Positions 1-64,000 of a DNA stretch of 64,000 nucleotides are shown here, one piece after another. Made by a program: the position numbers and the translations under genes. The notes beneath the pieces are model-generated. The model was given only the letters and a program-made list of their open reading frames with translations, had not been told where the DNA came from and ran no database searches. Position 1 is the first letter of the stretch. The number at the start of each line of letters is the position of its first letter. Source of the stretch: Streptomyces sp. NBC_00464 (GTDB lineage: Bacteria; Actinomycetota; Actinomycetes; Streptomycetales; Streptomycetaceae); the NCBI RefSeq assembly GCF_036013915.1, contig NZ_CP107899.1, forward strand, positions 7,406,001 through 7,470,000, read 5' to 3'.

Positions 1-1
1 G

Positions 2-1126
2 GTGGTGGCCATGTTCGAGAAGGAACACCCGAACATCAAGGTCCAGACCGAGTTCAGCGGATACCCCGCCTACGTACAGAAGCTGACCACGCAGATCGCC
101 GGCGGTGCCGCGCCGGACCTGCTGCAGTTGGACCGCCCCACTTTCGGCGAGTACCAGCAAAAGCGCCAGCTTGCCGACCTGACGCCCTACGTCGGCAAGT
201 CACTCAAGACCGAGAAGATCCCCGCCAGCCTCCTTGCCGGTGGCAAGGCCGACGGCAAGCAGTACGCGATGCCCGCCGGGCTCACGACCGAGCTCTTCGT
301 CTACGACAAGGACATCTTTGCCAAGGCCGGCGTGAGTATCCCCGAAGACGGCTGGACGTGGAAGCAGTTCGCCGCTGACATGACCAAGGTCCACACCAAG
401 ACCGGCCAGGCGGGTACCACAGACTTCGGCTGGGCGATCGACTGGTTCGAGAGCTGGCTGCACCAGAACGGTAAGCAGCTCTACACCAGCGACCGCAAGC
501 TCGGCTTCACCGAGGGTGACCTCGAGCAGTACTGGAGCATGCTTGCTTCAATGCGGAAGCAGAAGGCTGTGACTGCTGCTGAGGACACCACGAAGATGGA
601 CGGCTCGGCGCAGAACTCGGCGCTCGTGGCGAAGCAGTCCAGCTCCGAGATCGCATACGACTCCAGCGTGACCAGCTACGTGTCGACCTACCAGGGGAAG
701 CTGGGATACGCGCCACTGCCGAGCGACAGCAAGACGGAATCGGGCATGGCTGCCCTGCCTCCCGTCTACTACGGCGTCGCCAAGACGTCGTCCCACAAGG
801 ACGCGGCCGCGCTTCTGCTCGACTTCATTCTCAACGATCCCGAAGCGGGCAAGGCGCTCGGGGCCACTCGCGGTACGCCTCCGAACTCCGATGTCGCGAA
901 GACCGTATGCTCCTCGGCCGCCAGTGCCGACAAGGAGGTCTGTGACTTCCAGGCCAAGGTCTCGGACAAGCTCAGCCCCTCCGATACCTGGCTGTGGCCG
1001 AGTGGGAGCTCGGCCATCAAGTCCGACTTCCAGCGGATCTACGACGACGTGATCTTCGGAAAGAGCAGCGTTTCCGCGGGCGCGGCGAAGGTTGTCGAGA
1101 ACGCCAAGCAGTCCCTCGGACAGTAA
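2..1126 (+). CDS. Sugar ABC transporter substrate-binding protein (5' truncated)
   Basis: Extracellular solute-binding protein of the family-1 (MalE-like) group, feeding the two permeases immediately downstream. The reading frame is open from the window edge, so the signal peptide and lipobox are outside and only about 374 residues are seen. Typical features are an early EHPNIKV segment, a GGAAPDLLQLD stretch (usual G..PDv..), and the hinge region around YAMPAGLTTELFVYDKDIF. The next gene follows after 54 bases. No ATPase is encoded nearby, as is usual for Streptomyces sugar importers that share MsiK. The context (PL4 lyase, GH43-like protein, YesL-like protein) suggests oligosaccharides from rhamnogalacturonan, which is inference. 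Confidence 0.9.
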   Translation: MVAMFEKEHPNIKVQTEFSGYPAYVQKLTTQIAGGAAPDLLQLDRPTFGEYQQKRQLADLTPYVGKSLKTEKIPASLLAGGKADGKQYAMPAGLTTELFVYDKDIFAKAGVSIPEDGWTWKQFAADMTKVHTKTGQAGTTDFGWAIDWFESWLHQNGKQLYTSDRKLGFTEGDLEQYWSMLASMRKQKAVTAAEDTTKMDGSAQNSALVAKQSSSEIAYDSSVTSYVSTYQGKLGYAPLPSDSKTESGMAALPPVYYGVAKTSSHKDAAALLLDFILNDPEAGKALGATRGTPPNSDVAKTVCSSAASADKEVCDFQAKVSDKLSPSDTWLWPSGSSAIKSDFQRIYDDVIFGKSSVSAGAAKVVENAKQSLGQ

Positions 1127-1180
1127 GACACGCGTTGCCGGCGGTCCGCCGCGACCGCGAGGTGCAGAAAGGATCACGCG

Positions 1181-2152
1181 ATGCCAACCATCGCACGGGC
1201 TCGTTCCGTAGGAGAGCGAGCCGAGGCCTCCGCGGCCAAAGTGCCAGCACAACCGCCCCAGCGCCGGCGACAGCGGAGCGGAGCAGCGTATGTCTTCCTC
1301 TCGCCATGGCTCATCGGTGCGGCGCTGCTGACCGTCGGCCCCATGCTGGCCTCGCTCTACCTGTCCTTCACCGACTACAACCTCTTCGACACCCCCCGGT
1401 GGGTCGGCCTGCGGAACTTCGAGCGCATGTTCACCCAGGATGACCGCTACTGGAACTCCGTTTGGGTCACCGTGAAGTTCGCGCTGATATCGGTGCCGCT
1501 CAAACTCGCTGTCGCACTCGGCATCGCGCTGCTCCTCAACAAGCCGCGACGCGGAACAGCGTTCTACCGTTCCGCCTTCTATGCGCCGTCGCTCTTGGGC
1601 GCCAGTGTCAGCGTGGCACTCGTCTGGCGTTCCCTGTTCGGATCCAACGGCGCGGTCGACCACTTCCTGGGCATCTTCGGCATCCACGTCGGCAGCCTGG
1701 TCGACCAGCCCCGCTACGCGCTGCTCACCGTGATCGCGCTTGCGGTCTGGCAGTTCGGGGCACCGATGGTGATCTTCCTGGCTGGCTTGAAGCAGGTACC
1801 CAGTGAGCTCTACGAGGCGGCGGCCCTGGACGGTGCCGGCCCGGCTCGACGCTTCTTTTCGGTCACGTTGCCCATGATCACTCCGGTGCTCCTGTTCAAC
1901 CTCGTTCTGGAGATCATCCAGGCGTTCCAGTCGTTCACCGGCGCCTTCGTCATCGGTAGCGGACGCGGAGGTCCCAGTGACTCGGCGCTCCTCTACACGC
2001 TCTACCTGTACCAGCGCGGCTTCAACAACTTCGAGATGGGCTACGCCTCTGCCATGGCCTGGGTGCTGCTCGTCGTGATCGCCATCATTACCGTCCTGCT
2101 GTTCCGCAGCTCGCGGAAGTGGGTCTTCTATGCCGGGGAGGGAACCCGATGA
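1181..2152 (+). CDS. Sugar ABC transporter permease (MalF/YesP-like)
   Basis: Inner-membrane permease of a binding-protein-dependent sugar importer, 323 aa with about six hydrophobic segments. After a basic, Ala/Pro-rich N-terminus the first helix starts near residue 30 (YVFLSPWLIGAALLTVGPM). The cytoplasmic EAA loop that docks the ATPase is seen as ELYEAAALDGAGPARRFFSV. The start is the ATG with an AGAAAGGA-type ribosome site about 10 bases upstream. The stop overlaps the start of the next permease by four bases (ATGA), implying translational coupling. It pairs with the downstream MalG-type permease as the usual heterodimer. Confidence 0.93.
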   Translation: MPTIARARSVGERAEASAAKVPAQPPQRRRQRSGAAYVFLSPWLIGAALLTVGPMLASLYLSFTDYNLFDTPRWVGLRNFERMFTQDDRYWNSVWVTVKFALISVPLKLAVALGIALLLNKPRRGTAFYRSAFYAPSLLGASVSVALVWRSLFGSNGAVDHFLGIFGIHVGSLVDQPRYALLTVIALAVWQFGAPMVIFLAGLKQVPSELYEAAALDGAGPARRFFSVTLPMITPVLLFNLVLEIIQAFQSFTGAFVIGSGRGGPSDSALLYTLYLYQRGFNNFEMGYASAMAWVLLVVIAIITVLLFRSSRKWVFYAGEGTR

Positions 2153-3036
2153 GTGTCCAGACAGCGGCTCCTGCTCCCTCCACCTCAGTCACCAAACCGC
2201 GGGGTCCCGCAGCGCGCAGCGCGCTGTGGCACGTGACGGTCATCGTGCTGGTCCTGGCGCTGATGTACCCCGTGCTGTGGCTTGTCTCCAGCTCGTTCAA
2301 GCCGGCCAACGAGGTGCTTTCCAACCTCTCGTTGCTCCCCGACCACGGCACCGCCTCCAACTACAGCCAGGTGTTCGACGGCGTAGCCGGCTACAGCGTG
2401 TGGCGGTACTTCGGTAACTCGCTGCTGGTCTCCGGGCTTGCCGTTATCGGCAATGTCCTGTCCTGCGCGCTGGCCGGATACGTGTTCGGCCGGCTGCAGT
2501 TCCGCGGCCGAGGACCGCTCTTCGCCTTCATGCTCTCCACGATCATGCTGCCGCACCACGTCGTGCTGATCCCGCAGTACATCATCTTCCAGAAGCTCGA
2601 CATGGTGAACACGTTCTGGCCGCTGGTGCTGCCGAAGTTCTTCGCCACGGATGCCTTCTTTGTCTTCCTGATGGTGCAGTTCGTACGCGGCCTTCCCAAG
2701 GAACTGGACGAGAGTGCCACCATCGACGGGTGCGGACCGTTCCGCACCTTCTGGTACGTGATCCTTCCGCTGCTGCGACCGGCCATCATCACGACGTCGA
2801 TCTTTACGTTCATCTGGACCTGGAACGACTTCTTCAGCCAGCTGATCTACCTGAACGACCCGTCGAAGTTCACGCTGCCGCTCGGCCTGCAGATGTACGT
2901 AGACCAGACCAGCCAGTCGGCATTCGGACCGATGTTCGCCATGTCCGTCCTAGCCCTCATTCCCATCGGGCTCTTCTTCATCGCCTTCCAGCGCTTCATC
3001 GTCGACGGCGTCTCCACCTCGGGCCTGAAGGGCTGA
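2149..3036 (+). CDS. Sugar ABC transporter permease (MalG/YesQ-like)
   Basis: Second permease of the importer, 295 aa, about six membrane segments. The EAA motif region is ELDESATIDGCGPFRTFWYV. The ATG at 2149 is chosen because it overlaps the previous stop (ATGA) and follows a GGGGAGGG ribosome site. An in-frame ATG 30 bases upstream lies inside the previous gene and is less likely. The gene is followed after two bases by a small membrane-protein gene, so the four open frames from 1181 to 4744 read as one transcript. Confidence 0.93.
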   Translation: MSVQTAAPAPSTSVTKPRGPAARSALWHVTVIVLVLALMYPVLWLVSSSFKPANEVLSNLSLLPDHGTASNYSQVFDGVAGYSVWRYFGNSLLVSGLAVIGNVLSCALAGYVFGRLQFRGRGPLFAFMLSTIMLPHHVVLIPQYIIFQKLDMVNTFWPLVLPKFFATDAFFVFLMVQFVRGLPKELDESATIDGCGPFRTFWYVILPLLRPAIITTSIFTFIWTWNDFFSQLIYLNDPSKFTLPLGLQMYVDQTSQSAFGPMFAMSVLALIPIGLFFIAFQRFIVDGVSTSGLKG

Positions 3037-3038
3037 CC

Positions 3039-3635
3039 ATGCAGACGACTGCCCCGCGGGCCGCCGGCCGCGATAGGCGTACCGGCCTGATGCGCCATGT
3101 GGAACTGCCCGCCGAGGTCCTGCTCATCGGCGTTCTGGTCAGCATCGCCTCATTGCCCCTGGTGACCTCCCTTGCCGCGGCGGGGGCCGGCGCAACTCTG
3201 CTGCGAGAGATGACAGAAACGGAGCGAACTCCAACCCTGCGGCGCTTCGGCGCGCTGATCATCGAGTCCGTGCGGCAGCCGATCGTGGTGCTCGCCCCCA
3301 TTGCCGCGGTCGCGGTGGCAGGCATGGACCTGCTGGCGCTGGCGGCCGGGTTGCCCGGAGGGCGGCCGATAGGCGTACTGACAGCCCTGGCTCTGGTGTT
3401 CGTCGTCCTCGTCGCCATCCGCAGTGCCGCCCAGTGGCGGCCCGGGACGGCGTGGCGAGATGCTCTGGCCAGTGCCATCGAGTCCGTTCAGCGGGACTGG
3501 AGGGGCAGCACCATGCTGGTCGGCGCCGTCGTGGTGATCGGGGTCGTGGCGTTCGAGGTGCCGGCGTTCATATTGATCCTCCCCGGCCTTCTCGTGCTGG
3601 CCGCAGTTGCTGTGGAAGCGAGGCCGACCTCGTGA
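3039..3635 (+). CDS. YesL/DUF624-like membrane protein
   Basis: 198-aa integral membrane protein with about five hydrophobic segments. The N-terminal stretch LLIGVLVSIASLPLVTSLAA resembles the DUF624 signature (LPLVT..A). In Bacillus the DUF624 protein YesL sits beside the YesOPQ rhamnogalacturonan importer, so the position after two permeases and before a lyase fits that arrangement. Its biochemical role is unknown. The start is the ATG two bases after the permease stop. The stop overlaps the GTG of the next gene (GTGA). Confidence 0.75.
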   Translation: MQTTAPRAAGRDRRTGLMRHVELPAEVLLIGVLVSIASLPLVTSLAAAGAGATLLREMTETERTPTLRRFGALIIESVRQPIVVLAPIAAVAVAGMDLLALAAGLPGGRPIGVLTALALVFVVLVAIRSAAQWRPGTAWRDALASAIESVQRDWRGSTMLVGAVVVIGVVAFEVPAFILILPGLLVLAAVAVEARPTS

Positions 3636-4744
3636 CCAGGACGATCGTGCTCGCGGGTGCGGCGGGATACGGCGGCACCTACCTGCGTGAGATCGCCGAG
3701 CTGGAAGCACGGGGGCGCGTTCGTCTTGTGGGGCTGTGCGATCTGCACCCCTTGGACACGGACACGCACAAGCAGTTCGGTGACCGGCCCTTCGATAGCC
3801 GCCTCGATCGCCTTCTCGCCGAGACCAAACCTGACCTGGCCATCGTCGCCACCCCCATCCACACCCACCTGCCCTTGAGCCGGCACGTGCTGAACGCCGG
3901 CAGCCACCTGTTGCTGGAGAAGCCGCCCGCCCCGAGTGCCGCCGAATGGCGCGAGGTCCTGACGCTCGCCCGGCACAAGGGCCTGAGCTGCCAGGTCGGC
4001 TTCCAGAGCCTCGGCTCCGGGGCCTACGCCCGGCTCGCCAAGCTGATGGCCGCCGGGGAACTCGGGGAGATCCGCGGCATCGGCTGCTACGGCGCGTGGT
4101 CACGCGACGCTGCGTACTACCAGCGTGCCGCCTGGGCCGGTCGACGGGAGCTCGACGGTGTCCCCGTCGCGGACGGCGCACTGACCAACCCCTTCGCCCA
4201 CGCCGTGGCCACAGCTCTGGCCCTGGACCGCAGCACCGGTTGGGACGACGTGGCCGACCTGGACGCGGAACTCCTGCGGGTCCGCGACATTCAGGTCGAT
4301 GACACCTCATGCCTTCGGCTGAGGACCCGACACAACACGGTGATCACCATTGCGGTCACCCTTGCCGCGCAAACGCCCACGGAACCGGTCGTCGTCGTCC
4401 ACGGCACCCAGCGCAGAGCAGAGCTGCACTACACGCGCGACCTCCTGGTGCTCGACGGACAGCTCGAGCACCACGGTCGCACCTCCCCGCTGGAGAACCT
4501 CCTGGCGCACCTGGACGACGGGGCCCGACTCCAGTGCGACATCGAGGCGTGTGGCGCGTTCACACGAGTCCTCGAGCACATCAATGCCACCCCTGCACCC
4601 AGGCTGATCAGCGAACAATGGCTCACGCGCGAAGGTGACGGACCCACGGCCCGGACTCACATCCCTGGCGTGGAGCAAGCGGTTCGTGCGTCGGCCGAGA
4701 AACTTGCGACGTTTACGGAGCTCGCCGAGTCATGGGCGCTCTGA
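3632..4744 (+). CDS. Gfo/Idh/MocA family oxidoreductase
   Basis: NAD(P)-dependent oxidoreductase of the glucose-fructose oxidoreductase family, 370 aa. The Rossmann start is VLAGAAGYGGTYL, followed by an IVATPIHTH segment and the family's EKP triad (LLLEKPPAPSAAEW), where the lysine takes part in catalysis. The GTG start overlaps the previous stop by four bases. An ATG much further upstream is in frame but overlaps the membrane-protein gene and adds no domain. Substrate is probably a sugar or sugar acid released by the neighbouring pectin enzymes; this is inference. Confidence 0.88.
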   Translation: MTRTIVLAGAAGYGGTYLREIAELEARGRVRLVGLCDLHPLDTDTHKQFGDRPFDSRLDRLLAETKPDLAIVATPIHTHLPLSRHVLNAGSHLLLEKPPAPSAAEWREVLTLARHKGLSCQVGFQSLGSGAYARLAKLMAAGELGEIRGIGCYGAWSRDAAYYQRAAWAGRRELDGVPVADGALTNPFAHAVATALALDRSTGWDDVADLDAELLRVRDIQVDDTSCLRLRTRHNTVITIAVTLAAQTPTEPVVVVHGTQRRAELHYTRDLLVLDGQLEHHGRTSPLENLLAHLDDGARLQCDIEACGAFTRVLEHINATPAPRLISEQWLTREGDGPTARTHIPGVEQAVRASAEKLATFTELAESWAL

Positions 4745-4938
4745 ACGCAGCCGCACCAAGGGGTCGTGCCACTGCTGCCCGCTGAATCGTGCAGCACAAC
4801 CGGCACCACGGCGGCCTCGGCTGATAGATCCGGACCGGCTCACCGCCTCACAACGTCGCCTGGCCTGTGAACTCCCACCTCGGCGCTGGTTCTCAGCGCT
4901 GTCCTTCACCCAGCAATGACGCTCGAAGGGAATCATCC

Positions 4939-6927
4939 ATGTCTTCTCCGATAGCCCGACGCACTGTGCTCGGCCTGATGGGCGCAGCAGCCTTGTCGAT
5001 TCCGCACGCCACCGCCGCTGTCGCATCAGGGCCTGCGCCGGCAGTGGCCGGACCCGACGTCACGCTCGTGGACAACGGCAGTTCCGTCACCCTGTCGAAT
5101 GGCCTCATCCAGTTCACCGTCGTCAAGAGCACCGCGAGGATCACCGATCTTCGCCTGCTCGCCGGGCCTCAGGCGGACAGCAGCACCAACCTGTTCGCAG
5201 GTGCTCACGGCAATGGCTACACGGAGTTCAACTACTCCGGCGCGCCGAAGGCCGTGGCCCTCACCGGCGCCGTTTTCAGCGTCGTCTCGCAGACGTCCGA
5301 CCGTGTCGAGATATCCATGCTCGCTGACGATCCCTCGAGCCTGGGCTTCTACGTGGACATCCGGATGGCCATCGAACGCGGTCGGCCCGGCATCTACAAC
5401 TACTGGATCGTCAAGTACCCCGAGGACATGCCGGACGGCCTCACTCTCACCCAACTCCGTTATGCCTACGCCGCGGACACTCCGGCTTTCCGCTGGTTCG
5501 TCGTGGATGACGAGCGCGGTGTCCAGCAACGCCCGACCGCAGCTGAGCTCAAGGAAGCCGTCACTCTCCAGGACTCCACCGTCGTCCTCCCTGACGGCAC
5601 CCTTTACTCCAAGTACCAGAACAAGTCGAACCTTGAAGGCGACAACCACGTCTTCATGATCTCCGACGGCAAGGTCGGACTCTCTCTCGTGCAGGCGAGC
5701 AAGGAGTCCTTCGGAAGTCCCACGCGTCAGGAACTGACCTGCCACGACTACTACGACGGCATGATTCTGCTCTGGCACCCGATCGCGAGCCACTACACGG
5801 CGAACGTGGAGGTCTCCAGGGGATGGGCGAAGGTCTACGGGCCCTCGTACCTCCACGTCAGCGGGACTGCGGTCGGAGACGAGCGGGCGAATGTCGAAGC
5901 CCTGTGGAAGGACGCCAAGCGGGCCGCCGCACGTGAGCAGGCGGAATGGCCGTACAAGTGGATCACGGACGCCACCTACGCCGCCACTGAGCGGTCCACC
6001 GTCAGCGGCAAGCTGTCCATCGCCTCGCTCGGCACCGTCGCCAACGGCTGGGCCGTGCTCTACCAGCCCGAGCCCGACCGTCAGTACCAAGAGATCACCC
6101 TCGACGGAAACGACTGGCAGTACGCCGGCCGCGGATACGTCTACGCTGCGAAGATCGCCCCGAACGGCCGATTCGCCATCCCTGCGGTTCGGCCCGGAAC
6201 ATACACCCTCGCCGCATTCGCGAAGGGCGCCATGGGCGAGTACCGGCACTCGGGCATCAAGGTTCCGGCCGCGGCCACCGTCAACGTGGGCAACCACGTC
6301 TGGAAGCCGACCAGCCATGGCAAGACCCTCTGGCAGATCGGCAACCCGGACCGCACGTCCCAGGACTTCCACATCCATGGTGGCGACAACGGCTACTACA
6401 AGTCCCTCACCTGGCTCGAGTACCCGTACGAGTTCCCCAACGGAGTCGACTTCAAGGTCGGCGTCGACGATCCGGCGACCGACTGGAACTACTTCCATCC
6501 TGCGGTCAGGACCCCAGGGACCCCCGCCCAGCTGCAGTGGCGAGGAACCAATCCGGACAGCACGCTCGAAGCCTGGAAGATCCGGTTCGACGCCCGGCGC
6601 TACCGGCGCGGCACCGGCTACCTCGACATCTCCCTGGCCGCTTCGGTTTTCAGCACCCTGGCCGTGACTCTCAACGGCGAGGAGATCGCCTCCTTCGCAC
6701 CCGTCCCCGGAGTCCGGGGAGACGGCAGCTCCTACCGTCTCGCGGCGCGGGCAGCACACCGTCAGCTCCCCACCATCACGTTCCCCGCCGGCCTCATCCG
6801 GGCCGGCGAGAACGTTCTGACCCTCACGCCTGTAAGCCCCGCCGAGGCTCCGACGGCCGACAACTGGATGCAGCCCATGTCCGGTGTCATGTACGACGCG
6901 ATCAGGCTGCAGGTCGACAGGACCTGA
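4939..6927 (+). CDS. Secreted rhamnogalacturonan lyase-like protein (PL4 type)
   Basis: 662-aa exported protein. The N-terminus has a twin-arginine signal (ARRTVLGLMGAAALS) ending near AVASGPAPAVAG. The body matches the three-domain plan of PL4 rhamnogalacturonan endolyases: a beta-sandwich catalytic domain (about residues 45-400), a fibronectin/carboxypeptidase-like domain (about 400-455, PAVRPGTYTLAAFAKG) and a C-terminal carbohydrate-binding-like sandwich starting at TLWQIGNPDRTSQDFHI. PL4 enzymes cleave the GalA-Rha backbone of rhamnogalacturonan I by beta-elimination. The ATG at 4939 is preferred over an in-frame GTG at 4867 because it has an AAGGGAA ribosome site and puts the Tat motif at the start. 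It is separated by about 190 bases from the transporter operon, so it may have its own promoter. Confidence 0.8.
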   Translation: MSSPIARRTVLGLMGAAALSIPHATAAVASGPAPAVAGPDVTLVDNGSSVTLSNGLIQFTVVKSTARITDLRLLAGPQADSSTNLFAGAHGNGYTEFNYSGAPKAVALTGAVFSVVSQTSDRVEISMLADDPSSLGFYVDIRMAIERGRPGIYNYWIVKYPEDMPDGLTLTQLRYAYAADTPAFRWFVVDDERGVQQRPTAAELKEAVTLQDSTVVLPDGTLYSKYQNKSNLEGDNHVFMISDGKVGLSLVQASKESFGSPTRQELTCHDYYDGMILLWHPIASHYTANVEVSRGWAKVYGPSYLHVSGTAVGDERANVEALWKDAKRAAAREQAEWPYKWITDATYAATERSTVSGKLSIASLGTVANGWAVLYQPEPDRQYQEITLDGNDWQYAGRGYVYAAKIAPNGRFAIPAVRPGTYTLAAFAKGAMGEYRHSGIKVPAAATVNVGNHVWKPTSHGKTLWQIGNPDRTSQDFHIHGGDNGYYKSLTWLEYPYEFPNGVDFKVGVDDPATDWNYFHPAVRTPGTPAQLQWRGTNPDSTLEAWKIRFDARRYRRGTGYLDISLAASVFSTLAVTLNGEEIASFAPVPGVRGDGSSYRLAARAAHRQLPTITFPAGLIRAGENVLTLTPVSPAEAPTADNWMQPMSGVMYDAIRLQVDRT

Positions 6928-7061
6928 TCCGTACTGACCGATCCCGACCGCGCCGCGTCAGGTGTGCAACCGGCACCCTGGCCCGGCGTCGGCCATCGGC
7001 TTCACGAAACCCCGCTGTCGTGCGGATGCCGTTCACGATCAACGTAATGAAAGAGTAGGGA

Positions 7062-8108
7062 ATGTACGACTCCATCCGCCCGGGCCAGATCTGGCTGGAC
7101 ACCAACGGCAACCGCATCCACGCACACGCGGGCTCCTTGCTCTTCGAGGACGGCACCTACTACTGGTACGGGGAGAACAAGGAGCACTCGAAACCGGGCG
7201 ACAACGTCTGGACGTGGGGGATCCGGTGCTATTCCTCGACGGATCTCTACAACTGGACCGACCTTGGACTCATCATCCCCCCGGACCTCGATGACCCCGA
7301 GTCGCCCCTGCACCCGTCGCAGTTGATCGACCGTCCGCACATCATTCGCAACCCGCGAACCGGAAAGTACGTCTGCTGGCTCAAGATCATGGGGGAAGGT
7401 GAGGAACAACTCTGTACAGTCCTCATCGCCGATTCGCTGCTGGGACCCTACGAGGTCGTCCGCACGGGATTCAGCCCGCTGGGGATGTTCGCCGGCGACT
7501 TCGATCTCGTCGTTGATCCGGTGGACGGCAAGGGCTACTACTATTTCGAGCGGGTCCATAGCGAGATGATCTGCGCCGACCTCACCGACGACTTCACGGA
7601 CGTCACCGGGTACTACTCGACGCACTTCCCGCAGCCGCACCCTCCCCTGGTACGTGAGGCACCCGCGTACTTCCGGCGGAATGGTAAGCACTACCTCGTC
7701 ACTTCCGGTACGACGTGGTACTACCCGAACCCCTCGGAGGTCGCCGTGGCGGACACCTACCACGGGCCCTACACCGTCATCGGCAATCCCCATCCGCAGG
7801 CCGACACCCGCACCTCCTACCGGTCCCAGATCAGTTCGGTCTTCAAGCACCCGACGCAGGAAGACCTCTATATAGCCCTCGCGGACCGATGGCTCCCGCA
7901 ACTTTCGGAGGAGGAGTCGGACCAGGACGACTTCTTCCACCAGCACTATTCCGAGAGAGCAGCCGGAAGGAGTGTCGCACCCATGCAGTTGCCGGATGCT
8001 GACACCTCAGTCGCCGACTACGTATGGCTTCCCATCCGATTCGACGGGGAGACTCCGGTGATCGCGTGGCAGGACGAATGGCGTATCGAAGACGCCAAGA
8101 CACCATGA
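7062..8108 (+). CDS. GH43-like glycoside hydrolase (exo-galactanase-like)
   Basis: 348-aa five-bladed beta-propeller-type protein without signal peptide. The opening WLDTNGNRIHAHAGSLLFEDGTYYWYGENKE resembles GH43 enzymes of the exo-beta-1,3-galactanase group (subfamily 24), where GG/AG..LyydGtYYWYGEnk is typical. Such enzymes trim arabinogalactan side chains of rhamnogalacturonan I, which fits the PL4 lyase upstream. Activity cannot be proven by eye: this subfamily lacks the usual GH43 catalytic base. The absence of a leader implies cytoplasmic processing of imported oligosaccharides. Confidence 0.75.
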   Translation: MYDSIRPGQIWLDTNGNRIHAHAGSLLFEDGTYYWYGENKEHSKPGDNVWTWGIRCYSSTDLYNWTDLGLIIPPDLDDPESPLHPSQLIDRPHIIRNPRTGKYVCWLKIMGEGEEQLCTVLIADSLLGPYEVVRTGFSPLGMFAGDFDLVVDPVDGKGYYYFERVHSEMICADLTDDFTDVTGYYSTHFPQPHPPLVREAPAYFRRNGKHYLVTSGTTWYYPNPSEVAVADTYHGPYTVIGNPHPQADTRTSYRSQISSVFKHPTQEDLYIALADRWLPQLSEEESDQDDFFHQHYSERAAGRSVAPMQLPDADTSVADYVWLPIRFDGETPVIAWQDEWRIEDAKTP

Positions 8109-8121
8109 CCGCAGGAGTGAA

Positions 8122-8149
8122 CTCTCAGGATCGTGAACTCTCCTGAGAG
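8122..8149. repeat. Small inverted repeat after the GH43-like gene
   Basis: CTCTCAGGA and TCCTGAGAG form a perfect 9-bp inverted repeat with a 10-base loop, starting 14 bases after the GH43 stop. It could be a weak hairpin or a regulator site. Confidence 0.4.
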
Positions 8150-8210
8150 CGGACGTGATCCGGGCCGGGGTTCCAGGAGGCATTCACCCGGCCCGATGGC
8201 GCCCCAGCGA

Positions 8211-8243
8211 TTGGCGGCCGGCCCATTCGTGGCCGGCCGCCAA
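8211..8243 (+). terminator. Strong hairpin, probable terminator of the GH43-like gene
   Basis: A perfect 13-bp stem (TTGGCGGCCGGCC / GGCCGGCCGCCAA) with a 7-base loop lies about 100 bases after the GH43-like stop and before the regulator remnant. There is no U-run, which is usual for actinomycete terminators. Confidence 0.6.
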
Positions 8244-8380
8244 CAAGTGACTTTCGTCAGGCCGAGTGAGAATGCGGCAGATGCTTGTCGAACCCGCCCC
8301 GACCCGAGATTGGCCAACCGGACGTCTCAGTGAGGTCAGACGAGCGATGCAGGCCGACGAGCAGAAGGGAGTACAGCAGG

Positions 8381-8932
8381 ATGCAGCCACGCGTGGGCAT
8401 CGCGGATGTTGCCCGAGAGGCTGGTGTGTCCAGCGGTACGGTTTCCAACGTGTACAACAGGCCGGACATCGTCGCGCCTGCTACGCGTGCCCGTGTGGTG
8501 TCGGCCATAGAGCGCCTTGGATACGTCCGCAGCGAGAATGCCCGAGTGCTGCGCGGACAGCCCTCCCGCATCATTGCCATCCTCGTCCACGACCTCACGA
8601 ACCCTTACTGCATGAACCTCGTCCACGGAGCAGAGGAGGCAGCTCGCGCGGCGGGGCTGGCTTTGATGGTGTGCACAAGTCCCCGGAACACCGCTGAAGA
8701 AGCAAGCCGCCTCGCCCTACTGGCAGAGCATCAGGTGCGAGGCGTGCTGATCATGCGGACAGACATTTCCACCGACTTCATGGTCGCCCTGGAGCGATCC
8801 GGCATCCCGTGCGTTCTGATGGATCACGATGCACGGCAAGGGCGCCCGCGTGCGTGTTCCGTAGCGTCCGGCGACGCCACCGGTGGACGGCTGGCTGTAC
8901 AGCACCTCCTGGCCAGCGGCCATCGCACGTAG
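8381..8932 (+). pseudogene. LacI-family regulator, truncated by frameshift
   Basis: The N-terminal 183 aa of a normally about 340-aa LacI-type repressor. The HTH is complete (VGIADVAREAGVSSGTVSNV), followed by the linker and the first half of the effector domain. The frame stops at GHRT-stop. If one base is restored, GFIGDPP follows, the expected LacI continuation. In another frame VERRADVLEALAQGRM follows, then the similarity is lost well before the normal length. At least one indel plus loss of the C-terminal third is therefore indicated. The start ATG follows GGGAGTACAGCAGG. As it stands the product could bind DNA poorly and could not sense a ligand. Confidence 0.8.
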
Positions 8933-9107
8933 GCTTCATCGGCGATCCGCCCTGTCGAACGTCGGGCAGATGTGCTTGAGGCCCTGGCCCAGGGGCGTAT
9001 GGCCACTGCCAGGCAGCGGTCGAAATGCCCGCCGTACCTTCGAGTTCGCTGCAAACAACCCCTAGTACCGGGCCGTGTACGGCCGCCCCTGACTGGAGAC
9101 CCAAGCG

Positions 9108-10037
9108 ATGACGATTCAGGTCACCCATAGCCGTGGCGAGCACATCACCGTCCGGTCGGGCGACGTCGAGCTGCTCAGGTATGTCTATGCGCCGGACGCG
9201 AACGCCTTCGAGGCCCGCAAGCCGTACATCCACCCCTTGCGCACCCTCGCTGGACATCAGGTCTCGGGGTACCGCCCGAATGACCACCGCTGGCACAAGG
9301 GTCTTCAGATGACCGCGAGCCATCTGTCGGGACAGAACTTCTGGGGTGGCAACTCCTATGTCCACGGCAAGGGCTATCTGCGCCTGCCGGAGCGGATCGG
9401 ATCCATGCGTCATGACGACTTTCCCGCTCTCGACATCGAGAGCGAACGCTTCCACCTCGCTGAAGCGCTGACCTGGATTGAGAACGGCGGCAACGAATGG
9501 GCCAGGGAGCAGCGCGGCATCACCGTCCACTCGGTCGACGAGAAGGCCGGATCTTGGGCCCTTGACTGGACGATCCGGCTGACCAACACCCGCGGTGAGC
9601 CCCTGCGCTTCGGGTCACCGACCACTGCTGGACGCGAGATGGCCGGCTACACGGGCCTGCAGTGGCGCGGACCGCGCGACTTCTCCGGCGGCACTGTGTT
9701 CGGTCCCGACGACGACGTCACGGCCGGCACGGCCGAACTGATGGGCACCCAGAGCCCATGGCTGGCCTTCACCGCCGAACACGACGACGTGGATGCGCAC
9801 TCCACCCTCGTCTTCGCGCACGCACCTGAGAACCTCGATGGCGCGAGCGCGATCCACGATTCGCACTGGTTCGTACGCTCCGAACCAAACCCCACTGTTG
9901 CCTTCTCATGGGCGTTCTTCGAGGAGTTCGAGCTGGCTCCCGGTGCCTCCTTCGCCTATCGATACCGGGTCGTGGTCGCCGACGGTGTCTGGGATCGTGA
10001 TCAGGTGGCCACGCACCTGCAGGGGCTGACATGGTGA
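9108..10037 (+). CDS. DUF6807/PmoA-like family protein
   Basis: 309-aa soluble protein of the DUF6807 (formerly PmoA-like) family, commonly found in sugar-utilisation clusters of Streptomyces. Family-typical segments seen are RPYIHPL-type (KPYIHPLRTLAGHQVSGYRP), NDHRWHKGL and the NFWGGNSYV run. The molecular role is not established. The start follows GGAGACCCAAGCG. It directly follows the broken LacI gene and closes the sugar cluster. Confidence 0.8.
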   Translation: MTIQVTHSRGEHITVRSGDVELLRYVYAPDANAFEARKPYIHPLRTLAGHQVSGYRPNDHRWHKGLQMTASHLSGQNFWGGNSYVHGKGYLRLPERIGSMRHDDFPALDIESERFHLAEALTWIENGGNEWAREQRGITVHSVDEKAGSWALDWTIRLTNTRGEPLRFGSPTTAGREMAGYTGLQWRGPRDFSGGTVFGPDDDVTAGTAELMGTQSPWLAFTAEHDDVDAHSTLVFAHAPENLDGASAIHDSHWFVRSEPNPTVAFSWAFFEEFELAPGASFAYRYRVVVADGVWDRDQVATHLQGLTW

Positions 10038-10216
10038 GCCTGCCGCACACGCCCGACTCAGGCCGAACGCGGAGAGGGCCTCGTTTCTGGGTCTTCCAAG
10101 ATTCTCGTAAGAGGCTCCTCCCGTGCCGATGGCTGGCTGGTTTCGGGCCGTTGCGGAGGGGTAGCGCACCCTCGGGCTATCGGTTGTTGTGGCGCCAGCG
10201 TGTCAGTGCCCCGCAG

Positions 10217-10222
10217 TAGCCT
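10217..10222 (+). promoter_or_regulatory. Possible -10 box of a leaderless transcript
   Basis: TAGCCT lies seven bases before the ATG at 10229, and no purine-rich ribosome site precedes that start. This is the spacing of leaderless actinomycete mRNAs. No convincing -35 was found. Confidence 0.35.
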
Positions 10223-10228
10223 TGGCGC

Positions 10229-11386
10229 ATGAGGGCCAGCGACTTCTTCCGAACGGTCAGCACCGGCACTGGCGGCTGGGGAGAGCCATTGACGGCCTCT
10301 GCGTTCGAGATTGAACTTGTGGAGCGGCTACGCAAGGGGCCCCTGGAAGGCACCTTGGACCGTGCTGCAGCCGAGGGCTTGTCCACGCTGGTGCACTCGG
10401 AGTTGGAGCACTGCGGAACCGACAGCGGGCAACGGCTGGACGATGAGGAGATCGCCGCTGCGATCAGGTGTCTGAAGGCCATCCTTCGTCGGCTTGGCAT
10501 CCCGTTCAACCCGCCTTTCCGGGACTTTCGAGGGTTTCACGGCTATTGGAGCGCCCAGGGGATGGGCGGCGAAGGCGGCTGGGCCGCACGTCGCGGATAC
10601 CTGAACATGCTCTTCTCGCCGGTTTGGCTGGCCCTGGACGAGTTGGAAGCGACTGAGGACGAGGGTATCGGTTTCCGCGGAGTCGACGGAGCGCCCAAGA
10701 ACATCATCTTCGCCTCCACCGGGTTCAAACCCGAGATCGTCATGAGTCAGGTCATCGACGGGGCAATCGATATCGTGGAGCACGAAGATAACTGTCTGGT
10801 CTACGACCGGCCCTTGACAGAGGCTGGAATGACATGGGGGCAGCTTGTTGACTGGTGGCGTGAGCGGAACGACATGGGTGATGCAGATGATCGCGCCGTG
10901 GCCCTCTCGCTGTATGAGCGACTCAAGGCGTCCCTGGCCTCGGACGCTGAACGGTATGTCTTTCACGCATTCGGCAGCCGTTATGCCGGGCCCAACGCCT
11001 TGCAGGAGCCCGCTCTGCTGCCGCAGGTGTATCTACACTTCGATCCGCTCACGGAGCGGCAGCGACGGGTCCTGAACAAGCCCCGTCGGCTCGGCCGTGA
11101 GCGAATGGACTTCCTCCTGCTGTTGCCCGGTGGGGTTCGCGTCGTGATCGAGGTGGATGGAAAGCATCACTATGCACGAGAGGTTCCCCCCGAATCGGGA
11201 AGGTGGGAGGTGGCTGCAGACCTCTACTCCGAGATGGTCGCAGAGGACCGCGAGCTACGCCTCAAGGGCTACGAGGTCTTCCGCTTCGGTGGGAGAGAGA
11301 TACTCGAATCCCGTGAGGACCTCAGCTCTATTCGCCGATTCTTCGGTGACCTGGAGGCCCGATACTGGCCCGTAGTAGGGCCATGA
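10229..11386 (+). CDS. AbiJ_NTD3-like protein with PD-(D/E)XK nuclease domain (candidate defence)
   Basis: 385-aa soluble protein. The N-terminal two thirds look like the AbiJ N-terminal domain type 3 region found in abortive-infection-like proteins. The C-terminus is a compact nuclease-like domain: D294 (RMDFLLLL), then IEVDGKHHY with E308, D310 and K312, then a helix with AEDRELRLKGYEVFRFGG. The last element is typical of DUF559/Vsr-type PD-(D/E)XK endonucleases, where the helix ends in a G(w/y)xVlRf strand. It stands alone between the sugar cluster and an insertion element. It may act as a single-gene phage-defence nuclease; that is inference from domain pairing. Confidence 0.65.
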   Translation: MRASDFFRTVSTGTGGWGEPLTASAFEIELVERLRKGPLEGTLDRAAAEGLSTLVHSELEHCGTDSGQRLDDEEIAAAIRCLKAILRRLGIPFNPPFRDFRGFHGYWSAQGMGGEGGWAARRGYLNMLFSPVWLALDELEATEDEGIGFRGVDGAPKNIIFASTGFKPEIVMSQVIDGAIDIVEHEDNCLVYDRPLTEAGMTWGQLVDWWRERNDMGDADDRAVALSLYERLKASLASDAERYVFHAFGSRYAGPNALQEPALLPQVYLHFDPLTERQRRVLNKPRRLGRERMDFLLLLPGGVRVVIEVDGKHHYAREVPPESGRWEVAADLYSEMVAEDRELRLKGYEVFRFGGREILESREDLSSIRRFFGDLEARYWPVVGP

Positions 11387-11431
11387 ACTTTGCTGTTCCG
11401 GTTCGACATGCTCCAGGGCCCGGCGGTCGTA

Positions 11432-11441
11432 CCGGCAGGGC
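11432..11441. repeat. Left copy of 10-bp target-site duplication
   Basis: CCGGCAGGGC directly abuts the left inverted repeat and is repeated exactly at 13449-13458. The uninterrupted target would read CCGGCAGGGCTGCCGG, a 6-bp-arm palindrome. Confidence 0.9.
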
Positions 11442-11468
11442 CAGGGTTGATTCAAAGTCTTGGTGATC
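11442..11468 (+). repeat. Left terminal inverted repeat
   Basis: CAGGGTTGATTCAAAGTCTT followed by GGTGATC. It matches the reverse complement of 13422-13448 at 25 of 27 positions; the two differences are T/C transitions. Confidence 0.92.
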
Positions 11469-11483
11469 TTTCTGCGCTGCAGG

Positions 11484-12725
11484 TCAGGGGATCTGCAGGG
11501 GGTTCAGGGGGCGGGTGAAGGGCTCGTAGGAGAGGTGGCGGAGTCCGGCGGCGATGCTGTGGTGGCCGTGATCTCGGAGGGTGTTGATCGCCAGGTTGCG
11601 CAGGGCGGTCATGTTCTCTGGTCCGTGTCCGGTGCGGACCTTGGAGGCGTCCTCGCGGTAGGCGGTGTCGCGGACGAAGTGGAGTCGGTTCTCGATGGTC
11701 CACTGTGCGCGGGCGAGTTCCCCGATGCGTTGAGGTGATGCCTGCTGGTGCGTCAGGTCGGTGAGCACGTAGACGGTTTGTCGGGGCAGCCTTCCTGTCT
11801 TTATGTCGGTTCGGTAGCGGGTGATCCGGGCGGCTTGGACTGCGTGGGGGAAGTCCAGGCCCAAGTCGGTGATGGTGAGCGCGCGCACCGCGCGGGTCTC
11901 TCGGCGACCGTGCCCGCGTCCGCGCTGGTAGTGGCGGGCGCTCACTTTGGGCCAGGGCAGTGACCGCAGTGCCGCGAACAGCGCCGGCTGGTTGGCCTTT
12001 ACGACCAGCAGGTAGTGCGCCTGCTTCTGTTCGACCAGGAACCTGGCGTGGGCGCGCTGAGTGTGGAGCGCGTCGGCGGTCACCGTTACCTCGTGCAGGT
12101 CGAACGGGGCCAAAAGTGCAGCGAAGCAGGTGATCTCGTTGGTGCGGTCCGGCACCCGCAGTTGTCCGATCGTCTGCCCGCTGCCGGTTACCGCCGCGAG
12201 CAGGTGAGCTGCCAGTTCCTGGTCGTGCCGTGAGCCCCGCGCCGCTTTGCCGTCCACGGCCAGCGAAGAGGCACCGTCTGGATCCGCGCCGGTCAGCTCG
12301 GCCAGGCCGCCGGGGCAGACCAACGAGATCACGCGGCGGATCGTGGCGGTGCTGGGTGCTACCCGCACGCCGAGCAGGCCGACGGTACGGGCGCCGAGGC
12401 GGACCAGCGTGTGCTGGGGAGCGGAGGCGGCCCACTGCCCGATCGCGGCATAGGAGCACGCCCCGGCCAGCACCGCCGCGGCGGCCAGCAACGGCACACT
12501 GACCAGGGAGTGCCGCCGGCCTCGACGGCCACGCGGGTCGGGAAGTGCGACCAGTCGCCCCATCAGCGTTCCGGCCCCGCGCTCGGCGCGTGTCGGAGTC
12601 TTGGTCAGACAGACGGTGGCAGACTGGCGGCACATCGAAACTCCGGCTGGCGTGGGCGACTTGGCGGTCACCTGGGCCAACCGGAGTTCCGTTGCTTTCG
12701 TGGCGGTCTGCCAGCAACGGGCCAC
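11484..12725 (-). CDS. ISAs1 family transposase
   Basis: DDE transposase of up to 413 aa. It has the ISAs1-type N-terminal associated domain (LMGRLVALPDPRGRRGRRHS, then SYAAIGQWA), a first Asp in LAVDGKAARGS, a second in VTADALHTQ, and a Glu in TIENRLHFVRDTAY. The stop lies 16 bases inside the left repeat. The GTG at 12725 gives the longest form. The ATG at 12563 (MGRLVALPDPRG) starts at the conserved domain and is an alternative. No frameshift was seen, so it may be active. Confidence 0.9.
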   Translation of the reverse strand: MARCWQTATKATELRLAQVTAKSPTPAGVSMCRQSATVCLTKTPTRAERGAGTLMGRLVALPDPRGRRGRRHSLVSVPLLAAAAVLAGACSYAAIGQWAASAPQHTLVRLGARTVGLLGVRVAPSTATIRRVISLVCPGGLAELTGADPDGASSLAVDGKAARGSRHDQELAAHLLAAVTGSGQTIGQLRVPDRTNEITCFAALLAPFDLHEVTVTADALHTQRAHARFLVEQKQAHYLLVVKANQPALFAALRSLPWPKVSARHYQRGRGHGRRETRAVRALTITDLGLDFPHAVQAARITRYRTDIKTGRLPRQTVYVLTDLTHQQASPQRIGELARAQWTIENRLHFVRDTAYREDASKVRTGHGPENMTALRNLAINTLRDHGHHSIAAGLRHLSYEPFTRPLNPLQIP

Positions 12726-12921
12726 GTGCCGCTTGCCTGCAGCTTCACATGATCACCTGGGCCCTGGGCAGGTGCTGCCGCCTCGCGACCATGCAGACGG
12801 CGCCTGAACAGCAAGTATTCGCTTGCAGGGACGGGCCACGGCGGTGAGGATCGTCGGTTGTCCAGGTCTTGGGCACCCGGTCGACCATGCCCATCGCGGT
12901 GTGTCATTCAAGGAGATCACC

Positions 12922-13272
12922 ATGACAGCCGCGGACATGGCAGACGAGACGTCCTGGTATGCGGTGCGCTGCGTGTTCCAGTGGGATGCCTGGGAGGGCG
13001 CACCGTACGAGGAGCGCCTGACGTTGTGGCAGGCCGTCTCGATGGACCAGGCCATCGCCAGGGCCGAGGACGAGGCACGAACCTATGCCGGGGACAACGG
13101 CCATCGTTACCTGGAGATGGCCCAGTGCTATCGCCTGGCCACGGCAGGACGGCCGGACGACGGCGACGAGGTCTTCTCGCTCTTGCGCGACAGTCCCCTC
13201 GGCAAGGAAGCGTATCTGGACCACTACTTCGATACCGGGCACGAGCACCAGGGCACCCCGACCGAGGACTGA
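12922..13272 (+). CDS. DUF4288-like small protein carried inside the IS
   Basis: 116-aa soluble acidic protein. It starts at the ATG that follows an AAGGAG ribosome site with 6-base spacing. The core WYAVRCVFQW....YEERLTLWQAVSMDQAIARAEDEARTYA resembles small DUF4288-like proteins common in Streptomyces; function unknown. It lies wholly between the transposase start and the right inverted repeat, so it moves with the element. Either it is a captured passenger or the element's ends have migrated. Confidence 0.7.
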   Translation: MTAADMADETSWYAVRCVFQWDAWEGAPYEERLTLWQAVSMDQAIARAEDEARTYAGDNGHRYLEMAQCYRLATAGRPDDGDEVFSLLRDSPLGKEAYLDHYFDTGHEHQGTPTED

Positions 13273-13421
13273 CGGCCGCACCGGGTCCGGGCTGCGAAGC
13301 ATTATGGGGTCAGCCCCCAGCGGATGTGCCCGCTGAGTCGCTGCCCGGCCTCCACCCCACCTGAGTCGATCCTTCCCCCAGGATCGACCTCCTGGATGCC
13401 CTCTGACCAGCCGACGGGCTT

Positions 13422-13448
13422 GATCACCAGGACTTTGAATCAGCCCTG
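13422..13448 (-). repeat. Right terminal inverted repeat
   Basis: GATCACCAGGACTTTGAATC followed by AGCCCTG, the partner of 11442-11468. The outermost bases read CAG on the reverse strand. Confidence 0.92.
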
Positions 13449-13458
13449 CCGGCAGGGC
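13449..13458. repeat. Right copy of 10-bp target-site duplication
   Basis: CCGGCAGGGC, identical to 11432-11441. Together with TGCCGG after it, it forms the palindrome CCGGCA-GGGC-TGCCGG. Confidence 0.9.
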
Positions 13459-13697
13459 TGCCGGATAGGGGCTCGAGGAGAGCCCGGTGCTACGGCGATT
13501 TGCGTCCACCTCGGGAACCGGCGACGACGCGAATAAGTTGCGTTCACCTTCGTGGTCCGAGCGATAGTCAAGAGTTGTGGATGGGGCCTCCGGTGCGGTG
13601 ATCTCGGCGGCCGCGAGCCGGGCGTTCTCGCGCACCTTCGAGGCGGTATCGGCGGACAACGGTGCGGCGGTAGCCCCCAGTATGACAACATCAACGC

Positions 13698-13859
13698 ATG
13701 GGCATCTTCGACTCCATCGCGCGTGGCCTCGGTAGCCTCCGCCCGCCGTCCGACGCGGAACTCGAAGACGAGCGCGAGGCGCTGCGACAGCGTTACGTAT
13801 CTAGCGGGGATGCGTGCAGTCCGCCCGCTGTTCGCCCGGCTGGTGGAGGTACGGCCTGA
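13698..13859 (+). pseudogene. 5' remnant of a small conserved Streptomyces gene
   Basis: The first about 39 residues look like a genuine start: MGIFDSIARGLGSLRPPSD, then AELEDEREALRQRYVSSGDA. This resembles small cytoplasmic actinomycete proteins with an ELE..RE.LRQRYVSSGD helix. The frame then runs into sequence (CSPPAVRPAGGGTA-stop) that appears to belong to the adjacent protease remnant on the other strand. The gene was most likely cut at about 13817 by the rearrangement that also broke the protease copy. Confidence 0.55.
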
Positions 13860-14543
13860 CTCATCGGGTCGGTGCCGTCGGTGGAGGTGTCCGCCCCGAG
13901 ACTCATGCTGACGACTTTGGCGCCACTGTGCGCGGCCCACTCCATGCCTGCGAGCACCCCGGACTCGGTCCCGGAGCCGTCGTATCCGGCGGCCCACGCG
14001 GTGGGGGCCCCGATCTGCGGCACGCTCTTGTCGAGGGTGGGGGTGACCTTTCCGTCGAGCCACACCTTCCGCACACCGTCGGCCAGCCGCTTCGCCGTGG
14101 CACCGTCCTGCTTGTTCCGCAGCCCTGCCCAGAACCTCTGCGCCTGCTCCGGATCGACCGCCGCGGCCGTGGCCTTGATGGCCGGCAACCGCCGCACCTG
14201 CCGGGAGTTGGCCGGCGTCTTCCCCGCCGGGACATCACGGTCGTCCCGGCGGAGGTCCGGCCGCTACTGGACGCCGGCGTAGGATCGACGCGGTCCCGGT
14301 CGGGCTGTCGGAGTCGGGGGCGAACGACACCTGGCGGTTGGCACCACTGCCGGTCACCACGACCCGGTCGCCGGTCACCAGTCGCACCGTATGGGCGGAA
14401 CTCGTCACCTTCGAGGGCTTGAGGACGGACACGGACGAAAGATCGTCCGAGGAAGCGCCCGCCGGAGAGGCGAGGCTTACGGCCAGTAGAGCCGCCAATA
14501 CCGCCACGGCCGGCAGGGGTCCCTGTCTGAAGGGTCTGTGCAT
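13850..14543 (-). pseudogene. Rearranged S8 subtilase pseudogene
   Basis: Remnant of a paralogue of the 22163-25873 protease. The intact beginning (14543 to about 14286) encodes a signal peptide and the HTVRLVTGDRVVVTGSG propeptide strand. Next, a segment at 14231-14278 is inverted: it reads DITVVPAEVRPLLDAG on the plus strand, whereas the paralogue has ITVIPDEVRPLLDAG in sense. The minus frame resumes at about 14235 with VRRLPAIKATAAAVDPEQ and runs to WAAGYDGSGT, which is joined directly to ESGVLAGMEWAA. The catalytic Asp and His region between is deleted, and the copy ends after TDPMSQAV. The Ser and C-terminal regions are absent. Confidence 0.85.
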
Positions 14544-14720
14544 GGTGAGGAAAACTCCTTCGCGTCGGGTGGGCAGGGACGCAACTCTTGCAACTCACCC
14601 GCCGCGCATAGGTGAGTTCGTGGCGTGTGCGCGTCAGTGTCCGAGCACGCCAAGGTACCCAACGGGACTTGTATGTCATGGAGTTCAGGTGCACGGCCGC
14701 CCGGGAGGCTGCCCGGTCAC

Positions 14721-14768
14721 GACATGACGGTGCCACCACCCCTCCGGGGGTGGTGGCACCGTCATGTC
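14721..14768 (-). terminator. Perfect 22-bp hairpin terminator
   Basis: Arms 14721-14742 and 14747-14768 are exact reverse complements with loop TCCG. The hairpin begins 14 bases after the stop of the large protease and separates it from the pseudogene. It is palindromic, so it can stop transcription from either side. Confidence 0.9.
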
Positions 14769-14781
14769 ATGCCGTGCGGGG

Positions 14782-17700
14782 TCAGCTGACGGGGATCGCC
14801 CGGGGAAGGGCGGAATCCACGGTGTTGCCGTGCTTGTCCTCGGCCGTCACGCGCACGCCCAGGAAACCACCCGGCTTCAGCGCCGTGTGCGGCGCGAGGA
14901 ACCGGTACTCACCGTCGTGGCCGAGGATCACGACCTGCTTCCAGGTCGCACCGTTGTCGGAGGTGACCCAGGCGCGGACCTTGCGCAGGCCGTCGACCGC
15001 ACCGGTGACATCGGCCTTGACCAGCAGCGGGAGGCCGGCGCGTGCCTGGTTCAGGTTGTTCAGCGGCGCGTCGAACGACACGTTGAGGAGGTTCACCGGT
15101 GTCGCTGTCTCACCCGTGCCGCCGGCGGTGAAGGTCCACTTGGAGGTGGCCTCGCCGCCCATCGGGAAGATCCCCGCGGAGGTGTAGGTGCGCCGGAGTT
15201 CGTACGACGCCTTGTCGGCGTCCGCGAATGTCTTGTCGATCATCGCGCCGGTGCCGGCGACCAGCGTGCCGTTGCGGGAGAGCTGGCTCGTGGACTGGGC
15301 GCGCTGCGGGACGTTGAAGTCGCCGAGCTGTGGGGCGAGCCCCTTCGGGTTGACGGCGTCGTCCACCTTCAGCTGGAGACGGGCACCCGTTGCCTGGCCC
15401 GTGGTGCGCACCGAGAGCGGTCCGCCGAACCAGGTGTCCTTCGTGGAGGTTTCCGGCTTGTACGTGCAATTGACCGGCGCGTAGTTCATCGCCACGCCGC
15501 CCTGGTTGCGGTAGCTGAACCGCATCCAGGTCCTGTCCTCGGCCTGGATGTACTCCGTGCGCTCGCGCGGGACGGTCAGGTAGGACGGCGAGGAGGTGTT
15601 GAGGCCGTTCAGCCCGGTCCCGTACGGTGTACTGCCCTCCTGGTAGCGGAGCTTCTCGTTCATACCGCGGTACGTCGTGCGGACCTTGGCGAACTTCTCG
15701 ATCTCACGGCGGGTCAGCCGGCGCTCGGGATTGTCGGCTACCTCGGTCCGGGCGTAGGCCGCGTCATAGAGCACGGACGTGTCGCCCACGGTGTTGTCAC
15801 TGTCCGCGTCCGCGAGGCGCCAGCGCTCGTTGAACGCGACCTTGCCGAGGTGGGCCTCGGTGGTCGGAGTGATCCAGAGGGCGTCCTTGGGGAAGGCCCC
15901 GTAGGCGCCGCCGGCCAGCATGCTGTGACGGATGCCGTACTGGCCGTCGTCGGTGGTGCGGGACAGGTTGCCCATCATGAACTCGGGGCGGGTGTCCTTG
16001 CCTTCGACCGAGGCGGTCCAGCGACGGGCCTTGCGGGCGTCGAAGACGATCTCGTTCGTGCCGGCCTTGAGGTCGGCGCTCACGATCGCGATCTGCTGGA
16101 TGCCGTCGATGGTCATGCGGATCGTCGCCAGGCCCAAGTAGGTGCCCTCGGGGACCCGCAGGTCACGGGTTCCCTCGGCGCGGACCTCCGCGTTCAGCGA
16201 GGCGCCGCTCTCCGCGTTGAGCAGGGAGATCTGGGCGGGGGCGGGCTTGCCCGCGCGGTCGAGCGTGGTGACCTTGACGGACTGTGCCCGGTCCAGGAGT
16301 AGCGGGATGCGCAGCGCCTGGCCGCCGCCGTCGGGGAGCGCCGTCAGCGCACCACTGTACGTACCGGTCGGTGTGTCCGTGGCGTCGACGGTCAGGGCGA
16401 CGTCGGTGGTCTCGCCGGCGCCCAACGTCACGGAGGAGGCGGACAGTTCCAGCATGCCGTCCGGTGGAGTCGAACCGGCGGCGGCCAGCGCGCCCGTGAG
16501 GTTCAGGGTGACGGCCGCGTTGCCCTTGTTGGTGAGCTTCACGGTACGGGTCGCGGTGTCGTCGGTAACGTCCAGGTGCCCGAAGTCGACGGCGCCGGTG
16601 TCGGCCACGACGGTCTGCCTGAGGGCCGCGGGAAGGTTCACCACGCCGGTGCCGACGTCGTACAGCGACTGACCGCTCTGCGGAGCCGTCGTGGTGCCCA
16701 TCAGGGTGTGCTTGATCTGGTCCGGGGTCCAGTCGGGGTGCTCCTGCGAGAGCAGGGCCGCGGCGCCCGTGATGTGCGGGGCGGCCATCGACGTACCGGA
16801 CAGTGCAGTGTACGCGGGGTCGCTCTGGACGGTGCCGAGGTTCGTGCCCGCGGCGCGTGCCGCGACGATGTTGACGCCGGGGGCGGCTATCTCGGGCTTG
16901 ACCGTGCCGTTGAACGACGGTCCGCGGCTGGAGAACGAGGCGGTTCCGCCCGTGAAGTCCACCGCCGCGACCGACAGGGCGTGCGGGGCGATCGACGGGG
17001 CCGACACGGTGCTGATGTTGGGACCGTTGTTGCCCGCCGAGACCACGAACAGGGTGCCGGACGAAGTGGCCAGCGCTTCGAGCGACTGGGTGACCGGATC
17101 CTGGCCGTTCGTGGGCCCGCTGCCCAGCGACATGTTGACGACCTTGGCGCCCTGCGCGACGGCCCACTCCATACCGGCGATGACGGACGAGTCCGAACCG
17201 GACCCGTCGTCGCCCAGGACCTTGCCGACGATCAGGTCGGCGTCCGGTGCTACGCCGGAGCGCGTACCCGCCGCTCCTGCGCCGCTGCCTGCCACGGTCG
17301 CCGCGACGTGCGTGCCGTGGCCCTGCTTGTCGAGCGTGTTGCCGCTGCCCGAGAAGTCCTTGGTCTCGCTGATCCGACCCGCCAGGTCCGCGTGCGTCTG
17401 ATCGACACCGGTGTCCAGCACGGCGACCTTGACACCCTTGCCCGTGCGGCCGGCCTGCCAGGCGCTGTCGGCGCCGATCTGCGTGAGGTTGCGGTCCAGC
17501 GCGTCGGCGTGGACCTTGCCGTCGAGCCAGATGCTCTTGACGCCGTCCAGCGCGTCCTTGCTGTCGAGGGCGTCGCCGACCTCGGCCGCGTCGTCCTTGT
17601 CGAGGACCGCCGTGCTCGCCCTGAGGGCGTGGAAGTCCCGCTTGGCGGGCATCAGTCCGTCGCTCGCGAGCGCTTCCGGACGGTCGGCGCCGGTGCGCCG

Positions 17701-18099
17701 CACGATCAGCGGGAGCGCGTCGACGCGGGAGTCGTCGTAACCGTCCCGGACCAGGCCGTCGACGTTGAACAGTTGCGGGTCCAGGAGTGAGCCGACCTTG
17801 CCGATCACATCGCTCGGGTAGAAGTACGCGTCGCCGTCGATGTCCGTACGGGCCAGAACCGTGCCCGGAGCCGAGTCCGCCGCGGGCACCGCGCTGTACG
17901 ACTTCCGGCCGTCCGGTGTGGTGGTGACCGTCACCCGGTCACCCGTGATGAGCGTGACCGTGTGGTTCACCGACGCGCCGAACGCGGCGGTGGTCGGCTC
18001 CGGCACGGGCGTGGCGGTCGCCGTAGGGACAACGGCAGGCGAGCACAGGGCGGCTACGCTGACCGCCGCAACAAGTCTGGCGCGGGCAAAGGGTTTCAC
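14782..18099 (-). CDS. Secreted S8 subtilisin-family peptidase, copy 1
   Basis: 1105-aa secreted serine protease. A signal peptide (ARLVAAVSVAALCSPAVV) is followed by a propeptide with the family strand NHTVTLITGDRVTV. The triad is D229 (VAVLDTG), H261 (GHGTHV) and S437 (GTSMAAP). Fibronectin-like and beta-rich domains extend to the C-terminus. The GTG at 18099 overlaps the stop of the upstream TusA-like gene by four bases (GTGA), implying coupling. Longer in-frame starts would lie inside that gene. A promoter with the island's repeat element lies upstream of the pair. Likely degrades extracellular protein; substrate unknown. Confidence 0.88.
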   Translation of the reverse strand: MKPFARARLVAAVSVAALCSPAVVPTATATPVPEPTTAAFGASVNHTVTLITGDRVTVTTTPDGRKSYSAVPAADSAPGTVLARTDIDGDAYFYPSDVIGKVGSLLDPQLFNVDGLVRDGYDDSRVDALPLIVRRTGADRPEALASDGLMPAKRDFHALRASTAVLDKDDAAEVGDALDSKDALDGVKSIWLDGKVHADALDRNLTQIGADSAWQAGRTGKGVKVAVLDTGVDQTHADLAGRISETKDFSGSGNTLDKQGHGTHVAATVAGSGAGAAGTRSGVAPDADLIVGKVLGDDGSGSDSSVIAGMEWAVAQGAKVVNMSLGSGPTNGQDPVTQSLEALATSSGTLFVVSAGNNGPNISTVSAPSIAPHALSVAAVDFTGGTASFSSRGPSFNGTVKPEIAAPGVNIVAARAAGTNLGTVQSDPAYTALSGTSMAAPHITGAAALLSQEHPDWTPDQIKHTLMGTTTAPQSGQSLYDVGTGVVNLPAALRQTVVADTGAVDFGHLDVTDDTATRTVKLTNKGNAAVTLNLTGALAAAGSTPPDGMLELSASSVTLGAGETTDVALTVDATDTPTGTYSGALTALPDGGGQALRIPLLLDRAQSVKVTTLDRAGKPAPAQISLLNAESGASLNAEVRAEGTRDLRVPEGTYLGLATIRMTIDGIQQIAIVSADLKAGTNEIVFDARKARRWTASVEGKDTRPEFMMGNLSRTTDDGQYGIRHSMLAGGAYGAFPKDALWITPTTEAHLGKVAFNERWRLADADSDNTVGDTSVLYDAAYARTEVADNPERRLTRREIEKFAKVRTTYRGMNEKLRYQEGSTPYGTGLNGLNTSSPSYLTVPRERTEYIQAEDRTWMRFSYRNQGGVAMNYAPVNCTYKPETSTKDTWFGGPLSVRTTGQATGARLQLKVDDAVNPKGLAPQLGDFNVPQRAQSTSQLSRNGTLVAGTGAMIDKTFADADKASYELRRTYTSAGIFPMGGEATSKWTFTAGGTGETATPVNLLNVSFDAPLNNLNQARAGLPLLVKADVTGAVDGLRKVRAWVTSDNGATWKQVVILGHDGEYRFLAPHTALKPGGFLGVRVTAEDKHGNTVDSALPRAIPVS

Positions 18100-18428
18100 G
18101 GGGACTCCGGCTTCGGGACGGGGAACGGTGTCGGTGTGCCGTGCACGGGGGGCGGCGGCAGCTTGATGCGGTACGCACTCACATCGCGCGTCTCCTCCTC
18201 GGCGAGCAGAGTGGAACCGGTGAGCCGGCACCACTCCCGTACGGAGGAGCGGACCTGAGGGTTGGCACTGTGCAGTTCCAGCACGCTGCCGAGTGGCAGC
18301 TCGCACCGGCGCCGCTCCAGCAGACCGAGGATCCGTGACCACGGTTCGCCGCCTGCGTCCACGACGGCACGGACCGAGTCATCCGGACCTGTCGCGTCGG
18401 ACGACGCGGCGGGCGAGGCAGCACTCAT
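18096..18428 (-). CDS. TusA/SirA-like small protein without the CPxP cysteine
   Basis: 110-aa cytoplasmic protein. The central part (DAGGEPWSRILGLLE...LPLGSVLELHS, NPQVRSSVREWCRLTGSTL, AYRIKL) follows the TusA-like fold pattern DA.G..CP.P......l..pG..l.v...dp....di..wc...gh. The catalytic CPxP cysteine is replaced (GEPW). The ATG at 18428 has GAGGA 8-12 bases upstream; a GTG at 18464 is an alternative. Its stop overlaps the protease start, so the two are translated together. A role in protease expression or cysteine chemistry can only be guessed. Confidence 0.6.
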   Translation of the reverse strand: MSAASPAASSDATGPDDSVRAVVDAGGEPWSRILGLLERRRCELPLGSVLELHSANPQVRSSVREWCRLTGSTLLAEEETRDVSAYRIKLPPPPVHGTPTPFPVPKPESP

Positions 18429-18488
18429 GGGCAGTTCATCCTCGGCGGGCGGGAGCGGGTACACACCCCGCGGGTCGGGGTTGCCCAG

Positions 18489-18521
18489 ACCGTAGGCAAC
18501 GCCCGTTACCCGCGAATTACC
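18489..18521 (-). promoter_or_regulatory. Island promoter element driving TusA-like/S8 copy 1
   Basis: Read on the minus strand: GGTAAT-TCGCG-GGTAAC, then 10 bases, then TACGGT. The two 6-mers are 11 bp apart, and TACGGT fits a -10 (TANNNT). The same arrangement occurs at 18577, 29030 and 33267. Confidence 0.7.
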
Positions 18522-18576
18522 GCTCGGAGCGGCACCTCAGCACCGGGTACGGCCTTGACGCCGGGCACTTGGTCAT

Positions 18577-18609
18577 GGCAACGCCCGGGTAACGGGTGTG
18601 GTCTAGCGT
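18577..18609 (+). promoter_or_regulatory. Island promoter element driving the TrmB/LuxR-like regulator 1
   Basis: GGCAAC-GCCCG-GGTAAC, then 10 bases, then TAGCGT (-10). It lies 43 bases before the regulator start and divergent from the element at 18489-18521. Confidence 0.68.
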
Positions 18610-18651
18610 CCGCTGCCCGAGGAGAAACACGGCAGGGAACCGGGGTGGGAG

Positions 18652-19662
18652 ATGCGGCGCGCACGACGCCGGAGCAAGGAGACCTCAGATGTCGGACTCG
18701 CAGCCCTGGGGGTGACCATGGCCGACGAGGAGCTCTACCGGCACCTGCTGCGCTCCGGCCCGGCGTCCGTCGAGGAGCTGGCCGATGCGCTGCTGGAGCC
18801 GCACGCGGAAGTGGCGCGGCAGACCGAGGCGTTGGCTGCACTGCAGCTGGTTGCCCTGACCGCCGGCGAGCCTGAGCGGTGGGTGGCCGCGGCTCCCGAC
18901 GTGGCGGTCGAGCGGCTCATGGAGTGCCGCCAGCGGGAGCTGAACCGGGCCCGCAGTGGTCTGGCCCGGCTCATGGGCGAGTACAGGTCGGGCCACCGGA
19001 CGGGTGCGGTGGAAGGTCCGGTCGAGGTGGTCGAGGGCGCGGAGCGATGCAGGCGCCGGTACGCGGAGACCGTGGCGAACACCGCCCGCGAACTCCTCGT
19101 GCTCAGCAGACCGCCGTTCGTCATCCACGGTGGTGTCTCCCTCGATGTCCTGAGCATTCTCGACCGGAACGTCCGCTGCCGGTCGATCTACGACCGGCGC
19201 GCCCTGGACCTGCCGCACTCGGTCGCCGACATAAGTTCCTACCAGGCCGCGGGCGAGCAGGTACGCGTCGTCGACGAACTCCCCTTGAAGCTGCTGATCT
19301 CGGACCGGACGACGGCGCTTCTCCCCGGCGGCGACGACCGGCCCGGCGAGTGGTTCGTGGTCTCCGGCAGCACGCTCGTGGAAGGTCTGGTGTCGTTGTT
19401 CGAGCTGCTGTGGGAACGCAGCGTCCCGCTCGTCCCGGTGGAGGCCGAGACCGACGTGACGGAGGCCGGACTGCCGTCGTCCGACATCCAACTGCTCGGC
19501 CTGCTGTTCGCCGGGCTCACGGACGCGGCGATCGCCCGCCAGCTCAGTACGAGCGTGCGCACCGTGCAGCGCCGCCTGACCCGCCTGATGGAGCGTGCGG
19601 GGGTGGGGAACCGCGCACAGCTCGCCTGGCACGCGGCGCGCGGCGGGTGGCTCACCCCTTAG
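18652..19662 (+). CDS. TrmB/LuxR-type transcriptional regulator 1
   Basis: 336-aa cytoplasmic regulator. The N-terminal winged helix resembles TrmB (LAALGVTMADEELYRHLLRSGP, then SVEELADALLEP). A middle domain has the RSIYDRRAL...LPLKLLISD pattern, and there is a C-terminal LuxR-type HTH (QLLGLLFAGLTDAAIARQLS, TSVRTVQRRLTRLMERAG). It is a paralogue of the gene at 35163-36173, with the same length and plan. The ATG at 18652 keeps the conserved LAALGV start; the ATG at 18718 would cut into it. It is divergent from the TusA/S8 pair, sharing a promoter region with two copies of the repeat element. Probably controls that protease and is itself in the regulon. Confidence 0.85.
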   Translation: MRRARRRSKETSDVGLAALGVTMADEELYRHLLRSGPASVEELADALLEPHAEVARQTEALAALQLVALTAGEPERWVAAAPDVAVERLMECRQRELNRARSGLARLMGEYRSGHRTGAVEGPVEVVEGAERCRRRYAETVANTARELLVLSRPPFVIHGGVSLDVLSILDRNVRCRSIYDRRALDLPHSVADISSYQAAGEQVRVVDELPLKLLISDRTTALLPGGDDRPGEWFVVSGSTLVEGLVSLFELLWERSVPLVPVEAETDVTEAGLPSSDIQLLGLLFAGLTDAAIARQLSTSVRTVQRRLTRLMERAGVGNRAQLAWHAARGGWLTP

Positions 19663-19753
19663 AAGCCACCTCCGCCATGAACGACAGCTACCGAACCAGC
19701 CAAATGAGCCGTCTTCCAAGGCCCTGCCCTGGGGGTGTTCGGGAGGTCGTGGG

Positions 19754-20218
19754 TCAGCCGGTCGGCTGTTGCGGACTGTCGGGATCACCGGCCGAGTTGT
19801 AGCGGAGCAGGTGCGTGGCGAAGAGGGCGAGGTCCTCGGCCGTCCAGTCCGCGAGCCGCTCCTGGTAGGCGGCGCGTCGGCTGGCCTGGGTCGAGGCGAG
19901 TGCCTGGGTGCCGGACTCGGTGGGATGAAGCACCTGGATGCGGTGATCGCCCGGATCCGCATGGCGCTCGACCAGGCCCAGTTTCTCCAGGGTGCCGAGC
20001 TGCCGGCTGACAGTGGACTTGTCGAGCATGTAGTGCGCCGCCAGATCCGTGGCGCGGCAGCCGTGCTGGTCGTCGATGTGCGCCAGCAAGGTGTACGACA
20101 CCAGGGGCAGCTCGGGATGGAGCCTGGCCGCGGCGGCGCGCGCCCTGCGGGCGAAGGCGGTCAGTTCGCGCTGGATGACGTCCAGCGACTCTTCGCGTTC
20201 TCCGGGGGTGCCTGGCAT
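19754..20218 (-). CDS. MarR family transcriptional regulator
   Basis: 154-aa winged-helix repressor. The recognition-helix region is CRATDLAAHYMLDKSTVSRQ and the wing is LVERHADPGDHRIQVLHPT, with the DxR motif seen as DHR. It is divergent from the membrane protein at 20306. A perfect palindrome lies in the 87-base gap, the classic MarR arrangement of autorepression plus control of a neighbouring transport gene. Confidence 0.9.
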   Translation of the reverse strand: MPGTPGEREESLDVIQRELTAFARRARAAAARLHPELPLVSYTLLAHIDDQHGCRATDLAAHYMLDKSTVSRQLGTLEKLGLVERHADPGDHRIQVLHPTESGTQALASTQASRRAAYQERLADWTAEDLALFATHLLRYNSAGDPDSPQQPTG

Positions 20219-20239
20219 GCGTCGCCTTCCTCGAGTTCA

Positions 20240-20254
20240 GTTGTATAGTACAAC
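20240..20254. promoter_or_regulatory. Palindromic MarR operator
   Basis: GTTGTA-TAG-TACAAC, a perfect 6-bp inverted repeat in the gap between the divergent MarR and membrane-protein genes. A partial second copy, GTTGTAAAAGCCAAC, follows at 20264-20278. Confidence 0.75.
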
Positions 20255-20305
20255 GGAATGTGAGTTGTAAAAGCCAACCATCTGTCGATCGTCTGGAGAG
20301 TTCCG

Positions 20306-21388
20306 ATGTCCACAGGCCCGAGCACCGCTGCCGGCTCCACTTCCGCCGCCCTGCGTCATGTGCTGAGCCACCTCGTCACGCCACTGCTGATGTGTGTGGG
20401 CATGGGGCTCGCCTACCTCGGGGCGTTCCACGCCCCGGAACCGCACGATCTGCGGGTGGACGTGGTCGGCTCGGGACCGAGTGCGCAGGTGCTGGCGCAG
20501 ACCCTCCAGGACAAGGGGCACGGAGCGCTGAGCGTCCGTACGGTCGCGGACCGGGCCGCGGCGGTCGACCACCTGAGGACGCAGGACAGCTACGGCGCCT
20601 ATGTGCCGGGCCGGAGCCCCGAACTGCTGGTGGCCACGGCGTCCTCCGACACCAGCGCGACCGTGGTGGAGAAGGTCTTCACAGAGGTGGCGGCGGGACA
20701 GGGCGCTCCGCTGAAGGTCACGGACACGGCACCCACCGCGGACGGTGACCCGACCGGGCAGGGGATCTTCTTCCTGCTCGTCGCGGTGAGCATCGGCTCG
20801 TACGCCTCCGTCGCCGTGATCGGCGGAGCCGGCGGGGTGCTGCCCCTGCGGATCCGGGCGGCGCTGGCCGTTGCCGCCTCGCTGGTGGTGAGCGTGATCG
20901 GGGCGGTGTTCGCCGGCCCGCTCTTCGGCCTCGTCGATCACGGGCTCGGGGGGCTGTGGGCGATGGCGTGGCTCTACGCGGCAGGCATTCTGCTGATCGG
21001 TGTCGGGCTGCACACCTTCCTCAAGCGGTGGACCACGCTCGGCGTCATGGTGTTGTTCGTCATGCTGAACTTCACCAGCTCCGGCGGCATCTTCCGGCCC
21101 GAGATGCAGCCGGGGTTCTTCGGCGCGCTGCACGCGTTCTGGAACGGAGCGGGCTTCGTCGAAGGTGTTCGCAGTCATGTGTACTTCGGCGGGCACGCGC
21201 TCGGCGGACATCTGCTGGTGCTCGCCCTCTGGTTCGTGGCCGGCATCGTGGCGATGGCGCTGGCGGGTCTGGCCGAGCGGAAGCGGCGGGGCGCCGGGAC
21301 GGTCGCCGCGCCGTCGGCGGGAGAACTGCTTGGGGTACAGGCCGGCGCGGAGACAGAAGAGGAGATCGAGGAGGCGGTGGCCGTCTGA
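20306..21388 (+). CDS. ABC-2/YhgE-like membrane protein
   Basis: 360-aa membrane protein. One N-terminal helix (LVTPLLMCVGMGLAYLGAF) is followed by an outside domain of about 120 residues and five C-terminal helices starting at GIFFLLVAVSIGSYASVAVI. This is the plan of DUF3533/YhgE-type ABC-2 permease-like proteins, often efflux or secretion related. It is divergently transcribed from a MarR repressor, suggesting induction by a small hydrophobic compound. No ATPase is adjacent. It appears unrelated to the protease genes on either side. Confidence 0.7.
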   Translation: MSTGPSTAAGSTSAALRHVLSHLVTPLLMCVGMGLAYLGAFHAPEPHDLRVDVVGSGPSAQVLAQTLQDKGHGALSVRTVADRAAAVDHLRTQDSYGAYVPGRSPELLVATASSDTSATVVEKVFTEVAAGQGAPLKVTDTAPTADGDPTGQGIFFLLVAVSIGSYASVAVIGGAGGVLPLRIRAALAVAASLVVSVIGAVFAGPLFGLVDHGLGGLWAMAWLYAAGILLIGVGLHTFLKRWTTLGVMVLFVMLNFTSSGGIFRPEMQPGFFGALHAFWNGAGFVEGVRSHVYFGGHALGGHLLVLALWFVAGIVAMALAGLAERKRRGAGTVAAPSAGELLGVQAGAETEEEIEEAVAV

Positions 21389-21582
21389 TGCGGCCGCCTG
21401 CCCGAGTCGTCTGACGAGGCCGTCCAACCAGGGCCTTGGCCGGGCCGGACGGTGGGGTTCTCGGCCTGGTCGGGATGCGGGGCGGGCGTTGCCCCCAGGC
21501 GTCCCGGTCGGTTGTTCAGTTGTCCCCGGGGCCAGACGGATATCGGCGGACGGCGGCACCGTCATCGGCAGTTGATGCTGGA

Positions 21583-21989
21583 TCGATTTGCTCACCGAGC
21601 GAACCGGTCTGCCCCTGTCCGTCGCAATCCCGGGGGCCAGCCTGCACGACAGCCAGGCTCTGATCCCGCTGGTGCAAGGATTACCTCCGATCCGCTCGCG
21701 CCGCGGACCGCGGTGCCGCAAGCCCGCAAAGCTCCACGCGGACCAGGGCTACGAGTGCTCCTGCCTGCGGCGATGGTTACGTCAGCGTGGCATTCCGCAA
21801 CGCATCGCACCCAAGGGAATCGAGCTGTCACAGCGACTGGGACGCCACCGCTGTACCGTCGAACGCACCATGTCGTGGCTCGCCGGCTGTCGCCGTCTCC
21901 GCCGCCGCTACGAGCGCAAAGCCAAGCACTTCCTCGCCTTCCCAAGCATCGCCTGCACCCTCATCTGCTACCGCAGACTCCCCAAATGA
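21583..21989 (+). pseudogene. IS5-family transposase, C-terminal fragment
   Basis: About 134 residues of the C-terminal half of an IS5-type transposase: LLTERTGLPLSVAIPGASLH, then DSQALIPLV, a mid-domain LHADQGYE and the ending GRHRCTVERTMSWLAGCRRL with the catalytic Glu. The N-terminal half, including the first Asp, is missing and no flanking inverted repeats were found. It is an old, immobile remnant that marks past insertion between the MarR pair and the protease genes. Confidence 0.85.
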
Positions 21990-22007
21990 GATGGACCCGT
22001 CACGCGA

Positions 22008-22043
22008 GAGGGCCGTCGCCCGCATCAGCGGGCGACGGCCCTC
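22008..22043. terminator. 16-bp perfect hairpin, bidirectional terminator
   Basis: Arms GAGGGCCGTCGCCCGC and GCGGGCGACGGCCCTC with loop ATCA lie between the IS5 fragment and the convergent protease, followed by CCTTTC. Confidence 0.8.
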
Positions 22044-22075
22044 CCTTTCACCGTGCGTCGCGGGTTCACGCACGA

Positions 22076-22113
22076 GGGCCGGACTCCGGTGTACTTCACC
22101 GTGAGTCCGGCCC
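22076..22113 (-). terminator. Hairpin after S8 copy 2
   Basis: GGGCCGGACTC-CGGTG...CACCG-T-GAGTCCGGCCC: 16 paired bases with a single bulge and a 5-base loop, 50 bases after the protease stop. Confidence 0.75.
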
Positions 22114-22162
22114 CGTTCACGGCCGCGCGTTGCCGCCGGCCGGCCCCGGCGTTCTGTTCACG

Positions 22163-25100
22163 TCACTTCGCGACGCGCACCGCGTTGATGACGGTCTGCT
22201 CGATGCGACTGCCCGCGGCGTTCTCCCCCTTCACGCGGAGGGAGACCGAAGCGGCCCCCTTCGGAGCCCTCAGCTGCACTGCCGCCGCCCGTGAGGTCGT
22301 CTGCGAGGCCGCGCGGTGCCAGGTCTTCCCACCGTCGTACGAGACCTCGACCGACGCGGACCTGAGCGGCGACCGCGAACCGTCGCCGCTGCGGAAGGAG
22401 ACGGTGAGCTTGTGTGCCGCCAGTGGCTTGACCGAGCTGTCGAGCGCTACTCCCCGGAGGTCGTAGTCGGCGTGGAGCAGGGGAAGCGTGTGCCAGTCGA
22501 CGCCCTCCGGTTGCGCGGAGTCGAAGGTCCACGCGGTGTGCGTCTCCGTGCTGGTCTGCCACCACGCCTGGGTCCGCTTCGCGTCGAGCTCGAAACGGTA
22601 CCGGGACTTCTGCGCCGGCAGTCCGGTGATCGTCGCGAACGGGTAGGGCGCGGTACCGATCAGCGTACCGTCGCGGTAGACGCGGAACTCGTCCACATCG
22701 CCCTCCGCCATGGAGCTGCCCTCGTAGAAGTGCCCGTCCGGCGAGGCCCACACCGGGATCTGGACGACCATCTCCTCACTGTTCCGCGACGGCGTCATGC
22801 CGGTCCCGGGGGCGTAGACGTCGACGGGCGACGTCGGACGTTGTACCGGCTTGAACCACTCCTCCGAAACCTCCTTGCCCGGTGTGTACGGCCGCAGCAT
22901 GGAGACCATGGAGGCGCCGTTGCCCGGCAGGACGAGGCGCTGCCACTTGGCGTTGTCGGTGTTCACGTACACGTGCTGCGTCGTGCCGAACGCCATGTCG
23001 GCGAACGCCCCCGCACCGCGCTGCGAGACGGTGCTGTATCCGAGCCAGCCGTCCTGGTTGTTGCGGATGTCGTCGGGGTTCGCGGCCGGCGAGTAGGTCT
23101 TGACCGCGATGTCGGCGAACGTGCGCCGGTCGGGGTCGAAGGTCTGGTCGGCGGCGATGCCGTCGTCCTCACCGCGCACCAGACCGTAGAGGTACGACGG
23201 GTTCTTCTCGACGGTGAGCTGGACACGGACCGGGCCCCGAGTGAGGGCCTGGGCCAGCAGGTCGCCCCGGCTCTTCGGGACGCCGAAGACGGGCACCGGG
23301 GCGGGGATCGAACCAGGGAGGCGTTCGTCGGCCGAGTTGACCACCATGATCGCGGCGGCGCCGGCCTCGACCAGGTGCGGCAGGACCGTGTACACGTCGG
23401 CGGTCCGCCGCACCATCGCCAGCTTGCCCTTGACGTCGACGGCCGCGAGCTCGGCGGCCGATCCGGTGCCTACGTCGGCGACGGTCAGGCGGCGCTTGCC
23501 GTCGAAGCGGCCCGAGAAGCTGAACGACTCGGCCTGCAGGTCCATGTCGTCGCGCAACTGCGCCTTGGCGATGATCGGAGGGCTCTGCAGGATCCAGTTG
23601 ACGTTCGTCCCGAACGTGCCGTCCTTGGGCTTGGCGCTCGGCAGGGCCCACTGGTGGCCACCGGCGCGGCCGAGCACGAAGGTGGAGGAGGCGCCGGTGG
23701 ACTGCTCTTCGGACCGGCGGCCCACGGAGAGGATCAGGCTGCGCAGTTCGCTGCGCTGGGGTGTCTCCGCCTTGATGGGTCGGGCTTTGCGGCCGTCGGC
23801 GGAGACGGCGACGTCCTGCTCGCCCACCTCGATGTCGGGAATCCCGAAAGTGACGAAGTCGCTGTCCTTACGGAGGTGGCCGAAGATCGTGTATCGCCCC
23901 GGCTTGACGTGTGCCGTGGCCACACCGTCGGCTCCCACCCGAAGGAACGCCGGCGGGCCCGAGTTGGTGAGATCGCGCAGCGTGACGACGCTGGCGCCGG
24001 TCGCGGGAGTTCCGTCAGGCATCAGCCCTGTCAGCGTCACCTTCACCGTGGGCTGTTCGCGGTTCAGCGCCACGGTCGCGTGTGCGGTGACGCCCTCTCC
24101 GGTCGCGGTGATGGTGCCCGTGTACGTGCCGTAGGCGGTGGCGAGGTCGGGGGTCATGGTGACGTCCACGTCGGCGCTGCCGCCTGCGGGAACGGTCACG
24201 GTCTTGGCGCCCAGGGTCAGCGCGTCGGCGTCCACGGAGCCCGAGCCCGCGTCGAGCGTGAGGTCCGACGTCAGTGCGAGGGTCACCTCCCGGTCGGCGG
24301 TGTTGTGGAACGTGACCTTGCGGGTGCTCGGGGCCGCGGAGTCATGGCCGGTGACGGTGCCGAAGGACGCGTTGGTGGCCCAGACGGTCTCGTCCAGAGC
24401 GGCCGGGATGTCGACGCGCCCCGAGCCCTCGGCGAAGGCTCCGCCCGCCAGTGTCTTCGCGCTCGACATCAACGCGCCCTTGAGGTCGGCGGCTTTCCAC
24501 TCGGGGTGGGCCTGGGCGAGGATGGCGGCGGCTCCGGCCACGTGCGGGGTGGCCATCGACGTACCGCTGGCGGTGGTGTACCGGTCGCTGACGGGCGTAC
24601 CCATGGTGGTTCCGGCCGCCCGCGCCGCGACGATGTCGACTCCGGGGGCTGCGATGTCGGGCTTGAGTGCGTTGTCCCCGAAGCGCGGGCCCCGGCTGGA
24701 GAACGAGGCGAGCTGGTCCTGCTTGTCGACGGCGGCGACGGTCAGCGCCGCATCGGCGGAGCCGGGCGATCCGATCGTGGTCTGGTCGGGGCCGGTGTTG
24801 CCGGCCGCGATCACGAACAGCGTGCCCGTCTCGGCGGTGAGCTCGTCCACGGCGGCACTGAGCGGATCGGTGCCGTCGGAGGGCTCGTCGGAGCCCAGGC
24901 TCATGCTGACGACCCTGGCGCCGCTGTGCGCGGCCCACTCCATGCCGGCGAGGACCATTGAGTCGGTGCCCGACCCCTTGTCGTTCAGGACCTTTCCGAC
25001 GAGCAGCTCCGCACCCGGCGCGACGCCCTTTTCCTTTCCTTCGGAGGCGGCTCCCGAGCCGATGATCGTGGACGCGACGTGTGTGCCGTGACCGTGGTGG

Positions 25101-25873
25101 TCGACCGCGTCGTCGGCGTCGCTGAAGTTTCGGGCCTCGCTGACCCGTCCTGCCAGGTCGGGATGGGTCTGGTCCACCCCGGTGTCCAGCACGGCGACCT
25201 TGACCCCGGTGCCGTCCTTGCCCGCCGCCCAGGCCTCGGGAGCGCCGATCTGCGCAACGCTGTCGGCCAGGGTGGCCTTCACCTTGCCGTCCAGCCAGAC
25301 CTTCTCGACGCCGGTGGCAAGCTTCTTGGCCGAGGCGCCCTTCTGCTTCGACCGCAGCCCGGACCAGAACGTACCGGTGTGGCCCGGTGCGACGTGTGTC
25401 GCGGCCGACTTCAGCGCGCGCAGCTTGTGCACCTTCCCGGCACCCTGCGGGAGCGGCACGTCCGCTGTGCTGCCCTGGACGATCAGCGGCAGTTCGGCGC
25501 CGTTGTCGTAGCCCTGCGCGATCAGCGCGTCGATGTCGAACAGGCGGGGGTCGAGGCTTCCGGCGTCGAGGAGCGGGCGCACCTCGTCGGGGATCACGGT
25601 GATCTGGTTACCGGTCTGGTCGATGCGCGCGATGCCGTCGGGGCTGTCCGCGTCGGGCTTGAAGGACACGATCTGTTCGGCGCCGGTGCCGGTGACCACG
25701 ACGGTGTCACCGGTGATGAGACGGACGGTGTGGATGGCCGTCGACGTCGAGGGGCTCAGGGCGCTCACCCCGGGTTCTCGCGCAGAGTCGGCTCCGAGGG
25801 CGGCGGGCGCCGTGGTGCCTATCAGCGCGGCGAGCGCGACGGCTGTCGATGCTCTGAGTATGGGTCGGTGCAT
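22163..25873 (-). CDS. Secreted S8 subtilisin-family peptidase, copy 2
   Basis: 1236-aa secreted protease. The signal peptide is RASTAVALAALIGTTAPAAL, and the propeptide strand is HTVRLITGDTVVVTG. The triad is D230 (VAVLDTG), H262 (GHGTHV) and S439 (GTSMATPHVAG). A protease-associated-type insert is suggested around VDVKGKLAMVRRTADVYTVL, and C-terminal beta domains follow. The ATG at 25873 is chosen because it has AGGAG 11 bases upstream and begins a signal peptide; upstream codons in the same frame are not signal-like. The rearranged pseudogene at 13850-14543 is its closest relative here. Its upstream region lacks the GGTAAC repeat element found at other island promoters. Confidence 0.9.
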   Translation of the reverse strand: MHRPILRASTAVALAALIGTTAPAALGADSAREPGVSALSPSTSTAIHTVRLITGDTVVVTGTGAEQIVSFKPDADSPDGIARIDQTGNQITVIPDEVRPLLDAGSLDPRLFDIDALIAQGYDNGAELPLIVQGSTADVPLPQGAGKVHKLRALKSAATHVAPGHTGTFWSGLRSKQKGASAKKLATGVEKVWLDGKVKATLADSVAQIGAPEAWAAGKDGTGVKVAVLDTGVDQTHPDLAGRVSEARNFSDADDAVDHHGHGTHVASTIIGSGAASEGKEKGVAPGAELLVGKVLNDKGSGTDSMVLAGMEWAAHSGARVVSMSLGSDEPSDGTDPLSAAVDELTAETGTLFVIAAGNTGPDQTTIGSPGSADAALTVAAVDKQDQLASFSSRGPRFGDNALKPDIAAPGVDIVAARAAGTTMGTPVSDRYTTASGTSMATPHVAGAAAILAQAHPEWKAADLKGALMSSAKTLAGGAFAEGSGRVDIPAALDETVWATNASFGTVTGHDSAAPSTRKVTFHNTADREVTLALTSDLTLDAGSGSVDADALTLGAKTVTVPAGGSADVDVTMTPDLATAYGTYTGTITATGEGVTAHATVALNREQPTVKVTLTGLMPDGTPATGASVVTLRDLTNSGPPAFLRVGADGVATAHVKPGRYTIFGHLRKDSDFVTFGIPDIEVGEQDVAVSADGRKARPIKAETPQRSELRSLILSVGRRSEEQSTGASSTFVLGRAGGHQWALPSAKPKDGTFGTNVNWILQSPPIIAKAQLRDDMDLQAESFSFSGRFDGKRRLTVADVGTGSAAELAAVDVKGKLAMVRRTADVYTVLPHLVEAGAAAIMVVNSADERLPGSIPAPVPVFGVPKSRGDLLAQALTRGPVRVQLTVEKNPSYLYGLVRGEDDGIAADQTFDPDRRTFADIAVKTYSPAANPDDIRNNQDGWLGYSTVSQRGAGAFADMAFGTTQHVYVNTDNAKWQRLVLPGNGASMVSMLRPYTPGKEVSEEWFKPVQRPTSPVDVYAPGTGMTPSRNSEEMVVQIPVWASPDGHFYEGSSMAEGDVDEFRVYRDGTLIGTAPYPFATITGLPAQKSRYRFELDAKRTQAWWQTSTETHTAWTFDSAQPEGVDWHTLPLLHADYDLRGVALDSSVKPLAAHKLTVSFRSGDGSRSPLRSASVEVSYDGGKTWHRAASQTTSRAAAVQLRAPKGAASVSLRVKGENAAGSRIEQTVINAVRVAK

Positions 25874-26318
25874 GGCAGTGATGTCTCCTGTAGGAAAGAG
25901 TGGCCGGGGCCGCACACCCACTGCGGGGCACGGCCTCGGACGGTCGTCGGGAAGCGAATCGCTCACGCCTGTGGGTCGGGCGAGGTCATGCAGGTGAATG
26001 CGCGGTGCGGTTCGCCGTGCGCACGCACGTGGCGAGGGCCGCTCAACGACCCCGGATCGCAGCCGATGTGGCGGCTGATCCGGGAGGAACGGTTCCAGTT
26101 CGGCGCCGCTCCGTACAGACATTCCGCTGGCACGTCGGCGTCAGTGACCTCAACACGCCACCTGATGCGCTTCTGCTCAGGTCCACGGGCTCTCGCGTCC
26201 CGGCGGCTACCCGCGAACCCTGCGTACTGGCGACAGCGAGGGTTCTCAGCATCATTCGGCCGCCGGCTGGGATGTACGGCCGTGGGCCAGGCCTGTGGAG
26301 TCCACGGCCGCGGTGTCG
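25874..26318. other. Intergenic region, no gene seen
   Basis: This 445-base stretch between S8 copy 2 and the M4 gene holds the leader and promoter of S8 copy 2. Open frames here lack ribosome sites and protein-like composition. A 9-bp stem with a 16-base loop (26277-26310, CGGCCGTGG/CCACGGCCG) just past the M4 stop may be its terminator. Confidence 0.6.
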
Positions 26319-28994
26319 TCAGCAGCGGGTGCGGTGGACGTCCCGGGTCACCAGGCTGGTGTCGCCGAACGTCGAGTCGAGCCATAGGACCCGTCGGCCC
26401 TCACCCAGGACCGGTGCCTCCTGCGCGCCGGGGTTGCAGCTCACCGGTTCGGCGGTCCCGCCCTTGACCGGCATGATCCACAGATTGGGCAGCATGTCCT
26501 CGGTGGCGGTGTCCGAGGTGTAGTAGCCGCGGTAGTCGCTGTAGACCAGCCACTTGTCGTTCACCGTGATCTGGGGTGCGAAGGGGGTGTCGGGAGTGCC
26601 CTGGGGGACGAGCACCCGGTCGTCACCGCCGTCGGCATCGGCGCTGCGGAGCTGGAGGTCCTCGTCGAAGTCCGTCTCCGACCAGACGACCCGGGTGCCG
26701 TTGGTGTCCACCTGCACCGCGTATGCCATCGGGTTGCCGGAGGGGTCCTTGCCCGCGGGCAGGATCGTGCGGCGGTCGGTGGCCAGGTCGTACGTCGCTG
26801 CGTTGCGGCCGTTGAAGGAGCCCGCCACGTGGATGTAGGCGATCGTGTCGCCGGAGATCCGGGGGAAGTAGCCCTGGACCCTCTGATCAGGAGTGAGGTT
26901 GGTGACCGGCGCGTCGCCGGACTTCACGAACAGGTCGTTGTGGTCGCCCGTTCCGCCCAGGGGTTCGTCCCCGCTCCACACGAACGTGTCACCGGAGACA
27001 TCGGCGTTGCCCTGCATGCCGCCACCGGGGTGCAGGGCGGTGACCGTACCGCCGTCGAACGAGCCGCGGACGACATCGGCGTTCACCCAGTACGGGTTGA
27101 CCCGGGTCAGCCGGGTCCACACCACGGTGTCGCCGCTGATCCGCGGAGCGGTGTTGCCGATGACGCCGTTCACCGTCCTGGACCCCGTGATGGGCTCCGA
27201 GATGACCCGGGTCCGTGTGCTGCCCAGGGTGCCGACCCTGATCTGCGGGTCACCCGTGACGGGGTCCGTCTCACCGATCACCCAACGCTTGCCGTCCACG
27301 TCCGGGGCGCCGCTCGCCTGTACGCCGCTCAGCACGGTCCGGGAGTCGTGCGGCAGGCGCTGCTGCCAGGACCTGGTGATGCCGTGAGCGTCGAATGCCT
27401 TTAATATGGAGACGAGTTCACGCTGACTCGAGCCGAGGGACCGGGCCGCGTCGAGGACCGCCAGCCGGCCCGCGTAGAAGTCGGTGAACGGGGTGAAGTA
27501 CTGGGTGAGCGCGGTGTAGATGATCTTGTCGGCGGTCTTCGGGTCGAGCTTCTCCCTGATGTCCCACAGGGCTCCGGAGAAGATGGTCGAGTTGAGGTGC
27601 ACTCCGCCGTTGTCCACATCGGGCGGCAGCGACAGGTAGTCGCGCTCGGCCCTGCGGCCGTCGTTCATGTCGCGCAGCGCGCACTCCTGCGGGGAGGTCC
27701 CCGGGCAGAGGTCCTCTCCCAGGAGTCCGGCGGCCGGATCGCCCATGGGGGTACGGGAGTCGGTGACGTCGATGGCGTTTCCGAAGTAGTCGGAGACGGC
27801 CTCGTTGATGGCGCCGGACTGCTGGAGGTAGATCAGTCCTCCGGAGTGATCGGTGACGCCGTGGGTCATCTCGTGGCCCACGACGTCGAGGTCCGCGGCG
27901 AAGGACCGTCCGTTGGACGACCGGCCGTAGACCATCTTCGTGCCGTCCCAGAAGGCGTTGTCGAACGGGCGGCCCCCGTAGGTGACGTCGACGACCGAGC
28001 TCATGGAGCCGCCCTTGCCGTCGATGCCGTCGCGGCCGAGGGAACGGTAGAAGTCGTACACCTGGCCCGCGCCCCAGTGGGCGTCCACCGCACCGGAGTC
28101 GGTGTTCGTGCCGTCGAAGTGTGCGGCGCCCGAGAGGGCGAGCTTGGCATCGGAGGGCATCGTGCCCTGGTACTTGGCGATGCTTGCCCCCGCCGCGTCG
28201 TAAGTGAGGATCTCGCCGCCCCGACCGGCCCACATGGGCTTGGAACGGTCGCGCAGCTCATACCCGCTGTCCGTGTCGTACACCGCGAGGGGCTTGGTCA
28301 CGCCCTGCTGGTCCACACCGGTGCCGTCGGCCGGGCCCGCCTGCTGAAGATTGTCGTAGCCGAGCGCGAGGGTGCCGTGGTGAGCGTCCAGGTACACCTC
28401 GCGGCGGCTGGGCTTGCCTGCCGGAGTCAGCCCGGTGACGGTCAGGTGGTAGGCGAGCGTGCCGGTTCCGTCGGGAAGGACCACGAGCCCGTGTCCCTCG
28501 GTCTCGCGCGTGCCGTCCGTGTACGGGGTGGTGTCCACGAACGGGAGGAGGCTGATGGCCGCCTGCTCGGTGAAGGCCGGTTCGGTGTCCACGGTCAGAT
28601 CGGTGAAGAGCGATCCGGCGGCGCTGGTGACGCCCGACGTGTCCGCGTGCACGAGATACGTGCCGCCGAGCACAGGAACACCGTGGTGGCGCTGGATGAA
28701 ACGGACGGTCGTGGTGTCTCCGGCCACGGACGTTCCCGCGGCGGCGAGGCCGAGGCCACGTGCGTGGTACACGTCCTCATGGTCGGCAAGATGCCGACGG
28801 GCCCGCTCCTGCGGGGAGGCAGAGGCGGTCGGGGTCTCGCCTTCCAGACCCGTGACGTGGGTGGGCGTACGGGAGTTCAGACCGGCGATGATGTCCGGCG
28901 GTGGCTCGTCGGCTGCGGCAGAGATACCCCCGAATGCGAGGGGCACAGCGAATGCGGCGGCCATACCGGCACCGGCAAGGCGTCTGAGACGCAT
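26319..28994 (-). CDS. Secreted M4 (thermolysin-family) metallopeptidase
   Basis: 891-aa secreted zinc protease. The signal peptide (GMAAAFAVPLAFGGISAAA) is followed by an FTP/PepSY-type propeptide (about 45-200). In the catalytic domain HEMTH gives H374, E375 and H378. The third ligand E398 lies in GAINEAVSDYFG, exactly 24 residues after the first His as in thermolysin. The C-terminal 350 residues contain repeats such as GDTVVWTRLT, GDTFVWSGDE and GDTIAYIHVA, consistent with a TolB-like beta-propeller, an addition absent from classic thermolysins. The start follows GGAGGCCGAAAAGCC. The promoter carries the island repeat element at 29030-29062. Confidence 0.92.
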   Translation of the reverse strand: MRLRRLAGAGMAAAFAVPLAFGGISAAADEPPPDIIAGLNSRTPTHVTGLEGETPTASASPQERARRHLADHEDVYHARGLGLAAAGTSVAGDTTTVRFIQRHHGVPVLGGTYLVHADTSGVTSAAGSLFTDLTVDTEPAFTEQAAISLLPFVDTTPYTDGTRETEGHGLVVLPDGTGTLAYHLTVTGLTPAGKPSRREVYLDAHHGTLALGYDNLQQAGPADGTGVDQQGVTKPLAVYDTDSGYELRDRSKPMWAGRGGEILTYDAAGASIAKYQGTMPSDAKLALSGAAHFDGTNTDSGAVDAHWGAGQVYDFYRSLGRDGIDGKGGSMSSVVDVTYGGRPFDNAFWDGTKMVYGRSSNGRSFAADLDVVGHEMTHGVTDHSGGLIYLQQSGAINEAVSDYFGNAIDVTDSRTPMGDPAAGLLGEDLCPGTSPQECALRDMNDGRRAERDYLSLPPDVDNGGVHLNSTIFSGALWDIREKLDPKTADKIIYTALTQYFTPFTDFYAGRLAVLDAARSLGSSQRELVSILKAFDAHGITRSWQQRLPHDSRTVLSGVQASGAPDVDGKRWVIGETDPVTGDPQIRVGTLGSTRTRVISEPITGSRTVNGVIGNTAPRISGDTVVWTRLTRVNPYWVNADVVRGSFDGGTVTALHPGGGMQGNADVSGDTFVWSGDEPLGGTGDHNDLFVKSGDAPVTNLTPDQRVQGYFPRISGDTIAYIHVAGSFNGRNAATYDLATDRRTILPAGKDPSGNPMAYAVQVDTNGTRVVWSETDFDEDLQLRSADADGGDDRVLVPQGTPDTPFAPQITVNDKWLVYSDYRGYYTSDTATEDMLPNLWIMPVKGGTAEPVSCNPGAQEAPVLGEGRRVLWLDSTFGDTSLVTRDVHRTRC

Positions 28995-29029
28995 GGCTTT
29001 TCGGCCTCCAGGTCGGGAACAGTTGCCGC

Positions 29030-29062
29030 ACGTTAGGCAGCCGCCGTTACCCGGCGATTACC
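29030..29062 (-). promoter_or_regulatory. Island promoter element driving the M4 protease
   Basis: Minus strand: GGTAAT-CGCCG-GGTAAC, then 10 bases, then TAACGT (-10). It lies 36 bases before the start codon, giving a leader of about 30 nt. Confidence 0.72.
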
Positions 29063-29162
29063 AGCGCCGCTCCATGGAGGCCGACGAAAGGAGGGGGCGG
29101 GCCGTCGCTCGATCCGTGCCCCTGGAGCGTCGCGTCCGCCGCAGGCACTCTGATCCGCCCGC

Positions 29163-29199
29163 GCCGACGCTCGGCTGGAAGCCCCAGCCGAGCGTCGGC
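29163..29199 (-). terminator. 16-bp perfect hairpin after S8 copy 3
   Basis: GCCGACGCTCGGCTGG / CCAGCCGAGCGTCGGC with a 5-base loop, about 100 bases beyond the protease stop at 29297 and upstream of the M4 promoter. Confidence 0.8.
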
Positions 29200-29296
29200 A
29201 CAAGCTGTTCGCGGCCTGATCAGCGTAAACACGTGTTGCGACAACCCCTGGGAACCGTCCTTCGGCGGAGAGACGGTGCCGTTTGTGCCAGCAGGG

Positions 29297-32200
29297 TCAG
29301 TCCAGGGCGTACGCCCGCTTGATGGTCTGCGTCGTGCGGTTGCCCGCGTCGTCCCACACCTCGACGCGCAGGGCCACGAATCCGTTGGTCTCCGCACGAC
29401 TCGGGTGGCGGACGCTCACGCGGTGGCTCCCGTCGTCGCCGACCCGCACGTCGGCGTCACGCCAGGTGGCGCCGTCGTCGTAGGAGACGGAGACCTTGGC
29501 ACCGGTGATGTCCTTGTCCCCGGTGTATCCGGCCTGGCGGGAGGTGGTGAGTGTGAATCCGAACCGCTTGCCCGCCTCAGCCCGGTTGAACACGTCCACC
29601 GGCACGTCGAAGCCGGTGAGGATCACCGGCAGGGTCGAGCAGTCCGTCGGAGCCCCGTACGCGGCGCGGCACTCCTCGGACTGGACACCCTTCGGCGCGG
29701 CCGAGCGGAACGTCCAGGCCGTCTTCTGCTCCGTGCCGAGCCGGACGCCCGAGCCCAGGGCCCGGGTGACGTCGTACTCCATCCGGTAGCTGGCTTCCTC
29801 GGGAACGAGCAGCTCCGCGAGGTTGTCGATCTTTGTGTCGTTGCGGTAGTAGCGAGCCGTCATCGCCGTCGCGCCGTACATCCCCCAGTGCGATGACTCG
29901 GAGTCTCCGGCAGTCGTGTAGGCGAAGGTGATCCGCTCCGGGGTGCGGCAGAACGCGCACGGCGTGAGCTGCGGCGTCGCGGCGTGCACGGGCCCGCGGT
30001 ACCAGTCCCGCTCGCGATTCTGACCGGCCTTGAAGGAGGCGACGGGCTCGCGCATCTCGGTGCCCGGCCGACCGGAGTTGACGGACTGCTGGTACGTCAT
30101 GCCGGGCGCGTACACGTAGTCCTGCCGGGTGGCGGGGGCGTTCAGGTAGGCCTTGGTGCGGAAGGCATAACCGCCCCACGGGTGCCAGGCGCTCATCGTC
30201 TCGTTGGCGAGGCGTGGTTCGAGGTCGCTGTAGAAGTGGTTCTCCGTGACGGCGTACTGCTTCCTGTAGGTGGTCATGACGGGCTTTGCGGGCAGGGCGC
30301 CCTGGAAGGCAAGCGGGACGAGGTAGGTGAAGCGGCTCTCGGCACGCGTGGCCACCTCCACCGTGACGGGCCTGCGGGCCAGTTCGCGCAGCAACTGCCG
30401 GCTGGAGGCCCGGGTGGTCGCGAAGACGGGGATCCTGCGGCCCTCGGTGTCCGTGATCGCCCCGGAACCCGGTTCGGTACGGGCGATCAGCACACCGGCC
30501 GCACCCTTGGCCACCGCCGTGTCGACGAGCTTCGACACGTCGACGGCCATGGTGGTGACCACGGCCAGCCGGCCGCGTACATCGCGTCCGGAGTATTCGG
30601 CGTCCGAACCGCCGCCTACCGGGACCGACTTGAGGTGGTGTGAGGTGTCCTTCCGCATGCCCAGCGCCGGCGTCACGATGTTCAGGCGGTCCGAGCCCGG
30701 CAGGTCCGCCTCGGCGGTGACGAGTGGGTCACGGAGGCCGGTGTCCCGGCCGAAGGTGAGCGTGCCCGTCTCGGCCGTCGACTCCGACGGGATGACGCCT
30801 TCGGTGACGACCCGGTCTCCGGCGAGGCCGTAGCTGGTCAGCGAGCCGACGAAGTTCCCCGGACGGGTACGCGTCAGCGACGTCGAGTACCAGGAGTCGG
30901 CCGTCGGCCGCTTCTCGTCGGCCACATGCGCCCTCACATCGGCCGCCTTGCGGGCGTCGATGCTGAACTCCATGTCCTTGGCCAGGTCGATTTCGGGCTC
31001 GGCGTAGAAGTCGGAGGCGGACTCCGTGCCGTTCACGTCCGTACGGAGCCGGGCGATCACCGAGTAGCGGCCCTTGGGAACGGTGACGGAGTACGAGTCC
31101 TGGTTCTGCAGAGTCGCGCTGCGGAACACGACGTCGTCCGTGACCATGTCGAACACCTGGATCGTCGCCAGCGCGGGCGCCTTGCCGTTGCGGTCGGCCA
31201 GGTGCACCGTGACATCCGCCTGCGGGGCCCACCTGATGTAGCCGACCGCCGTGACGAGTCGGACGCCGTCGGCGGTGGCGTGCACGAAGCCACTGTGGTA
31301 GCTGAAAGCCCCGAGGAACTGGTCGACGGAGAGCGTCACATCGGCGGCACCGTGCGCGGGCACGGTGACGGTGCCGGAGGAGAGGCGGACCTCGTCCTCG
31401 ACCGTGTCGACACCGCGGTCCATGTCGAGCCCGAGCGAGAGTGTGACGTCCTTGTCGCCGATGTTGGTGTAGGTGAGGGTGCGGTTGAGGGGATCCGTCG
31501 GCGTGTCGGAGGCGATGAACGTCCCGAAGTCGGCCTTGGCGCTGGCGAAGACCGTCGACCTGATGCCGTTGGTGAGGTCGACGCGGCCCGCGCCCTCTTC
31601 GAAGGGGGTGACCACGGGGAGGTTCTTCGCGGTGCTGGCCAGGGCGTTCTTGAGCTGCTCGCCGGTCATGTCCGGGTGCTTCTGCGCCATGAGCGCGGCG
31701 GCGCCCGCGACATGCGGGGTCGCCATCGAGGTGCCGCTGAGCGTCGTGTAGTGGTCGTCGACCGGCGTGCCCAGGGTGGTACCGGCGGCGCGCGCGGCGA
31801 CGATGTCGACGCCCGGCGCGGAGATCTCGGGCTTCAGCGACCCGCCGCTGTTGCCGGGCCCCCGGCTGGAGAAGTACGCCATCTTGTCGTCGCGGTCGAC
31901 GGCGCCGACGGTCAGCGCCTTGGCTGCCAGGCCGGGTGATCTGACTGTGCCGGCAGCGGGTCCGGCGTTGCCGGCGGCGATGACGAACAGCGTGCCGTAC
32001 TGCGCGCTGAGCCGGTTGACGGCCTGGCTCAGGACGTCGTTGGGGGTGCCGTCGCCGCCGAGGCTCATGCTGACGATGTCGGCACCCTGTGCCGCGGCCC
32101 ACTCCATACCGGCGAGCACCCACGAGTCCTCACCGGAACCGACGTTGCTGAGGACCTTTCCGACGAGCAGGTCGGCGCCGGGCGCGACACCCTTGCGCAG

Positions 32201-33085
32201 TCCGCCGGACGCGGCACCCGAGCCGACGATGGTCGACGCGACGTGCGTGCCGTGCCCCTGCTTGTCAGTGACGGTCTCGGTCGGTACGAAGCTCTCCGAG
32301 GCAGAGATCCTGCCTGCCAGGTCGGGGTGGTCGAGGTCGGCCCCGGTGTCGAGGACGGCGACCTTCACACCCTTGCCGTCGTACCCGGCGGCCCATGCGT
32401 CGGGTGCGCCTATCTGCGGCACGCTCTTCTCGAGGAGCGGCTTGACCTGCTGGTCGAGCCACACCTTCTTGATTTCGCGGGCGGCTTTCGCGGGCTGGTC
32501 GCCGCCGGTACCGAGTGCGTCGAAGAACTCGTCCGTGTCCTTCTTGCCGAGAGTGGTGGCCGCCGCGGCGATGGACGTGAGGGGACGTGCGCTCGCGTCG
32601 GCGAGCGTCTCGGTCCGCGTGTCGAGCGTGCGGGCGGACGGCTTGTCCTTGTAACTGACGATGACGGGGATGGTGGCGCGGTGGGCGTCGTCGTATCCGG
32701 CGGCTATCAGCCCCGTGACGTTGAAGAGTTCACGGTCGAGCTTGCCGGAGGCGATGCCGCCCAGTGCGCTGTCCGGGTAGACGTACACGTCGCCGTCGGG
32801 CGTCGTCTCACTCTGGAACGACGTGGCCTGCCGGTCCCCGGGGGCGGCCGTCACCGACGTACGGCCGCCCGCCGTGGTGACGTTGACGGTGTCGCCGGTG
32901 AGCAGGGTGACGGCGGCCGTGGTCGACCTGGCGGCAGTGGAGGGACTTCGGTCCGTTCCGTAGGCATGCCCCGCGGGCTCGGCCGCGGCGGGTGTCACCG
33001 GGCTGATCGCCGAGACCGCGATCGTTGCGGCGACTGCGGCACTGCCGAGCGCCGCGCGCACCGGTCTTCTACGTGTTGGTCGCAT
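29297..33085 (-). CDS. Secreted S8 subtilisin-family peptidase, copy 3
   Basis: 1262-aa secreted protease with a basic N-terminus (MRPTRRRPVRAAL) and signal helix, then a propeptide strand TAAVTLLTGDTVNVT. The triad is D246 (VAVLDTG), H278 (GHGTHV) and S453 (GTSMATPHVAG). A mid segment (AVVTTMAVDVSKLVDTAVAK) resembles a PA-type insert, and several beta domains follow. It is divergent from a SARP-type regulator gene 252 bases away. No GGTAAC repeat reads in its own direction, so its control by the shared element is not shown. Confidence 0.9.
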   Translation of the reverse strand: MRPTRRRPVRAALGSAAVAATIAVSAISPVTPAAAEPAGHAYGTDRSPSTAARSTTAAVTLLTGDTVNVTTAGGRTSVTAAPGDRQATSFQSETTPDGDVYVYPDSALGGIASGKLDRELFNVTGLIAAGYDDAHRATIPVIVSYKDKPSARTLDTRTETLADASARPLTSIAAAATTLGKKDTDEFFDALGTGGDQPAKAAREIKKVWLDQQVKPLLEKSVPQIGAPDAWAAGYDGKGVKVAVLDTGADLDHPDLAGRISASESFVPTETVTDKQGHGTHVASTIVGSGAASGGLRKGVAPGADLLVGKVLSNVGSGEDSWVLAGMEWAAAQGADIVSMSLGGDGTPNDVLSQAVNRLSAQYGTLFVIAAGNAGPAAGTVRSPGLAAKALTVGAVDRDDKMAYFSSRGPGNSGGSLKPEISAPGVDIVAARAAGTTLGTPVDDHYTTLSGTSMATPHVAGAAALMAQKHPDMTGEQLKNALASTAKNLPVVTPFEEGAGRVDLTNGIRSTVFASAKADFGTFIASDTPTDPLNRTLTYTNIGDKDVTLSLGLDMDRGVDTVEDEVRLSSGTVTVPAHGAADVTLSVDQFLGAFSYHSGFVHATADGVRLVTAVGYIRWAPQADVTVHLADRNGKAPALATIQVFDMVTDDVVFRSATLQNQDSYSVTVPKGRYSVIARLRTDVNGTESASDFYAEPEIDLAKDMEFSIDARKAADVRAHVADEKRPTADSWYSTSLTRTRPGNFVGSLTSYGLAGDRVVTEGVIPSESTAETGTLTFGRDTGLRDPLVTAEADLPGSDRLNIVTPALGMRKDTSHHLKSVPVGGGSDAEYSGRDVRGRLAVVTTMAVDVSKLVDTAVAKGAAGVLIARTEPGSGAITDTEGRRIPVFATTRASSRQLLRELARRPVTVEVATRAESRFTYLVPLAFQGALPAKPVMTTYRKQYAVTENHFYSDLEPRLANETMSAWHPWGGYAFRTKAYLNAPATRQDYVYAPGMTYQQSVNSGRPGTEMREPVASFKAGQNRERDWYRGPVHAATPQLTPCAFCRTPERITFAYTTAGDSESSHWGMYGATAMTARYYRNDTKIDNLAELLVPEEASYRMEYDVTRALGSGVRLGTEQKTAWTFRSAAPKGVQSEECRAAYGAPTDCSTLPVILTGFDVPVDVFNRAEAGKRFGFTLTTSRQAGYTGDKDITGAKVSVSYDDGATWRDADVRVGDDGSHRVSVRHPSRAETNGFVALRVEVWDDAGNRTTQTIKRAYALD

Positions 33086-33266
33086 GATGAGGTTGTCTCC
33101 GGTTCAGTTGCAGTCGGGACCAGGATGCTTGCGGATGTCACGGCCACTGGCGACAGATCCGAGTGGCCGGGTTGTGCCAATGACGCAAGTGCGCCGTGCT
33201 GCTCGAGTCCCGAAGTGGCACGCGGGGTGCGACTGCTCGCGCGGGAGGGCCCGGGTGCCGCACTCG

Positions 33267-33299
33267 GGTAATGACGGGGTAACGCGGGCTTCGTACCGT
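33267..33299 (+). promoter_or_regulatory. Island promoter element driving SARP regulator 1
   Basis: GGTAAT-GACGG-GGTAAC, then 10 bases, then TACCGT (-10), 38 bases before the GTG start. If the regulator binds here it controls itself. Confidence 0.72.
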
Positions 33300-33337
33300 C
33301 TGCCTCCACGTGGTCGTCCGATGCGGGGAGGAACGTC

Positions 33338-35260
33338 GTGGAATCGGCGGAAGCACCCGTTGTCACCGTCCGCGTTCTCGGCGGATTCCGGGTCGAGTGC
33401 CAGGGACGGGAACTGCATCCCGACCGGTGGGTGCGGCTCAGTTCGCGACGCCTGCTGAAAGCCATGGCGCTCGCCGAGGGGACTCGCATGCACCGGACGC
33501 GGCTGGCCGCGATGCTGTGGCCCGGTGCCGCACCCCGAGCCGCGGCCGGAAGTCTCCGCGTGGCGCTGCACGCCGTACGCCGCACGCTGGAGCCGGAACT
33601 GACGGAGGGCAGACGTTCGGCCTACGTCCTGTCGCACCGGGACGGGTCGGTCTCCCTCGCCGAAGGCCGCGTGGAGGTCGATCTCGGGTCCGCCCTCGCG
33701 ATCGCCTCGGAGGCGCCGCAGCATGCGGCCCGCGCTCTCCTGGCCGAGGTGCTCCCCGACGACGGGCACGAACCCTTCGTCCTGGCGGCCCGTCGTGCCC
33801 ACGCCGAGCTGCGGCGCAGGACGGCTCTGGCCTGTGCCGCCCGGCTGCCGGAACGCGAGCTGATCCGCCTCCTGAGGGACGTGCTCCTCATTGATCCGCT
33901 CGCGGGAGAGGTGTGCCAGACGCTCCTCGACCGCCTGATCGCGGCGGAGCGCCCCGGAGAGGCGGTGCGCCAGTACCACACGTATCGCGGGGCTCTGCTC
34001 GACGCCTGCGGCATGGAGCCCGACCCGCCCTTGCGGGAACTGTTCGCACAGGCCCAGGCCGCGTCCACTGCCCTGCCGCCGCCCCGCGAGGAGGTCCGCC
34101 GGACTCCCCTGGTCGGTCGTGACGCCGAGCTGGCCTTCCTGACGAGGCCGCCGGGCCCCGGCGCTTCCCGGGTCGTCGCGGTCACCGGTGAACCCGGTAT
34201 CGGGCTGACCCGCCTCCTCGATGAGACCGCCTCACATCTGAGGCGGGGAAAGGCCGTCCACGTCCTGCGCGCGAACCCCGCGGACGGGCCCGCGGACGGG
34301 CCGTTCGCCGCGGTCCTCGCTGCCGTCGACGCCGGTGTGGCACGGCTGACCCCAGGGGCACGCACCGCCCTGGCTGCGGCACACCCCGGCGCGGCGGCCG
34401 TTCTGCCGGCCTTGGACGGAGCCATGGGCCGGGCAACACCCGGAACAGCCTCGGACATTCACGCGCTGGTCGGGACGCTGGCCCGCCGTCTCCCTGTTGT
34501 GTGGCTCCTCGACGACCTTCACCAGGCCTCCGCGCCCGCCCTGCGGATGATGGGGAACCTGATCCGTAGGGCGGCCGGACTTCCCGTCCGGTTCGTGTTC
34601 TCCCACCGGTTCGCCGGACTGCGGCCACCGCGGGTGCTGGCGGCCGCGCACCCCCTCGTCCTGCGCAGACTCACCCGCGACCAGTGCGTCCTGATGGCCC
34701 GTGACCCGGCCGGAGGACACGTCATGTATCTCGCTTCCCGGGGAAACCCGTTGTGCGCGGTGGAGCCGGGGCGTGTGCGGCAGCGGCTGGCACGTGAACC
34801 GGCCGCGGTGGTCGAGGTCGTCGACAGGCTGTCGGCGCATTCCGACGGCCTTTCCTACGTAGCTCTGGTGCGGGAGATCGAGCCGGGCCGGAGAACCGGC
34901 TTCCTGCAGGGCCTCGAGCAGGCTCTCCGTACGGGATGGGTGGTCGCTGGACGGGGAGCGGCCGGCCCGCACTACGAGGTCGCCCTGCCCGCCGCGCGAG
35001 CGGTGACCGAACCGACGAGGGACGAACGGCCCGAAGCGGAGCCTGCGCAAGGCGCGGGCTCCGAGCCCGTACCCGCGGTGGCGGAGACGGTCCGGATGCT
35101 GGTCTCGGCCCGGCCTCCTCTCCAGGCGGACGAGCCCGCCTCCCATTCCCCGCCGCGCGATGTCAGTGGCCTTCGGGCCAATGGGACCACCCTTGTCGTG
35201 CCGCGTACCAGCCCAGCTGCATACGTGTCGACGCGCCCGCCCGGTCCATCAGTGCCTTGA
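33338..35260 (+). CDS. SARP-type regulator 1 (BTAD plus degenerate NTPase)
   Basis: 640-aa regulator of the AfsR/SARP large-protein class. The N-terminal OmpR-type winged helix (VTVRVLGGFRVECQGRELH) is followed by a BTAD-type helical domain (about 95-240, EAVRQYHTYRGALLDACGMEP). An AAA-like domain then starts at LVGRDAEL. The Walker A reads GEPGIGLTRLL: the lysine is Leu290. Walker B is still recognisable as VVWLLDDLH. The C-terminus is short with no TPR array. The GTG start follows GGGGAGGAAC. The last 98 bases overlap the convergent regulator gene at 35163. A likely activator of island promoters; if it is an ATPase at all, it is probably inactive. Confidence 0.85.
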   Translation: MESAEAPVVTVRVLGGFRVECQGRELHPDRWVRLSSRRLLKAMALAEGTRMHRTRLAAMLWPGAAPRAAAGSLRVALHAVRRTLEPELTEGRRSAYVLSHRDGSVSLAEGRVEVDLGSALAIASEAPQHAARALLAEVLPDDGHEPFVLAARRAHAELRRRTALACAARLPERELIRLLRDVLLIDPLAGEVCQTLLDRLIAAERPGEAVRQYHTYRGALLDACGMEPDPPLRELFAQAQAASTALPPPREEVRRTPLVGRDAELAFLTRPPGPGASRVVAVTGEPGIGLTRLLDETASHLRRGKAVHVLRANPADGPADGPFAAVLAAVDAGVARLTPGARTALAAAHPGAAAVLPALDGAMGRATPGTASDIHALVGTLARRLPVVWLLDDLHQASAPALRMMGNLIRRAAGLPVRFVFSHRFAGLRPPRVLAAAHPLVLRRLTRDQCVLMARDPAGGHVMYLASRGNPLCAVEPGRVRQRLAREPAAVVEVVDRLSAHSDGLSYVALVREIEPGRRTGFLQGLEQALRTGWVVAGRGAAGPHYEVALPAARAVTEPTRDERPEAEPAQGAGSEPVPAVAETVRMLVSARPPLQADEPASHSPPRDVSGLRANGTTLVVPRTSPAAYVSTRPPGPSVP

Positions 35261-36173
35261 CCCGGCGCAGGACCGTCCTCCTCCCCAGGCCCAGGTGACG
35301 GGCGATACCGTCGTCGGTCAACCCGCTGAGCAGGAGGGTGAGTAACTGGGCGTCCTCCTCGAACAGTTCGCCGGCAGACAGTTCGCGGCCGGGGGGACGG
35401 CCGGCCAGAGCGGCCAGGGAGATACCGGTGTCCCAGAACCGTTCGAACAGGGCGATCAGGCCGCTGAGCAGGGGACTCGGGCGCACCAGTACCGAGCCGA
35501 GGCCGCCCGGGGCATCGTCGTTCGACGCGGGGAGGATCGCCAGTTCCCGGTCGACGATCATCAGTTTCATGGGGAGAACGGGACCCGACCTCGCCTCCTC
35601 GCCCGCCTCGACGTAGCGGCTGATCCGGACGATCGCGCTGGGCGCCTCCAGGGCCCGGGGGTCGTACAGAGTGCGGTAGCGCACACCGGCCGACAACTGC
35701 TCCAGCTCCCGGACGTTTGACGCTCGAGCGTCGCCGCCGTGCCGGATGACGTACGGCGGCACATCGAAGATGAGGACCTCGTCACGTGCTTTGCTCTGGA
35801 TCTGGTCGACACGCTGGGCGACCGCCTCGTCCGGCGTGAACTCGACGGACAGGTCCGTGTCCGGTCCGTGGGCGGGCGCCGGGTGGGCGAGGGCGAGCCG
35901 GCTCAGCGCCGCGTGAGCGGTGTGCACCTCCTGCAGCCGCCGCAGCAACAGGACTTCGCCCGCGATGTCCGGTGGGGACGCGATGACACGGGGCTGTGCG
36001 CCGGCCGTGCGGCTCAGCAGGCCGAGATCCGTCAGATTCGTCAGTACCGCCTCTACCCGCTCCGCCGCCAGCCCGACGAGGCCGGGCAGGCGGCGGATCT
36101 CACACGGGCCCGTGCGTATCAGCTCGCTGTAGACGCGGGTCTCTTCCTCCGAAAGTCCGAGTGCTTCGAGCAC
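35163..36173 (-). CDS. TrmB/LuxR-type transcriptional regulator 2
   Basis: 336-aa paralogue of the regulator at 18652: TrmB-like N-terminus (MLEALGLSEEETRVYSELIR), a middle domain with RTLYDPRALEAP and LPMKLMIVDRELAILP, and a LuxR-type HTH (LLTLLLSGLTDDGIARHLGL, GRRTVLRRVKALMDRAG). It lies between the two SARP genes and overlaps the 3' end of SARP 1 by 98 bases in antisense. A start at 36173 (ATG) is supported by alignment with the paralogue. Its own promoter shows no GGTAAC repeat in its direction. Confidence 0.87.
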   Translation of the reverse strand: MLEALGLSEEETRVYSELIRTGPCEIRRLPGLVGLAAERVEAVLTNLTDLGLLSRTAGAQPRVIASPPDIAGEVLLLRRLQEVHTAHAALSRLALAHPAPAHGPDTDLSVEFTPDEAVAQRVDQIQSKARDEVLIFDVPPYVIRHGGDARASNVRELEQLSAGVRYRTLYDPRALEAPSAIVRISRYVEAGEEARSGPVLPMKLMIVDRELAILPASNDDAPGGLGSVLVRPSPLLSGLIALFERFWDTGISLAALAGRPPGRELSAGELFEEDAQLLTLLLSGLTDDGIARHLGLGRRTVLRRVKALMDRAGASTRMQLGWYAARQGWSHWPEGH

Positions 36174-36261
36174 GACAACCCCTCCGTGTCAGGTGCCTTC
36201 GTGAGGAGCCTCGGGGCTGCCGGGCGCGTACGGAACCATGCCGTCCGTGTCGGGTGCGCAC

Positions 36262-36278
36262 AGTAACGCTCGAGTAAC
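36262..36278 (+). promoter_or_regulatory. Variant repeat element before SARP regulator 2
   Basis: AGTAAC-GCTCG-AGTAAC: the same 11-bp spacing as the other island elements but with AGTAAC half-sites and no TANNNT at +10. It lies about 45 bases before the gene. Confidence 0.45.
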
Positions 36279-36323
36279 ACCAAGGTGGCCCCCTGCCTGT
36301 CGTCAGGCATCGAGCGGGTGGTT

Positions 36324-39300
36324 ATGGTGTGCGCCATGTCAGGACCCGCCCGATTCCCCGCCGCCGCGCAGCTGTCGCTGAACCTCCTCGGCGGGTTCAC
36401 GGCGGTGCGCGACGACGACGTGGACATACCCCGGCGATGGCGGCGCAGCACGGCCCAGACTCTGGTGAAGCTCCTCGCGGTGGCCCCCGGCCTGCGGCGG
36501 CACCGCGAAGAGGTGATGGAGCTGCTCTGGCCGGGTGTGTCCATGGAAGCGGCCGCCAGGAACCTCCGCGTCACCCTGCACGCCGCCCGGCACGCGCTGG
36601 AGCCGGAACTCGCTCCCCGCACCCCGTCTTCGTTCCTCCTGACCGAAGGCGACCTGCTGCTGCTCCCGGCCGACCGGGTGCGGGTGGACGTGGACGAGGC
36701 CGAGGAAGCGGCCCGTTCCGCCCTTGCCTCCGGCGATGTACGGGCGCTCGATACCGTTCTGGTTGTCTTGGGCCACGAACTTCTGCCGGAGGACCGGTAC
36801 GCCGACTGGGCGGGCGAACGACGGCGGCGCCTCGACGTCCTGCGCGAGCGGCTCGTCAAGGCACTCGCCGAACGACTCCTGGCCGACGACCGGACGGACG
36901 AAGCGGTCGCCGTGCTCCAGGTGGCGGTGGACCGCACCCCGACCGACGAGGCCCTCCACCTGCTGCTGGCCCGCACATGGTGCGCCATGGGCCGGCCGCG
37001 TCAGGCCATTCGTCAGTACCACGCCTGCCGTGAGGCCCTCGCCGACGAACTGGGCACCCGTCCCGGCGCCGGCCTCGAAAGCGTGCACCGCGCCGCCCTG
37101 GCGGCCCTCGACACACTCGGGACCGCGTCGGTCGCCCGCCCCGCCACGAACTCCGTGCCGCTGCCCGCGGCCATCCGCCGCCCTGAGCGGCTCCCGCTCT
37201 TCGGCCGGGAGCGCCCGCTCGACCTCCTCGTCCGGCACGCCATGTCCGGCCCTGACGAGACTCCGCTCGTCGTGGTGCGCGGAGAGGCGGGAATCGGGAA
37301 GACCCGGCTTGTCGCGGAAGCGGCCCGCCGAGCTGCCGCGGAGGGCGTCCGCGTGCTGTGGGGCACGGGACACGAGGCCGAAGGCCAGACACCGTACGGC
37401 GTCTTCGCCGACGCGCTCGACGGCCACCTCGCGCAGTACGGCGCTGACGAACGGTCCCGGCTCAGCGCCGAGCACGTCGGTCTCGCCGCCCTCGTACCTT
37501 CGCTGGGCGCCGCACCGCCCGCCGCCGCGAGCCCGGAGGAGGAGCGGGCCAGGCTGTTCCGCGCCGTCGACGGAGTGCTCACCGACCTCGCGGCGGACCG
37601 GCCGGTTCTCGTCGTCCTGGACGACCTGCACGCCGCCGACCCCGGGTCGCTCGGGCTCCTGCACCACCTGGTGCGGACGGGGCAGGGCCGGCGCCGACGG
37701 TTCATCGCCACGTACCGGGACGAGATGCTCGCGGCGGACGACCCGCGCCGACAGGTCCTCGACGGCATCGTCCGTCAGCGCATGGCGGTCGATATCGACC
37801 TTCTCCGGCTGAGCCGCGCCGACTGCGCGGGACTCGCCACCGCGGCGTCGGACCTCGCCGGACGAGCCACCGACCGCAGAGCCGCCTCGCGCCTCTTCCG
37901 GCTCTCACTCGGCAATCCGCTCTTCGCCCTGGAACTGGCCACCAGCCCGGACGGGGACCTGGAACGCCTGGCGCCGGCCCACCCGACGCCGGCCGAGCCC
38001 GGCACGGACGCCGTTCCGGACAGCATCCGCCAACTCGTCCGCGGCCGGCTCGCCCGTCTGCCCGAGGACGCGCGGCGCGCACTGAGCGCCCTGTCGGTCG
38101 CGGTGGGGGCCGCCGTCTCGCTCGTCGAGATCGAGACCGTGGCGGCTGACGGCCTCCACCCGCCTCTCACCGGACCCGAGGTGACGACAGCACTGGACGC
38201 CGCACTGGACGCAGGCGTCATCGAGGAGCGGGACGTCGTCCTCGGCGGAAGATCCGCACTCGGCTACGCCTTCCGGCACCCCCTGGTGCGACTCGCATGC
38301 GCCGAGCAACTGAGCCGGGCGAGCCGCAGGAGGATCCACCAGAGCTACGCCGACGTCCTGCTGCGCCTGCGCCCGGACGCCGTCGACGCGCTGGCCCACC
38401 ACATGTCGGTGGCCCAGGACCCCCGCGCACCCCTCCAGTTGCGGGCGGCCGCCGACCGTGCGGCCGCCCTCTACGCCAACGACAGCGCCTGCGTCTACTA
38501 CCAGGAGCTGCTGGCATGCCTCGACGCGACCGACCCCGCCGCGGCACCCGAAGCGCGGCTGGCCTGGGGCCGGGTGCTGTGGCGGGCAGCCCGCTACGCC
38601 GAGGCCGAAGACGTACTCCGACGCGCCTACGACGACCTCATGACGGCAGCGGACCACGTCGGAGCCCTGCGGGCCGCGGTGTCCCTGGCCGAGGCGCTCG
38701 GGCGCGCCGGGCGCCCTCTGGACGGTCTCGCCGTCCTTGCGGCAGCGCCCGAATCGCCCCGGTCCGCGGCGGCCGACCGCGCCCGCCGGGAGCTCGCTGT
38801 GGGCGCCCTCAGTTTCTACGCCGGGCGCTACGACGACACGCTGGCTGCCCTGGACCGTGCCGAAGGGGAGACCGCCGACCTCGCAAGCCGCGACCGCTTG
38901 CCCCTCCTCGCGCGTCTGTTCACGATCCGCGCCGCCGCGCAGCTCGTCTCGGGACGGCTCATCGAGAGCCGTGAGGCCGCCCAAGAAGCCCTGCGCGCCG
39001 CCGAGAAGAGCGATGACGCCACCCTGCTCTCCAGCGCCCTGTCCGTCGTAGGCGAACTGGCACGCGAAGAGGGACGGCTGGACGCGGCGCGGGACATCGC
39101 GCGGCGCGCCGTGTCCACGGCCAGGCGGACGGGGGACCCGACCCTGCTCGCCTTCGACCAGAGCAATCTCGCCGGTGCGGAGCTCCTCGCGGGCGACCAG
39201 GTGCGTGCCGCGGCACTGGCCGACGCCGCTGTCCGACTGGCCCGTTCGCTGGGCTCTTCGTGGGTGCTGCCCTACGCCCTGGTGGTGCTCGCCGAGGTGG

Positions 39301-39449
39301 AACTGCGGTGCGGGCGCCTGCCGCAGGCGGAGGCGGCGCTCGGCGAATGCGCCGAAGCCGTCGCGCTCACGAGGGATCCGCAGGTGCTCGACGGCATGCG
39401 ACGGCTGTCGGAGGAGCTCGCCGCAGCCTGGACCCGGCGGTCCGGGTGA
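36324..39449 (+). CDS. SARP-type regulator 2 (BTAD, AAA ATPase, TPR)
   Basis: About 1041-aa large SARP/AfsR-like regulator. Winged-helix start AAQLSLNLLGGFTAVRDDDV, BTAD region ending with AIRQYHACREALADELGTRP, then an ATPase domain beginning LFGRERPLDLLV with intact Walker A (GEAGIGKTRLV) and Walker B (VLVVLDDLHAADPGS). The C-terminal 400 residues are helical TPR-like repeats. Start is uncertain: ATGs at 36324 and 36336 and a GTG at 36285 are in frame; none has a strong ribosome site. It is a paralogue of SARP 1 but retains a working-looking ATPase. Probable partner or master regulator of the protease island. Confidence 0.87.
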   Translation: MVCAMSGPARFPAAAQLSLNLLGGFTAVRDDDVDIPRRWRRSTAQTLVKLLAVAPGLRRHREEVMELLWPGVSMEAAARNLRVTLHAARHALEPELAPRTPSSFLLTEGDLLLLPADRVRVDVDEAEEAARSALASGDVRALDTVLVVLGHELLPEDRYADWAGERRRRLDVLRERLVKALAERLLADDRTDEAVAVLQVAVDRTPTDEALHLLLARTWCAMGRPRQAIRQYHACREALADELGTRPGAGLESVHRAALAALDTLGTASVARPATNSVPLPAAIRRPERLPLFGRERPLDLLVRHAMSGPDETPLVVVRGEAGIGKTRLVAEAARRAAAEGVRVLWGTGHEAEGQTPYGVFADALDGHLAQYGADERSRLSAEHVGLAALVPSLGAAPPAAASPEEERARLFRAVDGVLTDLAADRPVLVVLDDLHAADPGSLGLLHHLVRTGQGRRRRFIATYRDEMLAADDPRRQVLDGIVRQRMAVDIDLLRLSRADCAGLATAASDLAGRATDRRAASRLFRLSLGNPLFALELATSPDGDLERLAPAHPTPAEPGTDAVPDSIRQLVRGRLARLPEDARRALSALSVAVGAAVSLVEIETVAADGLHPPLTGPEVTTALDAALDAGVIEERDVVLGGRSALGYAFRHPLVRLACAEQLSRASRRRIHQSYADVLLRLRPDAVDALAHHMSVAQDPRAPLQLRAAADRAAALYANDSACVYYQELLACLDATDPAAAPEARLAWGRVLWRAARYAEAEDVLRRAYDDLMTAADHVGALRAAVSLAEALGRAGRPLDGLAVLAAAPESPRSAAADRARRELAVGALSFYAGRYDDTLAALDRAEGETADLASRDRLPLLARLFTIRAAAQLVSGRLIESREAAQEALRAAEKSDDATLLSSALSVVGELAREEGRLDAARDIARRAVSTARRTGDPTLLAFDQSNLAGAELLAGDQVRAAALADAAVRLARSLGSSWVLPYALVVLAEVELRCGRLPQAEAALGECAEAVALTRDPQVLDGMRRLSEELAAAWTRRSG

Positions 39450-39806
39450 GGGAGTGCGCCGGCGGTGGTGCCGATTTGATGGCGCCGTTCCATGGACAGG
39501 TATTCACCGGCGAGACGGCGCGGGAACCGGCCCCGGCTGCGGCCGTCGCTCCATGCTCACCCTCAATGGCCGGCTTCCGGCCACCCTCCCGCCCGACCTC
39601 GTGGACCTCACCCCGGCCGAGATCCGCCGTCTACTGGCAACTGCCCACCCCTGTCCACCCTCTACCGCCCCGGCTGTCCTCCCCCGACCGGCCGGGGCTT
39701 TCTCCAAGGGCTGTCGTCCCCGTGCTGCGGCTCCTCCGGAGTGGGGATGTGGGCGTGCGGACGCCGGCAACGGCGAACGCCCGGCGGCACGACCGCCGGC
39801 GCGCTT

Positions 39807-39839
39807 CGAAGGCGTCGGGGGAGGACCCCGACGCCTTCG
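39807..39839 (-). terminator. 14-bp hairpin terminator of the surface-protein gene
   Basis: CGAAGGCGTCGGGG / CCCCGACGCCTTCG with loop GAGGA, 10 bases beyond the stop at 39850. Confidence 0.85.
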
Positions 39840-39849
39840 TGTCGTTGTC

Positions 39850-41844
39850 CTATCCTTGGCGGCGCCGGCGGATCATCAGCAGAGTGCCGAGCCCGACGCA
39901 GCAGACCGCGATGGCGGCGAGTAGGCCCAACGGGCGGTCACCGCTGCCGGTGTCGGGGAGCATGTCGTGCGGGTGGGGGTGCGGGTGCGGTGGAACGGGG
40001 CCCGTGTGGGTCGGCGTCGGGGTCGGAGTGGGGGTCGGGGTCGGAGTGGGGGTCGGGGTCGGAGTGGGGGTCGGACTGGGCCCGGCCTTCACGAGGACGG
40101 TCTCCGCCTGAAGGCCGAGGCCATGGCCCACGGGCACCTGGCCGCCGGTCAGGGCGTCGTGAGTCACCTCGGCGTCGAAGCTGTAGCAACCGGCGGCTTC
40201 TGGGTGTGCGGCGTCGGTCGTCTTCGTACCGTCCGAGGTGAACACCAGGGGGGTGAGGCGGGCCGCCACCGGCAGGTCCGGCGCGGACCAGTCGATGCCG
40301 GCGCAGGTGCCGTCGGCGCCGGGCGCGAGGGGTCCGTAGAGCGTGACGGCGGCGGTCAGCGTGCGGCTGCCGGGCAGGCCGGACACCGTGACGTCGTCGC
40401 TCACACTGTCGCCCGCCTGCACGGTGGTGGCAGACGCCCGGGTGGTGACGGAGAGAACGGGCGGTACGTACCGGGGCTCGACCAGGAACGTCTCGTGCGG
40501 TTCGCCCGGGGCGAAGGAGACGTCCTCGCCGACGGCCGGGTCCAAGGTGGCGCCGAAGGAGTAGCAGCCCGGCTCGTCCATGGTCTGTTCCGGCGTGGTG
40601 GTGCGGTCGGAACCGGTCAGCGTCACCGAGTCGAAGCGACGCGCGACGGGCGGTGTGCCGGTCCAGTCGACGTCGGCGCAGCCACCGTTCACCGCGCTCA
40701 GGGGCCCGTAGAGAGTGATGTCGAGCGAGCCATTCCCGGTGAGGCCGGAAACGATGACGGTGTCGGTGACGGTCTCACCGGTGGTGAGCGTGGCAGCGGA
40801 GACCTCGCTGGTCATCCGGGGCGGGTCGCCGGCCGCGATGTCCACGGTCACGGCCGACTTGCCCTTGAGCGGCAGTGCCTCGGCGAGCATCATCGCCTGC
40901 ACCTTGTAGGCGGGGTCGCCCTTCATGAGGGTGCCGATCTGTGCCGTCACCGGCCCGGTGGCGGCCAGGGTTGCGGAGGCGGGCGTGACCGAACGCAGCC
41001 AGAGCAGGCCACCGGGAGCGACGGTGCCCCCGCTCGTGAACGGCTGGGTGCCCGCGGCGTCGGTGAACGCTTCGGCGCCCTCGACGGTGACGGTGACCGG
41101 ACCGGTCGCGTTGGCACCGATGGTGAACGGGCCGATCAGCTCTCCGGCCGCGCCGCCGTCGGGGCCCTCGATCGTTGGGGTGGGATCGGCGGCGGCTGGG
41201 GCCGGGCCGGCGGCCAGCACGTCGGTGACGATCTTCTGCACGACCTCGTAGAGCGCCTTGTCCTGGTAGTCCGGCGGCATCACGATGCCGTCGGTGAAGT
41301 AGTGGATGGCCATCGCTACCGTGCCCGAGCGCTGACGGTTGGCCACCGTCGCATTGGTGGAGGGCACCGCGGGCAGGTCCGTGGCGGGCCAGTACTCCTG
41401 CAGGATGCGCTGGACGTAGCCCGCGTTGCGGATGGTTCCGGCCGGCTCCGGGTCATAGCCGGTCCCGGTGCGCTGGCCCTGCGCCCACTGGACGCAGTAG
41501 GCGGAGCCGATCACCGTCGTTCCGGTGGCATCGCGGAAGTTGTAGCGGCAGGCGTTGGTGCCGTTGGTGACGGTGAAGCCGAGGCCGGCCGGGTCGTAGC
41601 CGAAGTCCGGGTAGGCGTGGGCGGTCGGGTCGTAACTCTCGGGGGCCGCGTACGGCTTGGGCTGGGTCTCCCGTACACCGACCTCGATGCAGCCGTTCGT
41701 GCCGTACTGCACGGCGGCGAACGGCTCGGAGGGCGGCACCTCATCCGCCTTCGCACGGGGCAGAACCGCCACGGCGCAGGTCATCAGGACGCCGAGGACG
41801 AGTGCCAGAGAGGTGACGAACGTGCCGATGCGTGAGCGCGGCAT
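39850..41844 (-). CDS. Sortase-anchored surface protein with thioester-like domain
   Basis: 664-aa cell-wall protein. A signal peptide (FVTSLALVLGVLMTCAVAV) is followed by a domain resembling TQXA/thioester adhesin domains: the Cys segment GSAYCVQWAQG and the late strand GTVAMAIHYFTDGI. In thioester domains the late strand reads V-Q-x-A-I-W-x-F-T-D; here the Gln is Ala, so no thioester should form. Two similar beta domains carry TLYGPL and EAAGCYSF/DEPGCYSF repeats. A Pro-Thr stalk leads to LPDTG (629-633), a membrane helix and RRRR tail, the sortase signal. Isolated gene with its own terminator. Confidence 0.85.
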   Translation of the reverse strand: MPRSRIGTFVTSLALVLGVLMTCAVAVLPRAKADEVPPSEPFAAVQYGTNGCIEVGVRETQPKPYAAPESYDPTAHAYPDFGYDPAGLGFTVTNGTNACRYNFRDATGTTVIGSAYCVQWAQGQRTGTGYDPEPAGTIRNAGYVQRILQEYWPATDLPAVPSTNATVANRQRSGTVAMAIHYFTDGIVMPPDYQDKALYEVVQKIVTDVLAAGPAPAAADPTPTIEGPDGGAAGELIGPFTIGANATGPVTVTVEGAEAFTDAAGTQPFTSGGTVAPGGLLWLRSVTPASATLAATGPVTAQIGTLMKGDPAYKVQAMMLAEALPLKGKSAVTVDIAAGDPPRMTSEVSAATLTTGETVTDTVIVSGLTGNGSLDITLYGPLSAVNGGCADVDWTGTPPVARRFDSVTLTGSDRTTTPEQTMDEPGCYSFGATLDPAVGEDVSFAPGEPHETFLVEPRYVPPVLSVTTRASATTVQAGDSVSDDVTVSGLPGSRTLTAAVTLYGPLAPGADGTCAGIDWSAPDLPVAARLTPLVFTSDGTKTTDAAHPEAAGCYSFDAEVTHDALTGGQVPVGHGLGLQAETVLVKAGPSPTPTPTPTPTPTPTPTPTPTPTHTGPVPPHPHPHPHDMLPDTGSGDRPLGLLAAIAVCCVGLGTLLMIRRRRQG
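40018..40071. repeat. Three perfect 18-bp tandem repeats in the Pro-Thr stalk
   Basis: CGGGGTCGGAGTGGGGGT repeated three times, encoding Pro-Thr dipeptides on the minus strand. Prone to length variation without frameshift. Confidence 0.85.
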
Positions 41845-42499
41845 GAAGCAGCCTTCCGTTGAGAAAATATGACAAAACAGACTCTCGGTCAGTGCCGGCC
41901 GGTACAGGACCGTCCACGCCGGACACGCCTCAGCGATCCCCCGGCTGCCGCATTCGAGGTCGCGGCCGGGACTGAGCGTCTGCCAGTACCAGTCCGTCTC
42001 GTCGTTGTCAGGGCTGCTCCCACCCTCACCGGCACTTCCCGGATCAGGCTGCCCTCAGCTCTAACCGTCTGCTATGACAGAACGGCCGAGTAGATCTCTC
42101 ACCCAACTTCGGAATCACGACGCCTCATGGCGCACAGCTCTGCGAGTCTTCTCGCTGCTCGAGTCGGAGGGCCCTCCGGCCTTCGTGGAGAGCGCTGGGA
42201 CGTTGGCCCACACGGCGAACTGGAGTAGTCGCCAGGTCCCCTGGTGGTGAGCGTGCCTTCCTGGATGCGCGGGAGGCGTTTGCGCGCGCAGCCCAGGCAA
42301 CTCTCGCACGATAGAGACCCAGCGCGGACACGGCTGCGCGCCCCGAACCACGGCGCGGGCACGCCTCGTTCAGGCGACGAGCCGGCTCGGCTTCGTCGGC
42401 TCTGGGCGACCCCAAGGGATTGACAGGGGCATGACTTATGTCTAGCTTCCTCAGCGGCTGCGGTGTCACATCAGACCCCCTGCCCCCGGGAGGATGCAC
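41845..42499. other. Long intergenic region without a supported gene
   Basis: 655 bases between two divergent genes. Several open frames exist on the minus strand but have no ribosome site or recognisable protein. The only clear element is the promoter at 42420-42448. Confidence 0.6.
42420..42448 (+). promoter_or_regulatory. Vegetative-type promoter of the envelope operon
   Basis: TTGACA, 17-base spacer, TAGCTT. This is a consensus -35 and an acceptable -10 (TANNNT), 52 bases before the first gene of the MauE/MauD operon. Confidence 0.75.
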
Positions 42500-43201
42500 A
42501 TGGCCGCATCGTTCGCCACTCATCGCGCACTCGATGGTGGGACGTACCACTTGGAGGGCGACATCGACCTCCAGGCGCCGTGCACTTCGGCTGTCGAGGT
42601 CCTGGCCGGTGGCCGGCTGGTCGAATTCACCGCCGGCCCGGCCTCTCTGGGGGACGATGTCGCCGCCTCCCTGGGTATCGGGTCACCCGAATCCGAGCTC
42701 ACCTTCCAGAAGGGCGCGCTGCGCATCTTCCGGTCGGTCGAGCGCGAGCCGCGCTCGGGGCTCGTGGAGCGGCCGTCGCTCGTCGTGTGGCGTGGCGAGC
42801 GCCACTCACTCGTGACCCGGTTGTACGGCATGGGCGTGGCCGAGGTGCTCGGGCTGCTCCGGTCGGTGCGTATCGGGGAGAGCGAGTACGGGCTCACCCT
42901 CCAGCCGGACCCCTCGGCCGGAAGCGCCTTCGCGCGTCCCGCGACGCTGATCAAGGAGGTACCCGGCCTCGGGCTGCTGGAGCTGTCGCGGCGCACGAAG
43001 GAGCACACCGCCCAGCTCCCGCCTTGGAAGGGGGTGGCGGTCGCGTCCGGCGAGCTTTTCCGCGACACGCTCTCCGACGGCAGCCCGTTCTTCGTGCTCT
43101 CCTCCACCGCGATCTGGGCCACGGTGGTGCCACTGGCGTCGACTCCCGTCGAGAGGGTGCCCGAACTCGTCGGGCGACTCACGCTGCGGCACACCGGGTG
43201 A
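42500..43201 (+). CDS. Uncharacterised protein, first gene of the MauE/MauD operon
   Basis: 233-aa protein without a signal peptide or strong membrane helix; I do not recognise the family. It is rich in beta-type segments (SGLVERPSLVVWRGERHSLV, FFVLSSTAIWATVVPLA). The ATG at 42500 is chosen because GGGAGG ends six bases upstream; the ATG at 42494 would touch that site. The next gene begins seven bases after its stop, so it is cotranscribed. In the methylamine utilisation operon a large subunit gene stands near mauE, but this protein is not similar to the beta-propeller heavy chain. Confidence 0.75.
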   Translation: MAASFATHRALDGGTYHLEGDIDLQAPCTSAVEVLAGGRLVEFTAGPASLGDDVAASLGIGSPESELTFQKGALRIFRSVEREPRSGLVERPSLVVWRGERHSLVTRLYGMGVAEVLGLLRSVRIGESEYGLTLQPDPSAGSAFARPATLIKEVPGLGLLELSRRTKEHTAQLPPWKGVAVASGELFRDTLSDGSPFFVLSSTAIWATVVPLASTPVERVPELVGRLTLRHTG

Positions 43202-43208
43202 TCCGCCG

Positions 43209-43844
43209 GTGATCGGCTTCTGCGGCGGGCTGACCGCCTCCCTCGTCATCCTGACCCTGCTCATGGGTGCGGGCTCCCATGCCGCCAGTCCGGCTGCCCT
43301 GGGCGACGCGCTGTGGGCGCACGGCGTGCTGGGTCCGCGGTTCCGCAGGTCGGCGGCCGTCGTGCTGCCGGTCGCGGAGGGTGTCCTGGGGGCGGCCGGC
43401 GCGGCCGCGCTCGTTACAGGTCACCAGCGGGGGCTGCAGGCCGTACTCGTCGCGGGAGCCGCCGTCTTCGCGCTCTACGCCGGCTATACGCGTCACGTCC
43501 TCGCCCTCGGCCGTGGAGGGCCGTGCGGCTGTTCCGGCCAGGATGTGCCCCTGAGCCGCTGGGTGACCCGGCGGGCCGCGGCCCTCGCCGTGTTCGCGAT
43601 GAGCGGCGCCGCCGTCGTCGGGGCCGGCCCCGTACGCCTCTCCACGGCGGAGCTGATCACTCTGCTGCTCGCGGCTCCCGCCTGCACAACGCTGCTGTGG
43701 TACCTGCCCGCTGCCATGCACGAGCCGACCCCAGCCTCCGTCCACCCGCCGACCAGGGCCACTGCTCACCAGCAGGACAGGGCCACCGTGCACCGGACCG
43801 CCGAAGGAGTGCCAACGCGATGGACTTCACCACCAGCGCCCTGA
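43209..43844 (+). CDS. MauE-like membrane protein
   Basis: 211-aa membrane protein with four main hydrophobic segments in the MauE/DoxX-like arrangement. The family-type Cys pair occurs as GGPCGCSGQDVPLSRW in the cytoplasm-facing loop after helix 3. MauE and MauD are required in methylotrophs to form the disulfides of the methylamine dehydrogenase light chain. The C-terminus after the last helix is a hydrophilic Pro/Thr/His-rich tail. GTG start; the end overlaps the thioredoxin-like gene by 25 bases. Confidence 0.8.
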   Translation: MIGFCGGLTASLVILTLLMGAGSHAASPAALGDALWAHGVLGPRFRRSAAVVLPVAEGVLGAAGAAALVTGHQRGLQAVLVAGAAVFALYAGYTRHVLALGRGGPCGCSGQDVPLSRWVTRRAAALAVFAMSGAAVVGAGPVRLSTAELITLLLAAPACTTLLWYLPAAMHEPTPASVHPPTRATAHQQDRATVHRTAEGVPTRWTSPPAP

Positions 43845-44368
43845 TTGCCTCGTGGGCGGCGATCGCGCTGCTCGCGCTGGTCGTCTCGGGGCTCATCAGG
43901 CAGGTGCACCAGCTGTCACGAACGCAGCCGCACCGCCCCGGGCGGGTGGGCATCGCCCCCGGCGCACAGGCGCCCGGGCTCGATGCGACCCGGCCCGATC
44001 CGGCAGGGCTCGACGGCCTCCTGACACCGGGCCGCGCCGCGCTGCTGCTCTTCCTCGACGCGGACTGCCGCACCTGCGGCCAGGTGCTCGCCGAGGCCGG
44101 TGCCTGGACGGTCCGCCAGAGCGACGCGGCCGCCCCGCAGGTACTCGGGCTCTACGCGGGCGCCGGGCCGCAGGCCGGCGACGGCGCCGTCCCGGTCAGG
44201 GACCACCGTCCGGAGCTGTTCACGGCCTACGACATCCCCGCCACCCCCTACGCGGTGGCCATCGATCCGGAACTCCGGATCGTGCGTTCCGAGCCGCTCG
44301 GTTCACCCACCGCGCTGCTGCGGCTGCTCGACGACATCGCACCCGCAACGCCGAGGAGCCGGCCGTGA
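43820..44368 (+). CDS. MauD/TlpA-like membrane-anchored thioredoxin
   Basis: 182-aa protein with one N-terminal helix (LIASWAAIALLALVVSGLI) and an outside redoxin domain. The active-site motif C83-R-T-C86 lies in LFLDADCRTCGQVL, and the cis-Pro region is YDIPATPYAVAI. The start ATG has GAAGGAG 10 bases upstream. It overlaps the MauE-like gene and its own stop overlaps the next start (GTGA), so the trio is translationally linked. Likely keeps or makes disulfides in the Cys-rich protein encoded next. Confidence 0.85.
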   Translation: MDFTTSALIASWAAIALLALVVSGLIRQVHQLSRTQPHRPGRVGIAPGAQAPGLDATRPDPAGLDGLLTPGRAALLLFLDADCRTCGQVLAEAGAWTVRQSDAAAPQVLGLYAGAGPQAGDGAVPVRDHRPELFTAYDIPATPYAVAIDPELRIVRSEPLGSPTALLRLLDDIAPATPRSRP

Positions 44369-45282
44369 CTTCACTGCAGGACGTGCCCACGCTGCGCCGC
44401 TCAGGGAGCGGTGGCCGCCGCTCCCGGACCGGGCGCGGGGCCCTTCCCGCCTTCGCGCCGTCCAGGCGCACCGTGCTGCAGGCGGCGACCGCCGCGGGCT
44501 TCGCCGCGCTGGGAGTGTTCTCCGCCGCCCGGGAGGCGTACGCCGACGGATACGACATCTGGACCGGTGCATGCCCGAGTTACGCCGAGGACCACAACTG
44601 CTCCCCGGGCTGCGGGCCCAGCACCATCTATGCCGACGCGTGCGTGACCTCGGGGACGAACACCGGCTTCCACCGGACGGACGGAGTCACCTGGACCCTG
44701 CGGCCCAACCAGTGCTACGCCGGTACCTACGACGGCTGGCTGTGGCGCTACAGCGCGGCTTGCGGCAGTTGCGGCTGCGGTATCGAGAGGCGGTGCCACG
44801 ACGGGTACCGCAACACCGGCTCCGGCTGGGTGAAGTCCATCTGCCGCTGGACCACCGACTGCGACTGCCCCGGCTCCGTCACCTGGCCGACCATCGGCAG
44901 CGGTGCCACCGGGCCCGACGTCTTCACCATCCAGCATCTGCTCACCCACCACGGGCATCCCACGGATGTCGACGGCATCTTCGGTACGGACACCGAGGCG
45001 CAGGTCGAGGCGTTCCAGTCGGCGAACGGACTCAGCCCCACGGGAAGCGTCAGCGCGGCGACCTGGCCGGTCCTGGTGGTCACCGTGCGCCAAGGAGACG
45101 TGAACGATGGCGTACGGGGCGCGCAGCGGCAGCTCAACAAGCACGGTTCCGCACTGACCGTCGACGGCAACTTCGGTTCGCTCACCCGGCAGGCCGTCGT
45201 CTCGTTCCAGTCCCTGCACGGCCTGACCGCCGACGGAGTGGTCGGCCCGAACACCTGGCTCACACTGACCGGGACGGTCTAG
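44365..45282 (+). CDS. Tat-exported 12-cysteine (MauA-like) protein with two peptidoglycan-binding domains
   Basis: 305-aa exported protein. A Tat signal (SRRTVLQAATAAGFAALGV, about residues 33-51) is followed by a Cys-rich domain (about 62-168) with exactly 12 cysteines. Its second half, C-G-C...RRC...G...GSGWVKSIC, can be aligned by eye with the methylamine dehydrogenase light chain around the tryptophan (Trp57) that becomes TTQ (CDC...NC..G...SWVASC); W155 would match it. The second TTQ tryptophan region has no counterpart: two PG_binding_1 domains follow (about 175-235 and 240-302; VDGIFGTDTEAQVEAFQ, VDGNFGSLTRQAVVSFQ). Probably a wall-bound disulfide-rich protein matured by the two genes upstream. 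Confidence 0.75.
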   Translation: MTSLQDVPTLRRSGSGGRRSRTGRGALPAFAPSRRTVLQAATAAGFAALGVFSAAREAYADGYDIWTGACPSYAEDHNCSPGCGPSTIYADACVTSGTNTGFHRTDGVTWTLRPNQCYAGTYDGWLWRYSAACGSCGCGIERRCHDGYRNTGSGWVKSICRWTTDCDCPGSVTWPTIGSGATGPDVFTIQHLLTHHGHPTDVDGIFGTDTEAQVEAFQSANGLSPTGSVSAATWPVLVVTVRQGDVNDGVRGAQRQLNKHGSALTVDGNFGSLTRQAVVSFQSLHGLTADGVVGPNTWLTLTGTV

Positions 45283-45471
45283 GTGGGCGAGTCCGTCCGT
45301 CCCGCGGACCGGCCGAGCGGCGCCCGTGCCGTACGGGTGCTGCTCACCGACCCCGTTCTGCCCGTGGCGGCCCTGGGGATCGCGGTGATCGCCGCCGTCC
45401 TCCACGCCCCCGTGCTGACCTGGGCGATCACCGGTGGTCTGGCCGGCTACTCGCTCTCCGGCTCCGTTTGA
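45283..45471 (+). CDS. Small membrane protein
   Basis: 62-aa protein starting with a GTG directly after the preceding stop. It has one or two hydrophobic segments (VLPVAALGIAVIAAVLHAPV). The stop TGA is followed in the same frame by protein-like sequence leading into the next gene, so the two may once have been one or may overlap in a way not understood. Confidence 0.6.
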   Translation: MGESVRPADRPSGARAVRVLLTDPVLPVAALGIAVIAAVLHAPVLTWAITGGLAGYSLSGSV

Positions 45472-45543
45472 ACGCGTAACAGCGCTTTCGCGCTGGCCTC
45501 GCCAGGTTGGCGGGCAACGTACAGACAGGCGCTGGTCCTCGGC

Positions 45544-46047
45544 GTGTTCACCTGTGGTCTGCTGGCCGGAGGGGTGCTTTCGGCCGGGGTGCTGTGGCTC
45601 GTATCCGGTCTCTTCACGCCGCTTCCGGTCGGCGTGCGGCAAGGGCTGATCGTGGCTGTCGCGCTGCTCGCCGCGTTGCGTGACGCGGGCAAGCTGTCGC
45701 TGCGGCTGCCGCAGAACGCCCGGCAGATACCGCAGGACGTCCTGCGGCGTCATCTTGCGCGCGGAGCACTGCAGTTCGGCTTCGAGCTCGGCACGGGCGT
45801 GCGCACCTACGTCTCGGCGAGTGCGCCGTACGCGATGGCGGTAGCAGTGCTGCTGTCCGGGGGCTCTTACGCGCCCGCCCTGGCCGCCGGACTCGGCTTC
45901 GGAGCCGGCCGGGCACTCACCCCGGCCCTGCGCAGGCTCTCCGGAGACGGGGAGTGCTGGGACGACCGCCTCGCGGAGCGGCTGAGCGGCATGACCGTCG
46001 TGTGCTCCGTGCTGATGGCCGCTGCCGCCTGCGGGGTCTGGCGGTAG
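45544..46047 (+). CDS. Membrane protein of the envelope operon
   Basis: At least 167 aa with three to four hydrophobic segments (GLLAGGVLSAGVLWLVSGLF; YAMAVAVLLSGGSY) and a conserved-looking core RLPQNARQIPQDVLRRHLA. Family not identified. The GTG at 45544 is the first standard start, but the codons before it (WRATYRQALVLG) also look coding and reach back to the TGA at 45469 without ATG, GTG or TTG. A non-standard start (CTG at 45493) or a frameshift is possible. Confidence 0.6.
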   Translation: MFTCGLLAGGVLSAGVLWLVSGLFTPLPVGVRQGLIVAVALLAALRDAGKLSLRLPQNARQIPQDVLRRHLARGALQFGFELGTGVRTYVSASAPYAMAVAVLLSGGSYAPALAAGLGFGAGRALTPALRRLSGDGECWDDRLAERLSGMTVVCSVLMAAAACGVWR

Positions 46048-46232
46048 TGGCTTCGCCCTGCCTCGGCCAGGAGCCGGGCACCTCATCGCGCCAGGTGGCG
46101 TCTGCAGGCCGGTTGTGCCGTAGGTCTGGTCCTGTGGCAGATGGTGATGGTGTGGACACGTCACGCAGGGGGAGGCCAAACTCGCCTCAACCCTCTAGCG
46201 GGGAATCGGGAAGGACTCACAACGGAGGCGCC

Positions 46233-46967
46233 ATGTTGAGGCGTACGATCCAACTCGCTCTCGCATTTGTCATGATCATGGCTGCATCGGTAGGGGGAGT
46301 GCTGGCCACCGCCGGCCCTGCCCAGGCCGACGAGTGCTACAGCTGGGGCCGCACGCTGTTGGAAGGCATGTCGGGAGCCGACGTGACCCAGCTGCAGATC
46401 CGGGTGGCCGGGCATGTCGACTACGGCGAGATCCTCTCCGTCGACGGCAACTTCGGCCCGCGGACCAAGGCCGCGGTCATCAAGTTCCAGCAGGCGTACG
46501 GACTCGGAGCGGACGGCATCGCGGGCTCCCAGACGTTCAGCAAGATCTACGCACTGCAGGACCCGGACTGCACCCCCATCCACTTCACCTACGCCGAGCT
46601 GAACAACTGCAACTCCGACTGGTCCGGTGGTGCGGTGAGCGCCGCGACGGCCAAGTCCAACGGCCTGCGCACGATGTGGAAGCTGGAGGCACTGCGGCAC
46701 GCGATGGGAGACGTGCCCATCGTCGTGTCGAGCGGATTCCGCTCCACGGCCTGCAACAATGCGGCGGGCGGTGTGTCGAACAGCAGGCACCTCTACGGTG
46801 ACGCCGCCGACCTGATCGGCAGCCCGTCGTTCTGCGCACTCGCCCAGCGGGCTCGCTCGCACGGCTTCGGCGGCATCTACGGCCCCGGCTACCCGAACCA
46901 CAACGACCACACCCACGTGGATGGCAGCACCAGCCGCTCCTGGTCAGCCCCCAACTGCGGGGTCTGA
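46233..46967 (+). CDS. Secreted M15-type D-Ala-D-Ala peptidase with PG-binding domain
   Basis: 244-aa secreted enzyme. A signal peptide ending TAGPAQADE precedes one PG_binding_1 domain (about 35-105, VDGNFGPRTKAAVIKFQ). The catalytic domain is of the zinc D-Ala-D-Ala carboxypeptidase kind: H186 and D193 in SRHLYGDAADL, and H228 in NDHTHVDG. It cleaves peptide stems of peptidoglycan. The start is supported by GGAGG six bases upstream. Followed by a strong hairpin. Confidence 0.88.
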   Translation: MLRRTIQLALAFVMIMAASVGGVLATAGPAQADECYSWGRTLLEGMSGADVTQLQIRVAGHVDYGEILSVDGNFGPRTKAAVIKFQQAYGLGADGIAGSQTFSKIYALQDPDCTPIHFTYAELNNCNSDWSGGAVSAATAKSNGLRTMWKLEALRHAMGDVPIVVSSGFRSTACNNAAGGVSNSRHLYGDAADLIGSPSFCALAQRARSHGFGGIYGPGYPNHNDHTHVDGSTSRSWSAPNCGV

Positions 46968-46997
46968 CCGGCACGTCGCCACCGTACCCGCACAGCA

Positions 46998-47040
46998 GCC
47001 CGCCTTCCCGGGGCCGGAGTCCGGCCCGGGGAAGGCGGGC
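46998..47040 (+). terminator. 20-bp hairpin (one mismatch) after the M15 gene
   Basis: Arms 46998-47017 and 47021-47040 pair at 19 of 20 positions with loop AGT, 31 bases past the stop. Confidence 0.85.
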
Positions 47041-47176
47041 CCGTACCGGCCGCAGGGTGCGCGGCCGATCAGGCTCCGGTTCGTCCACGGGCAGGCACCG
47101 CCGTGGACGGACCGGAGCAGACCTGCTGAGCCGCTGCCCCTCACTCTCCCCCCCGCATTCGAGTAGGAGTGAACCG

Positions 47177-48925
47177 ATGTCCTCCCGGATCCCCTGGCGT
47201 GCCCGCGCCGGAACTGCCCTGCTGGCGGTGCTCGCCGGTACCGGCGCGTTCGCCGCCCCCGTTCCCGCCCAGGCAGATTCCCAGCCCGAGAGCCTGCGGA
47301 GCGTCACCTACCACGGCTACCGCATCGAGGTGCCCGCCGACTGGCAGGTGGTCGATCTGGCCGAGAACCCGCGTGCCTGCCTCCGGTTCGACAGACCCGC
47401 CGTCTACCTGGGTGAGCCCGCCGAGCAGAACGACTGCCCCGCCGGAGTCGTCGGCCGTTCGGCGGGCATCGTCGTGGAGCCCATCACCGCCCGCTCCGCC
47501 GGGCAGGCGACGGCGGCGACCGCACGGACCCAGCGCGGCAAGGCCATCGCCCCGTCCGCCGCTTCCAGCAACGACACCATCCAGATCGCGGTCGAGGACG
47601 CCGGCGTCCTCGTGACCGCCGCCCACACAGCGGAGACGGAGAACCTCGTACGCGGCGTTCTCGCCTCCGCCGAGCTGACCGAGGGCGCCGAGCGCACCGC
47701 GCTGCCGGGCGCGGCCCAGCGCTCAGATGCCACCCCCCTGGCCGCGGCCGGACCGCAACCCGGCAGTTACCAGGGCAAGGGCTTCGACGCCTGCGCCGCT
47801 CCCTCGCAGGCCGCGATGAACGCCTGGCAGGCGAGTTCGCCGTACAGCGCGGTCGGCGTCTACATCAGCGGATCCTTCCGCGGCTGCGCCCAGCCGAATC
47901 TGACGGCGAGCTGGGTGACCAGCCAGACCGCCAACGGATGGCGTCTGTTCCCCATCGACGTCGGCCGCCAGGCCCCCTGCACCAGCTACTCGCTGAAGAT
48001 GTCCACCGACCCGGCCACGGCCAAGTCCCAGGGCGTCACCGCGGCCGCCGGTGCCATCACCGCCGCGTCGAACCTCGGCATCCCGGCGGGCAGCGCCATC
48101 TACAGCGACATCGAGGCGTACACCTCCACGGCCTCCTGCAAGGCGTCCGTGCTGTCGTACCTGTCCGGCTGGACCGAACGGCTGCACAGCAGCGGCTACC
48201 TGTCGGGCTTCTACTCCAGCGCCGCCTCCGGCATCAAGGACGCCGCCGCCGAGTACAACAACGGCGCCTACACACGCGTCGACCACCTCTTCTACGCGTG
48301 GTGGAACGGCGCCGCCGACACCAACACCGGTTCCTACGTGCCGTCCTCCTACTGGTCCAACCACCAGCGGATCCACCAGTACGCGGGTGAGGTCACCGAG
48401 TCCTACGGCGGCTACTCGATCAACATCGACCGCGACTACCTGGACGTCGGCAACGGCTCCACGCCCACACCCGGCTGCAGCGGGGCGAACCTCGACTTCA
48501 CCGCGTACTCCACCGTCCGGAGCGGCTCGACCGGAGACCGGGTCAAGGCCGCCCAGTGCCTGCTCAAGGCCGCCGGATTCGACCCGGGTACCCCCGACGG
48601 GATTTTCGGGCCCGACACGACCGCCGCCGCCCGGAACTTCCAGGCCGGCAAGGGGCTCACGGCGGACGGTGTGGTCGGCGCGAAGACCTGGACGGCCCTG
48701 CTGTCCCGCGGATCCACCCCGACCGTCCAGAGCGGCTCGACGGGCGAGGCCGTCACCCGGCTCCAGCGCGCCCTGACCGCCGCGCTCGGCCGGACGGTGG
48801 CCATCGACGGCGTCTTCGGCTCGGGCACCGCCCAGGCCGTACGCGACTACCAGTCCTCGCGCGGGCTGGGCGCCGACGGCATCGTCGGCCCCGCCACCTG
48901 GGGCGCCCTCCAGTCCGGAAAGTGA
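47177..48925 (+). CDS. Secreted DUF1906 glycoside-hydrolase-like protein with two PG-binding domains
   Basis: 582-aa secreted protein. The signal peptide is ARAGTALLAVLAGTGAFAAP. A beta-rich N-terminal domain of about 150 residues is followed by a DUF1906/Rv2525c-like TIM-barrel domain (about 198-430, GKGFDACAAPSQAAMNAW...VGVYISG, SAIYSDIEAYT, YSINIDRDYLD). Two PG_binding_1 domains follow (about 440-510 and 515-582). DUF1906 domains resemble GH25 lysozymes and act at the cell wall in mycobacteria-related species. The ATG follows TAGGAGTGAACCG. Confidence 0.88.
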   Translation: MSSRIPWRARAGTALLAVLAGTGAFAAPVPAQADSQPESLRSVTYHGYRIEVPADWQVVDLAENPRACLRFDRPAVYLGEPAEQNDCPAGVVGRSAGIVVEPITARSAGQATAATARTQRGKAIAPSAASSNDTIQIAVEDAGVLVTAAHTAETENLVRGVLASAELTEGAERTALPGAAQRSDATPLAAAGPQPGSYQGKGFDACAAPSQAAMNAWQASSPYSAVGVYISGSFRGCAQPNLTASWVTSQTANGWRLFPIDVGRQAPCTSYSLKMSTDPATAKSQGVTAAAGAITAASNLGIPAGSAIYSDIEAYTSTASCKASVLSYLSGWTERLHSSGYLSGFYSSAASGIKDAAAEYNNGAYTRVDHLFYAWWNGAADTNTGSYVPSSYWSNHQRIHQYAGEVTESYGGYSINIDRDYLDVGNGSTPTPGCSGANLDFTAYSTVRSGSTGDRVKAAQCLLKAAGFDPGTPDGIFGPDTTAAARNFQAGKGLTADGVVGAKTWTALLSRGSTPTVQSGSTGEAVTRLQRALTAALGRTVAIDGVFGSGTAQAVRDYQSSRGLGADGIVGPATWGALQSGK

Positions 48926-48959
48926 GCGGGCGAATGAACAGGAATGTGAGGCAGAGACC

Positions 48960-49898
48960 GTGAGACGACTCGCACGCATCATCACGCTGTTCACTGCTCT
49001 GACGGGCCTGTTCCTCGGGCTTGGCGTCCCCGCGCAGGCCTTCCCGCAGGCGGCGTTCCCGCTGACCAGCAACGGCAACCGGGGTTCCGACGTCGTCGCG
49101 CTGCAGCACCTGCTTGCCGCGCACGGCCGCTCCGTGGCGGTGGACGGCGCCTTCGGCTCGGGCACGCAGAGCGCCGTGGTGGGCTTCCAGCAGTCCAAAG
49201 GCCTGACCGCGGACGGCGTTGTGGGGCCCGCTACCTGGGGCGCCCTCGCCATCACCGTCCGCCAGGGTGACAACGGGCCTGCGGTGGCAGCCCTCCAGTC
49301 GCTGCTCAACGCCAAGCGGGGCGCCGGACTCTCGGCCGACGGGGCATTCGGACCCGCCACCGGCACCGCCGTCCGTGCCTTCCAGTCCCATGCGGGGATC
49401 AGCGCGGACGGCGTCGTCGGGCCGACCACCTGGCAGAACCTGCTGTGGCACTACGAGAACATCGACTTCGGCGGCAGCACGATGTGCGCACAGAGCCCCG
49501 ACGGCAACACGGGTGCCCACTGGGCGACAGCCGGCGCCGTCGGCCAGCTGGAGGCCGCCGCCGCCACCTTCGCCGCCACAGGGAACGGCAGACTGCCGGT
49601 GGGCGACGCCGGCTTCGAGCACGGCGGGGACATTCCCGGCCACGGCAGCCACGAAGTCGGGATGGACATCGACGTGTGGCCCGCCCGCACCGACTCGGCG
49701 CAGTGCACCGCGGGGCGCATCACCTGGCAGTCGAGCACGTACGACCGGGCGGCCACCCGCAGGCTCGTGCAGGAGATCCGCGCGAAGGCCCCCGGCCACG
49801 TCCAGCTGATCTTCTTCAACGACCCGCAGCTGATCTCGGAAGGGCTGACCACGAGCTACGCCAACCACGACAACCACCTGCACATCCGCTACCGGTAG
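48960..49898 (+). CDS. Secreted LAS-type murein endopeptidase (MepA-like) with two PG-binding domains
   Basis: 312-aa secreted enzyme. The signal peptide (IITLFTALTGLFLGLGVPA) is followed by two PG_binding_1 domains (about 35-100 and 102-165). The catalytic domain has GHGSHEVGMDIDVW (H231, D238) and NHDNHLHIRYR (H308), the zinc ligand pattern of the M15/M74 LAS group. The overall layout resembles penicillin-insensitive murein endopeptidase. GTG start with GAGGCAGAG upstream. Last gene of the envelope cluster, convergent with selD. Confidence 0.85.
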   Translation: MRRLARIITLFTALTGLFLGLGVPAQAFPQAAFPLTSNGNRGSDVVALQHLLAAHGRSVAVDGAFGSGTQSAVVGFQQSKGLTADGVVGPATWGALAITVRQGDNGPAVAALQSLLNAKRGAGLSADGAFGPATGTAVRAFQSHAGISADGVVGPTTWQNLLWHYENIDFGGSTMCAQSPDGNTGAHWATAGAVGQLEAAAATFAATGNGRLPVGDAGFEHGGDIPGHGSHEVGMDIDVWPARTDSAQCTAGRITWQSSTYDRAATRRLVQEIRAKAPGHVQLIFFNDPQLISEGLTTSYANHDNHLHIRYR

Positions 49899-49904
49899 CG
49901 GCCC

Positions 49905-49942
49905 GGCCGCGGGACCCGGGCCTCGCCCGCGGACCCGCGGCC
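49905..49942. terminator. Possible bidirectional terminator
   Basis: GGCCGCGGG / CCCGCGGCC, 9-bp stem with a 20-base GC-rich loop, in the gap between convergent genes. Confidence 0.5.
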
Positions 49943-49953
49943 GTCCGCAGCGC

Positions 49954-50997
49954 TCAGCGGATCACCAGTGTGGTGCCGGCCACGGCGGGAACCAGTTCCC
50001 CGATGACCAGATGTCCGGGTACCTCCCCGGCGATCAGCAGCCCGCCGGAGGTCTGTGCGTCGGCAAGCAGGTGCAGCTCGTCCTGGCTCGCCCGTCCCGC
50101 GTCAAGGTGCGGGCGCACCCAGTCGAGGTTGCGCCGGGTGCCGCCGCTGACGTACCCGGCCCGCAGGGACTCCCGGGCGCCGTCGAGCACGGGGACGGCG
50201 GCGGCGTTCACCACGGCCGTGACGCCGCTGGCCCTGGCCAGCTTGTGCAGATGGCCGAGCAGCCCGAATCCGGTCACATCGGTGGCGCACACGGCGCCGA
50301 CCTCCAGGGCAGCCGCGGCTGCCCTGTCGTTGAGCATTGTCATGGTGGCGACGGCGTGTGCGAAGACCTCGCCGGTCCGTTTGTGGCGGTTGTTGAGTAT
50401 GCCGACGCCCAGCGGTTTGGTCAGGGTCAGCGGCACGCCCGGCCGGCCGGCGTCGTTGCGCAGCAGCCGGTCCGGGTCCACCAGGCCCGTCACGGCCATC
50501 CCGTAGAGCGGTTCCGGGCTGTCGATGCTGTGGCCGCCGCCGACGAAGCAGCCGGCTTCGCGGGCCACTTCGAGCGCTCCCGCCAGGACCTCCCGGGCCA
50601 GCTCCGCGGGCAGTACGTCACGGGGCCAGCCCAGCAGGTTGAGCCCGACGACGGGCCGGCCGCCCATCGCGTAGACGTCGGACAGGGCGTTGGCCGCGGC
50701 GATCCGGCCCCAGTCGCGGGCGTCGTCGACGACGGGTGTGAAGAAGTCGGCCGTCGACACCAGGGCCGTGCCGTCACCGGTGAGCACCACGGCGGCGTCG
50801 TCACCGTCGTCGAGTCCGACCAGCAGCCGGTTCTTGTTGCCGCCGAGGGCCTGCCCGGGGTTCCCGGGCGGCAGCAGTCCCGCGACCATCGCCTCCAGTT
50901 CCCCCGGAGGAATCTTGCAGGCGCAGCCGCCTCCGTGTGCGAACTGGGTCAACCGCACGGGCGCGGCCGGTACGGCGGCGGGGCCAACTGTCGTCAT
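49954..50997 (-). CDS. selD: Selenide, water dikinase
   Basis: 347-aa enzyme making selenophosphate from selenide and ATP for Sec-tRNA synthesis. The N-terminal motif is HGGGCACKIPP; the catalytic Cys and Lys of the SelD G(S/A)GC(G)CK loop are present, encoded by ordinary TGC, so the enzyme is not itself a selenoprotein. ATP-binding segments are TADFFTPVVDD and NALSDVYAMGG, with GGHSIDSPEPLYG further on. Transcribed away from selC-selA-selB with 56 bases between its start and the tRNA. Confidence 0.95.
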   Translation of the reverse strand: MTTVGPAAVPAAPVRLTQFAHGGGCACKIPPGELEAMVAGLLPPGNPGQALGGNKNRLLVGLDDGDDAAVVLTGDGTALVSTADFFTPVVDDARDWGRIAAANALSDVYAMGGRPVVGLNLLGWPRDVLPAELAREVLAGALEVAREAGCFVGGGHSIDSPEPLYGMAVTGLVDPDRLLRNDAGRPGVPLTLTKPLGVGILNNRHKRTGEVFAHAVATMTMLNDRAAAAALEVGAVCATDVTGFGLLGHLHKLARASGVTAVVNAAAVPVLDGARESLRAGYVSGGTRRNLDWVRPHLDAGRASQDELHLLADAQTSGGLLIAGEVPGHLVIGELVPAVAGTTLVIR

Positions 50998-51053
50998 ACG
51001 GCGATCCTTTCACCCCTTGCCCCAGCAGTGTGCGGGGACCACAATCTTGCTCC

Positions 51054-51146
51054 GGAGGCGTTGGGCGGGCTGGTGCCCCTCCCGATCTTCAAAATCGGTG
51101 TGGTCCGGGAACCGGGCCAGGCGGGTTCGATTCCCGTCCGCCTCCG
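51054..51146 (+). tRNA. selC: tRNA-Sec (anticodon TCA)
   Basis: 93-nt selenocysteine tRNA. The acceptor stem starts GGAGGCG and ends CGCCTCC plus discriminator G. The anticodon arm is CCGAT-CTTCAAA-ATCGG with anticodon TCA at 51089-51091. There is a long variable arm (TGTGGTCCGGGAACCGGGCCAG) and a T-arm GCGGG-TTCGATT-CCCGT. CCA is not encoded. It lies 15 bases before selA, so both are probably on one transcript. Confidence 0.95.
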
Positions 51147-51161
51147 CTGACTTCGATCGGG

Positions 51162-52490
51162 GTGGCACGGGTGGCGGACAAGACGGACGAGCCGCCCGCG
51201 GACATCCGGAGGCAGGTGCCGAGCACCACGGTGCTCCTCGGCGACCCCCGGCTGAGCGAGGCATCCGCACGGCTGGGCAGGCCGCTCGTCAAGGCCGCGG
51301 TCGGTACCGCCCAACAACTCGTACGCGAAGGACGGATCGGACCGGGCGACGCGGTCCACGCCGCACTCGCCGCGCTCCCCGCACACACAGGCGGACTGAG
51401 GCCCGTGCACAACGCCACCGGCGTCGTACTGCACACCAACCTGGGACGGGCCCCGCTGTCGCGGTCCGCACTGGAGGCCGTGGCGGCGGCAGGCGGATAC
51501 ACGGACGTCGAGCTGGACCTGAGCACCGGCAGACGGGCGCCACGCGGCCGCGGCGCCATGGCCGCCCTGCGGGAAGCGGTGCCGGCCGCGGAGGCGGTGC
51601 ACGTGGTCAACAACGGAGCCGCCGCCCTGGCCCTGGCGGCGGTGACGCTGGCCCCGGGGCGCGACATCCTGCTCAGCCGGGGCGAGTTCGTCGAGATCGG
51701 CGACGGATTCCGGATACCCGAACTGCTGGTCTCCTGCGGCGCACGGATACGCGAGGTCGGCACCACCAACCGGACCCGTCTCGGCGACTACGCGGACGCC
51801 GCGGGCCCGGACACAGGTTTCATCCTCAAGGTCCACCCGTCGAACTTCACGGTGAGCGGCTTCACCGGGGGAGTGGAAACCGAGGAACTGGCGTCCCTCG
51901 GCCTTCCCGTCGTCGTCGACATCGGCTCCGGCCTCCTCGCTCCCGACCCGGTGCTGCCGGACGAGCCCGACGCGGCCACGGCCCTGCGCGACGGGGCCAC
52001 CCTGGTCACCGCCAGCGGGGACAAATTGCTCGGCGGGCCGCAAGCCGGGCTGGTCCTCGGCGTGGCCGCCGTCGTGGAACGGATGCGCCGCCATCCGCTG
52101 GCCCGAGCCCTGCGCGTGGACAAGTTCACCCTGGCCGCGCTGGAAGCGACACTGCGCGGTCCCGAACCTCCCGTGCACACAGCCGTGCACATGCCGCTGC
52201 CGCAGCTGCGCATCCGCACGCTGCGCCTGGCCGAGGAGGCTGCCCGCCGAGGCCTGGACGTGCGCGTCGTACCCCACGAGGCGGTGGTCGGAGGAGGCGG
52301 TGCGCCCGGGACCGTTCTGCCGTCCTGTGCGCTCAGCATCCCCGACAACCTGGCAGAATCCCTGCGCACCGGTGAACCGGCCGTGCTCGGGCGGGTGGTG
52401 CGCGGCCGGCTGCTGCTGGACCTCCGGTGCGTACCGGAGGAGTCCGACAGCGACATCCTCGCCGCGGTGCTTCGCGCGGCGGGGCGGTGA
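51162..52490 (+). CDS. selA: L-seryl-tRNA(Sec) selenium transferase
   Basis: 442-aa PLP enzyme converting Ser-tRNA(Sec) to Sec-tRNA(Sec). The N-terminal domain (RRQVPSTTVLLGDPRLSE) leads to NATGVVLHTNLGRAPLS, and the PLP lysine K288 lies in ASGDKLLGGPQAG. Length is near the family norm. The GTG at 51162 is used; the GTG at 51171 is an equally possible start three codons later. Its stop overlaps a GTG six bases before the selB ATG. Confidence 0.95.
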   Translation: MARVADKTDEPPADIRRQVPSTTVLLGDPRLSEASARLGRPLVKAAVGTAQQLVREGRIGPGDAVHAALAALPAHTGGLRPVHNATGVVLHTNLGRAPLSRSALEAVAAAGGYTDVELDLSTGRRAPRGRGAMAALREAVPAAEAVHVVNNGAAALALAAVTLAPGRDILLSRGEFVEIGDGFRIPELLVSCGARIREVGTTNRTRLGDYADAAGPDTGFILKVHPSNFTVSGFTGGVETEELASLGLPVVVDIGSGLLAPDPVLPDEPDAATALRDGATLVTASGDKLLGGPQAGLVLGVAAVVERMRRHPLARALRVDKFTLAALEATLRGPEPPVHTAVHMPLPQLRIRTLRLAEEAARRGLDVRVVPHEAVVGGGGAPGTVLPSCALSIPDNLAESLRTGEPAVLGRVVRGRLLLDLRCVPEESDSDILAAVLRAAGR

Positions 52491-52492
52491 AC

Positions 52493-54262
52493 ATGCGGGT
52501 CATCGCGACGGCCGGGCATGTCGACCACGGCAAGAGCACACTGATCCACGCGCTGACCGGCACCCACCCCGACCGGCTGGCGGAGGAGCGGCGCCGTGGC
52601 CTGACCATCGACCTGGGCTTCGCATGGACGGATCTGCCATCGGGCGAACGGCTGGCGTTCGTCGACGTCCCCGGACACGAGAGGTTCGTGCCCACCATGC
52701 TGGCCGGCGTGGGACCCGTGCCCGCGGTGCTGTTCGTCGTCGCCGCCGACGAAGGCTGGAAGCCCCAGTCCGCCGAACACCTCGCCGCCGTGAACGCCCT
52801 CGGCGTACGGCACGGACTGCTCGTCATCACCCGCTGCGACATGGCCGACCCCGGTCCGGCCACGGTGCAGGCACGGGACCGGATCCGGTCCAGCACCCTC
52901 GGCAGCGTCGAGGCCGTGGCCGTCAGCGCCCGCACCGGCGCGGGAATCGCCGAGCTGCGCGCCGCCCTCGACCGGCTGGTCGCGCGGCTGCCGGACGGGG
53001 ACGCCGAATCCCTGGTGCGGCTGTGGATCGACCGGTCCTTCACCGTGCGCGGCAGCGGGCTGGTGGTCACCGGCACCCTCGGGGCGGGGCGGATCCGCAG
53101 GGGCGACGTCCTGGTGACCGCACGCTCCGGCAGCCCCGTGCGCGTCAGAGGGCTGCAGGCCCTCGGCGAGGAGACCACCCTGGTGCGGGCCACCGCCCGC
53201 GTCGCCGTCAACCTCCGAGGCCTCGAAAAGGAGTCGACGGGCCGTGGTGACGCCCTCCTCACACCCGACAGTTTCCTCCCCTGCCTGAGCTGCGACGTGC
53301 GCGTACACGGCGGAACACCTGCCACAGAACTGCCCCGCACCGCTGTCGCCCACATCGGCTCGGCGGCGGTGCCCGTGCGCGTACGGACGCTCGGTCCGGA
53401 CCTCGTCCGCCTGACCCTGCCGGAACCACTGCCGCTGCGCATCGGCGACCGCGCGGTGCTGCGCGATCCCGGCCTGCGACGGGTGCTCGCCGGTCTGACG
53501 GTGCTCGACCCCCAGCCGCCGGAACTGCGGCGCCGCGGCGCGGCGGCACGGCGGGCCGCCGAGCTGGGCGACGCCCACGGCGCGCCGGCCGAGGCCGCCG
53601 AGCTGCGGCGCCGACTTCTGGTCAGGCGGGGGCAGTTGACCGCGATGGGGGTGGCAGTCCACACCGCGCCTGTCGTGGGGGACTGGCTCGCCGACCCTGC
53701 ACACTGGACCACCCTGCGCGCCCGGCTGGCCGAACTGGTGGCGGCGTACCTCTCCGAGCGGCCCACCGAGGACGGCATACCGGTGGAGGCCGCCCGACAT
53801 CGTCTGGGGCTGCCCGCGGTCTCCCTCGTTGAGGCACTGGTCACGCCGCCCCTGCGGATGAGCCGCGGGCGCGTGACCGCCGGGCCCACGGCACAGCCTG
53901 CCCCTGTGGCGGACGCGGTGCGCCGGCTCACCGCTGAACTCGACGGGCGGCCCTTCGCCGCCCCCAACGCCCAGCGGCTCCTGGAACTCGGCTTCGGCCG
54001 CCGTGAGCTCGCCGCGGCGGTGCGCCACGGAGCGGTACTGCGGCTCGCGGAGCACGTGGTGCTGCTGCCGGACGCCCCCCGACTGGCGGCCGACCGGCTG
54101 AGCGAACTCGACCAACCGTTCACCGTGGGAACGGCGAGTCGCGCCCTGGACACCAGCCGACGCGTCACCGTTCCCCTGCTGGAGCACTGTGACGGTCAGG
54201 GCATCACCCAGGTGCTTCCTGACAAGCGCCGCCGGTGCACGCACCAGCGGCGGTCGGCGTGA
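52493..54262 (+). CDS. selB: Selenocysteine-specific elongation factor
   Basis: 589-aa GTPase that delivers Sec-tRNA to in-frame UGA. G1 is AGHVDHGKST, G3 is DVPGHERFV, and the NKxD position reads TRCD. EF-Tu-like domains 2 and 3 follow. The C-terminal winged-helix repeats that bind the mRNA SECIS hairpin run from about 370 (LVEALVTPPLRM; PFTVGTASRALDTSRRVTVP). ATG at 52493; a GTG two codons earlier overlaps the selA stop. Complete. Confidence 0.95.
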   Translation: MRVIATAGHVDHGKSTLIHALTGTHPDRLAEERRRGLTIDLGFAWTDLPSGERLAFVDVPGHERFVPTMLAGVGPVPAVLFVVAADEGWKPQSAEHLAAVNALGVRHGLLVITRCDMADPGPATVQARDRIRSSTLGSVEAVAVSARTGAGIAELRAALDRLVARLPDGDAESLVRLWIDRSFTVRGSGLVVTGTLGAGRIRRGDVLVTARSGSPVRVRGLQALGEETTLVRATARVAVNLRGLEKESTGRGDALLTPDSFLPCLSCDVRVHGGTPATELPRTAVAHIGSAAVPVRVRTLGPDLVRLTLPEPLPLRIGDRAVLRDPGLRRVLAGLTVLDPQPPELRRRGAAARRAAELGDAHGAPAEAAELRRRLLVRRGQLTAMGVAVHTAPVVGDWLADPAHWTTLRARLAELVAAYLSERPTEDGIPVEAARHRLGLPAVSLVEALVTPPLRMSRGRVTAGPTAQPAPVADAVRRLTAELDGRPFAAPNAQRLLELGFGRRELAAAVRHGAVLRLAEHVVLLPDAPRLAADRLSELDQPFTVGTASRALDTSRRVTVPLLEHCDGQGITQVLPDKRRRCTHQRRSA

Positions 54263-54874
54263 CGGCAGGGTGCAGCCGGTACCCCATGTAGTCAGCCTTG
54301 GGGTTCGGCGCCGCGGTATGCCGAGCACATGCCGATGAGCCCGCCGTTCCTGGTAAGGGCGAAGTTGTAGGCATCGTCGCGGTCCCATGGCATCGTCGCG
54401 CTCACTTCGCGTCGGGGCGGTGGCTGGGACTGCTTGTACTCCTCGAACTCCGGTCCCTGGCCGGATCGCACTTCGCCGCTCCGCCGCAGGCCGGGCACGT
54501 GCACTCTGTCCTTGCGCCATGACGTGCGGCGGCCGGGACCGCCAAGGTCCCGGCCGGTCCGCGGTTCACGCGGAGGTACCACACGATGACAGCGCCTCGG
54601 CCCTCAAAGGGGCCTCCCCGTCCGCACAGGGAGCGGCAACACGCCCCACCTCTCTCATGCGCCGGACGGCCGCGCGCATCGTGGAGCGCAGTGCGTCCGG
54701 CGGACCGGCCGTCGGCACACGCCTGGTCGAACGGGCGCTCGCCGATGCAGAACACCAAGGTCCGGCTGAAGTACCGGGGTGGATTTGCCTTTACGGGGTT
54801 GGGAGACACGTTCTGCGTGGTGCGGGGGAGGAGCCCTGATGGCGCGCTCCTCCGCCGGGTTCCCGCCGGTGCCG
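54263..54874. other. Intergenic region, no supported gene
   Basis: 612 bases between selB and the small membrane-protein gene. Open frames are present on both strands but have low-complexity Arg/Pro composition or no ribosome site, and I recognise no product. It contains no tRNA-like fold that I can see. Confidence 0.55.
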
Positions 54875-55048
54875 TCAGCGTCTGCGGGAGGGGCGGCGGC
54901 CGGCTCCGATTCCCGCTATGTGCAGGGCCAGAAGTGCCAGACCCAGGAGCATGAGGTTCACGGAGGAGAAGACGTCGTTGGTGGTGATGTCTGCTGCGTT
55001 GATCAGGAAAGCGATGACGAACAGGACGGCTGCGGCTATGCCGAGCAT
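54875..55048 (-). CDS. Small two-helix membrane protein
   Basis: 57-aa hydrophobic protein: MLGIAAAVLFVIAFLINAAD, a short loop, then VNLMLLGLALLALHIAGIG and a basic tail RRPSRRR. This pattern is common as a small conserved Streptomyces membrane protein of unknown role. The ATG follows GAGAGGAGCACTCC. Convergent with nothing and divergent from the kinase-like gene at 55215. Confidence 0.75.
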   Translation of the reverse strand: MLGIAAAVLFVIAFLINAADITTNDVFSSVNLMLLGLALLALHIAGIGAGRRPSRRR

Positions 55049-55214
55049 GGAGTGCTCCTCTCGAAGGCGTGCAGTGCGTGTGCCCTGATATCCCAAGGGC
55101 AGACCCCGATTCCGCCTTGGCTTCGAGACGGCGACCGGGCTGTGTGTGGGGGTTCCGGGGGTGTGCTTCGCAGCCGGGGGTAGGAGAGGGAGGAGAGCGG
55201 AGTGAGGAGGATCG

Positions 55215-55655
55215 ATGGCGAAGGACGCGTCGCTGCGCGCAGTTGGATGGGCGCAATCGTTTCCGGTGTCGCAAGGCGTGCGGGCCGGCCGTCGGTGGAC
55301 GCGGGAACACCTGATGTCCCTGGAGTGGACCGGGAGCGCCCCCGAGACGGTGGACGCCATACTGCTCAGTGTCTCCGAGCTGATCACCAACGCGCACATA
55401 CACGCGCACAGCGACGCCCAGCTGGTACTCACCTGGGACAGCCACTGCCTGCACGTGAGTGTCCACGACTCCGACCCTGTTCCTCCTGCCAAGCAGTCCG
55501 AGGACCTCACGACGACCGGAGGGCGGGGACTGGCCATCGTCGATGCGCTCGCCGATGGCTGGGCCACGCATCCGCAGGCATCGGGCAAGACTGTCACCGC
55601 GTGCTTCGTGCCACCAGGTGCTCCGAAGCCTCGGCATGGCGGGGACGTCAGCTGA
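55215..55655 (+). CDS. RsbW-like ATP-binding (anti-sigma/HATPase) protein
   Basis: 146-aa GHKL ATPase. The N-box is ILLSVSELITNAHIHAHSDA and the G-box is TTTGGRGLAIVDALADGW, ending GKTVTACF. Single-domain proteins of this sort are numerous in Streptomyces and act as anti-sigma kinases or regulators. The start has GAGGA seven bases upstream (GTGAGGAGGATCG). No sigma factor or antagonist gene is adjacent, so the partner is unknown. Confidence 0.88.
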   Translation: MAKDASLRAVGWAQSFPVSQGVRAGRRWTREHLMSLEWTGSAPETVDAILLSVSELITNAHIHAHSDAQLVLTWDSHCLHVSVHDSDPVPPAKQSEDLTTTGGRGLAIVDALADGWATHPQASGKTVTACFVPPGAPKPRHGGDVS

Positions 55656-56063
55656 GGTCCGGGCGGAAGCGACCCGGAGTTGGAGGAAGGGCGCCCCGGT
55701 CCGACCTGGCGCACGCCTCACGCCCGTGCCGCCCGACATGCTCGTTGCCAGGCCGTGCCGGGCGGATCGTGGAGAGGGTGCGTCGCGCTCTCAGGAGCCA
55801 GTGCTTGAAGGCCCCTTTCACCTTCTCCGGCCTGTGACGTGGAGCCCGCAGTCTGCGGCAATCCGAGGTTGCCTTAACGGACGTTGGTGGATGCCCACCA
55901 GGACAATCCTCGGCGGCAGGTCCGGTTGTCGTTCCTTGGGTGACGAGGGGTGCCGACCGCAGGCGGGAGGATGCGGCAGTGCGCGAATGATTCGTGGGCT
56001 AGGCCGCTGAACTGGCCGCTACAGAGGGTGAGTTGCGCCCCGGGGTCCCGAGATGCGTCGGTC
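55656..56063. other. Intergenic region, nothing recognised
   Basis: 408 bases between two convergent genes. No hairpin of terminator strength, RNA gene or plausible small gene was identified. Confidence 0.5.
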
Positions 56064-57056
56064 CTAATGTGTCGGCCAGTGGCTGGGGGCGCAGCCGAAA
56101 CGAGTGCGGAACCAGCGGGAGAAGTTGCTCGGCGCCGAGAAGGAGAGGAGTTCGGCAACCTCGGTCTGCGAGTATCGCCGGCTCTCCAGCAGCCGGACGG
56201 CGAGCTCGGCCCGCGTGTCGTTGAGGACGCTGGTGAACGTCTGTCCGTGCAGGGCAAGTTGGCGGTGGACGGTTCTGCGGTCGACGCCGAGGCTGCGGGC
56301 GACCTGCTCCATCGAGCAGCGCCCGGTGGGCAGCAGGAGCTCGATCAGCTCGCGGACGCGCTCGAGCACGGTCGTGTCCTTTGAGGGCTCCAGGCCGTCC
56401 AGGAACTGAAGTGCGTAGGCGAGGAGTTGCGGGTCCGACATCCGGTTCGGCGCGTTCAGGTCTGCCGCCTCGAAGGCGATCCCCGTGAAGGCGTGGTCGA
56501 AGGTGACGGCCGGACCGAAGATCCGCTGATGGGTGGATGGATCATCGGGCGGTCCATGGGTGAAGCACACGGCCAGTGGCTGCCAGTGGGGCGCGAGGAA
56601 CCCGCGCAGCAGTCGGTGCAGGACGTTCACCGCGAGTTCCACGGACTGCCTGGTCTCCATGTGTTCGCCCGGTTCCAGGCGGACCCGGATGACGGCAGAA
56701 CCGTTGGCCTCGGACAGGTGCAGGCGCAGCGCCTCGTTGTAGACGTGCTCGTAGCGGATGAGGACCTGCAGGGCGCTGCGCACATCGGGTTCTTCCCGGA
56801 TCACCAGGCTCAGCGGTCCGAGGTTGGAGAAGCGACGCAACTCCCCGAGCCGCAAACCGAAATCCTGACGTCCGGACTCCGCCGCCGACTCTTCGAGAAG
56901 TCGGATCACCGCGGCCGAGGGCAGCCAGCGGTCCTGCAGGCTCATGCTCGCCGGATCGAGTCCGTTCGCCCGCATGAGCCGCGCCGGATCGATGCCGGCC
57001 GAGCGGCTCAGGTCGAGGTAGCCGCTGAGGGACGCGTATCGGGACTGTGGTTTCAA
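56064..57056 (-). CDS. AraC family regulator (arabinose-binding-type N-terminus)
   Basis: 330-aa regulator of the OruR/ArgR-like AraC subgroup. The N-terminal effector domain opens SGYLDLSRSAGIDPARLMRA and contains DFGLRLGELRRFSNLGPLSL. The C-terminal double HTH is CSMEQVARSLGVDRRTVHRQ and YSQTEVAELLSFSAPSNFSR, ending RTRFGCAPSHW. Divergent from the catabolic operon at 57183, which it most likely activates in response to the substrate. Confidence 0.9.
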   Translation of the reverse strand: MKPQSRYASLSGYLDLSRSAGIDPARLMRANGLDPASMSLQDRWLPSAAVIRLLEESAAESGRQDFGLRLGELRRFSNLGPLSLVIREEPDVRSALQVLIRYEHVYNEALRLHLSEANGSAVIRVRLEPGEHMETRQSVELAVNVLHRLLRGFLAPHWQPLAVCFTHGPPDDPSTHQRIFGPAVTFDHAFTGIAFEAADLNAPNRMSDPQLLAYALQFLDGLEPSKDTTVLERVRELIELLLPTGRCSMEQVARSLGVDRRTVHRQLALHGQTFTSVLNDTRAELAVRLLESRRYSQTEVAELLSFSAPSNFSRWFRTRFGCAPSHWPTH

Positions 57057-57077
57057 CGGACCTCCGATGTCCCCAAA

Positions 57078-57105
57078 GGATAAATCTGATGGCCGTTGAG
57101 GATAA
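57078..57105. promoter_or_regulatory. Direct repeats, possible AraC-type operator
   Basis: GGATAA at 57078-57083 and 57100-57105, 22 bp apart (two helical turns), in the gap between the divergent AraC gene and the operon. Confidence 0.45.
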
Positions 57106-57182
57106 GCACGTTTCGGCTGTCACGCCTAGCGTCTTAAACGTCAAACCCCGGTTCGACCAGTACACAGCGCGAGGAGAACACC

Positions 57183-58157
57183 GTGGCGCACGCCATCCGC
57201 TTCTACGAACCCGGTGCCCCAGAAGTGATGCGGTGGGAGGCCGTCGAGGTCGGTGAGCCCGGGCCCGGAGAGGTGCGGGTGCGGCACTCCGCGGTCGGGC
57301 TCAACTTCGCCGACACCTATTTCCGTACCGGTCTGTACCCGGCCGCCCTGCCCGCCGGCCTCGGCGTGGAGGGCGCGGGCGTCATCGAGGCCGTGGGTCC
57401 GGGAGTCATGGACTTCGCCGCCGGGGACCGCGTCACGTACACCGGCAGTCCCCTCGGCGCGTACAGCACGGAACGGGTGTTGCCGACCGCATCGCTGATC
57501 AAACTGCCGGAGGTCATTCCCTTCGACACCGCGGCGGCGATGACGATGCGGGGTCTGACGACCGCCTACCTGCTGCGCCGCATTCATCCGCTGAAGGCCG
57601 GGGACACCGTGCTGCTGCACGCCGCGGCGGGCGGCGTGGGGCTGATCTTCTGCCAGTGGGCGAAGCTGCTCGGCATCCGCGTCATCGGCTCCGTCTCCAC
57701 TGAGGAGAAGGCCGAGGTCGCCAGGGAGCACGGCTGCGACGAGGTCGTTCTGTATCCGCGGGAGAAGGTGGCGGACCGTGTGCGCGAGCTGACGGATGGC
57801 GCGGGCGTCCCCGTGGTGTTCGACAGCATCGGCGCCGCCACGTATGCGACATCGCTTGAGTCGTTGTCCGCACGCGGACTGCTGGTCTGCTTCGGCACCG
57901 CCTCCGGCCCCGTACCGCCGATCGACGCCATGCAACTCGCGGTCAAGGGCTCGCTGTTCGTGACCAGGCCGGCCTTGGCCGACTACATCGCCGACCCCGA
58001 GGAGCGTGCCCGGTTGGTCGGTGAGCTGTTCGGTCACGTCGGGTCGGGGCGCATCCGCATCGAGATCAATCAGCGGTACGCCCTTGCCGATGCCGCCCAG
58101 GCGCACCGTGACCTGGAGGCCGGCCGGAGCACCGGCTCCTCGGTCTTCTCGCTCTGA
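57183..58157 (+). CDS. Zinc-free quinone oxidoreductase (QOR-like MDR)
   Basis: 324-aa medium-chain reductase of the NADPH:quinone oxidoreductase group. GroES-like start (GLNFADTYFRTGLYP), then GAYSTERVLPTASLI and the NADPH-binding motif HAAAGGVG. Zinc-binding cysteines are absent. GTG start with GAGGAG seven bases upstream. First gene of the catabolic operon; likely reduces a quinone or unsaturated carbonyl compound, substrate unknown. Confidence 0.9.
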   Translation: MAHAIRFYEPGAPEVMRWEAVEVGEPGPGEVRVRHSAVGLNFADTYFRTGLYPAALPAGLGVEGAGVIEAVGPGVMDFAAGDRVTYTGSPLGAYSTERVLPTASLIKLPEVIPFDTAAAMTMRGLTTAYLLRRIHPLKAGDTVLLHAAAGGVGLIFCQWAKLLGIRVIGSVSTEEKAEVAREHGCDEVVLYPREKVADRVRELTDGAGVPVVFDSIGAATYATSLESLSARGLLVCFGTASGPVPPIDAMQLAVKGSLFVTRPALADYIADPEERARLVGELFGHVGSGRIRIEINQRYALADAAQAHRDLEAGRSTGSSVFSL

Positions 58158-58160
58158 GAG

Positions 58161-58210
58161 GGCCGACGAGGGCCGACGAAGGCCGACGAGGGCCTACGTG
58201 GGCCGACGTG
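58161..58210. repeat. Five 10-bp tandem repeats
   Basis: GGCCGACGAG, GGCCGACGAA, GGCCGACGAG, GGCCTACGTG, GGCCGACGTG in a row, directly after the quinone oxidoreductase stop and before the dioxygenase gene. Confidence 0.85.
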
Positions 58211-58262
58211 GTCCCCCCGGACCCTGCCCGTTCCCCCTGTACCCCGACGAGAGGAGACAGCG

Positions 58263-59141
58263 ATGAGCACGGCGACCAGTGTCGCTACCACGATCACGGC
58301 ACAGCCCCTCACCTGCCATATCGGAGCCGAGCTGTTCGATGTGGACCTCGGTGACGTCGCCCGCGACGACACGCTGTTCGCGGAGCTGAAGGCGCTGCTG
58401 CTGAAGCACAAAGTGCTGTTCCTGCGTGATCAGCACTTCACCCGTGCCGAACACGTCGCACTGGCCGAGCGGTTCGGGTCGCTCGAGGACCACCCGGTGG
58501 CGGGAAGCGATCCGGACCACCCCGGACTCGTCCGGATCTACAAGGACCTGGACAGCCCGCCGGAGCACTACGAGAACGCGTACCACTGCGATGCCACCTG
58601 GCGGGAGAACCCGCCCATGGGCTGCGTGCTGCGAAGTGTGGAGGCACCTTCTGTCGGGGGCGACACCATCTGGGTCGACATGGCCGCGGCGTACGAGAAG
58701 CTGCCGGCCGAGGTCAGGAATCGGATCGACGGACTGCGCGCCCGGCACAGCATCGAGGCGTCCTTCGGTGCCGCACTGCCGGAGGAACAGCGCCACGAGC
58801 TCAAGCGACGGTTCCCCGACGCGGAGCACCCCGTGGTGCGCACCCATCCGGAGACCGGGGAGCGGATCCTCTTCGTCAACGCGTTCACCACGCACTTCGT
58901 CAACTACCACACCCCGCAGAACATCCGGTGCGGCATCGACTACGCACCCGGTGCCGCCCACTTGCTCAGCTACCTGATCAGCCAGGCCACCATCCCGGAG
59001 TACCAGGTGAGGTGGCGGTGGACGCCGAACAGCGTCGCCATCTGGGACAACCGCTCCACGCAGCACTACGCCGTCCAGGACTACTGGCCGGCCGTCCGCA
59101 AGATGGAGCGCGCCGGGATCATCGGCGACCGCCCCTTCTGA
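58263..59141 (+). CDS. TauD/TfdA family 2-oxoglutarate dioxygenase
   Basis: 292-aa Fe(II)/2-oxoglutarate dioxygenase. Iron ligands are H108 and D110 (YHCDATW) and H268 (NRSTQHYAVQDYW); the later arginine of the oxoglutarate site is in the C-terminal segment. Members hydroxylate taurine, aryloxy-acids or betaines such as gamma-butyrobetaine. In this operon it probably makes the hydroxy acid that is then oxidised to a beta-keto acid for the BKACE enzyme. ATG after GAGGAGACAGCG. Confidence 0.9.
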   Translation: MSTATSVATTITAQPLTCHIGAELFDVDLGDVARDDTLFAELKALLLKHKVLFLRDQHFTRAEHVALAERFGSLEDHPVAGSDPDHPGLVRIYKDLDSPPEHYENAYHCDATWRENPPMGCVLRSVEAPSVGGDTIWVDMAAAYEKLPAEVRNRIDGLRARHSIEASFGAALPEEQRHELKRRFPDAEHPVVRTHPETGERILFVNAFTTHFVNYHTPQNIRCGIDYAPGAAHLLSYLISQATIPEYQVRWRWTPNSVAIWDNRSTQHYAVQDYWPAVRKMERAGIIGDRPF

Positions 59142-59198
59142 GCGGCTCGAACCTCCTTCTCAACCACCCGCACGAGCACCCGTGAACGGAGTACACCC

Positions 59199-60251
59199 AT
59201 GCATTTCCACGATGATGCGCTCTTCCCCGAGAACCAGGACAAGCTGGTCATCACCAGTGCGCCCTACGGCCCGGAATGGGAGCCGGACGACTTCCGTGAG
59301 GACCTGCCGCTGACCATGGACGAGCACGTCCAGCAAGCGGTGGACTGCTTCGAGGCGGGCGCCACCGTCCTGCACATCCACGTGCGGGAACTGGACGGCA
59401 AGGGCTCCAAGCGGCTGTCGAAGTTCAACGAACTGCTCGGGCGGCTGCGGGAGGCGGTGCCGGAGATGATCCTTCAGGTCGGCGGGTCGATCTCGTTCGC
59501 GCCCGAGGGCTCGGGCGCCGATGCCAAGTGGTTGTCCGACGACACCCGCCACATGCTGGCCGAGCTCGACCCCAAGCCCGACCAGGTGACCATCGCGATC
59601 AACACCAGCCAGATGAACATCATGGAGCTGATGACCCCCGACGACATCGCGGGTACCTCCATGACGCGTCCCGAACTCGCCGAGGCATATCGGGAGATGA
59701 CGGTGCCGGCCGGTCCCGCCTGGGTCGAGGAGCACCTGCGCAGGCTGCAGGCGGCGGGCATCCAGCCGCACTTCCAGCTGTCGAGCATCCCGCAGCTGGA
59801 AACCGTCGAGCGGCTGATCCGCAGGGGCGTCTACACCGGCCCGCTGAACGTCACCTGGGTGGGCATCGGGGGTGGATTCGACGGCCCGAACCCGTACAAC
59901 ATCATGCAGTTCATCAACCGGGTGCCGGACGGGGCGATCCTCACCCTGGAGACCCTCATGCGCAGCGTCCTACCGGTCAACGCGATGGCGATCGCCATGG
60001 GACTGCACACGCGGTGCGGCAACGAGGACACTCTGTGGGGCCGCCAGGGCGCCAAGGCCACCTCCGTCGAGCAGATCAAGCAGCTGGTCCGGATCGCCGG
60101 TGAGCTCGGCCGCGAGGTAGCCACCGCGAAGGACGCCCACGAGATCTACAAGATCGGTACCAGCTACGCGGATGCCGACGAGACGCTGGCCAAGCTCGGT
60201 TATGCGCCGAACCGCAGGCCCGGCCAGGTCGGTTTCACCCACCACGCCTGA
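59199..60251 (+). CDS. BKACE family beta-keto acid cleavage enzyme
   Basis: 350-aa TIM-barrel zinc enzyme of the 3-keto-5-aminohexanoate cleavage family (DUF849). Metal ligands H59 and H61 lie in TVLHIHVRE; QVGGSISF and GNEDTLW near the C-terminus are family-like. These enzymes react a beta-keto acid with acetyl-CoA to give acetoacetate and a new acyl-CoA. Some are dehydrocarnitine-cleaving enzymes. Downstream genes for CoA transfer to acetoacetate fit this reaction. Confidence 0.9.
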   Translation: MHFHDDALFPENQDKLVITSAPYGPEWEPDDFREDLPLTMDEHVQQAVDCFEAGATVLHIHVRELDGKGSKRLSKFNELLGRLREAVPEMILQVGGSISFAPEGSGADAKWLSDDTRHMLAELDPKPDQVTIAINTSQMNIMELMTPDDIAGTSMTRPELAEAYREMTVPAGPAWVEEHLRRLQAAGIQPHFQLSSIPQLETVERLIRRGVYTGPLNVTWVGIGGGFDGPNPYNIMQFINRVPDGAILTLETLMRSVLPVNAMAIAMGLHTRCGNEDTLWGRQGAKATSVEQIKQLVRIAGELGREVATAKDAHEIYKIGTSYADADETLAKLGYAPNRRPGQVGFTHHA

Positions 60252-60343
60252 CCGGTCGACAGCGACCGTCACCTGCCCCCGGCCCGGTGTGCCGCCGGCC
60301 GGGGGCGAACCACCGGCAGTTCCCGCAGCTGTGAGGAGTGACC

Positions 60344-61693
60344 GTGACATCGCGCGAAACCATGGGCGGGGCGCCGACGCCACCCACCGCAACCGCAACC
60401 GCAACGGGTGCTGGTGCTGGTCCCGGTACAGGGACCAGCAGAACGTACCCCTGGCTCGTCTTCGCCCTGGCCTTCGGGCTGCTGCTTTCGGACTACATGT
60501 CCCGGCAGGTGCTCAGCGCCGTCTTCCCTGTCCTGAAGACCGAGTGGTCGTTGTCCGACGCCCACCTGGCCTCGCTGAGCAGCGTCGTGGCGCTGATGGT
60601 CGGGCTGCTCACCCTGCCGCTCTCACTCGTGGCCGACCGCTGGGGCCGGGTCAGGAGCCTGGCCGTGATGGCGGTGGTGTGGAGCGTGGCCACGCTCCTG
60701 TGCGCGGTCGCGGGGAACTACCACGAGATGCTCGCCGCACGGTTCCTCGTCGGGGTCGGCGAGGCCGCCTACGGCAGCGTCGGAATCGCGGTGGTGCTCA
60801 GCGTCTTCGCCCCACGAGTCCACGCCACGCTCGGCGGGGCGTTCATGGCCGGCGGGTCCTTCGGCTCGGTGGTCGGCGTCGCCGTCGGCGGCAGTCTCGC
60901 CGTGCACGTGGGCTGGCGCTGGTCCTTCGCAGCCATGGCGGCCTTCGGGCTGCTGCTGGTCGCCGTGTTCCGGGCCGTGGTGAGCGAGCAGAAGCTGGAC
61001 CAGTACGCGGTCGAGCCGAGATCCCCCGCGGCGCCGGCCGGTGGCCGCGCACCGTTCACGAGCCTGTTCACCAACCCGGCACTGCTGTGCGCCTACATCG
61101 GCGGCGGGCTGCAGATGTTCACTCCGGCCGTGCTGCTCTCCTGGACACCGAGCTACTTCAACCGCTACTACCACCTTCAGACGGATGAGGCTTCCGTTAT
61201 CGCCGCGGTCTTCGTCCTGCTCATCGGCAGCGGCATGGTGATCTGCGGAATCATCTCCGATCGGTTCACCCGCTCACGCTCCGACGCCTCCGGCCAGTGG
61301 ACCGCAGGAGTGGCGTTCTGCGTCGTATCGCTGGTCTGCCTGTCGGCCGGCTTCGGCCTGGCGCCCGGTGCGGCGTCGCTGATCCTCATCGGCTGCGGGT
61401 CGTTCTTCGCCGCCGGTTCATCGGGGCCCACCGCCGCCGTCGTCGCCGAACTGTCCCACCGTTCCGTACGGGCGACCGGGCTCGGGACGCTCACGGTTGC
61501 CAACAACGTGCTGGGTCTTGCCCTCGGCCCCTTCGCCGTCGGGATGGTCGCCGATCACCTCGGACTGGCCGGAGCCCTGCGCCTCGCCCCGCTGATGTAC
61601 CTCGCCGCCATCGCCGTGCTGCTGCTCGGCAGGCGGCTCGCCCCGGCCGGAAAGCTCCACCTCGACCGGCTCGCCCTGCCCACCGCCCGCTGA
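60344..61693 (+). CDS. MFS transporter
   Basis: 449-aa transporter with 12 predicted helices. The A-motif region is LSLVADRWGRVRS between helices 2 and 3. A Thr/Ala/Gly-rich N-terminal tail precedes helix 1 (WLVFALAFGLLLSDYMSRQVL). The GTG at 60344 is preferred because GAGGAG ends five bases upstream; the GTG at 60338 overlaps that site. Likely imports the acid substrate of the operon. Confidence 0.9.
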   Translation: MTSRETMGGAPTPPTATATATGAGAGPGTGTSRTYPWLVFALAFGLLLSDYMSRQVLSAVFPVLKTEWSLSDAHLASLSSVVALMVGLLTLPLSLVADRWGRVRSLAVMAVVWSVATLLCAVAGNYHEMLAARFLVGVGEAAYGSVGIAVVLSVFAPRVHATLGGAFMAGGSFGSVVGVAVGGSLAVHVGWRWSFAAMAAFGLLLVAVFRAVVSEQKLDQYAVEPRSPAAPAGGRAPFTSLFTNPALLCAYIGGGLQMFTPAVLLSWTPSYFNRYYHLQTDEASVIAAVFVLLIGSGMVICGIISDRFTRSRSDASGQWTAGVAFCVVSLVCLSAGFGLAPGAASLILIGCGSFFAAGSSGPTAAVVAELSHRSVRATGLGTLTVANNVLGLALGPFAVGMVADHLGLAGALRLAPLMYLAAIAVLLLGRRLAPAGKLHLDRLALPTAR

Positions 61694-61734
61694 ACCCCGA
61701 ACCAGCCGAATCCCCCGATCCATCAGGGACGAAC

Positions 61735-62325
61735 ATGACAGACACCCCGCCACCGACCGTGGTGATCGTGCCCGGACTGCGTGACCACGTCGCCGACCAC
61801 TGGCAGACCTACCTGGCCGATCGGCTCGACGGCGCGCGTACCGTACCCCCGCTCGTGCACGACAGGCTCAGTCGGGCCGCCCATGTCGCCGCCCTCGACG
61901 AGGTGCTCGCCTCGGTCTCTGGCCCCGTCGTACTCGTCGCCCACAGCGCCGGGGTCATCACCACCGTGCACTGGGCCCGCAAGCCGACCCGGCAGATCCA
62001 CGGTGCTCTGCTGGCGACCCCCGCAGATCTGGAACGACCGCTTCCCGAGGGCCATCCCTCCGTGCGGGAACTTGAGCGCGAAGGGTGGCTGCCCGTGCCA
62101 CGCTGCCAACTGCCTTTCCCCAGCATCCTCGGCATCAGCAGCAACGACCCGCTCGCCGCGCGTCGGCATGTCGCCGGTCTTGCGGAGGTATGGGGCAGCC
62201 GTCCGGTCGACCTCGGGCGGGTCGGGCACCTCAACCCGGCTTCCGGGCACGGGTACTGGCCGCGCGCGGAGGAGCTGGTGCGACAGTTGCTCGGCAGCCG
62301 GGAGACCGAGAGGGCAGCCTCGTGA
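61735..62325 (+). CDS. RBBP9/YdeN-like alpha/beta hydrolase
   Basis: 196-aa serine hydrolase. [20 protein letters not shown] is the family start, nucleophile S71 is in VAHSAGV, and the His is in [11 protein letters not shown], with the acid in ISSNDP. Function in this operon is unknown; it could hydrolyse an ester or thioester intermediate. The stop overlaps the GTG of the CoA-transferase gene. Confidence 0.88.
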
Positions 62326-63086
62326 CCCAGGTCTGTGCAACAGCGGCCGAGGCGGTCGCCGACATCCCCGACGGCGCCTCGCTCACCGTCGGCGGCTTCG
62401 GCCTCTGCGGTGTCCCCGACGCCCTGATCGCGGCCGTGGCCGCCGGGCCGGCCACCGGGCTCCACGTGATCTCCAACAACTGCGGGACGGACGGCCACGG
62501 GCTCGGGCAACTGCTGCGGCGAAGGCGGGTCCGGCGGGTGACGGCCTCGTACGTCGGCGAGAACGCCGAGTTCGCCCGGCAGTACCTGGCGGGGGAGTTG
62601 GAGGTCGAACTGACTCCTCAGGGCACCCTGGCCGAGAAGCTCCGCGCCGGCGGGGCGGGCATCCCCGCCTTCTTCACCCCGGCCGGGGTCGACACCCCCG
62701 TCTCCGACGGAGGGCTGCCCTGGCGCTACGACGCCGACGGCTCGGTGGCGGTGGCCTCCCCGCCCAAGGAGACACGCGAGTACGGCGGGCGGCGCCACGT
62801 CCTCGAGGAGTCGATCACCGCCGACTTCGCCCTCGTGCACGCCCTGATCGGGGATACCGAGGGGAACCTGCTGTTCGACAAGTCCGCACGGAACTTCAAC
62901 CCGCTCGCGGCGACGGCCGGGCGGGTCTGCATCGCCCAGGTCGAACACCTCGTGCAGCCAGGCGAGTTGGACCCCGGACTCGTACATCTGCCCGGAATCT
63001 TCGTCGACCGGATCGTCCACACGGGCGTCCAGGACAAGCAGATCGAAAAGCGCACGGTGACAACGGCGAAGGAGAACGGCGCATGA
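62322..63086 (+). CDS. 3-oxoacid CoA-transferase subunit A
   Basis: 254-aa alpha subunit of a two-gene CoA-transferase. The signature [19 protein letters not shown] is near the start, and [11 protein letters not shown] and [13 protein letters not shown] are family-like. GTG start overlapping the previous stop; its stop overlaps the subunit B start (ATGA). With subunit B it moves CoA from succinyl-CoA to acetoacetate made by the BKACE step. Confidence 0.92.
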
Positions 63087-63775
63087 GCGCGACAACGGCG
63101 GCGCCGACGAGTGCGGCACCCGGCAGGACACACGGCTGGACCCGGGACCAGATGGCGGCAAGGGCCGCCTGCGAACTCGTACCGGGCGAGTACGTCAACC
63201 TCGGCATCGGACTGCCGACGCTCATCCCCGACCATCTGCAGCCCGGCCTCGGCATCGTCCTGCACAGCGAGAACGGGATCCTGGGCACGGGCGCCTACCC
63301 CGACGAGGACTCCGTGGACCCGGACCTGATCAATGCGGGCAAGGAGACCGTGACCGTCAATCCGGGCGCCTCCTTCTTCGACTCCGCGCTGTCCTTCGCG
63401 ATGATCCGCGGCGGCCACATCGACACCGCGGTCCTCGGTGGCATGCAGGTCTCCGCGGCCGGCGACCTGGCGAACTGGATGGTGCCCGGCGCGATGGTCA
63501 AGGGGATGGGCGGGGCGATGGACCTCGTGCACGGCGCCCGCCGGGTGATCGTGCTCATGGAACACACCAGCAGGTCCGGGGCGTCGAAGGTCGTGCGCCG
63601 GTGCACCTTGCCGTTGACGGGGCGGGGTGTCGTCCATCGGATCATCACCGACCTCGCCGTCATCGACGTCACCGGACAGGGGCTGGTGCTGCGTGAATGC
63701 GCGCCCGGGGTATGCGAGGACACCGTACGTGCGGCCACCGACGCTCCGCTGGCACGACCGAAGGCGAGCTCCTGA
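63083..63775 (+). CDS. 3-oxoacid CoA-transferase subunit B
   Basis: 230-aa beta subunit. The catalytic glutamate E63 lies in [21 protein letters not shown] and [20 protein letters not shown] are typical. An N-terminal Ala/Thr-rich tail of about 15 residues precedes the domain. GGAG ends six bases upstream of the ATG. One-base overlap with the next gene. Confidence 0.93.
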
Positions 63776-64000
63776 TGCTGAACCTGTCCGTCGTCCTGGA
63801 GGACTCCGTCCGGCGCTGTCCCCGTCGCGTGGCACTGGTAGCCGGTGACCGTCGGCTCAGCTACGCCGAGGTCGACGCCCGAGCCTCCCGGGTCGCGCAT
63901 CTGCTGGTGGCGCGCGGTGTCAGGCCGGGGGACCGGGTGGCCCTCTCCTGTCCGAACCTGCCCGAGTTCCCGATCGTCTACTTCGGCATCCTCAAGGCCG
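63775..64000 (+). CDS. AMP-dependent acyl-CoA ligase (3' truncated by window)
   Basis: First 75 residues of an ANL-family ligase: [20 protein letters not shown], then RRLSYAEVDARASRVAHLL and GDRVALSCPNLPEFPIVYFG. The motif regions lie beyond the window. It would activate a carboxylic acid substrate with CoA, completing the catabolic set. Confidence 0.88.
   Translation, partial: MLNLSVVLEDSVRRCPRRVALVAGDRRLSYAEVDARASRVAHLLVARGVRPGDRVALSCPNLPEFPIVYFGILKA

Follow-up and report, generated by a model that had tools for sequence, protein, structure and literature searches.

Which protein reads the promoter element shared by protease and regulatory genes in an island of Streptomyces sp. NBC_00464, and do the genes behind it form a regulon? 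The window, the whole 64,000-nucleotide stretch analysed, had been described in a sequence-only reading as holding four promoters with two hexamers followed after ten bases by a TANNNT -10, and these were taken for a self-controlled secreted-protease regulon bound by SARP activators, with a TrmB/LuxR-type binder as the alternative. All four sites were recovered as described in a scan of the window, and none occurred in 100 dinucleotide shuffles of it. The variant AGTAAC pair without a -10 upstream of SARP2 was found as well, at 36262..36278. The paired repeats, the N10 spacing and the TANNNT stood, and the conserved core was corrected from the hexamers to GTAAY-N6-GTAAC-N10-TANNNT, hereafter the box. 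The features concerned are the following.

14782..18342, minus strand: S8-1, a subtilase (Pfam PF00082, E 1.5e-62); the listed GTG start at 18342 is uncertain and overlaps the TusA-like frame
18096..18428, minus strand: open frame (ATG at 18428) of a small protein labelled TusA-like by the sequence-only reading, the first gene past the box; no Pfam match at 1e-3
18489..18521, minus strand: box for the TusA-like gene and S8-1, GTAAT-N6-GTAAC-N10-TACGGT
18577..18609, plus strand: box for regulator 1, with the weakest first repeat, GCAAC
18652..19662, plus strand: regulator 1, TrmB-type N-terminus and LuxR/GerE C-terminus (Pfam)
22163..26122, minus strand: S8-2, a subtilase sharing the strand of M4 and lying downstream of it (Pfam)
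26319..28994, minus strand: M4, a thermolysin-type metalloprotease (Pfam PF01447/PF02868)
29030..29062, minus strand: box for the M4 protease gene, a strict motif match
29297..33085, minus strand: S8-3, a subtilase (Pfam)
33267..33299, plus strand: box for SARP1, a strict motif match
33338..35260, plus strand: SARP1, SARP-type N-terminus with BTAD, then an AAA/STAND ATPase (Pfam BTAD 7.2e-5, AAA_16 2e-11)
35163..36173, minus strand: regulator 2, TrmB-type (Pfam TrmB 3.6e-9) with a weak LuxR-like C-terminus and a partial NCBIfam PedR match below cut-off
36262..36278, plus strand: AGTAAC pair between the divergent genes of regulator 2 and SARP2, with no TANNNT at N10
36285..39449, plus strand: SARP2, SARP domain (ODB plus BTA), STAND-type ATPase and TPR; candidate binder of the box

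Within the island, proteases and regulators alike carry the box, as the regulon claim held; the regulon proved wider than the island, and two of its subtilases are boxless, since S8-2 had no box of its own and S8-3 none on its strand in the locus scan. S8-2 is perhaps read from the M4 promoter as an operon. From our reading of their N-termini, the S8 and M4 proteins appear to be secreted. The predicted -10s end 35-60 nt upstream of the start codons as listed.

Scanning of the complete genome (8,961,255 bases) with the strict motif gave four matches, all in the island, and none with the reversed control; with up to two mismatches allowed, 15 matches were obtained against 1 in the control. The looser motif added three exact sites unlinked to the island, each upstream of an S8 protease gene. 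Two of these genes encode Peptidase_S8 domains (Pfam, E 1.3e-46 and 1.4e-43), and the third matches the first at 76%. The regulon claim had been staked on the motif not recurring at random over the genome, and the outcome was the opposite of random recurrence: strict sites were confined to the island and the looser extras lay at S8 genes. A position matrix was derived from 28 sites lying beyond the window, orthologues of the island sites and two weak sites among them; it gave the four island sites 28-41 bits, and the best score in 15 Markov-shuffled windows was 7.2. Four of the ten GTAAY-N6-GTAAC pairs in the genome lack a TANNNT at N10. No protease was matched at two one-mismatch sites, at genome positions 4413514 and 7932381.

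 The 11-bp direct-repeat period was present in the four window sites and in all 18 copies of a close S8 family found across the genus, and in the same sites the gap from the GTAACNN heptamer to the predicted -10 was 8 bases, the heptamer length being that given in the available part of PMC5930380. That part defines a SARP repeat as a heptamer plus a 4-nt spacer, and an excerpt of PMC10936776 places 11-bp direct repeats with the 3' repeat 8 bp from the -10. GTAACNN-N8-TANNNT fits both rules, and the geometry of the box is thus that of the SARP rule as given in those parts. The offset of TANNNT in the collected loci peaked at 10 (26 of 31 pairs), these loci having mostly been selected for that spacing. 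The base before the second GTAAC is G in island-type sites and A in 18 of 18 close-S8 sites.

Conservation was followed across the genus, in 199 genomes for the motif, SARP2 and S8 and in 295 genomes for SARP1 and regulator 1. The motif scan yielded 28 exact matches in 18 of the 199 genomes, and the control none in all 199. Eighteen of the matches lay upstream of close S8 genes, four were of the island type and six were neither (three at urease genes, one at a GntR-type gene identified by Pfam, one at a small protein in G171 and one unassigned in G180). The box was kept in relatives and preceded close S8 relatives in 14 of 199 genomes. These relatives (69-100% identity, query included) numbered 18 copies in the 14 genomes, and the exact box was found at every copy; it was found at none of 28 distant S8 copies. 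Across the 18 sites, the A at the third base and the second repeat GTAAC were invariant. Information content was 1.66 bits per column in the -10, 0.35 in the upstream 60 bases and 2.0 in both repeats. The repeat columns coincide with the search pattern, yet the 18 sites comprise every close S8 copy found.

Homologues of SARP2 at E<=1e-100 were present in 14 of the 199 genomes, and these were the identical 14 with the box at a close S8 gene. The cut-off was fixed before the outcome was known and up to three candidates were scored per genome, so that the other 185 genomes could hold SARP2-like genes weaker than E<=1e-100. The claim that SARPs bind the 11-bp repeats near the -10 is supported by this coincidence together with the geometry. 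In 15 stretches of 20 kb, chosen for having the box, SARP2 and S8 lay together in 8 and apart in 7; since SARP2 was absent from 7 of these 15, a boxed S8 gene is not always its neighbour, and since the two often are neighbours, part of the co-occurrence reflects shared inheritance. On an rpoB tree of 50 genomes picked by us, 17 of them positive, SARP2 presence was patchy, with 6 changes (at least 5, gains or losses). In G079, which lacks SARP2, a site with 2 mismatches lies some 370 bases ahead of a distant S8 gene.

Individual island sites were also retained. The box of TusA-like/S8-1 was kept in G065, and a box preceded the S8-1 orthologue in G204, which lies outside the set of 199 and was picked for its regulator 1, and in Streptomyces sp. 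NBC_01669; in both of the latter the order is a SARP2 orthologue, then the box, then S8-1, directly adjoining in G204. The regulator 1 box recurred in G065 (GCAAC, GTAAT) and G204. At SARP1, the box was kept in all four homologues seen (G065, G248, G275 and NBC_01669), which are 39-61% identical over the aligned stretches. The repeat pair upstream of SARP2 was found in G065 and NBC_01669, with TACACA at N10.

As a protein, SARP2 has the N-terminal OmpR-type DNA-binding domain and BTA domain of AfsR/EmbR-type SARPs. SARP2 itself did not match Trans_reg_C at E<=0.1 and gave no sequence match among solved structures at E<=1e-3; the AF2 model of the N-terminus (pLDDT 92) had AfsR and EmbR as its best solved-structure matches, and the N-terminus is predicted to fold like the SARP domain of AfsR. 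In SARP1, BTAD scored 23.6 bits (cut-off 22.1), Trans_reg_C was weak and below cut-off (E 0.007), and no sequence match was found among solved structures at E<=1. Alignment of the SARP1 N-terminus to those of SARP2-type proteins gave about 32-43%, and in the third-helix stretch SARP1 (LRVALHAVRRTLEPEL) resembles SARP2 (LRVTLHAARHALEPEL). Among the matches listed, SARP2 homologues came from Streptomyces, Kitasatospora, Micromonospora and Isoptericola; a locus search in named genomes returned three loci, in NBC_01669, partially in S. poriferorum, and one remote. The present genome has two SARP2 paralogues besides SARP2.

Self-control of the regulon, as originally proposed, is supported for SARP1, with its conserved box; SARP2 has the repeat pair without TANNNT. 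When 13 SARP2-homologue loci with 1.5-kb flanks were scanned at up to three mismatches, 9 had no box at all. The sole match in G000 was the exact S8 box downstream; in G065 one SARP2 copy was preceded by the repeat pair with 2 mismatches and the second copy by a 2-mismatch site some 400 bases ahead of its aligned start; and G053 had a 3-mismatch site 1.4 kb off. Four more stretches around SARP2 homologues (G052, G076, G070 and G000) had no site. SARP2-type genes are mostly without a box of their own.

These data favor, with a probability of about 0.72, a reading in which the box serves a protease regulon as both operator and core promoter, bound and activated by SARP2-type proteins and probably SARP1. 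Two large SARP protomers, of SARP2 type and in this island probably SARP1 too, would bind next to each other on the 11-bp direct repeats, at the -35 position, and keep RNA polymerase at the TANNNT -10 in the manner of AfsR at afsS; ATP binding in the STAND part may serve as the switch. The targets would be the TusA-like/S8-1 unit, regulator 1, M4 and perhaps S8-2 with it, the SARP1 gene, and three or more unlinked S8 genes.

The main rival is that the box is a site for GlnR or AfsQ1, OmpR-type regulators, so that nitrogen or glutamate status would switch the proteases by way of a ubiquitous regulator and SARP2 would be a mere genetic neighbor. The S. venezuelae GlnR consensus in the available text of PMC3087709 and the AfsQ1 consensus in that of PMC6988585 are both GTnAC-n6-GTnAC, the same core as the box; second repeats fit this core, and the first repeats at close S8 genes, GTAAT, are one base off. 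Three of the 28 genus matches precede urease genes (Urease_beta confirmed for one), a molybdopterin oxidoreductase and an amino-acid permease of this genome have GTNAC-N6-GAAAC-N10-TANNNT, and nitrogen scavenging is a sensible role for proteases. A GlnR/AfsQ1/MtrA reading was first favored for the shared core and was given up because the box at S8 follows SARP2: GlnR has been described as the global regulator of nitrogen in actinomycetes, and its box at S8 should not be limited to the 14 of 199 genomes with SARP2. The invariant A and second GTAAC of the 18 close-S8 sites are also unlike the GlnR sites in the available part of PMC3087709. We consider GlnR or AfsQ1 an improbable reader. MtrA is a further candidate; in an excerpt of PMC13189361, T1 and C4 are the fixed bases of its 7-bp site.

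Binding by regulator 1 or 2, the alternative first proposed, is weakened and very unlikely. Regulator 1 and S8-1 share an intergenic region with the box in both promoters, and relatives are found close to S8 and M4 genes in G161, in G065 and at other loci of this genome (L093, L097, L103), but at E<=1e-30 the regulator 1 family occurs in 221 of 295 genomes, far more widely than the box at S8 (14 of 199). Moreover, the box is a direct repeat rather than a dyad (a 19-base consensus compared at 8 offsets gave no more than 6 self-complement matches), and 11-bp direct repeats adjoining a -10 are typical of OmpR/SARP domains. An ECF-type sigma factor reading GGTAAC as a -35 with a CGT-like -10 would account for the recurrence of CGT at the -10 end; we give this next to no credence, since all counted sites have two repeats at a fixed 11-bp period and the 13 bases from GTAAC to CGT are short for ECF promoters. 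CutR was dropped as a reader of the box, its site being TAWATAAA in the available part of PMC12802291.

Returning to activation by SARPs, this family has been studied as switches of antibiotic clusters, and it probably also controls extracellular protein digestion. A SARP-type extracellular-protease regulon would bring nutrient scavenging within the family's range, supply an operator that can be recognised for the large group of SARP-STAND proteins still uncharacterised, and offer a handle on protease output in secretion-host strains. More tentatively, and at somewhat less than even odds, a whole branch of large SARP-STAND proteins, with homologues in Streptomyces, Kitasatospora, Micromonospora and Isoptericola among the matches listed, may be devoted to activating secreted subtilisins and not to antibiotic regulation. 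Each member would read its own variant of a single operator, and the presence of SARP genes in the regulon would make protease secretion all-or-none and self-reinforcing. Among the matches listed in the open-licence literature, no title or abstract opening described a SARP- or AfsR-controlled protease regulon. Of two feather-degradation studies, the available part of PMC7181669 names afsR genes only with development, with no SARP-protease link, and PMC12763843 had no match for SARP-protease terms.

Three known systems come closest. AfsR of S. coelicolor, which acts at the afs box of afsS, is likewise a large SARP with NOD and TPR parts, the same domain layout and predicted SARP-domain fold, and about 25% identity to SARP2 over the SARP domain; its box also consists of two 11-bp direct repeats running from the -35 towards the -10. 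However, the afs box CGTT(T/C)ATCGNN, as given in part of PMC10972967, differs from the box described here, and AfsR targets afsS, whereas the targets here are proteases and regulators. PimR and the SARP-LAL group are also large SARPs with further C-terminal domains and heptamer-plus-4-nt repeats (PMC5930380, in the part available), and a regulatory gene is among the targets in both systems; unlike the system here, the target of PimR is pimM, within a polyene cluster, and its heptamer is CGGCAAG. GlnR and AfsQ1 boxes have the same GTnAC-n6-GTnAC core, from which the box described here is set apart by its fixed A, its fixed -10 spacing and a distribution that follows SARP2.

A candidate SARP-type protease regulon is well supported by the sequence comparisons presented here. 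The four promoters of the protease/regulator island that the sequence-only reading had described as sharing the pattern GGYAAY-N5-GGTAAC-N10-TANNNT (two 11-bp repeats and a putative -10) were present at the positions and with the spacing claimed; at the site of regulator 1, of the TrmB/LuxR type, the first repeat is GGCAAC. This strict pattern matched four times in the window and was absent from 100 shuffles. The genome-wide scan that the same reading had proposed returned these four island sites and none elsewhere in the 8.96 Mb, with no match in the backwards-read control, and the four window sites are thus not attributable to chance. Allowing up to two mismatches gave 15 matches in the own genome (G000) versus 1 in the control. 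Removal of the G ahead of each repeat yielded the relaxed pattern GTAAY-N6-GTAAC-N10-TANNNT, hereafter the box, which with at most one mismatch had 9 sites in the own genome versus 0 in the control. TANNNT stood at N10 in 6 of the 10 GTAAY-N6-GTAAC pairs of this genome.

The predicted box regulon extends past the island. Three exact relaxed-pattern sites lie at 0.73, 3.22 and 4.41 Mb, each upstream of a gene whose product has a common N-terminal type, and, with the first of the three products as reference, similarity is 76-100%; the two that were scanned were both seen to be S8 subtilases. Relatives of these unlinked, box-bearing S8 proteins at 69-100% identity are termed close S8, and those at 39-53% identity distant S8. 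Several loci of the own genome bear on the subject (G000 coordinates):

719-739 kb (about 0.72-0.74 Mb; locus L103): second protease island, with a TrmB/LuxR relative, a relative of the M4 metalloprotease, a paralogue of the large SARP-type regulator SARP2, a box and a close S8 gene

742-752 kb: beyond the close S8 gene of the second island, three distant S8 genes inside 9 kb, without a box upstream

7932381-7932412 (-) (locus L013): site nearly the same as the S8 boxes (GTAATGCCCGAGTAACGG), with TACAAC replacing TANNNT; no protease was matched in the 3-kb locus

Across 199 genomes of the genus the exact relaxed pattern occurred at 28 sites in 18 genomes, and the control gave none in all 199. 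Close S8 genes lay downstream of 18 of the 28 sites, in 14 genomes; four sites were of the island type (three in the own genome, one in G065), three were upstream of urease genes, and three were others. A protein search of 199 genomes with the 487 N-terminal residues of S8 gave 46 matches in 33 genomes. All 18 close S8 matches carried the box, in the same 14 genomes. Each of the 28 distant matches was also checked: 16 had no box at up to three mismatches, and 10 of the remaining 12 had none. A distant S8 gene in G000 had one three-mismatch site, located within a gene, and one in G079 had a two-mismatch site approximately 370 bases upstream.

Homologues of SARP2 (E<=1e-100) were detected in 14 of the 199 genomes, and these were the same 14 that carry the box at close S8 genes:

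SARP2 together with box at S8: G000, G052, G053, G059, G065, G070, G076, G095, G103, G116, G161, G162, G171, G178

Of the 15 stretches of 20 kb that were retrieved, 8 held a SARP2-type gene alongside the close S8 gene and 7 had no SARP2-type gene, and the co-occurrence is partly a match between neighbours. On an rpoB tree built from 50 selected genomes, of which 17 were positive (including G204, G248 and G275), the distribution of SARP2 required six gains or losses, at least five of them by well-supported branches, indicating that the match of SARP2 and box is not the inheritance of a single clade.

Conservation in relatives, which had been put forward as a check, was borne out by the boxes retained at SARP1, regulator 1 and S8-1 orthologues. 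For SARP1, the other large SARP-type regulator, a search of 295 genomes at E<=1e-60 revealed homologues in 4, the own genome included, and a further one is present in Streptomyces sp. NBC_01669; GGTAAT-N5-GGTAAY-N10-TANNNT was upstream of SARP1 in all five. The box was kept upstream of the regulator 1 orthologues of G065 (93%) and G204 (70%), and upstream of the orthologues of the subtilase S8-1 in G065, G204 and NBC_01669. In G204 and NBC_01669, the box and S8-1 come immediately after SARP2. The repeat pair upstream of SARP2 is conserved in G065 and NBC_01669, where TACACA stands at N10. Two further features were noted in the window:

13850-14215 (-): beside S8-1, two short stretches like the subtilase S8-2 (79% over 43 aa; 57% over 88 aa), which look like the remnant of a protease gene

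39850-41844 (-): 664-aa protein, 71-74% conserved next to protease genes in G204, with no Pfam match at 1e-3 and no upstream box at up to four mismatches

The main rival binder is GlnR/AfsQ1, whose sites share with the box the core GTnAC-n6-GTnAC, the published consensus of Streptomyces venezuelae GlnR (PMC3087709) and Streptomyces coelicolor AfsQ1 (PMC6988585). GlnR-like sites at the same distance from TANNNT are indeed present, both in the own genome and at urease genes in relatives. At L042 and L043 (G000 6553464 and 7510926), GTNAC-N6-GAAAC-N10-TANNNT lies upstream of an amino-acid permease and a molybdopterin oxidoreductase, the latter perhaps a nitrate reductase; judged by sequence, both sites are probably GlnR promoters, and they show that the N10 spacing also occurs outside SARP sites. 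A GlnR-like GTAAC-N6-GTAAC-N10-TAACCT with the same -10 distance likewise precedes the urease genes of G120 and G121 (L024, L034 and L040, the last with Urease_beta). Dual control of the box by SARP and GlnR/AfsQ1 is possible. That the box is simply a GlnR/AfsQ1-type site is unlikely: at S8 genes in the 199 genomes it tracks SARP2 rather than the genus, and SARP is for this reason favoured over GlnR/AfsQ1 despite the common core.
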